In this document: piece after piece, positions 1 through 64,000 of the stretch | How positions within the stretch are numbered: the first letter of the stretch is position 1 | How the letters are laid out: each line of letters starts with the position of its first letter | Assembly: GCA_018902385.1 (NCBI GenBank) | Contig: JABSSW010000044.1 | Location: 353,487 to 417,486 of the forward strand | Source of the DNA: Physcia stellaris | Lineage: Eukaryota > Ascomycota > Lecanoromycetes > Caliciales > Physciaceae | Reading direction: 5' to 3' | Length of the DNA: 64,000 bases | Position numbers and translations under genes: made by a program | Notes under the pieces: generated by a model | Told to the model about the DNA's origin: nothing | Database searches by the model: none | What the model saw: only the letters and a program-made list of their open reading frames with translations

Positions 1-1
1 A

Positions 2-1210
2 AATGATAGCCTACACAATCTTTTGCCAGCAGTGCTTCGGCAGAAGTGCCAAACTCTGATTGAGGAGAGATTGATTGCCGCTGCAGACGCAGAAGAACTT
101 AAACGGGCCGAAGAGTCGTTCCAGACAACCCTGTCGTACAAAAAATTAGGCATGCTTGCTGCTATCAAGCGAATGACCTTATTAGCAAATTCTCGAAAAG
201 TGCAATGCCGCCCAGACCTAGATTTGCAGTCGGAATCAGGTTTGATACGTCGAACAGAGCGTTTCGGTGATCATGCCCTCGGAACAATCACGGGTCGATA
301 TCTCTTTGATAGACACGAAAGACAGGTCTTCATAGAATACCTGAGATATGATGTAGGCTGGAAAGGTCCTGTTACGGAAGAAATGATGGTACGCATAGAA
401 GCTATTGCCGAAATGCACAGCCAGGCAGACAAACCGACCGACATCCGATCGCTCAATTGCATTGGCTACTTTCATTCAGCCCCGGAGCGAGCTTTCTGCA
501 TCGTCTACGATTTTCCACTAGAGCCTGACTTGAAGGATGAGAAAACCCAAGTTTACAGCCTGAGTAAAGTGATTATGCTGAGCCAAAAATGGATTCAGAG
601 ACCTTTCCTAGAAGACCGATATAGACTCGCACAGACCTTGGCCATATCGCTCCTTGAGTTTCACACCGTTGACTGGCTCCATAAAAATCTCTCCGCCCAC
701 AACATCATTTTTTTCAACAATGAATCCAAGGTAGGCAAGAACAATCTCCAACGCATCCGGGAGCTGGAAGCGCCATTCATAATTGGCTTCAGTCGCAGTC
801 GACCTAATGAGCCGGCCGCATACACAAATGGACCAAGCATCTCAAGCGAAAGCCGTATTTACCAGCACCCGCAGTATGCAGAACGCAAACACAGTTACCG
901 CCCTGAATTCGACTACTACAGCCTTGGTCTTATTTTGCTTGAGATCGGGCTTTGGATGCCCCTGACCAGGATGATAGCAGATCAAAAAATTTCGTCATTA
1001 GAGCAGCAGAGGCTCTTGTTATTGCGCACTCGTGTTCCGCTTCTTGGCCATTATATGGGCAAAGACTATTTAGCGGCTGTCTCTGTTTGCCTCCAGACAT
1101 TTGGAGACTCGACCGACAACCAGGAGGATGGTCTTGTGGAACGGAGTGCGTCCAAGCGTCTCATGTTCAGTGACGAAGTCGTGGCAAGGTTGAGGAGACT
1201 ACGATCTTGA
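2..1210 (+). CDS. HeLo/prion-propagation-type pseudokinase, 5' partial
   Basis: The reading frame is open from the left edge and ends with TGA at 1208-1210. The first in-frame ATG lies well inside, so the start is missing: it is either upstream of the window or in an earlier exon, since TTTGCCAG at 22-29 could be an acceptor site. Numbering from base 23, residues ~85-330 resemble the kinase-like domain of fungal HeLo/HET-S-associated proteins. Seen: a beta3-like strand at ~101-110 without the usual Lys, a helical stretch with LLEFH and a catalytic loop reading HKN (220-222) instead of HRD. The DFG position reads GFS (255-257), followed by YQHPQY and YYSLGLILLEIG (~298-309) and a C-terminal MGKDYLAAVSVCL block. 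HRD and DFG aspartates are absent, so phosphotransfer is unlikely. In this family the domain usually sits behind an N-terminal HeLo membrane or cell-death domain, here off-window. A role in non-self recognition or regulated cell death is an inference from the family. It converges with the secreted-protein gene at 1459-1995. Confidence 0.8.
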   Translation, partial: NDSLHNLLPAVLRQKCQTLIEERLIAAADAEELKRAEESFQTTLSYKKLGMLAAIKRMTLLANSRKVQCRPDLDLQSESGLIRRTERFGDHALGTITGRYLFDRHERQVFIEYLRYDVGWKGPVTEEMMVRIEAIAEMHSQADKPTDIRSLNCIGYFHSAPERAFCIVYDFPLEPDLKDEKTQVYSLSKVIMLSQKWIQRPFLEDRYRLAQTLAISLLEFHTVDWLHKNLSAHNIIFFNNESKVGKNNLQRIRELEAPFIIGFSRSRPNEPAAYTNGPSISSESRIYQHPQYAERKHSYRPEFDYYSLGLILLEIGLWMPLTRMIADQKISSLEQQRLLLLRTRVPLLGHYMGKDYLAAVSVCLQTFGDSTDNQEDGLVERSASKRLMFSDEVVARLRRLRS

Positions 1211-1383
1211 GTGAACTAGAGAGTAGGGCTGCTGGCTAGGAAAATCTGTGTTCTTCGAGTCTTTTCGAGTGCGAGCTTGTTTAGTGCATGTGACTCAGGC
1301 CATTGTAGGACTAAGCTGATGCTGCTCAAGGGGTATCTCATATATTATTGCTATCAAACATTAGTAGCCGCAACGATCAACGT

Positions 1384-1443
1384 CGCTATGCCTCCCATCG
1401 CTATGCTTCCCAACGCTATGCTTCCCATCGCTATGCTCCACAA
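1384..1443. repeat. 15-bp minisatellite, 4 units
   Basis: Four consecutive 15-bp units (1384, 1399, 1414, 1429) follow CGCTATGCTTCCCAT with 0-4 changes. It lies in the 248-bp convergent intergenic stretch between the pseudokinase stop and the secreted-protein stop, so it probably falls in one or both 3' UTRs. A length multiple of three keeps frames open, which explains spurious small reading frames here. Confidence 0.9.
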
Positions 1444-1458
1444 ATCCGTCGTGTCCAC

Positions 1459-1995
1459 CTACGCGTGCACAATCGCCCCACCCTCCTGCATCACCGAGCC
1501 CGCCAAATACGCATCATTTTCCTGAAAGATCTTATCGAAATACGCCCCCGCTCCAATCTGATACACGCTCTTGGTCCCATCCTGCGCAATCTCACTGTTA
1601 TCACTGCTGAGATTCACAAACCCGCCATCATTCGTGTTCGGCTCCTCCACGATGCACGTGCTTATCACGGCTGATAGCGTAGTCGTGCATTCGTCGACCG
1701 TAGGCACTGGCATCTGGTCGGTGTGGTACACCATGGCGCGGCAACTCCCACTGTCGAGGGATGTCCAGCCGTTGACGGTCCACGCCTCGCCGGGTATCAT
1801 AGCGCAGAGCTGGGTTGCGGCGGCGGTGCAGTCCGAGGGGCTGGTTTGGGAGTAGGACCAGACCCAGTTCTCGGTGTTGGCGCAGGATTGAACGGGTTCG
1901 ACTTGGCGGCGGGACAGGGTGGGAAGGGCGTTGGTGACAATGGGGAGGAGAAGGTAGAGAGGGAGAATGGACAGATGGGGAGATTTAGTCAGCAT
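1459..1995 (-). CDS. small secreted cysteine-containing protein (178 aa)
   Basis: Stop codon is TAG at 1459-1461. I chose the ATG at 1993-1995 because it opens directly into a signal peptide: a hydrophobic core LSILPLYLLLPIV at residues ~8-20 and a likely cleavage near TNA (21-23). It is followed by an Arg-Arg pair (28-29) typical of Kex2 propeptide processing. The frame stays open upstream to 2115, but those 40 residues look like 5' UTR. The mature part has six Cys (SCA, DCT, LCA, SCR, ECT, TCI), which could form three disulfides, plus an aromatic motif NWVWSY. The C-terminal ~60 residues have no Cys and are Gly/Asp/Asn-rich. I do not recognise the family with certainty. Size, secretion, Cys content and position ~0.5 kb from an AT-rich block make it an effector-like candidate, but this is inference only. 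A TATA box lies 158 bp upstream. Confidence 0.75.
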   Translation of the reverse strand: MLTKSPHLSILPLYLLLPIVTNALPTLSRRQVEPVQSCANTENWVWSYSQTSPSDCTAAATQLCAMIPGEAWTVNGWTSLDSGSCRAMVYHTDQMPVPTVDECTTTLSAVISTCIVEEPNTNDGGFVNLSSDNSEIAQDGTKSVYQIGAGAYFDKIFQENDAYLAGSVMQEGGAIVHA

Positions 1996-2521
1996 CGAGG
2001 ATGGTGGTGATGGAGTGTGAGAGAGAGATAGGCAACTTATGATTATTTTGATTATAGATAGAGTAGCTGTCAAAGCATTATCATAGAGATAGAGATCAGG
2101 CAGTAATATACTCATGCAATGTTGATCTCAATGAGCAAGGGGGCACAGTCGTCTTTATAGTGAGACAGAGGATGAGGCGGTACAGCACAGTATACGATCA
2201 CGAGTTATTGAAGAATCATGGGACCAAGTCGACCCACTCGATCGCTGAGGATTTGCAGGAGGCATGTCCTGCGGCTCATTGGACGTCCGCAGGCTGATAC
2301 TGTCTGCCGTGTTTGACAGATGGTCCTTAACTTGGCCACCGGGACACCGCTCTTGTTGAAGGCAAGAGAACCACTGCAGCGTCGGTGGGATATCCTGCTG
2401 ACACATTGTAAGCCTCGGACGGGCGAACATCGCGTTCCCCACACTTGAAATGGGGTTTCAGCCAACCGGATAAGTTTTTCGTGACTTGTTCGACTAACTT
2501 TGCGCCTCAATCTCTTGACAA
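1996..2521. other. promoter region up to the AT-rich boundary, no further gene seen
   Basis: Normal base composition with CC, GG and CT present. Two overlapping minus-strand open frames (2155-2442 and 2205-2525) exist, but neither shows a signal peptide, a domain or a recognisable motif, and both overlap the promoter. I treat the stretch as regulatory or intergenic. It ends in a sharp composition change near 2520. Confidence 0.6.
2153..2159 (-). promoter_or_regulatory. TATA box of the secreted-protein gene
   Basis: TATAAAG reads on the minus strand 158 bp upstream of the chosen ATG at 1995. The spacing implies a 5' UTR of roughly 120-130 nt, which is normal for filamentous fungi. It supports the shorter start, because a start at 2115 would leave almost no leader. 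Confidence 0.5.
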
Positions 2522-2719
2522 TCAAAAATTGCGATTTTACATTATTAGTTTCGTTTTAAATTCAATATATTACATACATTATTGAACGTCATATTAAAAT
2601 AATAAAAATCAAAAAATGTTTTTTCGATGTTAATTCATTCGAAATTGAAATTTTGCGTTAATTCATGATACGTTTCAAATTTCGAATATTTTTGTCGTTT
2701 TTGTTTCGTTTTGTATTGA

Positions 2720-2965
2720 ATGATTCGAACACAAATACATTTATTAAATTTTTCATTCAAATTTGAAATGTTCGAAAATTTATTCAAACAAATTGAAAAA
2801 ATAAAAAATTATTTGTGAAATCAAATATATTGAATTTTGTTAACATGTACGATGATTGAATTTCAAACGTATTTAAAATTTGAATTTGAACGAAATTTTT
2901 TGCATAAATGTTCGATATGAAAATGAATTCATTGCGATTGTTTGTTTGAAAATATATTTTTTTTT
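2720..2965. repeat. dispersed repeat E, copy 1
   Basis: Aligns by eye with 4640-4845. Shared landmarks are TGTGAAATCAAATATAT, ACATGTACGATGATTGAAT and TTTGCATAAATG in the same order and nearly the same spacing. Differences are mostly G/A and C/T. The two copies lie ~1.9 kb apart in direct orientation, so they could be LTRs of a decayed element, but no clear TG...CA ends or target duplication were found. Confidence 0.6.
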
Positions 2966-4639
2966 TGTGTTTTTTACAAAAATATTCGAAATGATTTGAA
3001 ATTTTTTTGACGAATAATTGATTTGTGAAAATTACGATAATTCGTTCACAAAAATAATATCGTTTTTGATTAATTTAATTATCGAAAATTTTTTTAATAT
3101 TATTTTTTTTGTTATTGCGTTTTTAATTTTTTTTGTTTTCACGAATCGTTTTCGTGAAAAAATTTTGATTAAATTTTGTGCGTTGTTTTCGATTACGATC
3201 GTTTTAATGTCAATCTCATCAAAAATGACACGAAAAAATTAATAGCAATTGACACGATCGCGACGTTTTCATCGATTCATTTCGATAAAATTCGATATTT
3301 TTTTTTAATGTCAAAACAACATTCGTAATAATTATGATAATTTCAAATTCAATTGCAATCGAAAAATTTTTCACATTCGAAAAAATTGATTTTTCGAACG
3401 TTCGATAAATTTGTAAAAATCGTTTTTCAAAACATGTTTTTCGTATCAAACGATTTCTTGTTTTTCGAAACAACGAAATTTGAAAAATTTGATCATTTTT
3501 GATCATAACAATCGTCAATTGATTTTTTAATTTTTTGACGAAATCGAACGAAACAAAATTTGTTGCGAATTTACGATCGTTGAATTTTTTAGAAACATCA
3601 TTTGTAACGAAATGTTGATTTCGCTTTTCGTGATTGAGAAATTGTGAATGATAAAAAAATTCTTTTTGATTTTAAAAATTGATGAGTATTTGTTTTGAAT
3701 TCGCGATAAACGATAAATGCAAAATTCATCATTATCGACGTCACAATTTCAAACTTTTTAAAGTTTTTTCAATGTCGACAATGATTGTTTTTTTGACAAG
3801 CAATTCAATGTTATCGAGTTTAAATGTGATCGAACATTTCGTGACATGTTTTATTCGTCGTATTGAATGAACATCGAAACGATTTATTCATTGTTTGACG
3901 ATTTGTTCATCGATGAATAATGTTACGATCGAAATTTCTGATGACTCGTCGAGATCGCAATCGTTGTCGTCAATCACTGAAACGATATTTTTCAATTTTA
4001 TGATGTTTGTCATTTAGTCAATTGAAACGTTTTAATTCGAAATATGAAATACACAATCGACAATTGATTTTATAAAATTTCGTTTCATTTCGTTTTTGAA
4101 AATATATATATATATATTTAAAAATACAAATTTTTCATTCGAATTCAAAATATTGAATAATACATTTTTCGATATCGATAATGATTGTTTTTTTAACAAA
4201 CGATCGTTTTCGATTGTTAAACGATTTTGATTAAATTACGATTTTCAATTTCATTTTCAATAATGATTTGAATCAAACGTATCAATAAAACATTCGATAA
4301 ATATTTTGAATTGTAATTTACATCATATTGAAAAATAAAAATGATAAATAATTCAAACATTTTGTGCGAATTGACAATAACAATAATTTTTTTTTAATCG
4401 TATTGAAAACAAAACGATCAATGCATTTTAAATTTTTGTATTGTTGATATCAAATATTGTTAACACGTTCGAAATCATTCAAAAACGTTTTGAATTTTTC
4501 GACAATTTTCACGATAACGAATTCGCGTGAACATTCTGTGAATCGGAAATGATAAACGAGATAAACTTGTTAGAATCAGAAATTGAGAAAAGTTCGAAAG
4601 TGAATTTAGATATATATATATATTTGTAAAAATACAAAT
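2966..4639. other. AT-rich stretch between the copies of repeat E, no gene seen
   Basis: No recognisable domain on either strand. It contains a short extra piece of repeat E at ~4090-4170: an AT dinucleotide run followed by AAAATACAAATTTTTC, matching ~4612-4685. This could be the internal part of a degraded LTR element, but nothing coding can be supported. Confidence 0.5.
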
Positions 4640-4845
4640 TTTTCGCTCGAATTCAAGATATTGAATAGTACATTCAAATGAGTTGAGATGATAAGAAATT
4701 ATTCGTGAAATCAAATATATATCGTATTTTGTTGACATGTACGATGATTGAATTTCAAACGCATTTGAAATTTAAATTTGAATTAAATTTTTCGCATAAA
4801 TGACAAATGTGAAAATGATTTTTTTGCGATTGTTAATTGTTGAGC
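4640..4845. repeat. dispersed repeat E, copy 2
   Basis: Second copy of the repeat at 2720-2965. It retains more AG and CT steps than copy 1 (for example GTAC before ATTCAAATGAG), so it appears less mutated. The AT microsatellite at ~4611-4623 lies just before it. Confidence 0.6.
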
Positions 4846-4989
4846 GAAATTCAATGTCAGATTCAGTGAAACAAGCTAAAAAGTTTTTTGAAACAAAGAT
4901 GAAAAATATATCGATTGTACGTCGATTAACAAGTAATGAATTTGCGTCAAAAATTGAATCAGATTTTGTGCGCGTGTCGCTGATTCATT

Positions 4990-7470
4990 GAATGTGAAAT
5001 GATAAAGTTTGAGTCAAATCTGAATCAAAAATTGAGCGAAAGTCAATTATCAATCGATTTTGCATTAATTGTGAAATATTCGAATTTGATTTAATTTAAT
5101 TCAAATTCTGTGCACGTTTCACTGATTCATTGATTGTGAGATGATAAATTCTGAATCAAAATCTGAACAACTAATTCGTTGATTGTGAGATGACGAATTC
5201 CGAATCAGAATTTGAATCAAAAATTGAGCGAAAGTCAATGATTAGTCGATTGCTCATTAATTGTGAAATATTCGAATTTGATTTAATTTGATTCAGATTC
5301 TGTGCACGTGTCAATGATTCATTAATTTCATTGTGAGAAGATAAAAGCAAAACTTGCGAAATGAATCGTTTCGAAAATATAAAAATAAATTGAGATTCAG
5401 ATGTTTAAGACAGAAATCTGACAATGATTGTTTCGAGAAAATCATTGCGAATGTATATTCGAACAGCGATTAGCGATTAACGACGAAATATCAAGAAATG
5501 ATGAATTTTCGAAATTTTTCAGTTTATTGTAACAGATGTTCAAACGCGAAAAGTAAAAACATATTGAAAAACGCTCGAGCGAGATTTTTTCAAATTTTCG
5601 ACGTTCAAACACTTCGAAACAGTATATTTACGAATTATTTTCATAGATTCGACTTTTTGTAAGACTTGCTGAAGCAAAAATTTCTTGTTATGTATTTTGT
5701 CAATATCGATTAATTAGAAAATTTATAGATTGAAAACAATCAAAATCGAAAATGATAAAATTTGAATCAAAATTCGAACATAAGTCAATGAAAATTATAT
5801 TATTTATTGATTGTGAAAGAATTGAATTTGATTCAAAATTTGAATTAAATTTTGTGCACGTATTATTGATTCATTAATTGTAAAATATAAAATTTAAATC
5901 AAAATTTAAATCAAAAATTGAACATAAATCAATGATTAATCGATTGTTCATCAATTGCGAAATATTCGAATTTGATTTAATTTGATTCAAATTCTGTGCA
6001 CGTGTCAATGATTCATTAATTTTATTGTGAAAAAATAAAAACAAAATTTGCGAAATGAATCGTTTCGAAAATATAAAAATAAATTGAAATTCAAATGTTT
6101 AAAACAAAAATTTGACAATGATTGTTTCGAAAAAATTATTGCGAATATATATTCGGACAGCGACTAACGATTAACGACGAAATATCAAGAAATGATGAAT
6201 TTTCGAAATTTTTTCAATTTATTGTAACAGATGTTCAAACGCGAAAAATAAAAATATATTGAAAAACGTTCGAACGAAATTTTTTCAAATTTTCGACGTT
6301 CAAACATTTCGAAACAATATATTTACGAATTATTTTCATAAATTCGAATTTTTGTAAAATTTGTTGAAACAAAAAATTTTTGTTATGTATTTTGTCAATA
6401 TCGATTAATTAAAAAATTTACAAATTGAAAACAATCAAAATCGAAAATGATAAAATTTGAATCAAAATTCGAACATAAATCAATGAAAATTATATTATCT
6501 ATTGATTGTGAGAGAATTGAATTTGATTCAGAATTTGAGTCAAATTTTGTGCACGTCTCATTGATTCATTGATTGTGAAATATAGAATCTGAATCAGAAT
6601 TTGAATCAAAAATTGAACATAAATCAATGATTAGTCGATTGTTCATCAATTGCGAAATATTCGAATCTGATTTAATCTGATTCAAATTCTGTGCACGTGT
6701 CAATGATTCATTAATTTCATTATGAGAAAATAGAAGCAAAACTTGCGAAATGAATCGTTTCGAAAATATAAAGATAAATTGAAATTCAAATGTCTAAGAC
6801 AGAAATTTGACAATGATTGTCTCGAGAAAATCATTGCGAATGTATATTCGAACAGCGACTAACGACTAGCGACGAAATATCAAGAAATGATGAATTTTCG
6901 AAATTTTTTCAATTTATTGTAACAGATGTTCAAACGCGAAAAATAAAAGTATGTGAAGAAAAGTTCGAGTGAAAAAAAGAAAATTCAAGCGAAATTCTTT
7001 CAAATTTTTAACGTTCAAACATTTCGAAACAGTATATTGACGAAATACTTTAATAAATTCGATTTTTTGTAAAGATTGTTGAAACAAAGATTTCGTGTTA
7101 TGTATTTTGCTAATATCGATTCATTAAAGAATTCACAAATTGAAAACAATCAAAATCGAACATTGTAAATTCTGAATAGCATAAATCAATGAATTTATTG
7201 ATTGTGCGAAAATTGATTCTGAATCAGAATCTGAATCAAAATTTGTGCACGTATCACTGATTTTTGATTGAAATGAAAGAATTTGAATCGAAATCTGAAT
7301 CGAAATCTGAATCGAAATCTGAATCAAAATCTGAATCAGAATTCGAATCAAAAGATCGAGTACAAATCAACTGTTAATCGATTTTTAATTAATTGTGAGA
7401 CGATAAAATTCAATTCAAATTCTAAAGCAAAAACTCAACACAATGAAAAAAAACAATTAATTGCATGTTA
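4990..7470. repeat. ~694-bp tandem repeat, about 3.5 units
   Basis: The marker CGACGAAATA recurs at 5481, 6175 and 6870 (spacing 694 and 695). The marker TTATGTATTTTG recurs near 5687, 6383 and 7080. Units contain GTGCACGT, AATGATTCATTAATTT and GTAACAGATGTTCAAACGCG blocks. The last unit is incomplete and degenerates into a 12-bp minisatellite at 7283-7352. The middle unit is clearly more mutated than its neighbours. No coding potential is conserved among units. The array gives one of the best hand alignments for the mutation spectrum of this region. Confidence 0.9.
7283..7352. repeat. 12-bp minisatellite in the last 694-bp unit
   Basis: About six units following GAATCGAAATCT, with variants CAAAATCT and CAGAATTC. 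It arises by local expansion of the GAATCAAAATTTG-type words common in the 694-bp array. As a multiple of three it keeps a minus-strand frame open with a repeating Ile-Gln-Ile-Ser peptide, which I regard as spurious. Confidence 0.85.
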
Positions 7471-7559
7471 ATCATTAATTAACGCACAAAAATTGTCATG
7501 AATATCATGCAATAATGCAATTATGAATAAATAAGTGATTGATTAACTAGAAAAATGTG

Positions 7560-8400
7560 TGAGAAAGTATTTACATGTTCGCGTTTAACGAGAATCGAAA
7601 ACGTCTGAAAAAGAAAAATTGTTTTAATTTGAAAACAATTTCGTTATTATTGATTTTTCGACAAACATGATATAAAATTCGATAATAATAAAATATAATT
7701 TCGAAAATAAATTGCAAAAAATGTTGATTGCATAAATGCAAATTGTTGAAACGAAATTGACAATGTATTTTTTGAACGTTTTGATACGAAATTTGATGCA
7801 AAATTCGCGATAAATGAATTTTTGAATAAAATGATTTGTTTCGATGTAAAAAAAAATGAAAAAATGTTTTCGATTGCGATGTAAATTTCAAATTATTAAA
7901 TAAAAAAATTATCGATTGCGAAAATGTAATAAAAAAAATAAAATGATTCGAAACAACAAATTTCGATTTTTTCGCATGATAATCGCGAATATGTTCGTGT
8001 AATTCAATATTTCGTTGAATAATATTTGCATACAAAAATCGTCAATCGAATTTCTTTTTGTTTTTTTGCAATTCGAATTTTTTCGATTTTTTTGTCGATT
8101 TGTTATTGTTTTTTGAATATACGTGTTTGTTCGTCACGTTTTTATTGTTTTTGACGAATCAAACAAATTTTGTAAATTCGAATTTTTTCGATTTTTTGAC
8201 GTTTTTTGATTAAACGAATTTATTCGATTTGTTGTTGTTGTTTTGCGAAACGATTTTGTTTTATTTTTTGACGAACGTAAAAAATTTGTTGATCAAAAAT
8301 TTTGCGAATTTGTTAAATTTGCAAAATTCATCGACAATCAAAATTTCAATCTTGATAAATTTCGTAAAATCGTTGAAAAACAATAAAATTAAATACGTTA
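7560..8400 (-). pseudogene. decayed gag-like protein with C2H2 finger (retrotransposon relic)
   Basis: Read on the minus strand, ~8300-8040 gives a basic, Gln/Lys/Arg-rich segment with repeated KKRQKIEKIRI-like words. It is followed by a C2H2-like signature split between frames: FVCKYYSTKY, then LHEHIRDYHAKKSK. The second Cys position reads Tyr. A further ~130 residues run without stop to 7571. The same order (Gln-rich coil, then (F)(A/V)CKRC, then LH.H..(D/N).H) occurs in the LTR element at 21679-24415 and at 42900-43330, so this is another copy of that protein family. The frame is broken inside the finger. No flanking LTRs were found. The family resembles zinc-finger gag-like proteins repeated in Dothideomycete genomes, a judgement from memory only. 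Confidence 0.55.
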
Positions 8401-8529
8401 TCGAAAAAATGATTTAATAATAAAATTCAAAACGATAATGAAATCATGACGTACGAATAATAAAAATAATGCAAAAAAAAATTCGTAAACAAATAAATAA
8501 ATAAATGAATTTTGATTTAATAAATGTAA

Positions 8530-11500
8530 TTCAAATCGAATCAATTTGTTTCAAATTAATGATTGATAATATTTTTTTTGTTTAAATACGTCGTTTGTTT
8601 TTTTTGTTACAATTTCTCATATCGAAAAGTTGTGTAAAAAACGATTTTTTTTATGAAATATTTCGTGCGTGCGATAATTCAAAATTGTTATATAATTTTT
8701 CGACGTAAATTGAAAATAAAAAAAATTCAATTATCGTGAACGCGATCACGCGACGAAATAAATATGAATATTTATTCGAAATTTTATGTGCGTTTCATAT
8801 GTTCGAAATTTTTTTTTGATATTTTTGTTTTCGTCATTTTCAATATTGAAAACAATTATTGATTCAAATTTCGATCGATTAATTTTTAATTTTGTGAACA
8901 TTTTTTTTGTTTTTTATTATTTTTTTCATTTTCATTCAAATTGTTTGATTGTTTTTTCAACATTCGATTTATTAATTTATCTTTTTCAAACAATCATTTG
9001 TTTGTTATATCAAAATTTATTTGATTTTTTGTTAATTTACATTAAACACGACAATTCAACATTTTTTTTATTTTTTCAATTTGATTTTTTGTTGTTTTTC
9101 GTTTGATATTCGATTTTATTCGTTTGATTTTTGATTGTTTCAAATTCGAAACGATTTCGCGACATTTTTTCATTTCAACGTTTGACGAATCGCGTTCAAA
9201 ATTTAATCATGATTTATTAATCACAAAAAAATATCGATTATGTTACAAATTCATCGAAATCAAAAAATTGAATCAGAATTTACGTGAAAAACGTTTATTC
9301 GCGCGATCATGAAAAAACAATCGATATTTTGTTCACGATCGTTAACAATTTGATCATTAAATACGATTTAATATCATTTAATTATGCGCGTCACGAAATG
9401 ACATTCAAAAATATTTTAAAACAATATCGAAAATGAATGTATCAAAATGCGTTTTCGTTTGAATATGCAATTCAATTTTTCATCGCGAATCAATTCGACT
9501 GATTCGAATTTTTGAAATTAAACATTTTATTTTATCAAATCATTTTTGAATTGAATTCGAAAGCGATCAATGTTTTTTGCGTGTTTCATCATGATTTGAT
9601 TTCGTGATGTTGATTTTTAATAAATGTTTTTCATTTCGTTTTTTTTGATTGTCAATTCGTTTTTTTTTTTCGTCAATTCGTTTTTTTTTTTTTTGCTTTT
9701 TCGTTTGTGTTTTCACAAATCGTTTCGTTTTCGAGATTTTTTTGCTCAAACAACAATCGCGAATCAATTTTCAAACAAATTCGTTACACGAAAAAATGTG
9801 AACGATTTCGTTATTTATTGTCAATCGATGCGACAAATTGTTCAAATATTTAACGCAATCGTGAAAAGTTTGCAATTCGTGAATTTTTCGAATATGTTTG
9901 TTTTTAGCGCTGAATTATCTGTGAAACATTTGAAATATCATCAATTGTTTCGAATATTGAAAAATTCAAACATCATGTCGAACGAAAATCATCAAAATTT
10001 GATTTACGATTTGAATGACATTCGTAATATTAACATCACGAATGATGAATCGTTTCGTGCGACAATTGAAATTCGTGTGAACAATGAATTTTCAACGATG
10101 CAAATTCGAATCGTGAATAATAACGATTTCGATACGCATTTTTTCATCGATGAAAACAAAAAAATCGTTTAATGAATGCGCAAAAATTTCATTTGACGAA
10201 AATTTATTTCACGATATTTTTAAAGATTTTCAAACGAAAAAATTGATATCGCATGTCAAATTCAAAAACAACGTTGCAACAAACGATACGTATTTGCATT
10301 TTTTTCGAACATTATTTCAAATTTACGTCGTGACGTTGTTGAATTTCAAACAAATAAACGAATCAAATTAAATATTTTTTCGTCGTCAAATTCAAAAATC
10401 GTTTTACAATTTAACGTCACAACGTCAAATTCATTCACAAACAAATCGTTTAAAAAAAAACGAAAAATAATGCGCAATTTTTCACGTACATTTTAATGAA
10501 CGATTTTTTGATCAATTCAAACGTATCAAAACAATCGTTCGCGAAAATCGAAAAAAACGAAAAAAATGTTATTCAACATGCATTAATACATTATTTGCGA
10601 TAAACATTACAAAAATTGATCGAAATTTAACATTCAAATTTTTTTAAATTCGAAATTTATCGAACACGTGCACGACAACACATAATCAAAAATCAAACAA
10701 TTTTTGAAATTAAACACGAACGACAATAACAAAAACAAAATTTCAATTCATAATTTCAAAAAAAAATATTTTATTGACAATGAATTGCGATATATTATAT
10801 GTTTAAATGCAATCAAAATCAAAATGATCAAATGAAAAATTTAATTAAAAATGAATTCGAATTGAACAAAATATGCGATGTTCAAAAACAATGTTGAATA
10901 TCATCATTAACATTGTGAATTTCAAACGATTATAACGATCGCGATAACAATATTTCGATTTCAATAATTTCGAAAAAAACGAAAATCAAAAAAAAAATGA
11001 AAAATTTCATCGCAACATTTCAAACATTTTTTTTTGATGCGTTTGACAATGTCAAATGTTTAATTATCGATAATTTTTTTTACAAATATTCGTGTTAATC
11101 GAATAACGAATTTTATAATTGAAATTTTATCGATGAAATCACAATTTTTTTTGTTTTAAACAATTTTTTTGAACAATGAATTGAACACATTCGAAATTGA
11201 ATTGATTTCAAAATCATTAATATTCATATTTTCGTTTGTTATTCGTCGACGAATCAAAAAATTTTCGAACAAACAATGTCGTACGACAACGTCAAACATT
11301 TTGTTGAAATCAAAATCGACATTTCAAATTCGTTTTATAAATTGTCGTCGTTTCGATTTCGTTTGAATATTAATTTCGTTAAACAAATAAATTTGTTTGA
11401 TTCAAAATCGAACAATTTTTGAATCGTCGACACATAACAAATTCTCAAAAAACGAAATGCAATATTGATTTTAATTCACAATTACAAATTTCAAAAGCAT

Positions 11501-13560
11501 AAAAAAACAAAAAAACATATCGAAAAATTTTATTTGAATCATTACGATTTGATCATCGTGAATGAATGTTATTTTGTGAAAACGTTTCGCAAAAATTTTG
11601 AAAAAATTTCAAAAACAATTCGACATGCGATCGACGTTGCGATTTATGATGATAAAAATGTTTAAAACAATGATCGATCGCAATGTCGTCGTCGATTTGA
11701 ACGAAACGATTTTTTTATGAAATCACGAAATTTGAAAAATTCAAAATCATCGATTTCATCAATTGCATTCGACGACGTTGATCAAAACAATCAAAAAAAT
11801 AAAAACGATCAAAATGAAAATGCGTTTGAAACGACACGAAAAAACGATAACAACAATTCGAAAACTGTTTAATGTTTTTTCGCATGTTGCAATAATTCGT
11901 GACGATATTACGCGATAAAAAAACGATAAATTATTATTTCTTTTTGAATTCGTTGTTATGTGAATTCAATTAAATTTTCTCGATACATATTTCGTTGTTT
12001 TTCAAAATATAATAAAATCAAAAAAAAAATTAAAATGTTGATTCAATTGCAAACAACGTAAAAACAAAATTGTAAACGAAATACGCAATACGAAATCGTC
12101 AATTCGAATCGTTTTAAAAAATTTGATTTTAAACATTTATTGAATAAAATTCGTTTTGTGTAAATGATAACGAATTTGTCAATAATAATTACATTGATTA
12201 TCAATGTCGATTAAAAATAAATTAACGCGAAAATAAAAAAAAATTTTATATTAACGATTGATAAATCATTAATTCGTAAAAACGTATTCGATCAAATGTA
12301 TCGACAAATTGTCGTTTTTTGTTTCAAATTTAATGTTTTGAAAAATATATTAACGCACAAACATTCGAAAACGCATGCGTTAATTATGTCGCAATTTTCG
12401 AAAATTTGTTTGATAATTTTTGAAATAAATTCGTTTTCGAACAAATCGACATACATTTATTATTTTTTTTTAAATTTTTTTTAACGTATATTATTTTTTG
12501 TGTCGCATGTGATATTGATTGCGATTTGTTATTCAATATATACGAAAAAATTTCGCGTTCAAAAATCGATTGTTTTACATGTTTTTCGATTTCGAAAAAA
12601 GACGAAATTCAATTCGTCGCGTTTTTCAAAAAAATATCGATGAAAATAATAAATCAATCGAAAAATATTAATCGAATATTTTGATAAACATCACAAACAA
12701 AATAAAAACGTTATTGAATTTCACAAAAACAATTGTGATAATTTTAATGAAATTCGTGTACAATTCGCAATTAATTGTTCAGATATTCAAACGAATACAT
12801 CGTCAAAAACAAAATTTTTCGATGTATTTTTACGATTTTCACGAGCAAATTTGAATCGAAAATTTAATGAACAAAGCACGTTTGTTCACAGAAATTTTGA
12901 CGAAAAAATTTTCGAAAATGCAAAAACATCGCGAACGTTTTCATGAAACTATGATGACATAAATATGATAATCGAAACTTGACAATTTTCAATATAACAA
13001 AATGAGCAATTAGTTGAGAAATAATTTAACAATTCAATAACAATTCATAATGATTGTTTTTGTATCAAGACAGTTCACACGCGCAAACATCGAAATTTCA
13101 AAATTTCGAACGATTTTTATTTTTAGCACAAATTAAATTAGACTTTTTCACTGTTAGTCATCGTTGCAACGAGCGTTGTTGTTTTTCAACAACATCGAAT
13201 TACACGATCGAAACAGAAAAAACGAACAAATTCAAAAACAACAACGTATTTGAACGACGATTTTAAAAAAAAAAACGACGTCAATAACACACACGTATGC
13301 GATCATGATCAATGAAATGAAAATCAAATATTTACAACAAAAGAAAAAGAAAAACGAAACGCACGTTCAAAGAGAAAAATCAAAATGTGAAAAAATTAAA
13401 AAAATGAAAACATTGTACACGTCGTGAAAAATCAAGTTCACAAACGTCGCACAGTATCACGCAACGATCATTGAAATTACGATTTCAAAATGAATAATGT
13501 CATGTTGAATAATTGCAACATGATCGTTGAAAAAAGTTGAAAATTTGTTCATTTTTACGA
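8530..13560 (+). mobile_element. repeat family A, left copy (~5 kb, decayed)
   Basis: Nearly colinear with the reverse complement of 33020-38060. The sum of matching coordinates stays at ~46,580 along the whole length (for example 9103/37476, 11169/35416, 12296/34280), so there are almost no net indels. Conserved open stretches include 9103-9312, 9624-10172, 11169-11366 and 12296-12484; each has a counterpart in the other copy that differs by few residues. Part of it (about 9640-10440) also recurs at 24935-25720. Its protein class is not recognised: no reverse transcriptase, integrase, DDE or helicase motif could be read. Ends are placed where similarity stops and are uncertain by ~20-40 bp. 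No LTRs, terminal inverted repeats or target duplications were found. Orientation is arbitrary, following the open frames. Confidence 0.75.
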
Positions 13561-16500
13561 ACACATTCGACTCGAATACGCATCGATCGTAATTTTTCGT
13601 TCACATGAACATTTATGATAACACGAAGCGATTCATCATTCATGATATTAATATTGAAAAAGTCATTTCATTTTCGTCGTATATCAATTCATGAAAATCG
13701 TTCGAAATTTTGTTCGATTTTTTCAATCATCGAATCAATTTAATATAAATTAAATGTTTCAAAGATATTTTCGTTCGAAAAACAAACACATTGAATGAAT
13801 CAACAAAATGAAATTTTTCACGTTTTTCGCAAACACATCGATCGCTCGAAAATGATATCGATTTTGATAAAACACGAATTGTGTGAAATCGATTTTTCAT
13901 TCGTTCACAATCATGTTTATAGCGTCAATGCAAAATTTATTTTGAATTTTTCATTGAACGTTTTTGCAAATGTTGTATCAATAAATTTCAAGAATCACGT
14001 AATTTTCTCGATGATGAAATGATCGATGAAAATGTGTAAAAAGTTATCAAAATAACGAAAACATCGTCGTCATCGAATTGAGTCGTCGTTTGAAAGCGAG
14101 AAAAGAAAATAAAATTATCAAAAAAATTTTCAATTTTTTCAAATCATGCAATTTCAAAATTGTCATATATTTTTTTTATATCACGATCAAGAATCATGTT
14201 TTTTTTGTTTGACGTTCAATTCGTTTATAAAATTTCGTCTAGCAATTCATTCAAGTTGAAAAAAAGTTCGAAAAAACAAATTCAAAATTTCATTGAGTGA
14301 AAAATTCAAAAAAATTTCTGCTCATAATTTGAACGCAATTTAGATGTTTATCGAATGCAAATGAAATTTTAATTCAAAACGATTTCAATTTTCGTCAAAT
14401 ACAAACTGAAAAAAACATCGAAATTTGATGAATTCAGCAAATTATCAAATTTGATATCGACGACGAGCTTGTCATTTGTGCGAAGACTTTTGAAAAAATT
14501 TGATTAAAATTTGAAATAAATTTCAAACAATGCATCGAAAATTCGAATTTGTTTGACAACATGCGCGATGATTTAACGCATTCATTATTCTTTGATAATT
14601 AAACATTTTGATATGAACGTGAATCAAAATGACGCTAAAATGTGTAACAAAACATCACAATTTTAGCGTTTGACTTTTGATGTTGAAATCGTACATGTTT
14701 TGACTTTAACGTTGTAATTTATTCGTAAAATACAATCGCAAAGTCGCGCAAAATTTCAATATTCAAATTTTTCGCACACGCAATGAGAATTTATAATCAT
14801 TATTGAAATCATTTTCGCTAACAAAACTTCGTAAAAAGCGAATGTGAAATGAATAAAATTGTAATGCTTGAAATTCTATTTACAAATTTGTTAAAAAATT
14901 TATAAACACGTTTTGTTTGATGCAACGTACACATAAATTATTGCACATGCGCGATTCTCAATGCGATAGTCGTGAATGTGATGATTTTATCAATGTGACG
15001 AAATTGCTTGTTTCATGATACAATCGATTTGATGTTTCGTCTGATAAATAGAATTTTACTCGTTGTTTCGAGCACGAATACTGTACTTGATTTAAAATTT
15101 TCGATTCGACGAAAAAGATGTTTCATTGATTTTGACGTCGAAAATCGATTTCGAGTCGATTAGTCACATAATCAAAAACATTGTTTTTGTTTATTATTGT
15201 TTTTCGAATCGACGATTATTTTTGATTATCATTGTTAAACAATTGAATTAATGCAACGATCAATTTTATCGATGAACAGAATTTGTTCGTTGCATTATTG
15301 TTTTGTAAATTTAAATTAATTAATGATGATTCGACTAGAACAACATCAAAAATTCATCGATTTATCGATCATCGTTTTTATTTGTTCGCTTTCATGTTGT
15401 TTTCAACAAGATACGTTCAATCTAGTTGATGTCGATGATTAATTCTAATTTCGATCGTAATAAAAAAAATGAAGAAAAAAGAAATTTAATGTTTGATCAT
15501 GCAAGCAAACTTTTGAATGCTAAATAATTCATGTTAAATGAGTGACGTCATTGATGAAAATGATTCAACAATGTGCAAAGAAAAATCGAGAAACAGCAAC
15601 AAGTTTTCATTTTTTCGTTCATTGTAAAATATTGCTCGTCATTTTTTTGTTCAATCTGTATTCAGAAATTTCTTCAAATTTTTCATATCAATATTCGTTA
15701 TTGTGAAAGAAATCGAAGTGATTTTCGACGTAATCGAAGAATTGATATTAAATTTGAATCAATACGATTTTTTTTTGAACATTTTCATTTCGACGATTTT
15801 GATATCAATATAACAATTTTTCATTCGAGTCAGAATTAAAAATTTTCAAATTTGAATATAGTTCTCGAAAACGAATCGATTTTTATTGAACAATTTTCGT
15901 AATTCAAACATCGTTTTCGCATTGTTTCAATTCATGCGTTCGAACAAAATTTGTTCAATGACGATGTCATCGTTCAACGACATTGCAACAAAAAAGTTTT
16001 CGTTGATTGATGAATACATTTTGCGCATATTTGCAAAAAAATTGATTGATTTTTTTAACGACATGTGACAATCAGCGATTTTTGTGACATTGTCACAATT
16101 CGAAATTTTCAATTCGTTTTTGTCGTTTACGATCATCAACATAAAATACACTGTTATCAATTTTGTGTTCGTTGAATTTTTTGATTCATATGAAATTTGA
16201 AAAAAAAAAAATCGAATGAATTCAATTTTTGTAAAGCAATTATTTCACGTTGTTTCGAAATTTTTCATATTTTCGTCAATGAAACTGTTGCGATTATAAA
16301 AATTGATACGATTTTTTTAGCAATTTTCGATTTTTCAATCGATCGCATCATTTTTCAAAATTATTTTGAATTTCTGTCAACAAAAAAGAATTATTATTCT
16401 CGTTTTTCTCAGTGAATGTTATTGATGTCGAATAACAATGCAAAATTTTTGCATCGAATAACAGTTGCGCATTTCGATTTAAATTTCGAAATTCAATTTC

Positions 16501-17061
16501 ATTATTGAGCAACGCGAAGCGCATATTCATTGAATACGACATTAAACGATGATTATAATTCAATCGTAAACATATCATTGTTTTGTACAGCAAAGAATTC
16601 GTGCGCACAATTTGTTGTAATGTCGAGTGTATACAATTTTCAAGTCATTCGCGTTCGAATTCAATTTTGATGATAAACATATGATATCGATACATTTTTA
16701 ACTCATTTACGAACATGTTTCAAATGTCGAAAATGTTCAGAAGTCAACTGTATGCGTTATTTATGTTCACAAAATCATTTCTTTTCATGTTTTTTATTCA
16801 ATTCGATTTCGCGTACATTTTAGTAATCTCGTAATTTACATTAAATTTCATTGAAGTCATGACTGAAAGTCTGAAATATGACGACGAGTTCGTAATTGAA
16901 CTTTGCGACTTTACAGTCGATTTGAACGATGTGAAAAAATTTGATGATTGATTTGATTTTTTTTTGTTGATTTTGTCGAATTTGTGTGACGATTTATACG
17001 TGAAATCTCGTTGTGATTTTTTAAATTTCGATTGAAATTTTTTCATCGACGTTCATTGCAT
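13561..17061. other. AT-rich stretch, no gene seen
   Basis: No homology to the other repeats in the window was noticed, apart from the hairpin at 14632-14669. Several 60-90-residue open frames (for example 13795-14022 and 15573-15839) have Phe/Asn/Ile/Lys-rich composition without motifs. Around 14640-15300 more CT and AG steps survive than elsewhere, suggesting a less mutated segment, possibly lower-copy DNA. Confidence 0.5.
14632..14669. repeat. inverted repeat (13-bp stem, 11-nt loop)
   Basis: ACGCTAAAATGTG at 14632-14644 pairs with CACAATTTTAGCGT at 14656-14669, with one extra A as a bulge. The left-arm word GACGCTAAAATGT also occurs at ~24480 without the right arm. This could be a transposon terminus or chance; no function is assigned. 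Confidence 0.6.
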
Positions 17062-17277
17062 TTTTCGAAATCGCGAAAACACTAAAAGTCGCGAAAAACA
17101 CAAAGACACGAAAATTCGAAAAAATCACAAAAACACGAAATTTCGCGAAAAACACGAAGACATGAAAAGTCGTGAAAAACACGAAGACACGAAAAGTCGT
17201 TGAGAGCACGAAAACACGAAAAATCGTGAAAAACACGAAAACACGAAAAATCGTGAAAAACACGAAAACTGAAAAAG
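17062..17277. repeat. 27-bp minisatellite, about 7-8 units
   Basis: Markers CGTGAAAAACACGAA and variants recur exactly every 27 bp at 17171, 17198, 17225 and 17252, with more degenerate units to the left. Unit differences are mainly AAGAC versus AAAAC and AAGTC versus AAATC, again G/A after A. Because 27 is a multiple of three, all frames stay open and yield repetitive peptides; these are not genes. Confidence 0.9.
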
Positions 17278-19358
17278 ATGAAAATTGTGAAAAACGAACA
17301 GATGTTCAAATTGTTTGTTTTTCGATTGATGAAATCGAAATGTTAAAGAAAACGTCGAAAAATGAAATTTGTGAACGAGAAAATGTTGAATTTGTCGATT
17401 CGTTGACGAATCGTCATCCAATGTACGATGATTGATTCGAAACGTTTGATGAAACGTAAAAATTTTTCGAAATAACGTGAAATGTATTGAGCAATGTTTT
17501 CGCACGATTTGTAATGAAAAAATCGTTAAATTTATATTTTAATTCGCGATTTGTTCGTATCAAATTCAATCGTGACAAGAAATTCGTCGTAAAAAATGTT
17601 GCATGATCGTATTTTTCATTTAAGATTTGCTGTAAATTTGCGATTGAAACATTTGAATTTTTTCGTTTTTTTGAATTTTCAAAAACATTCACTCGATTCA
17701 TCACGACATTTTTCATCATTGAACGTATTCGATCGACATTCGAATATTTTTTGACGAAATTGTTAAAAACGTTCAAAATTTTGCAATTGCGTGCGAATGC
17801 ATCATTTGTTTCACGATGTCAAAATTTCAAATTTGTTTCAATTTCTGTTTTGCTCGAAATTTTCGCTTTTTTTCAAAACGATATTTATTGATTTTTTTTC
17901 GCATGTTTGTTCAGCGATCGTTTTGCAATTCGATTCGATTCATTGACAATTTTTTCATCAATTGATAAAAGTCGATCATAAATCGCTTTATTTCATGACA
18001 CATAGTCATCACAAAATTTCGCACATTTCGTATCAAATTTTCAGCATATATTTCGCGTGCTCTGTGCGTCAAAAAATATTTCAACTCGTCGATATAATTG
18101 AAAACATTAAATTGAATCATCAAGCGTTGATTCGTTCATTTCAAAAAAATATTGATACGACGTTCGATTGTCATTACGAATGCTGATTTTACGAATGTTT
18201 TTACGAATGTCATTGTTGATTTGAAACTCGTTAATGAAACATGAACAAATCAAAATTCTGTAAATTTACGCAATTTATGAGAGTTGAACTTTGAAATATC
18301 AAATGAAAATCAAAGTTTTTTGCAAGTCTGAGCGATTTTTGAAAATTAATTCAAACAAAATTCAAAGATTGATTTGTGAAATATGATATCAAGTGAATCA
18401 AAATTTTGCAAAATTGAACGATTTCTGAGAATTAATCGATAAGATATCAAATGAGATGAAAATTGTATTCACAATTCAAAAAATCAGACTCGAAAAAACG
18501 AAACAAACATTGAAATCATTGAAAAGAAATGAATCTGCATGTCGATTATTAATTTAAATCAAGTGAATCTTCACGATCAATGTTTTTCATTTTCTGACAC
18601 GCAATTGTTAATGTTTATTGCTTTCATTTCATTTGATACTTTACACACATTTTATTGAAAAAAATGTCTGTCTTGATTTTAAGCAAAAACAGATTTTCAA
18701 AAACTACGAACTGAAATATTTCATTTTGTTTTCAAACAATTCAGTTCAAATGCAGATTTTTTTGTAAAGTACACATTTATTTGTTGAATTTTGATCGTAT
18801 TTTGAAAAATTCAGTCGACGTAATGATATTTTCAGATTATGACGATTTTTAAAATCGAGTTTGTGTATCAACGCGATATTTTTTTTTGCAATAAAATTTT
18901 TTTAATTGATGTGTATTACGAAGCAGATTTTTATTATTTTTTTTTAACGTTTCAGACGTGACGAAATCATTGCGCAAAATTCATAATTTCAATTAAAATG
19001 CAACTTTTTTTTTCGTGATTCGAACGATAACATCGATATCGTTTGTAAATTTCGACAGATTTTTTTTTTTGCGTAACGAGACGATGTTATCACTATTTAT
19101 TTGCGACATTTCGACAAAGTGATTGTATTGAACGATCAAGATTCGCGATATTTATTCGTCGATCGTTGAATAAAACGATTGAATTGAACGATCAAAATCA
19201 TCAATATTTATTCTGAATTTGACTCGATATGAATAAAAACATATTTTTTGAAAGTTTTCGCGAGTTCGCGATATTTTTCTTCGTCGCATTGTTTTTTGTT
19301 TTTTATTCATTTCGTCAATCGTTTTCATAATGTGATAGATGTTGTTTTTGATTGTTTT
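17278..19358. other. AT-rich stretch, no gene seen
   Basis: No recognisable coding or RNA feature. The part at ~18200-18800 retains noticeably more AG and CT steps (for example TCTGAGCG and GATTTCTGAG) than its surroundings, so it may be younger or less exposed to the mutational process. Open frames at 17414-17776 (-) and 17125-17505 (-) are motif-free or overlap the minisatellite. Confidence 0.5.
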
Positions 19359-19561
19359 CATTCATTTGTTGTATCGTTTCATTTTATTTCCGAACATCGA
19401 CATCGACGACTAAAATCATTTTTTTTGTTTCGTATTCATTCATCAACCGATTTTTTAACGCGAAAGACGTCGTCTTTCAAAAATTTCATTCACTTGTTGC
19501 ATCGTTTCATTTCATTTTCAAAAAACAACATTGACGACAATAATTATTTTTTTCGCTTTCG
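19359..19561. repeat. local duplication, ~75-bp units 128 bp apart
   Basis: CATTCATTTGTTGTATCG at 19359 and CATTCACTTGTTGCATCG at 19487 begin two similar ~75-bp stretches that both continue through TTTCATTT and GACGAC. Differences include CT/TT and CA/TA. The duplication lies inside an open frame (19248-19739) that has no recognisable domain. Confidence 0.6.
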
Positions 19562-19790
19562 ATCAACAATGATTTTCAAAATCGAATATTCAACAATAAA
19601 TGTACACATCAATGAAAGCGCGAGTCTCGAACATTTTCACGCACGCGAATCATTTTACACTTTTCATAATTTTTTGTTTTCGAATGTTTGTTTATTTTCG
19701 CGCAATTCAAATCGACAAAATAACAGAAAATTTGATTAAGCTTTGTGTTGTTCGATTCGACTCGAAAAACGCGCGCGAAAAAAAAAATTT

Positions 19791-20090
19791 CAACATCAAA
19801 ATTTAAATTTCTTCATGATTCAAACGTTTTGACTTTTTATTGATCAAAACAATTTTTGCATCAGCGTTTATTTGATGCAAAAATTTTTTATTGATGAAAC
19901 AATCGCGATTCTTGACACAATTCGAATTTTGAATGAAATTTCAATTTTTGTGTTGATCTTTTTCAACATCAAAATTTAATTTTTAATTTTTTATTGATCA
20001 AACAGTTTCTGCATCAGCGTTTATTTGATGCAGAAATTTTTCATTGATGAAATAATCGCGATTCTTGACACAATTCGAATTTCTGATGAA
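19791..20090. repeat. tandem duplication carrying a conserved hairpin
   Basis: Unit 1 starts at 19791 and unit 2 at 19967, both with AACATCAAAATTTAA. Inner landmarks are 153 bp apart because of an internal length difference. Each unit has a perfect 11-bp stem with the same 9-nt loop GCGTTTATT: 19853-19863 with 19873-19883, and 20006-20016 with 20026-20036. The stems differ at two paired positions (TTG/CAA versus CTG/CAG). Shared flanks continue with TTGATGAAA and AATCGCGATTCTTGACAC. Confidence 0.85.
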
Positions 20091-21673
20091 AAAAACAACA
20101 TTGTTTGCGAATTCACATGTTGTTAAAAAAGAACTTGCAACGCGACAACTTCGAAAACGACAAGATGATGTTTTTTTAAAACGAAAAACAAGTTCGCAAA
20201 CGTTTCGTAATCGATTGAAATTGTAAAAAAATGAAAAATTCGAAGAAAAGAAAAGAAACGAGAAAATTTTTGACAACAATAGATTGATTATCGAGACTGT
20301 TGATCACGACGAATAATTGACGTTTGAAATTTGACAATGACGACACAAATTTGTTCGCGACGACGACAACAAACTTGTTGTTTTGCGAAAACGTCTATAA
20401 CGCGTGATGAAAGTTTGAAACATGAAAAATTGTTACGCATTGAATGACAGCGAAATCGATTGAAAAAATCATTACAAACAAATGTAAAATTTGAAATAAA
20501 AAAAACGAAACGATTTGTTTATTAATCAAATTAATGCGAAATTTAATTTTATCAATAACGTTATCAACATTCGAATTATTAATCTTGATCAATGCGCAAA
20601 AAAAATATTTTAAAATAACGTTAATCGTTCAAACGTTCAAACACGTTATTTAAAAAATGACAACAATCATTTGAATTGTCGAAATTTATCGCGTTGCACG
20701 ATTCGACGAACTTTTCTTTTTCGCAATCGAAATTTTTTCAAAATCGTTTCACGATGATTCGTCGTCGTTTTTTTCGTCATCGTCAATATCAAATTTTCAT
20801 TTGCAAAATCTGATTGCTCGTCGTTTCTGTCTCGTACAAAGCAATAAAAGTCGTGATCGATTCATTTGTAATTATCACACGAATCATCGAAATGACTCGA
20901 GAAATGTTTGCATTTTTCAAAAATTTTTTGTCACGACGTTGTTTCAAAATTCGACATTGAATACAAACGATTGTTCGCGAAAACGCGACATTGAGCGATT
21001 TTTCGCGAAATTGAATCAGAATCGCGTCGAGATACGATGATCAATGAAATGCAATTTTCTCGACGATAATCGTAAATGAACGTTGTTGACGAAAAATGCG
21101 AATTCTTGATTGCGAACATTGAAACGATCGTTCGCGAATGCATAAAATTGACAAACTTGTTGTAAAAACAGAATTTGATGTAAAAATCAATTTACATTAA
21201 TAAAATTTCATACAAAGAGTGAAAGATTGTTCAATCAATACGTACTGCAAATACAGACGTGATTCACGAGAAAAAAAGAAAAAATTAATACATACGAAAC
21301 AGATTTCTTTTATGTGCGATCAAATTCATCTCGACACGATTTTGAGATTATTTACACAAAATCGATTCATTCGTTCATTCAATTAATTATTCGTTCTCAT
21401 TTTTTTTTTCGTTTCGTTGTTATCATTTTTTGTTATCAACATTTCAATTTAGTTTCGATAAACGTTCATTTTATTTCTCGATTGTTTGCGCAATCGCGTA
21501 ACAGTCGCGATGAAATGTCTGTTGATTATTTAATGTTAATGATACAATGACAAACGGCGAAATCGTCACGAACAAATCAATTTGTGTACAAGAAAAATCT
21601 GCTTTCGATTTTTTCGATTATTAGAAATGAAAATAATCAAATTTTCATTTAGTTTCGATACAATGAATCAAGC
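20091..21673. other. AT-rich stretch before the LTR element, no gene seen
   Basis: Open frames at 19998-20279 (-), 20801-21040 (+) and 21314-21550 (+) show no domain. No similarity to other repeats in the window was noticed. It ends at the 5-bp target duplication of the LTR element. Confidence 0.45.
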
Positions 21674-21678
21674 GTATT
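21674..21678 (+). repeat. target-site duplication, left (GTATT)
   Basis: GTATT immediately precedes the left LTR; GTATC immediately follows the right LTR at 24416-24420. Five bp is the usual duplication length for LTR-element integration. The single T/C difference is explained by a CpT to TpT change, because the next base in the left copy is T. Confidence 0.75.
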
Positions 21679-21850
21679 TGTTACGATTTAAATTTTCACA
21701 TAAATTTGAAATTAAAATATTTTGATCAGAAAAAATTAACGCTTTCGCAAAATTTCGACACGAATTCATATTTTGTTTTTTGTTTTTCAGATAGTAACAA
21801 TTCAATCATTTTATCAATCACATTATTAATTCACACGTTTTATCGTAACA
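21679..21850 (+). repeat. left LTR (172 bp)
   Basis: Starts TGTTACGAT and ends ATCGTAACA. It is identical in length to the right LTR and differs from it at 8 positions, every one a G/A or C/T change at ApG or CpT. Contains TTTTTCAGATAGTAACAATT, a central landmark also found inverted near 55120-55135. Confidence 0.9.
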
Positions 21851-22566
21851 AATGATAACATCATCATGTTTTCGATTGTTTAATTTTTATCGTTAAATCA
21901 TTTAATTTTTTGCAAAGACAATCGAGTGCAAATAATTCGTTCGAGCGCGAGAATTTTATTGCGAAACACATATCGCATCGAAAACATTGCGCGAAATCGA
22001 TTAACACGGCAAAATGAATATTCATTAAATACATTTAATTGTTTGCAACAATTTAGTTTTCGAACAATTTATTTTCGAACATTTAATCAATAATGACATT
22101 TAACAATCGAACATTTAATCGCACGACATCAAAAGTTTTCTTCATAAAATTTATTTATTCGAATTATTTAAATTCGTTAACATATTTTATTTTCAAAAAA
22201 TCATCGAGTTTTTCATATTTATCGAAATCAATATTTTTTGCATTCATCAATCTTTTCATCATGATTTTTCGAGTTATTCAGATTCGTCAAAATATTTCGA
22301 TTTTCAACATTCATTTCAATATTTTCATTGAATTCAAACATATCAACAAGAATTCGACGTTTTTCATTTCGATTTTTTGTTTCAACACAAAATTCAAAAA
22401 ATGACGTTTTGCGTGAAAAATGACATTTTATCGAAACGTCAACGAGTTTCTCGATGATTTAAAACATTTAATCGATCGTACGACTATACATTCACATTTG
22501 ATAATGCAATGCTGTTTTGCAGATTGCGCAAATGAATGATTTTACGAGTTTTCGCAATTCATGTAA

Positions 22567-24113
22567 ATGAAAATGACAAAAAACATCGATAATTTTTGTT
22601 TTCATTTATTCAAGACATTCGATTTCGTAAAGCAAACAACATATTTTGTCGAAAAACGACGTTTTGCAAAATTGCAACAACAACAAATCGAAACAACACG
22701 TCTCGTCGAAAATGCACGTTTCGCTGAAAAAACTCGTCAAATACAAGAAGTTCGCTTGATCAAAAAACGTGCAAAACAACAAATCAAAACAACACGTTTT
22801 GCAAACGAAGCTCGCGTAATCAAAAACGTGTAAAACGTTTGTTACAACAACAAATCGAAATTTGACAAACAAAAAATCTGTTTGATCAAAAGCATGCAAA
22901 ACGTTTTGCAAAACAAATTCGTTTTGACAAGAAACGTGCAAAACAACAACAAATCGAAAAAATTCGTCAAGTCGAAAAAGTTCGTTTGATCAAAGAACGA
23001 ACAAAAACATTTGCATACAAACGTTGTTCAACGAAATTTTTTAACAACATCAAATTACATATTCATATGCAAAATTATCATCAAAAGTTTACGAAATTTG
23101 CAAACGAAATCGCGAAATTTACATTAAACAAAATCGCAATATTTACATCAATTGCAACATTTGCATCAGTAATTTTTTTTCACATCGAAAGCGAAATTCG
23201 TCAAAATCACAATCGCAATGTTTACATTTTTTGCAACATTTTCATCATCGAATGAATCAACATTGATGTTCACATCATTTGTTAATCAATCAAAATCGAT
23301 TTCGAAATTTTCATTTTCAAATACATCATTTATTGCATCGATTGCAACATCAAAAAAATCAATATTTTGAATCGAAATAATTTCACGTTCAATCATTGCA
23401 TCGAAGTTTTCACGTTTTTCAGTTTCGACATTAAAGCGAATATCAAATATCGCGAAAATTGCATCAATTATCTGTTCGTTTGCTTCGCAATATATTTTTC
23501 TCAAAAGTCAATATCAAAATATCAAAAATCATATTTCATTATCGATGATTTGTTCGAAATGTTTGCTGAAAAACGCACGAAATCAGATTTATTACACATC
23601 AAAAAGATCGAATTCTTTTCAAAAATTTTTCATCAATTCAAAATCACGTTTTATTTCAGATTTGCAGTCAATCAGAACAACTCGATTAGTCAAAACTCGA
23701 AAACGTCGAATCCGAAAAATTTTCAACAACATACGTTCGCGAAATCGAATCGCATCAAATTCAATGATCTCAGCAAGTGATTTGAGAAATCGATCATTTT
23801 ATCATATTAAATATCGACGTTTTTTTATCGTTTATTTATTTCATTTATTTCGAAGATATCGAGCATTTTGTCATACAAAATGTCAAATATTTTATGTCTT
23901 CGATCAATGATCGCATTTTGCAAATTTTTCGTTTGTTTATTTAATTCATTTATTTTTTCGCATGTTTGTCGCATTTGCAACGATATTTTCGAATCGAACA
24001 ATGATTTGCATCGTCATTTACGAGTCATTCATTTCGATCAAACATCTCGTCGAAATTATGAGAATTTTCGCAAACACGATCGCGAGCACGATCGCAATCG
24101 CGACATCGAATGA
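22567..24113 (+). pseudogene. decayed gag-like protein with two C2H2 zinc fingers
   Basis: Open pieces at 22567-22833 (one frame) and 22986-23255, 23367-23780 and 23868-24113 (a second, shared frame) form one broken ORF, with one frameshift and a few stops. Order: a Gln/Arg/Lys-rich coil with repeated ETTRLVENARFAEKTRQI-like words; a first C2H2 finger at 23016-23081 (Tyr in place of the first Cys, then C-x12-H-x4-H); a low-complexity linker; a segment with IDDLFEMF and DLLHIKK followed by ITFYFR (~23530-23660); then a second, intact finger at 23967-24032 (Cys34, Cys37, His50, His55 of the last piece) with LHRHLR and a basic Arg/His-rich tail. I associate this architecture with gag-like proteins of Dothideomycete retrotransposons, from memory. 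RNA or DNA packaging is an inference. Confidence 0.7.
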
Positions 24114-24243
24114 TTGAAAATTGAATTGTTTTCTTATTTCGTTTGTTGTGTTATTAATAGATTTCTTCAATCATGAACGCATGTATCAATAAATCGCATG
24201 CATTGATTGCGAAAACGCAATCTTTTTTCTTTTCGTGAACATT

Positions 24244-24415
24244 TGTTACGATTTAAATTTTCACATAGATTTGAAATTAAGATATTTTGATCAAAAGAAA
24301 TTAGCGTTTTCGCAAAATCTCGACACGAATTCATATTTTGTTTTTTGTTTTTCAGATAGTAACAATTCAATCACTTTATCAATCACATTATTAATTCACA
24401 CGTTTTATCGTAACA
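24244..24415 (+). repeat. right LTR (172 bp)
   Basis: Copy of 21679-21850, starting TGTTACGAT and ending ATCGTAACA. It retains AG or CT at six of the eight variable positions, so the left LTR would be the more mutated of the two at those sites. Followed by target-site copy GTATC (24416-24420). Confidence 0.9.
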
Positions 24416-24420
24416 GTATC
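24416..24420 (+). repeat. target-site duplication, right (GTATC)
   Basis: Matches GTATT at 21674-21678 apart from the last base. The C here precedes G (CpG) and survives, whereas the left copy precedes T and has become T. Confidence 0.75.
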
Positions 24421-24934
24421 GACAACGAGTTAGAGAATTTTCTAGATTCATTGATTTCAATGTTTTTAGACGACTCAACGACGCTAAAATGTTTTTAAAC
24501 ATCATTTTCAATTGAAATGAGTTTCGCAATTGATTGTAAATAATCAATTTTCACGAATTTATGAAAGCAACAATTGCAACATGCTAAACGTTCGCGTAGT
24601 TTGCTAATCAGTTTCGACAATCGTGTGATAGAAATTTTTGATGACAACGAAATCGTTGTATTATTTTCAAACGATGATCAATCACAAATGACGTAACAAT
24701 CGCAACGATTCAAATTTCAAAATTTTAAACGAAAACGCAAATTTCAAATCATTTTTTAAATCGTACATTCGATGTGATTTACGAGTCAATGATGCGTTTG
24801 AGTTGTGTTCATTCAAAATGTCAACAATTGAAATTTTATCGAACATTTTTCGAAATTTTGTCAACAAAATCAATGATTTGAATGTTTGATTTTTTTGCTC
24901 ATGTGTCAAATTTACATTTTCAACATTGTTTAGT

Positions 24935-25720
24935 TTTTTTATTTCGTCAATTCGTTTTTTTTTTTTTGTCAATTCGTTTTTTTGTTCGTTTTTCGTTTGT
25001 TTTTTCACAAATCGTTTCGTTTTCGACGTTTCTTTTTGTTCAATTAACAGTCGCGAATCAATTCTCGAGCAAGTTCGTCACACGAAAAATGTGAACGATT
25101 TTGTTATTTATTGTCAGTCGATGCGACAAGCTGTTCAGATATTTAGCGCAATCGTGAGAAATTTGCAATTCGAAAATTCATCGAGTATGTCTGTTTTTAA
25201 CGTTGAATTATTTGTGAAACATTTGAAATATCGTCAATTGTTTCGAATATTGAAAAATTCAAACATTATGTCGAAGAAAAATCAAGATTTGATTTACGAT
25301 TTGAATGACATTCGCGATATTAACATCATGAAAAATGAATCGTTTCGTGTTTCAGTAAAAATTCGTGTGAACAATGAATCATCATCGATGCGAATTCGAA
25401 TCGTGAATAATGACGATTTCGATACGCATTTTTCTCATCGATGAAAAAAAAAACTAATGAATGCGCAAAAGTTTCGTTTGACGAGAATTCATTACGCGAT
25501 ATTTTTAAAAATCATCAGACGAAAGAATTGACATCGCGAATCAAGTTCAAAAACAACGTTATTGCAAACGATACGTATTTACATTCTTTTCAAACATTAT
25601 TTCAAGTTCACGTCGTGATGTTGCAAAATTTCAAACAGACAAACGAAACAAACAAGAAATTTTTTCGTCGTCAAATTCAAAGATCGTTTCACAATTTGAT
25701 TTCACATTTGTTCACGCAAT
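24935..25720 (+). repeat. repeat family A, third partial copy
   Basis: Aligns with ~9640-10440 in the same orientation. Shared landmarks are CACAAATCGTTTCGTTTTCGA, GCGAATCAATT, ATGCGACAA, TTGAAATATC and GATTTACGATTTGAATGACA. It retains AG/CT where the other copies show AA/TT (for example CAGTCG versus CAATCG, and AAGCTG versus AAATTG), so it is the least mutated copy. Its frames read NVNDFVIYCQSMRQ and TNECAKVSFDENSLRDIF, which match the other copies, but the protein family is not recognised. Both ends are truncated relative to the 5-kb copies. Confidence 0.8.
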
Positions 25721-26879
25721 TCAATTATGTATTCAAAATCATGAAAAAATTGCATTTTTGTTCGTTATCAGAAACAATCTTGAAAATTTCATCGATTGCA
25801 ACAAGATCAAAATTTCAATCAATTCGCAAAATTCAATGATCAAAATCGCGTTTTTTGAAACGATCAAACATAAACAAAATAAAAGAAAGCAAATTCATAT
25901 TGTGATTTCAATGACATCAATCGTTTCAAATCATAGAACGTATTATTGAAAATGATGAAACAATGTTTTTTGAAAACTATAACGACAAAACAAATTATTT
26001 ACAGTTTACGAGTTGAATTTGATCGACGATTTACAACGTTTGTCGTTCATACACTTCAATTCAATTACACAATTCGAATTTCTTTGACATTAGACACAAG
26101 GAAATTTTTTCAAAAAAAGTCAGCAATTTCAAAAAAGACTGTTTCAAAGCAAATTGTTGCGAATGATTTTTCAAACGAATGAGAAAAATGATCAGAAAAT
26201 ACATGAAAACAAAAAAATGAGAACGTAATCGAAACAGATTTCACGTACAAAAAAACATTTGTGAAAGCACAATCAAAAACAATTGCACACAAAAATTCGA
26301 TTCACAAGAACAAAAATGCTTCAAAATCGAAATTTTTTGACGATATTTTCAATATTGAAAACGTTTCAATTTTATCGATTTGAATAATCAAACAAATCGT
26401 AAATAAATTGCAAAATGAAATCAAAATGAGATTTGTTTAATTTTCATTCGATAAATACGCGATTTTGATGAATAATTTCAGAAAAACGACGAATGTCGTA
26501 TATGACAATTTTAACAACTCGAATCATTTGATGATGAAAATTTTTCGCACGATCGTTTCGATCGACATGTGTCGTTGTCATTTTCAAAGACAATAATCGT
26601 TTATGATGACATCGTCGCTTGAAATATCGCGATCGAAACTGAACAAAATTTTCGCGACAAATTTTATCAAAAAAAGAATGAATTGAAGAAATTCGTGCGC
26701 TTGTGACAATAAAAAATGACGAACAACGAAAAATGAATGACGACGATAAATGAAAGCGACGTGATCGTTTTATTTTTCATGAATATAGCAATCACGCAAT
26801 CATTGTTTTTTGATTCGATGTGATTTGTTTGAACAAGATTTTATTTTTGTTTTACTCGTGTTGATGAATTATTGAAACG
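25721..26879. other. AT-rich stretch, no gene seen
   Basis: Open frames 25758-25949 and 25946-26182 continue from the third family A copy but have no counterpart that I could align in the 5-kb copies and no motif. They may belong to a different decayed element. Confidence 0.4.
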
Positions 26880-27545
26880 AAAACACATTTTTTATTCAAA
26901 TTCAATCGAATTTTGTTTTTTAAGCATGTAACAACACAACGACATGCGTATTCGTTTTTTCGAGTCATGATAACAATTTTTTTGAAAATGTAATTCGAAT
27001 TGTCGTTGTCATTACACTTTTCGTCTCGCGAAAATTATCTCGTTTCGCGTTATTTGTAGCGATTTTTCTCGAACAACTGTCAAACAGTCATATACAAATC
27101 GATCATGTCTTGTCAAAATCATGTATTCAAATTCGTATTCGCAATGTAAATATTCATGTTTTTATTATTTTTTTGTATCAATAAATCGACAATCACGTGC
27201 ATTGTACGAGCAACAACAAATTCAATGCGAATGAAATGATTAAACGACATTCGTTATTATTGCAAGCAGTTTCGAATCTCGATGCGAATGAAATAATTAT
27301 TGATCGATGATGTTGATATGTTAATATTTTTTTTGCACGTGTTGATCGCGAGTCTTCACGCGTTGAAAATAATTCATTATGACTCGAGATTTCGCGACGT
27401 TCGTATTTCGTGAATTCTGTGCTCAATTAAACGACGCGATAGATTGAGTATACATGTTTCGTTTGATGTCTGACGCGAATTTTTAACGCGTGTTATTTTT
27501 CGATAAAGTTTCTGTCTCGTCAAAGATGAAAATGATGTTGAGAAA
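26880..27545 (-). repeat. repeat family B, copy 1
   Basis: The reverse complement aligns with 38150-38885. Shared words are AACACGCGTTAAAAA, ACGAACGTCG, ACGCGAAACGAGATAATTTT and ACGAATACGC, in the same order. A minus-strand frame at 27193-27426 (KYERREISSHN...) matches the plus-strand frame 38226-38441 (RYERREILIYY...), with many substitutions. Function unknown. This copy keeps more CT and AG steps than the other. Confidence 0.7.
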
Positions 27546-28256
27546 ACGATTCGAAAAAAAAACGAAAAATGAAATCGTGACGATATTTTTGTCTGATCGA
27601 ATAAAATGTCAATAATAAAAGTTTAAAGTTATAAATCATTATTATTATATTTCGAAAAATTTCATTCATCAAAACGATAAGTTCATATCGTTACATAGAT
27701 TTCGATTATTGACAGTTTACAATGAAAACAGAATTTAGATTTATGTCAAAGTAAAATCAGAAGAGAAATCTGTGTATTTGTACATTATAATTCGACATGT
27801 TTTGAAAAAAATTCATTTCTGAAAATATGTTATACATTTGTTTCAAATATGTGACAGATTTAACGACTTACGATGCTTTTAAATCTTTAAATGTTTTTGT
27901 AATAATAAAATATCTGATAAACGTGTCATTTTGTAAAAATTGTCATGTCAAACATATTCGTTTCAAATGCACATCGTTCAATTCGTTTTCAATTTTTTAA
28001 ATTGACAGAAATGTATGCGTCAAACTCGATTGTGTCGATAAATTCGCTTGAAAATCTCGATGAAAAAATTGAAATTTTATATGAGTAAAATAAAAATTAT
28101 CATTATGAATCTTTTCACATTTGACGACGTTTTTTGTTACGAATACTTGATGCAGAGATTGCAACGTCGCATGAATTCTGAAAATAATATGATCAATATA
28201 ATTAACGTATTTATCATCGATTAGCGTATCAACAAAATCGTCGAAAAAATTTCATT
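27546..28256. other. AT-rich stretch, no gene seen
   Basis: A ~50-bp block at 28147-28197 (TTGATGCAGAGATTGCAACG and following bases) recurs at ~42090-42140 (TTGATGCAAAGACTGCAAAA). Otherwise no recognisable feature. Confidence 0.45.
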
Positions 28257-28433
28257 TGTCAAGAATCGTGTTTGAGTCAATAGATAACAAAAACGAAAAT
28301 ATTTGATTTAAAAAGCAAATATGTACAAATGAAAATCGAAATGTTTTGTGTAAAATTTGCGAATGTCAAGATTTTAAAACGTGTTTTTTCAGTTTTGCGA
28401 CAATGTTTTCGAAACACGCTCGTAACATTATTT
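28257..28433. repeat. direct repeat F, copy 1 (possible LTR)
   Basis: TGTCAAGAATCGTG opens a ~175-bp block repeated at 29882-30062. Shared landmarks are AATATTTGATTTAA, GAAAATCGAAATGT, GTAAAATTTGCGAATGTCAA and GTGTTTTTTCAG. Differences are mostly CT/TT and AG/AA in both directions. Trimmed to TG...ACA, the copies would be LTRs of 171 and 175 bp with flanks TCATT and TTATT. However, TTATT also follows copy 1, so this target duplication is weak. Confidence 0.7.
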
Positions 28434-29881
28434 TCTTTTTTTTTCAAGTTTCGTTGCGAAACGATTATTCATTTTTTTTATCGATCGACATTGCGAAAAA
28501 ATTCATTGACTGTGATTCAAATATTTGTTTGATCGTGATCGACGTTGAAAGTTTCATAACAAATGCGATAAACGTAAAAAGAAAATCGAAAACAAAAAAT
28601 TTGCGAAAAGAAAAAAATAAATATATTCGACGAAAACGAAAATTTTGATCGCGAAGATATTTGCAAATTAATATGATGAAACGATCGATATTTCGAACAA
28701 AACAAAAGCAAAAACATCAAAGCGATATTGATTTCGCGAACGTATGTTGTTTCAAATTCGTCGAATTTGAATTTTTCGTGTTTTTATTAATCGACGCGTT
28801 CTGATTGACTGTAAATATTGAAATATGACGTGTTGACAGCAAACAGACGAACAGACAAAAATTTGTAAAAAGAATCGCTGAATTGATTGCGTGACAAATT
28901 CACATTGATTGTTGTTTTTCATTTTTTCATGTCATTTGTTCTCGTATCGCTATTGTGATGTAATAGAATTTATTTTCTATGATGTTGATTGCGAAAATGT
29001 AAAAATCGAACAAAACAACGCATGCGTTTTTGAAATCGTTGAAGCAAATTCATTAAAATAAACGAAACGAAGCGAAATTCAGAATTTTTTGTTTGATGTT
29101 TTGAATGTTAATTTGTTTGTTAAAAATAAATGATTTGATGTGTGTGATTTTTATTTCTTTTTTGTTTCAACGTTTCAAGAAAATGATTATTGTAAAAATC
29201 ATTTGCTGAATGTCGAAAATATTCAAACAAAAAAATCGATTATTGAAATAATGATAAAATTTTTATTTTTCATCACGATGAATTGATCGACATCAAAAAC
29301 AAAAAGATCGACTATTGACTCGAATGCCGTTCAAACAGATTGACTGACTAATTGATTTCGAACAAGAAAATTTGCGATTGAGTCGTTTCGTTGATCTGAA
29401 GATGCTCTATGTAAATTTCATTCAATTCACGAAAACGTCATGTTTCGTGATTTTTCAACAAGAAAATTTCACATTTTGACGTTTTTGTTTTAAACGTTCG
29501 CGTATTTTTACGAACGATTGAATTTTGTTTAAATTCGCGTATTCATGCGAACAATTGACGCTTTTTTTAATTTCGCGTATCTTTACGAGTTGTTTGACGA
29601 TTTTATTTTGTTTATTCGTGTATTTCGACGAACAATCTGTTCGAGACAGAGAATTTGACGAGTGTCAATTAATTTCGCAAAATTCTGAGCGAGAAATTTT
29701 GTTGTGTTGAAAATGTGAAAATGATTTCGTCATCGTCATTGCAATTGATAAAAGATTTCGTGCAAAAATGAAATCGTCACGAAATTTATTGATTGAAAGC
29801 GATCGTGTTTTTTTTACTCGTTGATCGTTTCGTAACGAATGTGAAATTTACATCGCTCGTCACGATAGAAATCAAATATTA
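28434..29881. other. interior between the copies of repeat F
   Basis: About 1.45 kb without recognisable protein motif. If repeat F is an LTR this would be the interior of a small non-autonomous element. Open frames (28329-28532, 28346-28648, 29525-29710) are short and partly overlap the repeat itself. Confidence 0.4.
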
Positions 29882-30062
29882 TGTCAAGAATCGTGTCTGA
29901 GTCAATAAATAACAAAAACGAAAATATTTGATTTAAGAAACAAATATGTAAATACAGATGAAAATCGAAATGTCTTGTGTAAAATTTGCGAATGTCAAAA
30001 TTTTAATCACGTGTTTTTTCAGCTTTGCGACAGTGTTTTGAAACACGTTCATAACATTATTT
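29882..30062. repeat. direct repeat F, copy 2 (possible LTR)
   Basis: Second copy of 28257-28433, 1625 bp downstream in direct orientation. It keeps CT at three sites where copy 1 has TT (GTGTCTGAG, ATGTCTTG, CAGCTTTG) and has AA where copy 1 keeps AG at two others, so the two copies mutated independently after duplication. Confidence 0.7.
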
Positions 30063-31473
30063 GCTCAAAAGTTTTTTAGATAGTCAAGAGCAATTACGAT
30101 ATTCATCTGTACGAAATGCTAATTATGAATTTGTTATTTTATTATAGCAAAATCGAGAAATTTCACATCGACGAAAAAGAAATAATGTTAACAACGTTTG
30201 ATGTTGACAAAAACACGTAAATTCGAACACAACAAAAATACGTTTCATTTGATCGTGAAATTCGAATTTCGCATTTTCGATGATCGATTGATCAAATCAA
30301 ACAAAAAATCGTCACAAAAACACGACTATTTACGTCAAATACACAATTCACAATGAATTTCGAACAATCGATTGTTACGCTCGTTAAACATTTTCGATTC
30401 GTCATTTTTCTCGATTCGTCATTTTTCGTTACGATTATTTTCTTTTTAGTAAACACATCGTCGTTGAAAAAAAAGATTGATGTTAAAAACGTCACGCGAA
30501 AAAGAAAAATCGACGTGATGATAAGAGAAAAAACAAAAAAAAAAAAAAAAAAAAAGCAAACAGAACAAGACGAAAAAAAAAAAACGACAATTTTGAAAAA
30601 CAATCATGTGAATCGAAAATCGTCGTTGTTATACATTTTGTTTTTATCAACGTAATCATTTTCAAATCAATTAAGTTCGATGACATCAAATTTTTCAACG
30701 TCAACGTTGTTTTTTTCAAAACAATGAATTTTCGCAAGATTTGATTTCTCGATATCGACGCTTTTTATCGCGTAATTCACGATGATATTTTTTCATCGAT
30801 ATCACGATTATTTTCAATATTTTCACAAAAACAATAGAAAAAGTTGATTTCTTTTGAACACGACACGTTTCGCATTTTGTGTCAAATTTTCATAAAAAGT
30901 CGATAAATTAATCATCATTCATGACGTTTTTTACATTTTCAATTTTTTTTTTGAATTTTTGTTTTATTTCAAGTTCGAAAAAAGCGATTGTTTTTTTTTG
31001 AGAAATTTGTCATCGACAATCATGACATAATCGCAATACGACATCAAGATTTGTATTTTTTGCAATTCGAAAGTCTCGTCGTTTGCTTAATTATTGAAAA
31101 GAAAACATTTCAGATGTGACACGAACGTGTTTTGAACGTTTTGACAAAATCAATATCATTGTCATTGCGCGAAAAACTGACATTGATTTATTTATATTTT
31201 TTCTCGTCGATTCGTGCAGTTCATGTGAGAAAGTTGTCGACAAAATCGAGTTTCACAAAATGTCAATCGAATTTGATCGTTGAATTGACGATTTCATTCA
31301 TGACGTTTCAATGAATTCGTTTTTTACAGAATACAACAACGTCAAATGAACAGTGTGATGATTGAACGACAAAATTCAAATGTCATACGTTCAAATTTTT
31401 TACTTTAAGAAAACTTCAAACGTGATGATTTTTTTCAAAATTTTTTCGACATAATTGAGCATGATTTCAATCG
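30063..31473. other. AT-rich stretch, no gene seen
   Basis: Contains a long A-rich run at ~30530-30555 and further A/T homopolymers. If the integrase-like piece at 31474 is real, upstream pol sequence would be expected here, but no reverse transcriptase or RNase H motif could be read in any frame. Confidence 0.4.
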
Positions 31474-31662
31474 ATGAATTCGCATGCGCATCGACAACAA
31501 AAAAAAAAACGAATTCATGAAGAAAATTTTTGTCATTTTCGTAACGAACGTGACATTCAAATTGAATCGTTTATTGCAAACAATTTTCAAATGAATGATT
31601 GTATCGAACGTTTCAATCAAACGTTCATGCGCAAACTCAACAATTTTCATAAAAATTTCTAA
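31474..31662 (+). pseudogene. integrase-like relic (Ty3/gypsy type), tentative
   Basis: The plus-strand frame reads ANNFQMNDCIERFNQTFMRKL around residues 35-55. This fits the conserved end of the retroviral/Ty3-type integrase core, where a Pro-Gln-Thr-x-Gly block precedes E-R-x-N. The Pro and Gly positions are changed in the way CpT/CpC mutation would change them. The next ~100 bp continue with RSIIF-like words that could match the following AYN block, across frameshifts. A single motif in biased DNA is weak evidence. The overlapping minus-strand frame 31435-31755 is taken as its shadow. Confidence 0.4.
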
Positions 31663-33019
31663 TTTTCGTTGAAATGATGATTTGAATTTTTCAACACGAT
31701 CAATCATTTTCGTTTGATTTTCGTTTTCACGTCGATTATCAATGATAAAAAGCAATCAAATTCGTCGTTTGAAATTTCAATTGATCATTTTTATTTCATT
31801 TCAAATTTCAAACGAATCGATTAAATAAATGAATATTTAATCATCGTTTTTGCAATCAATCTGAATTTTGAAATTTTTTTCTCGATTTTTATCGATTTGT
31901 TCATACATTTTCGAAAAAAACGACGTCGTCGTGATTTCAAATGTATTTTCAACGTTTTCAGTTCTTGACGCGATATTCAGAATCGATATTTATGTAATTT
32001 GAATGTAGAAAATTCAGATGATACGTCGATTGAAATGAGAAAAAACAAAACATGACGAACGCGATCACAAAATAGACAAACGAATGCAAAAATCAAGAAA
32101 TAAATAAATTAGTGTACAGGTCAATAAAATCAAAACGAGAAAATAAAAATGTCGTTCGTTCATTTTTTTTCAATTATTTTTTTGATTTCGTCGTTGTCAT
32201 TTGTATATAAATTCACGATGATTTGAATTTTCGTCATGCGTCATATGTTTCGTTTTTTCAACACAGCAAACTCGCTGTTTTCGCGAAAACGAAAATGTTG
32301 TTTCAAACGACGATAACGACGACGTATCGATTGTCAAATGATTGAATGATCACGATGTTATAATATAAATCATGAAACACAATATCAAGTCGTGTATTTT
32401 AGAATTTTCATGACGACGAAATCGTCATAACGAAATTCATAAATTGTTTATTATTTTTTTTGTGTTGATTGTGTTTGCTCGATAATGCTGATTTGAATAT
32501 TTTTCGAGTTCGTGATTTCTGTAAATCTGATATGTATTGAATGTTTTGTGTGAGTTGTGAAATGAGAAAAATGTCGAACGATATTTGTATTGACACGAAT
32601 CGTGTTTCGTCGTTTTGTTTTTTTCAATTTGCATCGCGTGTTCGTCGATGTTTGATTGATTTGTTCGATTGCAATTTTTCGACTCGATGATCATGTTCAT
32701 TATGATTTGATTTTTCGAAATTACGATTTTGATTATGATGATGTATTGCTGTCGTTGAATCGTAAATTTCGCAAAAATGATCGATTGTTGTTATCGAAAT
32801 CGCTCGATATTTTTTTTTTTTTCGAAACATTTTTTTTTTTTCGTGAATTGTGAATTCTTTCACAAACGCAACATTTGATTTTGATATGATTCGCAAATCG
32901 CTGATTTCGTGACGTGTTGATTTGCGCAATAATCGCATCGTTTTTTTTGTGTGCGTTAATTCGTAATGTGTTCATAAAAAAAACATTAAAAACATTGTAT
33001 CGTTTTGCATGTCTTGTCG
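31663..33019. other. AT-rich stretch, no gene seen
   Basis: Holds several minus-strand open frames (32408-32596, 32437-32700, 32624-32938, 32733-32975) without recognised motifs, although the last contains a CCVC-like knuckle. It directly abuts the right copy of family A and could include sequence lost from the left copy. Confidence 0.4.
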
Positions 33020-36000
33020 AATATCGAACAAATTTTCAGTTTTTCATCGATTCGTGATGCAATTATTCAGCATGACATTATTCATTTTTGAAATCGTAAT
33101 TTCAATGATCATTGTGTAATATTGTGCGACGTTTGTGAATTTGATTTTGCACGACGTGTACAGCGTTTTCATTTCTTTTAATTTTTTCATATTTTCGTTT
33201 TTTTTTTTTTTTCGTGCGATTCGTCTTTTTTTTTTTTTTTGTTGTAAACAGATCAAACGTTTTGATTTTCATTTCATGAATCATGATCGCGTAAATGTGT
33301 ATTATTGTCGTCGTTTTTTCGTTTAGAATTGTCGTTCATGCGTTGCTGTTTTTGAATTTGTTCGCTTTTTTTTTGTTTCGATCGTGTAATTCGATGTTGT
33401 TGAAAAACAACAATGCTCGCTGCAACGATGACTAACAGCGAAAAAAATTTAGTCTAGTTTGTGTTAAAAATAAAAATCGTCGAAAGTTTTGAAACTTCGA
33501 TATTTACGCGTGTAAAAACAATTATCATGAATTGTCATTGAATTGTTAAATTATTTTTCAATTCATTGTTCATTATATTTTATTGAAAATTGTCAAATTT
33601 CGATTATTATATTTATGTCATCATATTATCATGAAAACGTTTGCGATATTTTTTGCATTTTCGAAAAAAAATTTCGTCAAGATTTTTGTGAACAAACGTG
33701 TTTTGTTCATTAAATTTTCGATTCAAATTTGCTCGTGAAAATCGTAAAAATACATCGAAAAATTTTGTTTTTGACGATGTATTCGTTTGAATATTTGAAC
33801 AATCAATTGCGAATTGTACACGAATTTCATCAAAATTATCACAATTGTTTTTGTGAAATTCAATGACGTTTTCATTTTGTCTGTGATGTTTATTAGAATA
33901 TTCGATTGATATTTCTCGATTGATTTGTCATTTTTATCGATATTTTCTTGAAAAACGCGACGAATTGAATTTCGCTTTTGTTCGAAATCAAAAACATGTA
34001 AAACAATCGATTTTTGAACGCGAAATTTTTTCGTATATATTGAATAACAAATCGCAATCAATATCACATGCGACACAATGAATAACATACGTTAAAAAAA
34101 ATTTAAAAAAAAATAATAAATGTGTGTCGATTTGTTCGAAAGCGAATTTATTTCAAAAATTATCAAATAAATTTTCGAAAATTGCGACATAATTAACGCA
34201 AACATTTTCGAATGTTTGTGCGTCAATATATTTTTCAAAACATCAAATTTGAAACAAAAAACGACAATTTGTCGATACATTTAATCGAATACGTTTTTAC
34301 GAATCAATAATTCATCATTCGTTGACATGAAAATTTTTTTATTTTCGCGTTAATTCATTTTTGATCGACATCGATAATCAATGTAATTATGATTGACAAA
34401 TTCGTCATCATTCGCACAAAACGAATTTTACTAAATAAATGTTTGAAATCGAATTTCTTAGAAAAATTCGAATTGACGATTTTGTATTGCGTATTTCGTT
34501 GACAATTTCGTTTTCACGTTGTTTGCAATTGAATCAACATTTTAATTTTTTTTTTTTTTTTGATTTATCATATTTTGAAAAACAGCGAAATATGTATCGA
34601 GAAAATTTAATTGAATTCACTGAACAACGAACTCAAAAAAAAAATAATAATTTATCGTTTTTTTATCGCGCAATATCGTCACAAATTATTGCAACATGCG
34701 AAAAACATTAAACAATTTTCGAATTGTTGTTATCGTTTCATTTCGTGTCGTTTCAAACGCATTTTTCATTTTGATCGTTTTTATTTTTTTGATTGTTTTG
34801 ATCAACGTTGTCGAATACAATTGATAAAATCGATAATTTTGAATTTTTCAATTTTCGTAATTTCATAAAAAAATCGTTTTGTTCAAATCGACGACGACAT
34901 TGCAATCGATTATTGTTTTAAACATTTTTATTATTATAAATCGCAACGTCGATCGCATGTCGAATTATTTTTAAAATTGTTTTCATAATTTTTTGCGAAA
35001 CGTTTTCACAAAATGACATTTATTTACGATAATCAAATCGTAATAATTCAAATAAAATTTTTCGATATGTTTTTTTGTTTTTTTATTTTTTTGAAATTTG
35101 TAATTGTGAATTAAAATCAATGTTGCATTTCGTTTTTTGAAAATTTGTTATGTGTTGACGATTCAAAAATTGTTCGATTTTAAATTAAACAAATTTATTT
35201 GTTTAACGAAATCAATATTCAAACGAAATCGAAACGACGACAATTTATAAAACGAATTTGAAATGTCGATTTTGATTTCAACAAAATGTTTGACGTTGTC
35301 GTACGACATTGTTTGTTCGAAAATTTTTTGATTCGTCGACGAATGACAAACGAAAATTTGAATGTCAATGACATCGAAATCAATTCAATTTCGAATGTGT
35401 TCAATTCATTGTTCAAAAAAATTGTTCAAAGCAAAAAAATTGTGATTTTATCGATAAAATTTCAATCATAAAATTCGTTGTTCGATTGACACGAACATTT
35501 GCAAAAAAAATATCGACAATTAAATATTTGACATCGTTAAACGCATCAAAACGACAATGTTGAAATGTTGCGATAAAATTTTTCATTTTTTTTTTGATTT
35601 TCGTTTTTTTTCGAAATCATTGAAATCGAAACATTGCTATCGCGATCGTCATGATCGTTTGAAATTTACAATGTTAATGATGATGTTCAACATTGTTTTT
35701 GAATATCGCATATTTTGTTCAATTCGAATTTATTTTTTATTAAATTTTTCATTTGATCATTTTGATTTTGATTGCATTTCAACATAAAATATATCGCAAT
35801 TCATTGTCAATAATATTTTTTTTTTGAAATCATGAATTTGAATTTTGTTTTTGTTATTGTCGTTCGTGCTTAATTTCAAAAATTGTTTGATTTTTGATCA
35901 TGTGTTGTCGTGCACGTGCTCGATAAATTTCGAATTTGAAAAAATTTAAATGTTAAATTTCGATTAGTCTTTTTATGTTCATCGCGAATAATGTATTAAC

Positions 36001-38060
36001 GCATGTTGAACATCATTTTTTTCGTTTTTTCGATTTTCGCGAAAAATTGCTTTGATGCGTTTGAATCGATCAAAAAATCGTTCATTGAAACGTACGTAAA
36101 AAATTACGCATCATTTTTCGTTTTTTTTTTTTAAACGATTTGTTTGTGAATGAATTTGACGTTGTGACGTCAAATTGTGAAACGATTTTGAATTTGACGA
36201 CGAGAAAATGTTTGATTTGTTTCGTTTATTTGTTTGAAATTCAACAACGTCACGACGTAAATTTGAAATAATGTTCGAAAAAAATGCAAATACGTATCGT
36301 TTGTTGCAACGTTGTTTTTGAATTTGACATACGATGTCAATTTTTTCGTTTGAAAATTTTTAAAAATATCGTGATATGAATTTTCGTCAAATGAAATTTT
36401 TGCGTATTCATGAAACGATTTTTTTGTTTTTATCGATGAAAAAAATGCGTATCGAAATCGTCATTAATTACGATTCGAATTCGCATCGATGATAATTCAT
36501 TGTTCACACGAATTTTTATTGCAACACGAAACGATTTATTATTCGTGATGTTAATATCGCGAATATCATTCAAATCGTAAATTAAATTTTGATAATTTTC
36601 GTTCGACATAATGTTTGAATTTTTTAATATTCGAAATAATTAATGATATTTCAAATGTTTCACCAATAATTCAACGTTAAAAACAAACATATTCGAAAAA
36701 TTCACGAATTGCAAATTTTTCACGATTGCGTTAAATATTTGAACAATTTGTCGCATCGATTGACAATAAATTTCGAAATCGTTCACATTTTTTCGTGTGA
36801 CGAATTTGTTTGAAAATTGATTCGCGATTGTTGTTTGAACAAAAAAACCTCGAAAGCGAAACGATTTGTGAAAACACAAACGAAAAAAAAAAAAAAAAAC
36901 GAATTGACGAAAAAAAAAAAAGCGAATTGACAATCAAAAAAACGAAATGAAAAAATTTATTGAAAATCAATATCACGAAGTCAAATCATGATGAAACACG
37001 CAAAAAACATTAATCGTTTTCGAATTCAACTCAAAAATGATTTGATAAAATAAAATGTTTAATTTCAAAAATTTGAATCAGTCGAATTGATTCGCGATAA
37101 AAATTGAATTGCATATTCAAACGAAAACGCATTTTAATACATTCATTTTCGATGTTGTTTTAAAATTTCTTTGAATGTTATTTTGTGACGCGTATAATTA
37201 AATGATGTTAAATCGTATTCAATGATTAAATTGTTAACGATCGTGAACAACGTATCGATTGTTTTTTCATGATCGCGCGAATAGACGTTTTTCACGTAAA
37301 TTTTGATTTAATTTTTTGATTTCGATGAATTTGTGACATAGTTGATATTTTTTTGTGATTGATGAATCATGATTAAATTTTGAACGCGACTCGTCAAACG
37401 TTGAAATGAAAAAATGTCGCGAAATCATTTCGAGTTTGAAACAATCAAAAATCAAACGAATGAAATCGAATGTCAAACGAAAAACAACAAAAAATCAAAT
37501 TAAAAAAACTAAAAAAATGTTAAATTGTTCTTTTCAATGAAGATTCGCAAAAAATCAAATGAGTTTTGACATAACAAACAGATGATTGTTTGAAAAAAAT
37601 AGATTGAGAAACGAATTGCTGAAAAAACACACAAACAACTTGAATGAAAATGAAAAAAATAATGAAAAACAAAAAAAATGTTCATAAAATCAAGAATTGA
37701 TCGATCGAAATCTGAATCAATGATTGTTTTCAATGTTGAAAATAACGAAAACAAAAACATTAAAACGAAAAGTTCGAATATATGAAACGCGCATAAAATC
37801 TTGAATGAATATTCATTCATATTCATTTCGTCGCGTGATCGCGTTTTCGATGATTAAATTTTTTTATTTTCGTTTTACGTCGAAGAATTACGCAACAATT
37901 TTGAATTATCGCACGCACGAGACATTTCAAAAAAAAAAATAATCATTTTTTACACAATTTTTCGATATGAAAATTTGTGACAAAAAAAACAAACGACGTA
38001 TTTAGATAAAAAAAATATCATCAATCATCAATTTAAAACAAATTGATTCAATTTGAATCA
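33020..38060 (-). mobile_element. repeat family A, right copy (~5 kb, inverted)
   Basis: Reverse-complement partner of 8530-13560. The minus-strand frame 34280-33723 is open for ~185 codons with a single internal TAA (34092-34094), and its first 62 residues match 12296-12484 closely. Frames 35416-35219 and 37476-37267 match 11169-11366 and 9103-9312 almost residue for residue. At ~38040-38070 there is a near-perfect palindrome around TTGATTCAATTTGAATCAA that is only partly present at the left copy. The element class is not recognised. It is followed, after ~90 bp, by family B copy 2. Confidence 0.75.
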
Positions 38061-38149
38061 AATTGATTCGTTGAATAATTTGATCAATGTAATTAACGTA
38101 TCTGTAAAGTCGTAAATCAAAATTTCATTTTTTTCAACAATTTTCATCG

Positions 38150-38885
38150 CATTCATATCATTTTCATCTTCGACAAAACAAAAATTTCGTTTAATATCAA
38201 CACGCGTTAAAAAATCGCGTCAAATTTGTATATTCTATTTATTGCGTTTAACGAAATTTCAAAATTGACGAGATACGAACGTCGAGAAATTTTAATTTAT
38301 TATAAATTACGTTTAACTAGTGAAAACTTGAAATCAACACGTACACAAAAAAGATTGATATATCAAAATCATTCGATCATTGATTATTTCATTCGCATTG
38401 AAATTTCGAAATCGTTTGCAATGAATGTCGATGTCGTCTAGATGTGCGATTTCATTCGCGTGATTTCACACGCTATTTTTTTTGCATCGAGATCGAAAAT
38501 TGATTGCGACGAACGTGATGTCGTTTTATTCGTATAAAAAACGCGTATTTAATTGATAAAAGCATGAATAATTATATTATTGACACAAAAAATGAATGCA
38601 CGATTTTTGCAAAACATGAACGTTTGTATCGTCTGTATCGATTGTTTGATTATTGTTCGAAAAAAATCTTTACAAATCACGCGAAACGAGATAATTTTCG
38701 CAAAATGTAACATTCATTGACAACGATTGCGAAATACGATTTTATAAATCATTGTTTGCATAGTTCGAAAGAACGAATACGCGTGTCGATGTGTATAAAA
38801 ACAAAATTGTTATAGCGATACGTTGTTGTTTCATGTTTGACGAGCAAATTCAATCGATTTTGAATGAAAATTGTGTTTTCGTTTT
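38150..38885 (+). repeat. repeat family B, copy 2
   Basis: Reverse-complement partner of 26880-27545. It is more decayed: GAACGTCGAGAAATTTTAAT here versus GAACGTCGCGAAATCTCGAG there. The open frame 38226-38441 is the counterpart of the minus-strand frame 27193-27426. Confidence 0.7.
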
Positions 38886-41800
38886 AAAAGTTTATCGCTA
38901 TTGTGAATAAAAAAAAGTAAAATTCTAATTGAGAAAAATATTGAAAATTTACAAATCGATTGAAAACACAAATGAAAAACAATCGATAAAACATGTGTTG
39001 TTTAAATGCAAACAATTCAACAATCTTCGCAAAAATTTGTGAATCTAGAAAAAAAAAATTCAAATGAGTTGAATTGAGTCGAAAAAACGTATCAACGAAA
39101 TCAAACAACTCGAAAAAAACGACACAATACATCATAGATTCAAAATTTAATGATTTTTATCAATTTTTTTTGAAAACGACAAATATTAAAGCGTGCAATT
39201 CAAATGCGTTGAATTGAAAAAATATTTACAAAAAAGATATGAAAAAAAATCACGAGAGTAATCGTGTTTGAAATGATCGTCTCGAACAACAAAAATCACG
39301 ACATTAAAAATTTCGTAATTTGTATAATAGTTAATCGAAATTTCTAGAAATAAACTCGTTTTATTAAATTTATTACGAAATCATTATCAATCGACACGAT
39401 TTTTTCGTTCGTCGCGACGACAAAAACAAATTTGATGTTTTTTTCAATCGCGTTCGTATCGCGCACGTATCGATTCGTTAAATAAATTAAATTTTGCATT
39501 AATTTAATTTGAATTGAAAATTAAAACAATTTTACATTTCGCAATTTTTTTTTTTTTCGTTATTTTTCACGTATCGATTTGACATCACATATCAAGTCTT
39601 GAATAATCGAAAAATATTGTGTTTTGCACATTTTATATCATGAATTATGTTAAAAAATATCGACGTTTGCGCAATCGATCAAACGACATGTCATTTTTTT
39701 TCGTAAATGCGAATGACAAAATGCTCGTGATTATCAAATGAGTTTTCATAAATTAATCATCAATTTAAAATCAAATTAATGATTGAAAAAAAACGATTTT
39801 GTCGATTTAATATTGCGAATGACGAAAAAACTTTGTTGTGTTTCAAAAAAATAATTTCATCGACAATCAATCGATTAGTCATTCGTGTGAAATCGACGAA
39901 ATGTTTACATCAATTTAGAAATCGTTTAACAATATTTTCAATTTGAAAACACATGTATTGACGCATGAGAATGTTGCGAAAATTGAATTCGAAATGAAAA
40001 AAATCAATTTTGATTTCAAACAAAAAAACATCGCGATTCGTAAATATTTTTTATTATTTTTCATTATGAATTAATCGTTAAAAATCAAAACGTTATCAAT
40101 GATTTGATGAAAAAAGTTCATCGTCATCGCAAACAATATGAAACGAAAATTTTCTCGTTCGATTCGAAAAAACACGAGCACAACGAAAATTTCAAACATT
40201 AAAAAATCAAATCGAAAAAAGCGAGACGTGACAAAAAAACAAAACATCACAAATATCAATTGTTGTGACGTTGTTGATTGATAATTTTATAACGATTTTG
40301 TACATTAAAAAAGAAATTCGAATCGAAACGACGACGAAAAATAAACAAACGAAATATCAATTATTAATCAAATCGCAAATTTGATAACATGTCGTGATTA
40401 ATTCATGATTTACAATCGCATGTTCGAACAATGTATGAAATTAATGATAACGATAATTTGAATTCATTTTTCAGCGTTGCAATCATTACATTTTTCAAAA
40501 TATTGCATATTTTGAAAAAGATAAATTGCATCGAGAATTCAACATCGATTGTAAAATGATTATTAATCATTATGTTTTTTAGTTCGATCGAAAAGTTTCG
40601 TTCGAAATTGTTCGAAAATTCAAATTCTTATTTGAAATCATTGTGAGCAAAAAATTTTTGAATTTTTTGATTGAACAAAATTTTGAGAACGATCGACAAC
40701 AAATTGTATCAATAAATTTGTTGTTGTATTACATATTTGTTTCAAAATTGATAATAATGAATAATTAAAGCGCAAATTTTTGCAACGCAATCATTCGAGC
40801 GAAATTATGTCGAAAACATCATCATTCAATGATGTTGAAATAAAACATATCAAAATCAACAATTCGAATGTTGATTTCGTATGTCAAAAAACGAATGTTG
40901 AATTTTCGAATGTCGTTGTCGCGATTTCAAATGTTATTGTCGCGAATCAAAATGTTACATCGAAAATATTTGTCATTGATTGATTCATTTGTCAGTAATT
41001 CTCAACATGATTTTTTATAAATTGATCAATTTATGAACTCGAAAAGCATCGTCAAAAAAAAATCAAAATTATCAATGATAGAATTTTTTGTAAAAACATT
41101 TCAATATTGTTCATTATTCGATACAATTTTGACATTTTCAATAATTTGATTGACAGAAAATAAAACGCATTGATGAAGAAAAAGTTTGCATTTTTTGCAA
41201 AAATTACAAACTCAAAATTCGATGTGATCGCTATTTCGATGTTTGTGAATATTTCGCATTATTCAAACACGACGAGATTGTTTGAAAACAATTGAAATTT
41301 TTCAAATCATGATGTTTTGTGATTGTTGTTTTTGACATTGTTTGAAAAGCGATGATTTCGTGAACAGAAAATTGTTCGAAAACAAAAATATGACATTTTT
41401 ATTCGATTGAAAATCACGTAATTGAATTGATCATTATTTTATCAACGAGACAATTCATGTACATAGTTCAACATCAAATGAAAAATTTGTCGCTAATTGT
41501 AATTTTTATTTGTAATTTCAAATGTCTAACAATTTATTTTTTTATTCATATATTTTTTTTTTGTTTTATTTTCTTTGCGTACGATTCGACAAAAAATCAT
41601 GCATGTTTTGCGATTTCGTTTTATTTTGAAATTTGCACACATTGCACGAACAGCAATAATTGATTTTCTGTTTGTTCGTTGATTTTCGACAATGATTTTC
41701 ATTTAATTTTTCGAGCAAATTCTATATCATGACTTGATGAAAAAAAGTTTTGATTAAAGAAAATATCAAACGATCGTGTTTTTCTGTTTGATTTTTGAAT

Positions 41801-42453
41801 GATTGTAAATCAATTCGTTCATTTTTGTAACATTGAAATCAATATGTGTTTGCGAAAATCTTTCGCGTCAAATATGTTCATTTATTTAAATATTTGCTCA
41901 ATTTTTCGATGATTTTCTATCTTTCTCGCGTTAAACGACATAATTTTAAAATGTGTTGCGATCAGTTTGCGTTAATATCGATTCTGAATATCGCATCAAA
42001 TGTTGAAAAAGTTGAAATATTACATGAAATGACGAGAATGTCGTAATTTACGACAAAAAATGAATAAATGATTATTTTAGAAATTGAGTTGATGCAAAGA
42101 CTGCAAAATCGCATGAAATTTTGAAAATGATTTGACTAAACAGATTAAATTATTCGCAAAGTCGTATCGAAACTTTCATTAAAATTTTGCAATTTTTAAT
42201 GAATATACAATTTATTTATTCATTCATTCTATTCAAACATTTTTTGATGTAATAAATGATAACATTTTCGAACAAACATCGACAACTTTTATCGTTGTTT
42301 TGTACAAAACAACAACTATTTATCGTGTAACATTTAATTGTCGCGCAATAACTAATTCTCGTGTAAAAATTAATTCTGTTTAACGATAAACGCTTTCAAT
42401 TGTTTTGCAATATCTAATTGCTCGACAGCATTCAATCATTTGACATTAAAACA
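38886..42453. other. AT-rich stretch, no gene seen
   Basis: About 3.5 kb without recognised domain. Open frames at 38884-39135 (-), 40071-40259 (-), 41427-41663 (+) and 41846-42046 (+) are Phe/Ile/Asn-rich without motifs. A ~50-bp block at 42090-42140 is shared with 28147-28197. Confidence 0.45.
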
Positions 42454-42609
42454 TCTATTTATTTATTTATCGATTTATTTATCTATCGATTTATCGATTT
42501 ATCTATCTATCGATCTATTTATCTATCGATTTATTTATTTATCGATCTATCTATTTATCGATTTATTTATTTATCGATTTATCTATTTATCGACTCATCT
42601 ATTTATTGA
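42454..42609. repeat. (TATY/GATY) tetranucleotide microsatellite
   Basis: Strictly phased 4-bp units, TATT, TATC, GATT or GATC, run for about 39 units. By hand count the last base is C in 9 of 10 units followed by G but in only about a third of units followed by T. The frames are open and encode repetitive Ile/Tyr/Leu/Ser/Asp peptides that are not genes. Confidence 0.9.
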
Positions 42610-42899
42610 CATCGAATTTTTCAAACTCATCAGAATTCATTTTTTTTGCATTAGAAAAATCAATGTTAAAACACGCATCATGTTGTCAATTTCAAAACAT
42701 CGAATTATTTTTTTGACGAATCATTGATCGTACAATCATCTCTCTGTATCGCGAATGAAAAATGTTGAATCGTTTATCGTAAATACACGTTTCGAAAAAC
42801 GAAAACGTCGATTTGTTGATTGCAAACGATGTCATTTCATCGAGTTTGTTAATCAATGATCACGCACGAATTTTCATAAAACGCAATTCAATGTAAATC
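42610..42899. other. AT-rich stretch before the gag-like relic
   Basis: No independent feature seen. Position suggests it may be the 5' part of the gag-like element that follows, but no LTR copy was found here. Confidence 0.35.
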
Positions 42900-43330
42900 G
42901 AGATTGTTTTTACATAATAACATACATCGCGAAATGCGAAAAAAAAAAACGACGAAAAAATCAAATTCGTCAAACAAATTTGCAACAACAAAAAATCGAA
43001 CAAACTCATTCGACGAATCGAACGAAAAAAACAAAAAAGAAAATTCGCAAAATAATAACAAAACAACAAATCGAAAAGATTCGCACAACAAAAAAGCAAA
43101 AAAAAATTCGATCGACGACATTTGCATGTAAACGTTATGCGAAATATTTGAACAATATTAAATTTCATTTGCATTTCGAAAATCATTCAAATTTTGATTT
43201 CTCATTTATCAATTATCAATTTTTTCATTTATTAATTATTTTTTCGATTATTTGCTACATATTTGTCGTTTGTCGTTATTTTTTGTCAATTTATTGTTGT
43301 TCGTCATCGCAAATCGTTTATTCATAATTG
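42900..43330 (+). pseudogene. decayed gag-like protein with C2H2 finger
   Basis: The plus-strand frame 42980-43327 begins with a Gln/Lys/Arg/Thr-rich coil (QQQKIEQT, KQQIEKIR). It continues with FACKRY at ~43121-43138, a C2H2-like finger with Cys50, Tyr in place of the second Cys (53), His65 and His69, and one residue missing from the usual x12 spacing. Same order as in the LTR element at 21679-24415 and the relic at 7560-8400. The downstream part is Phe/Ile-rich and decayed. The minus-strand frames over the same bases are shadows. Confidence 0.55.
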
Positions 43331-46300
43331 CATATTGCATTTTCGTCGATTGATTAATCGTTCGTTTTTTTCATTTCATTCGATTTTTGAATTGAATCGA
43401 TCGTTTATTTATTTTTTGTCATTCATTGTTTGTTTCGTCGATCATTGATAAACAGTTCATTTCATTCGTTTCGAACAATCAAATTACAATTGCTATAGAT
43501 TGATTGTTTGTTAATTAATAATTATAATTATCACAATGACGAATGAACAAACAACGATCGATCGAAATGTGAAAATTACAATTAAATTCGATTTTAATTT
43601 TTTCACGTTGTTTTTTTGTTTGTTAGCACGACATCATTCACATTACAAGAAATTTTCAAAGCATATCGACGTGTTATTCAACTTTGTCAAAATCGATCGA
43701 TTCAATCATTCTGTTTCAACTCAACAGAGTCAAAAATTATATGAATACGATCAAAAACTGATCGAAATTCTGTGTTTGATTGTAAATCATTGCATTGATC
43801 GATTTATTTCATGCAATCAAATCGAATGTTAATCAATTTCGATAATATTTTTTTCATAATCGTGAAAATATTTTCGAATTTCAATGACGATGAAAAGTTT
43901 TTTTTCAATAATGACGAATTTGAATCATCGCAACAATTTACATAATTCAAATTTTTTTTCAAACAGTTTAAATTCTTTTTCAAACAATTTAAAATTTTTT
44001 TTCATTCAAACAATTTTTATCAAAAATTTTTTTCGAAATCAAGATTTCGTTCGATCGATCGTAAAAATCTTTTCGAAAATCATTACAAAAAAACATTCAT
44101 CAATGAAATCGATGAAAAAAAAAAATTTGAATGAAAAAAATATTTCGAACAACAATGAAATTGCGCACATGAAAATGATGATTTTTCGCAAATTGATTTT
44201 ATATATAAAAAAATTTACATGAAAATTCAAATCAAAAAAATTGTTTACATTATTGCGCGTCGAATTTCGTCAATTTTTGTTAATCGCGAAAATTCGATAT
44301 TTAAAATCAAAACTGTTGCATTTACATCGAAAATCATCATAAATTTTTCGATTGAACACATCAATTACAATCGATCAACGCGATCATGAACAGATATTCA
44401 AATCGTAAATTATTTGAACGATGAAACAAAAATGCGAAATTTTTAAACACAAATCGATCGAAATGCAATTTTTTTAAAAATTTTAAATGAAAAAATCAAC
44501 GCGATATATGAAAATTTTGATCGTCGTGATCGATTTAACATGCGAATTCTCGAAAACGATCGTTTCGAAATAAATGTAACGTTGAAAAATCAACGATTTG
44601 CGATAAATATCAATGATTTAATTACATGAAACGTTGCTGCTCAAACAGAAAAAAACATTAACATCGAAAAAAATCGAATTGAAAAAATTGAAAATTTTTG
44701 TGAAAAGATGACAATGATCGATGAAATTTATATTGAAAATAAATTTTACGATAGATATTTTTTTCGCAAATTCAGATCGAGTTTTGCAGAATTGACGTTC
44801 ATGAATTCGTGAAAATTGTTGAAACAAAAAGATTCGATGTTGATATTTTGAAAACAATTGATTATTTAATTTGAAAATAATTGTCACAATTTCAATTCGA
44901 ATTGAGAAAATCTGTGTCGACAATGTGAAAAATGAAAAACGTCGAACGAATATAATTTTTCAATTCAATTGATTTATGCATAATAATAAAAATTTTCGAT
45001 TTAAATTTGCGCGATCGTGACAACGATCGAATTCAATAAATGAATTGAAACGATTGTATTTCGAATTTCGCAAATCGAATTGTCAAAAAAACAAATTTCA
45101 AAATTCATCGTCGTTATGACGCAAAATCAATTCGCTCAAAGTCAAACGACGAAACGAAAAAAATCGAACGAAAATTGATTTTCGATTAAATGAAATTTGA
45201 TGCAACGCGAATTTCGTGAAAATTTGAATTGCGTAAAACAAATTTGAAAACTTTAAATATCGAAAAAACTGTGTTGAATTGACGATCGAAAAAAAAAATG
45301 TGTTGTGAAAACGCAAATGACAATACAATTTAAACACATGAAATCGAAAAATTCGCTCGATCATACGCATTACGTTTAATTTGATGTACAAATCGAATTT
45401 CATCGTCGTTTTGATCATTCAAAGAAAATCGTTTTTTAAAAAAATGTATAAAATCGTGAAAATTTCGATCGAAATGCAATTTTTTCAAAATCGAACAAAT
45501 GAAAATTCGATTTGTAATTGATCGATGATCATGTGTTTCAATATTATTTGTTGTTTTTTTCGCGAAAACGTTCAAATATTGTTTTTTCACTGATTTTTTT
45601 GCGAGATTGACTGAACATTGATTCGATAATGAACATATTGATTTTGCAAAAATTAACATTTGATCGAAAAAAAATATTAAAATATTTCGACTTTTTGTTT
45701 ATCATATCATTTTGTGTAATTTCGAAACAAAATCGAAAAAAAAATGAACATTATAATGTGATCAAACAAAAACGAAAAATATTGAAAATAAAATATTACA
45801 AATCGATTAAATTGAAAATGTCTCATATCGAAACATCAATCGAATGAATTTTACAATGAAAACAGCAACAACAAAAACACAACATTTTTTTTCAACGAAA
45901 TTTCGATAAATTCAAAATAAAAATCAATGATTGATTGAAAAAAAAAATGTGTAAATCAAAATTGATTCGATTTCATTATGTGATAAAATTCAATTGTTAT
46001 TATGCAAAACAAAAAAACATATCGAAATCAAAATGCACAAAATGTCATAAACATTATACGTTGTTGTGTTTTATTTGATTAATCGAATTACGAATTATTT
46101 CAAATTGTTACAATTTTGTGCAATTCAATCATGCATGTTTGCGCAATCAAAACACGATTTGTTCATTTCGATAATCGAAACACATGTTGTTTTTATTATT
46201 TAAACAAATTTGTGCAATTCAAACGCGATTTGTTTTTTTGAATAATTCAAACGTAATTTGCGTTTTTGCGCGACACAAAACAACACAATTCAAATATGAC

Positions 46301-48044
46301 AACAAACACGATGTTTGCATGTACAACTCGAACACGATATTGAATGAAATGATGATGAATTGATGATGTTGCATAACATTCGAGTAAAATTCAATCGATT
46401 GAAAATCGATTGATGTACGAATATCAATTACTGAAAATTATTGATGCATTAATAAACAATCAATCAATCTGAATGTTTTGAAAACGAGACGAGAAAAATT
46501 GTTCTCGATCGATTATTTTTTTCAAACGATAAATAAGTTGTTAATCGAGCAACAATCAATTGACGTTCGATGAATAATCGTTCGATTTTCGATAATTCGT
46601 CGATTTTCGATCGACGAGTTCTTTTTTTCTGCAATAAAAACTGAAAATTTCTTCAAACGTTTGAATTTTTACACATGATTTATGCGTACAAATGCTTTTC
46701 GAGAAAATCGAATATTCACATTCATTATCATTCAATTGTCGCTTGTTGAATGATCATTTAATTTCTAACAATTTGTCAATTGTCAATTAAAATGCATTTA
46801 TGATGTTGCAATCAACGCACGAACAATAATTCAATTTTTTTGAACGTTTTTCGTTGTCGCGTAAAGCATGCAATTCAATTATACATTTCGCGAAAATCGA
46901 AATGATCAATCGATTGACAATTTTTTGTCGTTCGTTGCATGATCGTTCAATTTCTGATTGTCGATCAATTGTCAATTATCGAATTTTTTGATTTTGCAAT
47001 TGACGCATCGATAATTGCAAAATTCAAATAACAACACGAATCGTTTTTATGTATCGAATGATGCATGTGTTTGTTTATTGATTTCAAATCGAAACATTTA
47101 ATTTGTCGAATTGAATAATCGATCATTCATCATTGTATGTTCAATGACAAATCGATTGTATTTTGATATTTTGTCAATGCATATTTCGATGCATTTCACA
47201 AATTTTTTCATCGAAACAATATCATTGAATTGTTTTTGATTCTTTTTGAATTATTTTTGTTTTTTTTATTATTGAACATTGAAAAATCAAATCATCGACA
47301 ATCAAAAACATGATCGTTTCAATTGATTTGATTCAATTTTCGATAACAAAAAATCGTTTCAATTTTGATTCATTGAAAATTTTCGATTCGTTCGTTTCAT
47401 GTCATGTCAAATTCGAAATTAATGACGACGAGAAAAATTTGAATGAATATCAACATGAATTCGAAAAACGATTCAAATTAAACAACATGATACGATTTTT
47501 TGAATCGATAAACGTAATTGTTAACAATTTTCAATGCGAATTCGATGTGTTTTCAATCATTCAATTTTTTTTTATTCGATTTGAAATCGATCGAAACAAT
47601 GACGTTAATGTCGCAAAAATCATTTATCATTTTGAATTTTCGAAATATTCAAAAATTTCGAAAAACGATGTTGATCATGTCATGTCAATATCATCGAATA
47701 TGAATTTTCAAGTTTTGAAAAATTGATTCAAAAACGAAATACGTTATAAATATATCGTCGAATTTTCATCGATCGTTAATCATTTCATATTCGTAAATGC
47801 AATACAACATTTTTAAAATCAAACAAAAACAATTGTTACAATGTGTTTTTGAATTGTATGATTATTCGCAAATTCTTTCAATGCAAAAAAATAAAACATT
47901 GTTTTTTTGCAAAATTCGATTTTTTGAAATCAATCACATTCAAATAAATTTCAATGATTGATTTTTGAATGTATCGAAAATTGATTTTTCGTTTTTTTTT
48001 TATTTGAATACGATCGTCGAACGTATCGAAATTTTTTTTGTTTT
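43331..48044. other. AT-rich stretch, no certain gene
   Basis: Contains several 90-140-residue open frames: 43536-43832 (+), 43884-44222 (+), 45098-45418 (-), 45330-45659 (-) and 47310-47726 (+). None shows a motif that I recognise. The last lies just upstream of the Helitron-like middle region and in the same direction, so it could be a further part of that element, but this is not supported by a motif. Confidence 0.4.
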
Positions 48045-48484
48045 TTGACAACACAAATTTTTACAACGATTTTGTTGTATTCAAACGAAAATCAATTCAC
48101 GATTGAATTATTCATCAAAATTCATTCAAATATATTTTTCATTTTTCAATCAATCAAAAAACAATTGAATATTAATTGTTTTACATACAAAATGATTTTA
48201 TACAACATCGCGTTGTTTGCGTTTATTGAAAATTCAAAAAAATCATTTTTGAAAAATTTGTTTTTTCACGAAATTCATTGATTGAAATTATTTTGAAAAA
48301 TTATGTCGAATTGAAATCGCGCGTAACATCAAACGTTGCACATTTATTTTTAATTTTCGTCAAATCATCAAAAAATGTCGTGAATGAATTTCAAACGATT
48401 ATTGTTCGTCGATTAATTGATATTATGTCAAAAAAAATCATATTGATTTCGATATCAATTTCATCATTCGAAATTGTTCGATGA
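48045..48484 (+). pseudogene. Helitron protein relic, middle region (tentative)
   Basis: Plus-strand frames 48045-48281 and 48278-48484 read KNSKKSFLKN-like words and then NVAHLFLIFVKSSKNVVNEF. This fits the segment between the Rep and helicase parts of Helitron proteins, where an (S)AQEV-H-LL-LP block is followed by SSR-VV-D. Substitutions (Leu to Phe, Pro to Phe, Arg to Lys) are those expected from CpT and ApG mutation. Assignment rests on this one block and on its lying ~3.5 kb upstream, on the same strand, of a clearer helicase end. Confidence 0.4.
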
Positions 48485-51400
48485 AATATGATTTTTTTTA
48501 TTTTGTCGATATGAATCAAAATCATTGAATTGTTTTCGTATTCACAAACATTCACAATCACATTTTTTCATCATCGATCAAAACGTCGCAACGTATTCAA
48601 AAAAATATAAATTATTTAATTCAACAAAAAACGTGATCAATATGACGACGAGTAAACGCAAAATTCGATTTGCGAATTACGTGTGATTAATTTTTTGTGA
48701 CAAATTTTTTTTTTCGAAACGATATTTTTAAGATTTATTTGACATTTCGCAATGTTGATCAATTGATTGATATTCATGCAAATTTCATTAATCGTTTCAT
48801 CATTGATGTTTTGATTAAAAAACAACAATTTTTTAATTATTCATTAAAACGAAATTTGATTGATTATTTATTTCAAATTTTATCAAAACATGTTCGTTGA
48901 TTGAAAATAAAAATGATTCATGAATTTCAAATTCGACATCAAAACGAAAACGCATGAATTCGATCAATCGAAACGAATAATTTTGAATTGTGTATTGTTT
49001 GTTTTTCGAATGCACAAATCGAAAAATTTTGAAAACAAATTCATTTTCAAATAAACATGACGTACTCAAAAATTGCGAACGAAATGACGAAATTTGTGTT
49101 CACGTCGTGAAACGTTCATATCAAAAAAAATTGATTTGTATTTCAAAACAAATTTTCAAAATTAATATTTTATAAATTTTCAATTGTTTCGTGTTTATGT
49201 TACAGAAAATTTCTATCACACGTATCGTCGTTGTTTTTGTAATTTTTTCAATGTTTTGAAAACGCAACGAAAATCATTTTTAAAAAACATGTTTGAAAAT
49301 ATGCGATGACATCACATACACGAAAAGAAATTGCAAACGATTACAACAAAATATGTAACAAACAAATTTATAATAAATCATGATTCAATTGCATTAATAT
49401 GTTTTGATTTGACGTGACGTTTAACATTGAAAACGTATTTGACAAAAATATATTCACAATATATTTGACAACAACATGTACAACATGTGTTGATTTATTG
49501 TCGAATGTATTTCAATCGAAATATTATTCAACATTATCATCAAAAAAATATACATATATTGATGAAATTTTTTTTACAATTTGAAAACGAAAAACACATA
49601 AAAACAATTTTTAACGTATTGTTTGAAAATAATGCATCAAAAATTTGAATTATTCACAAATTTCGATTTTGAATTTTGTTCGACATCAATGTTGCATTTA
49701 TCAAAATGAATCGAAACGTTTTTAAAATTTATGTTTATCAAAACAATCAAATCGAAAATGTACATGTTTATACGAATTTGATTGATCGAAACGTTTCATT
49801 GTTAAAAAAAATGCAAAAATTGAAATTTCAATGTTATCAATGCATTCATTAATTGATTAGAAATAAAAACAATGTTCATGACAAAAATGTCAAAAATTTG
49901 AATGTATGTTTGAAAACGCGTCAAATCGAAATAACGTATTCATGAATTGACAATTCGAATTTAAATCGAAAAAAACGCAATATGCAAAAACAAAATGAAA
50001 TATTTCGATTATTTATATCATTATTCAAAATTAAATTGTTAAACATGATAACACAAAAAATTTTTTGACAAAAAAACAACGAATTGTCGAAAAAAAAACG
50101 AAACAAATAATCGTTCGAAAAAAAAAATCACGTTTAAAATGTTTATTTATAAAAATATGTTTTTTGATGAAAAAAATCACATTACATTTTCATTTGAAAT
50201 ATCGACGAAAAAATAACGCAAAAAAATCAAAAATATCGACAACGAATTTTCGATTGACGATAAAACAAAAATTGTTATTTATCGTCATCAACACGTCATC
50301 GAAATGATGAAAAAAACGATTTGAACAAAAAAAAAAATATTGAAAATTGAAAAAAACGTTTTGAAATTAAAAAAAAAAACGATTCAATTTGATGTTCAAT
50401 TTAATCAAAAAAGCGCATAAAATTTGATCGATCAACGAATATAATGTTTCATTGTTGTTGATTAGAATTTAATTTTTTTTCGAAATTTTATTTCACAAAA
50501 ATTTTTTCTCGTCGTGATTTTTTTTCATTGTATTTTTATGATGAGTATTTTTCGTTTTGATTTGTTTCATTGCGATTTTTTTTTATTATAATTTTTTCAT
50601 ATCATGACGTTTTTTCGCTACATATTTGATATTATTTCTGTGTAATGATGTATTTTGTGATTTGATTTTCACATCAAAAATTGTTTGTGTGTAATGACGC
50701 ATTTCGCGATTTGATTTTCATATTCGTCGATTTCGTAAATTTGTGTTGAATTCAAAAAATGTCATTAGTTTGTCGAGTTTTTCATCAAAATCATGAAAAA
50801 TGATGACAAAATGTTAAAATTTTCAATCACGATCAATTGCGAATCTATTGAAATTTAATAATTTTTTTTTGATTGAAATTCATGATGTAAATTTTTTTTT
50901 GTTTGTTAATTCGTGAATAACGTTTGATGTGTCATTGTTTTGATATTGTTTGAATTTTCAAATTCAATTCACGTCGAATCATTTGTTCAAACACGTTTTA
51001 TTGTCGAATGCACTTTTGAACGTTTTTTTGATGTCATCAATGTTACTAACAATGATGCGCAATCGAAAAAATGTCAAAAACGTTTTGTGAATTCAAAAGC
51101 AATCAAAATCATCGCGATTTTTTACAATTTTATTTTTTTTGTTTCAATTGTTCTATTTTTCGTCAAGAAAAACGACGATTTAAACGCATTTTGACGAGAA
51201 AAATTTTTCGATTTTTATTTTTCGAATTTGTTTCTGATTTTTGTTTCAAAAAAACGACGATAACGAGTACGAAAAAAACAAATTTGATTTTTTTTTTGTA
51301 CAATAACGATTATACACAAATTTAATCGACTTTGAAATGAAACACGAAAATTTCGTGTCAAAAAACGAAAAAAAATAAAAATTTTGATTCAACAAAAAGA

Positions 51401-51952
51401 ACGAAAAACATACGCGAAAAAATTGATTCGACGACGAATTCGAAAATTTGATTTCAAAAATACAAATGACGACAAAAAATTGAATTTCGAATTCAAAATT
51501 GTTCGACGACAAAACGTGAAATTTGTTTCATACGCATTGTCACGTTTTCGAGAATTCGACAACATGTGTTTTCATTGTTGTGTTTTTCAAATTTTTTGAT
51601 GTTTTTTCAAAACGAATCAAATTGAATAATTACGATATTTTTTTCAATCACGAAAACGACATTTTTTTTTGATTCGAAAAAATGATGCAATGTTTTTATT
51701 TTTTCATTAACATAAACAGAATTACAACGATGAAAAAAAAAAAAACGTTTTTCGTGATCAAAACGAAAAACAAAAACAATTTGAAAACGAAAATGCGAAA
51801 TGATGCAAAAAAAAAATCGAAACGAATAAATCGATAAAATTTTTATAAATACATTATTCAATTCAATCGATTTTCGTGTTTTTGACATCGAATCGTCAAC
51901 ATGAATTTACAAAAATTGTTTTTTTAATTCGAAACGAAATTTTTTTTTCACG
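48485..51952. other. probable interior of the Helitron relic, not resolvable
   Basis: About 3.5 kb between the two recognisable Helitron blocks, consistent with the missing N-terminal helicase half. Walker A and B motifs could not be read. Open frames such as 50940-51194 and 51384-51599 (+) are unassigned. Some stretches look inserted or rearranged. Confidence 0.35.
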
Positions 51953-52824
51953 ATCAATATGCGTTTTTTGAATTTTCATTTCATCGTTCATGATCGTGAG
52001 AAAACAATTGATTGCATTCAAAACGTTTTGAATATCGACAATGCGATGAAAATCGATGACAAAATTTTTTTCGTATCGTAAAATTTTGATTATACGTCGT
52101 TTAAAAATTCGTTGCAAAAATTCGTTAACATTATTTATTCGATTTGAAATTTACGATTTTCAACAATCAATATTTGAACGAACGAAAAATTTTCGCAATT
52201 GTCAATTTCGACGTTCGACAAATCAACGAAATTTGTGTAAACAAATTTCGTGAATTTATTCATTCAAAACATGTTTTTAATATTTTTGTGAATTTTGTTT
52301 TAAAGAATGATTTCGACGACGAATGTTTTCATCATTACAAAGAAATTTTATTTTTTTTTCAAATTTTGCGTTTGAATGTAAACATGTTTGTTATAATATT
52401 GCGCAATTTGAAATTTTTCATCAAACGTAAAAAAATTAAAGTTCGCATTACACGTGTTGAAAATCACGTTATCGAAATTGAAATCATTGACGATAAATTA
52501 AAAAAAATCAAAATCGTTTTATTTCACATTTATTTGCAATTTAAAAACGACGAAAACAATAAAAATCGTCGAACAATTGCGTTTTGTCAAATTATTAAAC
52601 GTTAATGTTTTATTCGATTGGCATTCGAAATAATAATAAACAAATTTCAAAATCAATCTTTACGATATGTGATCGTCGATATTCAAATACGTGATTGTTT
52701 CATTCATGATCAATTTTACGAAACAATTTCTAGAATCAGAAAAATGCAAAATTTTCACATCATTATATTTGAATTGAACGTATTGTCAAACGATTTTCAA
52801 CAAAAAAATTTTGACGTGCAATGA
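51953..52824 (+). pseudogene. Helitron Pif1-type helicase, C-terminal half
   Basis: One frame from 51953 reads INMR and later NSLQKFVNIIYS, with two stops. A frameshift near 52143 leads into 52144-52605 and, in the same frame after one TAA (probably from CAA), 52618-52824. Seen in order: NMR block; NNQYLNER; VNMFVIILRNL; IRLAF; INKFQNQSL at ~52633-52661 (TINKSQGQSL in the family); and DQFYETISRIR at ~52708-52740 (GQLYVALSRVR in the family), followed by FHIIIF. These are the conserved motifs of the last part of the Pif1-like helicase that Helitrons carry. Substitutions fit CpT/CpC mutation. Helitron ends (5' TC, 3' hairpin plus CTRR) could not be identified. Confidence 0.75.
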
Positions 52825-54399
52825 AAAAAATGTCATTGAATAAATTCGATTAAAAATTATATTATGATTTTGATTTGTTGTCAAATGTTTGTTCAAATTT
52901 TGTTCGTTCAACAATGTCAAAAAACATGTCGATTTCATTGTCGCGAAATTTCAATACAAACGTGTCGTTGTCAATCATATCTATTTTATTTATACAAATT
53001 ATTATTGTATTTTGATTGAAAATCGAAAAACGAAATGCGTCGACGCAATTGCATTGCGATATCACATTTCAAAAAAAATTTTGTATCAATGATTTCATGA
53101 AACGAAAACAAAATGTTGTACGACAAAAAAAAAATCGTTTGAAAATGATTTATAAACAATTTAAAAATCAAATTTCAAACAAAAACATTCTTTGACGTGA
53201 AATTGATATCAAATGATTTCATTTTCGATTTTTGCGATATTATTGCGATCGATGAATTTTGACGAATTTTGAAAATTGAAATTATTAATTCATTTGTTTT
53301 TCGATTGTCATTTCGTTCAAACAAAATTTATTTATATATGTTAATTAACATCGATAAACAATGAATAATTTGTATTTGATGTAAAATAATCGTCGTCGTT
53401 GTCGATAAAAATAAATTTGTTGAAATTTAAGTGATTTTGACAAATCAACATGAAATTCACGACATTTTTGCTCGATTGAGAAATCAAAATTCATGATATT
53501 TTTCATTAAATTTAAAATTTTACGATTTTTGTTTTTAACAAAAAATCTCGATGCGTCAAATCGTCGTTAATTAATGAACAAATTCGAACGCGTTATCGAT
53601 GTTAAAACACAAAACATGAAATAAATCATTTTATTCGCGATTTCGTCATGATGAACATCGTTGTGTGTACGTATCATGAAAAACAAAAAAAATCGAAAAA
53701 AAATCACAAAAACAATTTGAAAAAAATTCGATTAATTACATTTGTCGATTGAAAAAAACGTCAAAAATAAATTAAAAATTGCAATCGTTTCGTCAAAAAC
53801 GAATTCAACGATGTTGAGAATTTATTTAAATTTTTAATTTCATACATAGTGTATTCGACGAAGTTGTATATAATCATTGTAACAAAAATCATGAAATTAC
53901 ATTCGTTTATTGAAAAAATGAAAAAGACGAAACTCGTTATTTGCATCGTTAATCAAACAACAATATTAGCGATTTACAATTCGAAAATCAATTTTGCTCA
54001 ATATTTGATGAAATGAATGATAAAACTGATTGACGATTTGCGACACAAAAACATCGAAAAAAAATTACATTGAATGTCGATTCATGTCGATATTGAAAAC
54101 AACAAAAAAACGAATGAATATCGTTATCAAACGAATCACGAATTCGAAATTAAAAAAAACAACGAAATAAACAAAAAAAATTGAATACGAATCAAATCGT
54201 TTCGCAAACACAATTGATGCAAAACAAATATTGAAAAACGCAATCAAAACGACGATAAACAAAAAAATGCAAAAACAATGAATTTAATCATGAAAAAATT
54301 GCACTAAAAATCGAACATTGTATTCGATTATAACGAAATCGAACAAATCGATATTACAATTACATGACAAAATTAAAAAAAAATTCAACGTTTGCAACA
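52825..54399. other. AT-rich stretch, no gene seen
   Basis: May include the 3' end of the Helitron. No hairpin followed by CTRR was found, though CT and AG steps are so depleted here that such an end would be hard to recognise. Open frames (52862-53065, 53761-53946, 54065-54262, all minus) show no motif. Confidence 0.4.
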
Positions 54400-54880
54400 G
54401 ATTTCATCGATAAAAAATCGATGAAATTAAATGTATTCAAACATTTTGTTCAAAAGTTGCGTCAAATTACATCAATGAAAAATCGATGAAATTGATTGTA
54501 TATCGTCGTTTTTTTCAAATTTTACGTTAAATTACGTCAATGAAACATCAATGAAATTGTTTGTATTTTATCGTTTTGTTCAAAATTTGCGTCGAGTTTT
54601 GAATCAAATTACATCGATGAAAATTCGATGAAATTAAATGTTTCTCATTTTTCTAAATCGATGAAACTAAATATTTTTTATCGCATTGTTCGAAGTTTGC
54701 GTCAAATGTTATGTCAATTTTCATCGATTTTCAATCGATGAAAAATCGATGAAATTATGTGTTTTTTATCGTTTAATTTAAAATTTGTATCAAATAATGC
54801 GTCAAATTTTATCGATCGAAAATGATTGAAAATTATTGATTTAATTTCGTTTTCATGATTATAAAAAAAAGTCACAAATA
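54400..54880. repeat. degenerate 77-bp satellite units, outlying patch
   Basis: Words of the 77-bp satellite recur: GCGTCAAATTACATCAATGA, AAAATCGATGAAATT and TTGTTCAAAATTTGCGTC, with irregular spacing and many changes. This is the leftmost patch of satellite-like sequence in the window. Confidence 0.7.
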
Positions 54881-54881
54881 T

Positions 54882-55235
54882 TGTTACGATAAAATGTGTG
54901 AATTAAAAAATGTGTTTAATACGATAATTTTATTTTTATTTTGAACGCATTTTTTATTATCTAGAAAACAAAAAACGAAATATTTGATTTTTGTCGAGAT
55001 TTTGCGAAAACGCTAATTTCTTTTGATCAAAATATTTTGATTTCAATTTATGTGAAAATTTACGTTGACGAATTTTGTTACGATAAAACGTATTGAATAA
55101 TAATGCAATTGATAAAAAAATTGAATTGTTATTATCTAAAAACAAAATGAAAAATATGAATCAAATTGTCAAAACGTTAATTCGTTGTTGTCAAAATATT
55201 TTGATTTTAATTTTACGTGCAGATTTATCGTAACA
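54882..55235 (-). repeat. two LTR-like copies in tandem, inverted
   Basis: 54882-~55075 and 55076-55235 both start TGTTACGATAAAA; the second ends TTATCGTAACA. Their interiors carry, inverted, the LTR landmarks of the element at 21679-24415: ATTTTGCGAAAACGCTAATTT, TTTTGATCAAAATATTTTGAT and TGTTATTATCT. They are therefore diverged LTRs of the same or a sister family without an interior between them, such as a solo LTR beside a truncated one. The end of the first copy is eroded. Confidence 0.65.
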
Positions 55236-55800
55236 AATATTGTTTTCATTTTTATAATTTGATTTTTTTTTTGTTCGTTTCGTTTCGAGATGATTTTGAA
55301 CATTTTTAAAATGAAAAACAAATCATTTTTTATTTTCATTCGTTTCAATATCGAATTTTTTACAACATAATCATTTAATTTTCGATTCATGTAATGATAA
55401 AAATAATTGTCAATTACAAATCGACGCATGATTGATTGAAAAAACGTTTTTTGATATCGATAAAAATAATAATATTCAATCATTTTGTTCAAATTTTGCG
55501 TCAAATTTTGCGTCAAATTTCATAAACATCGATGAAATTGAATATATTTCAATTTTTTGTCTATTTGCGTCAGATTCTATCGATGAAAAATCGTTGAAAT
55601 TGATTATTTTTAATTATTTTTTCAAATTTGCGTCAGATTTTGAATCAGATTTCAACGACGAAACATCGATGAAATTAAATGTTTTTTATCGTTTTGTTCA
55701 AAATTTGTATCAAAATTTGCGTCAAATTACATCGATAAAACATCGATAAAATTGAATATTTTTCATTTTTTTGTTCAAATTTTGTGTCAAAATACATATC
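55236..55800. repeat. degenerate 77-bp satellite units, second patch
   Basis: From ~55485 satellite words recur (TTTTGCGTCAAATTTTGCGTC, GATGAAACATCGATGAAATT, TTTTATCGTTTTGTTCAAAA) with irregular spacing. The first ~250 bp are non-satellite AT-rich DNA. Confidence 0.65.
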
Positions 55801-57600
55801 ATTTTTTAAACAAACATTATTCAAAATTCGTTGAATTTATTTTTTTCACAATCGTTGTTATTTCACGTTACATGATTCACGATTAGAATGCGAATTATTA
55901 ACATGATATGTTTTCAATACATCGTGTTCAATTTTTTCAATTGATGACAATATTTGATTTTTTGCAAATTAATTTATTTAATTTTCGTCGTTTTTTTGTG
56001 AAATCGAAAATCGAAACAGAAAAAAATGTTTATTCTAAAAACGTTGTATATTATCAAAAAAATCATTTTTTTCAAATATGTTGTATTGATTATCATCAAT
56101 TTTACAATTTTGTGTTGTTATGTTTTCGATCGTTGTTTTCAATTTCGTTGTTCAACATATGCATAAAAGCATTTTCAATCGTTGATCTTTACGTTGATTA
56201 ATCACAATTTCAAATTATACATGATAGAAATACAAAAATTGTATTTAACGATTTTTCAAAAAATAAATTGTATTCATAAATCGAATTTCAAAATTTTTAA
56301 CAATGAATGCGAAACGTTTTACAAATTTTTTATCACGTTTAATTTAATTTTTTTTTATCATCGTCATTGAAAAAATCAAATTTTTACAAACATTTGATTA
56401 ATTTTTTTTTCGATTTAATGTTATCGTTTTTTTCGCATTTTTTTTTTCAAACATTTGATTAATTTTTTTTTCGATTTAATGTTATCATTTTTTTCGAATT
56501 TTTTCATGTTTCATTGTTTGTTATCGATTTGAACAACGTTAAAATCAATTTTCAATTTTCGTTTTTTTTCAATTTGATTTGTTTTTTTTGTCGAATATTT
56601 ATTAATTATTTCTGTTTCGAAAAACATGTTTTTAAAATAATAAATTTTGACGTTTGACGTGACGTACGATTGTAATTTTTTGTATTACATTTTTCGAATT
56701 TCGCATTTAACAAATCATGATTAAATCGTTTGATTTTTTCAATGTTTGAATTCGTAAATTTTTTTGTTTTGATTGTTTTCGACATTTTCGACTTTTTATT
56801 CGACGTTTTTTGTTCGATTTTTGAATTTTTTTTTTTACGTTTGAATTTCGATGTTTCATTCAATATTTCAAACGTTTTACATTTTGATTCGTTTTCGTCA
56901 ACATTGTTATTTGATTTTATCATTTTGTTGAACGATTTTCAAATTTCATTTTTTTCGTTAACGTTTGTCATTGATGTAAATGAAATCGTTTTGACATCGA
57001 TGATTTTTGTTTTAAAATTTTCGCGTTTTTTTTTTCATATCGTTAATGAATAATGAATCATTGTTTGTTCGTTTTTTTCGTTGTTGATTGACGTTAAATT
57101 TTCGAATTTCGTCATTTGTTTTCAAATTGATTTTTTTTCGTGACATTTTATGATTAAATTTTTTTCGCGAAAAGATTTGCGATGAGAAGAATTTCGCGTG
57201 AATTTTTTGAAAAGAATGTTAATATCGTTGATAACGAATCGATGAAATTTATGTAACAAAAATACGTACAATTTTCGACTGTATAATGTTTTTATTTTTT
57301 TTTTCAAACAAAATCGTTTTTGAAATAATTTTCATTCAAATTCAACATTTTTTCGATCGTTTTACGTATTCTTTTGACAATAAAATTTTTTAAAATATCA
57401 TTTTTGTAAACGCGTCGAACAATATTGCGAAAAACGTTTTTCAAAACAAAATGAAAAAAAAAAAAAAAAAACGAAAAAAAATGCGACATAATGATGAATT
57501 CGTTTTGATGATTAAACGTAATCAATTGATCAATTCGCATTTGAAATGAAATCGAATAAAAAACACAAACGCGTTGATTTCAAAACGCGAAACGTGAAAT
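55801..57600. other. AT-rich stretch, no gene seen
   Basis: Open frames at 55908-56201, 56606-56923 (-) and 56730-57053 have no motif. Contains the 61-bp duplication annotated separately and long A/T runs (for example ~57450-57480). Confidence 0.4.
56387..56508. repeat. 61-bp tandem duplication
   Basis: CAAACATTTGATTAATTTTT starts at 56387 and again at 56448. Both copies run through CGATTTAATGTTATC and then a T-rich tail. Nearly identical, so either recent or spared by mutation; the two visible differences are G/A. Confidence 0.85.
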
Positions 57601-57719
57601 ATTTTTCGTCAAACGATGCGTTATTTTGCATCAATGAAAAATCGATGAAAACTGATTGTATTTCAACGTTTTGTTCAAAATTTGCGTCAAATTTTGATTC
57701 AAAATTAATCATTTGACAA

Positions 57720-58060
57720 TCGATGAACAATCGTTGATACATGTTCATCACAGCAATGATTGTTCGAGCAAATTTATAATAACAATTTGTATAAACAAAT
57801 TGCGCATGATCAACATTGACGTGTTTACATTTTCGTTTTTAAATCGATTTAACGAATTTGCATTCGATAACGTGCAAAATTGAATCAAATTTGACGTTTG
57901 TTTATATAAATTTTTTATTTGATGATTTTTTTTTTTTCGTTTACACGTCAGCAGAATCGACGAATTTCTGTTGACGTAATCGAAATCGAAAATGATTCGA
58001 AAATTTCGAATTCATTAAAATTTAATTCAAATTTGATTCAAATTCAATTTTTTCACAATA
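57720..58060. repeat. interspersed repeat C, copy 1
   Basis: Aligns with 58557-58895. Shared landmarks are TTCATCACA, GACGTGTTTACATTTTCG, AATCGATTTAACGAATTT, TTTGACGT-TGTTTATATAAA and TTTCTGTTGACG. It is flanked on both sides by satellite-like sequence, so it alternates with the 77-bp repeat. Confidence 0.75.
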
Positions 58061-58556
58061 AATAATTCATTAACACGTATTCAAATTTTGTGTCAAATTT
58101 TCATAATGCAAAATCGATAAATCGATTGTATTTCATTTTTTCATTCAAAATTTGCGTCAAATTTTGCGTCAAATTTTCACAATTTGAAATCGATGAAATT
58201 GATTTTATTTTATTTTTTTGTTAAAAATTTGCGTCAGATTTTGCGTCAGATTTCGTCAATGAAAAATCGATAAAATTGATTGTATTTTGTTTTTTCGTTC
58301 AAAATTTGAATCAAATTTTGCGTCAAATTACATCAATGAAAAATTGATTGTATTTCACAATTTTGACAATCAAAATGAATTACAAAAAAGCGAAAAAAAA
58401 ATTTCGCGAAAAAAAATTTATTTTTTATTTTCGTTCAGAATTTGCGTCAAAGTTTGCGTCAAATTTCGTCAATAAAAAATCGATAAAATTGATTATGTTT
58501 TATTTTTTTATTCAAAGTTTGCGTCAAATTTTGCGTCAAATTTTCACAATTCGAAA
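58061..58556. repeat. degenerate 77-bp satellite between copies of repeat C
   Basis: Several diverged units with TTTGCGTCAAATTTTGCGTC and AAAATCGATAAAATTGATT words. More decayed than the array after 59700. Confidence 0.7.
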
Positions 58557-58895
58557 TCGATGATTGATAATCGTTGATTCAAATTCATCACAACAATGAT
58601 GAATCTGAACAAATTTACAGTAATAATTTTATGAACAAATTTGCATAATCATTTTGACGTGTTCGCATTCTCGTTTTCGAATCGATTTAACGAATTTTCA
58701 TTGAATAACGTTCAACGTTAAATCAAATTTGACGTCTGTTTATATAAATCGAAATCTGATGAAATTGATTTTTTTTTTTTTTTTTTTTTACACGTTTGCG
58801 AGATCGACGAGTTTCTGTTGACGAAATCGAGATGAAAAATGATTCGAAAATTTCTTTTCGTTAAAATTTGTCAATCAAAATCAAATTCAATTTTT
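58557..58895. repeat. interspersed repeat C, copy 2
   Basis: Second copy, about 838 bp to the right of copy 1 in the same orientation. It keeps more AG and CT steps (GTCTGTTTATATAA, CGAGTTTCTG), so it is the less mutated of the two. Confidence 0.75.
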
Positions 58896-59274
58896 TAAAA
58901 CAATGTTTTTCAAAAAAATTGATAAAATTGATTTTTTTACATTTTTTGTTCAAATTTTGCGTCAGATTTCGTCATTGAAAAACATCGAAATCGATGAAAT
59001 TGATTTTTATGTTTCATTTTTTCATTCAGAATTTGCGTCAAAATTTGCGTCAATTTCATCAATGCGAAATGAAAAATGCGAAATTGATTGTATTTTTAAT
59101 TTTTCGTTAAAAATTTGCGAAAAAAATTCTTCATCACGTCAATGTCAATGAAAAATCGATGAAATTGAATTTTTACAACAAAATTTGTCAAATTTGCGTC
59201 AAAATACATCAATGAAAATCGTCAAATGAAATTGATTGTATTTTTATTTTATTTTTTGTTCAAAAATTTTTAAA

Positions 59275-59525
59275 TTTTTTTCAAATCGACTGAAAAATCA
59301 AAAATCGTTTATTCAAAACGAAATCGATTAACGTATAAAAAACTAATTGATTCGCATTTTCAAATGAAATTTTAAAAGTTTTCATTTTTTAACAGACATC
59401 GTGATATTGTTTAAAAATTGATTGTTTTTCGTTTGAAAACGTTTTTAAACAATTTTCATTTTTTTTTGTCGATGAAAAAAAGAAACAATCGCGATTTCAT
59501 TTCATGTTTTTTCAAAATTTCGATT
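59275..59525. repeat. interspersed repeat D, copy 1
   Basis: Aligns with 62036-62270. Shared words are AATCGTTTATTCAAAACGAAATCG (positions ~59302-59325), AAATGAAATTTTAAAA, CAACAGACA-CGTGATATT, GTTTTTCGTTTGAAAACG and TTTAAACAATTT. It marks the left boundary of the dense 77-bp array. Confidence 0.7.
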
Positions 59526-59539
59526 ACACGAAATCAAAA

Positions 59540-62035
59540 TTTATCGATAAATCATCGATGAAAAATCGATGAAATTGATTTTATTTCATTTTTTTCGTTC
59601 AAAATTTGCGTCAAAATTTGAATCAAATCGAAAAATCGATGAAATTGATTAAATTATTTCATCGTTTTGTTTAAAAATCGATTTGAAATTGTCAATGAAA
59701 AATATAATTCATTTTATCGTTTTGTTCAAATTTTGCGTCAAATTTTGAGTCAAATTACATCATGAAAAATCGATAAATTGATTGTATTTCATCGTTTTGT
59801 TCAAATTTTGCGTCAAATTTTGCGTCAGATTACATCAATGAAAAATCGATGAAATTGATTGTATTTCGTTTTTGTTCAGAATTTGCGTCAAATTTTGCGT
59901 CAAATCACATCAATGAAAAATCGATGAAATTGATTGTATTTTATCGTTTTGTTCAAATTTTGCGTCAAATTTTGCGTCAGATTACATCAATGAAAAATCG
60001 ATGAAATTGATTGTATTTCATCGTTTTGAATTTGCGTCAAAATTTGAATCAAATTACATCAATGAAAAATCGATGACATTCGTTGTATTTTATCGTTTTT
60101 TTCAAATTTTGCGTCAAATTTTGCGTCAGATTACATCAATGAAAAATCGATGAAATTGATTGTATTTCATCGTTTTGTTCAAATTTTCAAATTTTGCGAT
60201 CAAATCGTTTTTTCAAATTTTGCGTCAAAATTTGCGTCAGATCACATCAATGAAAAATCGATGAAATTAATTGTATTTCATCGTTTTGTTCAAATTTGCG
60301 TCAAATTTTGCGTCAAATTACATCAATGAAAAATCGATGAAATTGATTGTATTTTTCATTTCATTTTTGTTCAATTTTGCGTCAAATTTGAATCAATTAC
60401 ATCAATGAAAAATCGATAAAATTGATTGTAATTATTTCATCGTTTTGTTCAAATTTTGCGTCAGATTTTGCGTCAGATTACATCAATGAGAAATCGATGA
60501 AATTGATTGTATTTCATCGTTTTTTCAATTTTGCGTCAGATTTTGCGTCAGATTACATCAATGAAAAATCGATGAAATTGATTGTATTTCATCGTTTTGA
60601 ATTTGCGTCAAAATTTGTGTCAAATTACATCAATGAAAAATCGATGAAATTGATTGTATTTCATCGTTTTGTTCAAATTTTGCGTCAAATTTTGCGTCAA
60701 ATTACATCAATTTTGAAAAATCAAATTACATCAATGAAAAAATTGATTGTATTTCATCGTTTTGTTTAAATTTTGCGTCAGAATTTGAATCAGATTACAT
60801 CAATGAAAAATCGATGAAATTGATTGTATTTTATCGTTTTGTTCAAATTTTGCGTCAAATTTTGCGTCAAATTACATCAATGAAAAATCGATGAAATTGA
60901 TTGTATTTCATCGTTTTGTTCAAATTTTGCGTCAAATTTTGCGTCAAATTACATCAATGAAAAATCGATGAAATTGATTGTATTTCATCGTTTTGTTCAA
61001 ATTTTGCGTCAAATTTTGCGTCAAATTACATCAATGAAAAATCGATGAAATTGATTGTATTTCATCGTTTTGTTCAAATTTTGCGTCAAATTTGCGTCAA
61101 ATACATCAATGAAAAATCGATGAAATTGATTGTATTTCATCGTTTTGAGTTTGCGTCAAAATCTGAATCAAATTACATCAATGAAAAATCGATGAAATTG
61201 ATTGTATTTCATCGTTTTTTCAAATTTTGCGTCAAATTTTGCGTCAAATCACATCAATGAAAAATCAATGAAATTGATTGTATTTTCGTTTTTTTTCGAT
61301 GTTTTGCTCAAAATTTGCGTCAGAATTTAACGATAAATCATCGATGAAAAATCGATGAAATTGATTTTATTTCATTTTTTCGTTCAGAATTTGCGTCAAA
61401 ATTTGAATCAAATTACATCAATGAGAAATCAATGAAATTCATTGTATTTCATCGTTTTGTTCAAATTTTGCGTCAAATTTTGCGTCAAATTACATCAATG
61501 AGAAATCGATGAAATTGATTGTATTTCATCGTTTTGTTCAAATTTTGCGTCAAATTTTGCGTCAAATCACATCAATGAAAAATCGATGAAATTAAATGTA
61601 TTTCGATGTTTTGTTCAAAATTTGCGTCAAAATTTAACGATAAATCATCGATGAAAAATCGATGAAATTGATTTTATTTCATTTTTTCGCTCAGAATTTG
61701 CGTTAGAATTTGAATCAAATTACATCAATGCGAAATCAATGAAATTAATTGTATTTCATCGTTTTGTTCAAATTTTGCGTCAAATTTTGCGTCAGATTAC
61801 ATCAATGAAAAATCGATGAAATTGATTGTATTTTATCGTTTTTTGAATTTGCGTCAAATTTTGCGTCAAATTTACATCAATGCGAAATCGATGATTGTAT
61901 TTCAATCGTTGAATCAATGAAAAATCGATGAAACAATTGTATTTCATGTTTTGATTTGCGTCAAATTTTTAATAATACTTTGTATGAACAAATCGATGAA
62001 ATTGATTGTATTTCATCGTTTGACGTGTTCAAATT
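59540..62035. repeat. 77-bp satellite array, main block
   Basis: Regular head-to-tail units. The word GTTCAAATTTTGCGTC starts at 60841, 60918, 60995 and 61072, exactly 77 bp apart; about 25-30 units lie in 59.7-61.9 kb, with some shortened or merged. A unit contains two copies of AAATTTTGCGTC, then ACATCAATGAAAAATCGATG, then a perfect 9-bp inverted repeat CGATGAAAT-TGATTGT-ATTTCATCG. Most unit differences are CAGAT versus CAAAT and TTCATCG versus TTTATCG. Since 77 is not a multiple of three, the frame shifts at every unit, so the repetitive INEKSMKLIVFHRF-like peptides are not genes. Confidence 0.95.
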
Positions 62036-62270
62036 TTGCGTCAAATTTTCGAATCGATCAAAAAAATCAGAAATCGTTTATTTAAAACAGAAATCGATAA
62101 ACGCGATTAATGACAAATGAAATTTTAAAAAATTTTTTTCAACAGACACGTGATATTTTCAATTGATCGTTTTTCGTCAAATCAAAACGTTTTTAAACAA
62201 TTTATCGTCGCAATTGTCGATAAAATCAAAAACAATCGCAAAATTTCGAAAAATCATGAAAAATCATGAA
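62036..62270. repeat. interspersed repeat D, copy 2
   Basis: Second copy of 59275-59525 in direct orientation, about 2.76 kb away, so the main satellite block sits between two copies of D. This copy is shorter by small deletions. Confidence 0.7.
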
Positions 62271-63830
62271 ATTGATTTCAAAATTTTCGTTTTGTTCAAA
62301 TTTGCGTCAAAATTTATCGATAAATCATCGATGAAAAATCGATGAAATTGATTTTATTTCATCGTTTTGTTCAAATTTGCGTCAGATTTTGCGTCAGATT
62401 ACATCAATGAAAAATCGATAAAATTGATTGTATTTCATCGTTTTGAGTTTGCGTCAAAATTTGTGTCAAATTACATCAATGAAAAATCGATGACATTGAT
62501 TGTATTTCATCGTTTTTTTGATTTTGCGTCAAAATTTGAATCAAATTACATCAATGAAAAATCAATGAAATTGATTGTATTTCATTTTTCGTTTGAAATT
62601 TGCGTCAAATTCTGCGTCAAATTTCGTTTTTGAAAAATCGATGAAATTGATTTTATTTTATTTTTTGTCAAAAATTTGCGTCAGATTTTGCGTCAATTTT
62701 CATCAATGCGAAATCGATAAAATTGATTGTATTTCGTTTTTTTTTCGTTCAGAATTTGCGTCAAATTTTGCGTCAAATTACATCAATGAAAAATGAAAAA
62801 TTGATTGTATTTCATAATTTTAAATTTTCAAAATGAATTCAAAAAATCAATGAAAAAGTTTTTCGCGAAAAAAATTTATTTTTTATTTTTTGTTCAAAAT
62901 TTGAAAAATCAGATTTTGCGTCAAATTTTCACAAATTCGAAATCGATAAAATTGATTTTATTTTATTTTTGTTCAAAATTTGCGTCAGAATTTGCGTCAA
63001 ATTTCGTCAATGAAAAATCGATAAAATTGATTGTATTTCATTTTTTCAAAAATTTGCGTCAAAATTTGCGTCAAATTTCATCAATGAAAAATCGATGAAA
63101 TTGATTGTATTTTTTTTTCGTTCAGAATTTTGCGTCAAATTTTGCGTCAAATTATATCAATGAAAAATCGATGAAATTGATTATTTTTTTTTTTTCAATT
63201 TTAACATTCAAAATAAAATTGATTTATTTTCGTTTTTGCTCAAAATTTTGCGTCAAAATTACAAAGCTCGTTGACAATCAAAATGAATTACAAAAAATCG
63301 ATTGAAAAAAAAACTTTTCGCGAAAAAAATTTATTTTTTATTTTGTTCAAAATTTGCGTCAAATTTTGCGTCAGATTTTCATCAATGAAAAATCGATGAA
63401 ATTGATTTTATTTTATTTTTTGTCAAAATTTGCGTCAAAATTTGCGTCAAATTTCATCAATGAAAATCGATGAAATTGATTGTATTTTATTTTTTTGTCA
63501 AGAATTTGCGTCAGATTTTGCGTCAGATTTCGTCAATGAAAAATCGATAAAATTGATTGTATTTATATTTCATTTTTTTGTTCAAAATTTGAATCAAATT
63601 CTGCGTCAAATTACATCAATGAAAAAAATTGATTTTGCTTTGACAATCAAAATTTACGCTTTCTTTGCGAAAAAAATTTATTTTTTATTTTCGTTCAGAA
63701 TTTGAATCAAATTTTTGAATCAAATTACATCAATGAAAAATCGATGAAATTGATTTATTTCATTTTTGTTCAAATTTGCGTCAAATTTGCGTCAAATTTT
63801 CAATGAAAAATCGATTAAATTGATTCATAA
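62271..63830. repeat. 77-bp satellite array, right block
   Basis: Same unit as the main block but more irregular, with unit-sized variants that include TTCGCGAAAAAAATTTATTT inserts at ~62860, ~63318 and ~63665. The inserts recur at ~58400 too, so they are part of a longer composite unit. Continues to the start of the third copy of repeat C. Confidence 0.85.
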
Positions 63831-63834
63831 CGTC

Positions 63835-63930
63835 AAAATTTGCGTATTCGCATTTTCGTTTTCGAATCGATTTAACGAATTTTCAATCGATAACGTGCAA
63901 TTAAACAAATTTCAATTTTCGTTTTTTTTT
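63835..63930. repeat. interspersed repeat C, copy 3 (partial)
   Basis: CGCATTTTCGTTTTCGAATC and TTTAACGAATTTTCAATCGATAACGTGCAA match repeat C copies at ~57830 and ~58665. Truncated compared with them; the remaining 70 bp to the window edge include a T run and GCGTTTCGCATCAGCAG, not seen in the other copies. Confidence 0.65.
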
Positions 63931-64000
63931 TCATCACGTTTATCGCGTTTCGCATCAGCAGTTTTTTTTTTCGCGCCAATTTTAAGTTTAATTTTGTCTT

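What the first reader, a model, noticed from the sequence alone, without database searches (positions are those of the whole stretch)
5391..6879. Repeat-associated mutation targets CpT (ApG), not CpA, and spares CpG
Three units of the 694-bp array align without gaps over 100 bp (5391-5490, 6085-6184, 6780-6879). I count 15 variable sites, all transitions: 12 are CpT/TpT or ApG/ApA, 2 are CpA/TpG and 1 is GpG. About six CpG sites in the same stretch are identical in all units. Classical RIP in Neurospora prefers CpA, and methyl-cytosine deamination would hit CpG. Neither fits. This suggests a repeat-directed C-to-T process with an unusual CpT (and CpC) preference.
Basis: partly seen in the sequence, partly recalled or inferred. 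Interest (0 to 1): 0.9.

Follow-up and report, generated by a model that had tools for sequence, protein, structure and literature searches.

The report
Repeat mutation of cytosines before pyrimidines
A lichen-forming fungus appears to destroy its mobile DNA by turning C into T almost only where the next letter is C or T, the opposite of the rule known from Neurospora, so the usual software indices miss it.

Summary
The window is the end of a contig of the lichen fungus Physcia stellaris. In its AT-rich 61.5 kb, C/(C+T) is .002 before C and .056 before T, but .559 before A and .458 before G. Sampled GC-rich DNA lacks this bias. Comparing mutated transposon copies with unmutated or less mutated relatives, C became T at CpC 2169/2400, CpT 1536/2370, CpA 107/2541 and CpG 68/2379 sites. 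In the LINE family, CpA+CpG changes equal those between two unmutated copies (26/766 each). Paired LTRs of single elements differ in the same contexts, and DNA transposons carry the same TGA-rich stops, so the mutations arise in genomic DNA. Simulated CpC+CpT conversion of the genome's GC-rich DNA closely reproduces the block. This is a RIP-like process with inverted context, CpC>CpT>>CpA, CpG. Neurospora and Trichoderma rank CpC last (PMC5496416). CpT-led RIP has been reported before; CpC-led, CpA-sparing RIP I did not see reported. The enzyme is unidentified: the genome has a DIM-2-like and two RID-like genes. Some similar copies escaped mutation.

The parts
1..2475 (.). Gene-like GC-rich flank (ORFs 23-1210 + and 1459-2115 -), unaffected; internal control
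   Evidence: GC .505 for 1-2450, C/(C+T) before A/C/G/T .627/.443/.437/.528; sharp change at about 2476-2551
2500..64000 (.). AT-rich block that has lost C before pyrimidines on both strands
   Evidence: GC .263; O/E CpC .01, CpT .22, CpA 1.35, CpG 3.19; 10 CC and 7 GG on the + strand
4931..7480 (+). Tandem array with a period of about 694 bp, with a related copy on contig C68 (87% over 1223 bp)
   Evidence: ends approximate
5391..5490 (+).
6085..6184 (+).
6780..6879 (+).

Best explanation
A RIP-like genome defence of Physcia stellaris mutates transposon copies in genomic DNA, on both strands. It turns C into T where the next base is a pyrimidine (CpC faster than CpT) and leaves CpA and CpG at or near background. 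SHOWN: the context; no strong effect of the base before the C or of the second base after it; both strands; action after insertion; in one element set in GC-rich DNA, confinement to the element with a taper at its end; LTR and LINE retrotransposons hit, and DNA transposons with the same stop pattern; sparing of GC-rich DNA. INFERRED: that repeat homology is the trigger, that it happens around meiosis as in Neurospora, and that a C5-cytosine methyltransferase of the RID/DIM-2 kind with altered specificity for the 3' base does it. My guess at the enzyme: the divergent second RID-like gene on contig C6 about 45%, the ordinary RID on C5 about 25%, DIM-2 on C3 about 25%.
For: Block composition. In-silico CpC+CpT conversion of 160 kb of GC-rich DNA gives GC .26 and CpG O/E 3.19, as observed. 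Polarised comparisons: pooled. Unmutated-pair controls are flat: LINE C12 to C5 CpA 13/378, CpC 24/413, CpG 13/388, CpT 19/387; Copia trio CpA 6/178, CpC 5/98, CpG 7/140, CpT 3/168. LTR pairs: 8 of 10 found, 179 differences, 5 transversions, 159 of 174 C/T differences before a pyrimidine. Stops TGA/TAA/TAG: RVT_1 250/33/3, RVT_2 401/101/3, DDE_1 44/3/0, DDE_3 47/6/2. Element edge. Three C5-MTase genes.
Against: Copies with high identity are unmutated: LINE C12 and C5 (95% over 3 kb, 37 transversions apart, so not brand new) and Copia C8/C42/C7; Neurospora-like RIP should have hit them. TAA makes up a fifth of RVT_2 stops, more than Trp codons alone predict. The flank of L056 is of mixed composition, so that edge is not clean. 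The Copia element L053 is depleted of GpG mainly on one strand, unexplained. No methylation, cross or expression data; the enzyme is a guess.
Confidence: 0.78

Rival explanations
1. Slow decay: DIM-2-type methylation of CpT and CpC in heterochromatin followed by deamination of 5-methylcytosine during vegetative growth, with no homology-directed mutator.
For: Neurospora DIM-2 methylates with a CpT preference (review PMC13297926, passages); Dim2 promotes mitotic C-to-T in Zymoseptoria tritici, there at CpA (PMC8016269, abstract and passages). A DIM-2-like gene is present. Graded copies and unmutated similar copies fit a slow process.
Against: L053 to L054 has 490 C>T and 1 transversion in 3.4 kb, which argues for fast mutation. 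One mutated element in GC-rich DNA ends at its own boundary.
Confidence: 0.17
2. Canonical CpA-directed RIP, or CpG methylation decay, seen through a biased sample.
Against: CpA 107/2541 and CpG 68/2379 against CpC 2169/2400; CpA O/E 1.35 and CpG O/E 3.19 in the block; TpA/ApT .39.
Confidence: 0.01
3. Editing of retroelement cDNA by an APOBEC-like deaminase before insertion.
For: L053 has lost GpG mainly on the coding strand.
Against: LTR pairs of single elements, identical at insertion, differ in the same contexts; DNA transposons are hit; both strands are mutated. The mutated C is the 5' one of CpC (Trp TGG read as TGA), whereas APOBEC3G prefers the 3' one (recalled).
Confidence: 0.02
4. UV-type dipyrimidine damage, or a basecalling or assembly artefact.
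For: The published assembly used Nanopore reads (PMC7513301, passages).
Against: TpC, a UV target (recalled), is not depleted (O/E 1.43). The loss is on both strands, graded between copies, and stands beside unmutated copies in the same assembly; about 30-fold Illumina coverage is also reported (PMC7513301).
Confidence: 0.02

Closest known systems
RIP of Neurospora crassa (RID, DIM-2)
   Same: C:G-to-T:A transitions on both strands of transposon copies; RID-like and DIM-2-like genes present
   Different: Neurospora ranks CpA>CpT>CpG>CpC (PMC5496416, passage); here CpC>CpT>>CpA, CpG. Some high-identity copies are unmutated
RIP with a CpT share in other ascomycetes (Magnaporthe, Botrytis, Sclerotinia, Anisogramma)
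   Same: CpT is a main mutated context
   Different: There CpA goes along with CpT and CpC is not listed (PMC4352252, passages and one section; PMC10998396, passages). PMC7882544 says in one passage that CpT to TpT was the dominant form in alignments of RIP-capable fungi, so CpT by itself is not new; CpC first with CpA at background is what differs
CpG-directed repeat mutation (Microbotryum, in part Tuber)
   Same: Context other than CpA
   Different: CpG is spared here (68/2379; PMC4352252, passages)
RIP in other lichen fungi (Cladonia rangiformis, Endocarpon pusillum)
   Same: GC-poor transposon DNA (Cladonia); RID and DIM-2 reported (Cladonia)
   Different: Cladonia mutated DNA peaks near 16% GC, below the 26% that CpC+CpT conversion gives here; Endocarpon repeats have TpA/ApT 1.47, the CpA sign, against .39 here (PMC12542154 and PMC3897900, passages)

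Membership tests
RIP (repeat-induced point mutation) | C:G-to-T:A transitions on both strands | tested here: met
   L053 to L054 490 of 505 differences; LINE C12 to C2 705 of 740
RIP (repeat-induced point mutation) | Confined to repeated DNA | tested here: inconclusive
   GC-rich samples unaffected and one clean element edge, but one edge is mixed (L056) and mutated single-copy DNA was not sought
RIP (repeat-induced point mutation) | Long, similar duplicates are efficiently mutated | tested here: not met
   LINE C12/C5 (95%, 3 kb) and Copia C8/C42/C7 are unmutated, while many other copies are mutated; so I call it RIP-like
RIP (repeat-induced point mutation) | CpA preference of the classical type | tested here: not met
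   CpA 107/2541 against CpC 2169/2400
RIP (repeat-induced point mutation) | Genome holds RID (and DIM-2) genes | tested here: met
   Three PF00145 genes: one DIM-2-like, two RID-like; activity not tested
RIP (repeat-induced point mutation) | Happens in the premeiotic sexual phase and depends on RID | not testable with these tools
   Needs crosses and gene removals
APOBEC-like editing of retroelement cDNA | Mutations laid down before insertion, so that LTR pairs agree | tested here: not met
   8 LTR pairs differ at 179 sites, 159 of 174 C/T differences before a pyrimidine

The most novel reading that the evidence does not exclude
A divergent RID-family paralogue (the contig C6 gene, whose clade includes Heterodermia) has evolved recognition of a pyrimidine 3' of the target C and runs a second kind of RIP with a fully inverted context, invisible to RIP indices built on CpA.
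Probability: 0.35. Interest if true: 0.92.

Novelty: new variant of a known kind. Interest (0 to 1): 0.82.

Why it matters
A 2025 survey of 1,239 fungal genomes concluded that RIP-like defences share a CpA preference (PMC12543289, one section and passages). This genome looks like a clear exception. The standard indices score the block as unmutated (TpA/ApT .39, substrate index 1.50, composite -1.11), so systems of this kind may be overlooked elsewhere. What sets the sequence context of RIP is open; purified RID shows no detectable activity in vitro (review PMC13297926, passages). A natural inversion of context with three candidate enzymes in one genome makes that question testable by gene transfer into Neurospora.

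Tried and rejected
Rejected: CpA RIP, CpG decay, UV-type damage, cDNA editing, artefact (see rivals). The 77-bp array at the contig end was tested by lag comparison and is too saturated to decide: variable CpT 9, CpA 12, CpG 4; conserved CpT 3, CpA 142, CpG 76. Papers PMC3688495 and PMC3990668 were irrelevant; PMC11969663 held none of six context terms. Whether relatives with the C6-type gene share the context could not be tested: only their proteins were reachable. No structure was predicted. In their listings and in the passages I opened from 15 papers I saw no CpC-led or CpA-sparing RIP; most listed papers were not opened, and subscription papers such as Clutterbuck's 2011 survey (recalled) were not readable. 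Rows dropped: of 20 RVT_2 stretches, L040 and L052 were in no polarised comparison; of 10 LTR pairs, C9 and C11 gave no left LTR at the guessed place; L064 and L065 were fetched and not used; sites whose next base also differs were left out.

Full report
WHAT THE WINDOW IS. The window is G000:C44:353487-417486, the end of a 417,486-bp contig in a 43.97-Mb genome of 147 contigs. A methyltransferase on contig C5 matches a Physcia stellaris protein at 99% over 95% of the query, and that record's contig is 1,184,035 bp long, exactly the length of G000:C5. So this is P. stellaris, a lichen-forming ascomycete of the Caliciales, grown from ascospores and sequenced with Nanopore and Illumina reads (PMC7513301, passages; it reports 46.57 Mb in 184 scaffolds, so the copy held here is smaller; the phrase repeat-induced does not occur in it). 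The first 2.4 kb are gene-like (GC .505); the rest is AT-rich (GC .263).

THE OBSERVATION. The bias continues along the array and against its copy on contig C68, though longer alignments also contain transversions (26 of 136 differences in the best one).

THE WHOLE BLOCK. C/(C+T) before A, C, G, T is .559.002.458.056 in 61.5 kb. In 117 kb of GC-rich 1-kb windows it is .616.469.456.514, and in 43 kb of windows at GC .42-.48 it is .580.413.395.473; one further AT-rich 10 kb on the same contig gives .547.003.471.074 (17 stretches sampled, 16 GC-rich and 1 AT-rich). The base before the C and the second base after it matter little. Converting CpC and CpT in silico in 160 kb of GC-rich DNA gives GC .26, CpC .01, CpG 3.19, CpA 1.42, ApG .16, GpC .90; the block has .263.01, 3.19, 1.35.22, 1.06. 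The two efficiencies were set near the observed losses, so GC and CpC partly follow from that choice; the CpG excess and normal CpA were not fitted. Simulated CpA-only, CpT-only and all-context conversion do not fit.

POLARISED COMPARISONS. Mutated copies were compared with unmutated or less mutated relatives chosen by GC content; order CpC, CpT, CpA, CpG. Copia RT stretches of about 700 bp: L037 to four copies 197/206, 241/313, 21/376, 5/318; L033 to two 164/172, 124/152, 12/184, 16/195; L038 to three 9/9, 101/120, 16/268, 2/222; L046 to two 12/12, 76/108, 9/186, 10/152. An unmutated Copia trio shows no bias: 5/98, 3/168, 6/178, 7/140. Longer Copia pieces: L053 to L054 245/260, 238/391, 6/506, 1/366 (505 differences, 490 C>T, 14 T>C, 1 transversion); L055 to L056 466/496, 349/447, 31/526, 29/462 (961 differences, 875 C>T, 38 T>C, 48 transversions). 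LINE: C12 to C2 382/413, 295/387, 17/378, 9/388; to C34 380/412, 278/381, 24/378, 10/388; to C51 360/410, 198/383, 16/376, 10/387; to the partly mutated C95 336/409, 178/381, 13/377, 9/388. Control C12 to the unmutated C5: 24/413, 19/387, 13/378, 13/388. CpA plus CpG is 26/766 both in C2 and in the control. CpC goes 1.8 to 3.2 times faster than CpT by -ln(1-p). Pooled over these six comparisons, four of which share one reference: 2169/2400, 1536/2370, 107/2541, 68/2379.

GENOMIC, NOT cDNA. Two LTRs of one element are identical at insertion (established knowledge). Ten pairs were tried and 8 found: 179 differences, 5 transversions; of 174 C/T differences 76 lie before T, 52 before C, 31 before a C/T-variable site, 12 before A, 2 before G and 1 before an A/T-variable site. 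Stops in transposon matches (TGA/TAA/TAG): RVT_1 250/33/3 in 150 matches, with 150 of 527 candidates scored; RVT_2 401/101/3 in 137; DNA transposons DDE_1 44/3/0 in 10 and DDE_3 47/6/2 in 23 (counted by hand). GpG-to-GpA in Trp codons predicts TGA, and CAA and CAG are spared; the RVT_2 share of TAA (20%) is more than that predicts. In 16 stop-bearing RVT_2 stretches one conserved Trp column is TGA in all 16, and 58 of 71 TGA lie in columns where an intact copy has Trp (counted by hand).

EDGES. L054 sits beside GC-rich DNA: normal composition resumes at the element's end, with a taper over its last 150 bp. L056 is less clean, its flank being of mixed composition.

AGAINST STRICT RIP. LINE C12 and C5 are 95% alike over 3 kb, 37 transversions apart and unmutated; so is the Copia trio C8/C42/C7. 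The process may be inefficient, these copies may be sheltered, or it may have stopped. Repeat homology as the trigger is inferred.

ENZYMES. PF00145 gives four matches in three genes. C3 is DIM-2-like: 1118 aa, PF00145 and PF25423, a BAH match below the cut-off, best PDB match 9bap, named DNA (cytosine-5-)-methyltransferase. C5 is RID-like, in a clade with Usnea, Alectoria and Lasallia. C6 is a shorter RID-like gene; 29 of its 120 listed relatives (131 hits) reach 60% identity. It falls in a separate clade (100/99, 14 of 47 rows) that includes Heterodermia, which also has a C5-type gene (the tree warns of long branches elsewhere). C6 keeps PPCQ and, after two likely introns, QIGNAVPP (splice sites and motif meaning are my reading). 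Which enzyme acts is unknown.

LITERATURE. Neurospora CpA>CpT>CpG>CpC; Trichoderma reesei CpA~CpG, then CpT, then CpC (PMC5496416, passage). CpT with CpA in Magnaporthe, Botrytis and Sclerotinia, with a RID motif proposed as cause (PMC4352252, passages and one section); CpA and CpT in Anisogramma (PMC10998396, passages); dominance of CpT reported in one passage for RIP-capable fungi (PMC7882544); some CpT in Stagonospora rDNA and repeats (PMC2621366, passages). The kingdom-wide survey concludes for shared CpA preference (PMC12543289, one section and passages). So CpT alone is not new; CpC first, with CpA and CpG at background, is what I did not find.

Noticed in passing
L057 and L053 (G000:C20:567802-573053): A Copia element with identical 155-bp LTRs whose inner part is depleted of GpG mainly on the coding strand (CpC .45 on +.18 on -; asymmetry .56 against at most .25 in 32 control windows), while its LTRs still hold GG. 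Unexplained: a one-strand event, edge sparing, or transposition from a mutated template.
   Followed up: partly
L058 (G000:C12:59300-62300) and L079 (G000:C5:1165511-1168509): Two LINE copies, 95% alike over 3 kb, that escaped the mutation.
   Followed up: partly
L034, L035, L036 (G000:C8, C42, C7): Copia RT copies with long open frames and 91-99% identity, unmutated.
   Followed up: partly
window 59700-63830: Tandem array with a period of about 77 bp at the very end of the contig; perhaps centromeric or subtelomeric.
   Followed up: partly
window 9624-10172 and 24926-25444: Two similar open frames inside the AT-rich block, probably pieces of one decayed transposon family.
   Followed up: no
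L013 (G000:C6, about 790900-792600): A second, divergent RID-like methyltransferase gene with its own well-supported clade.
   Followed up: partly
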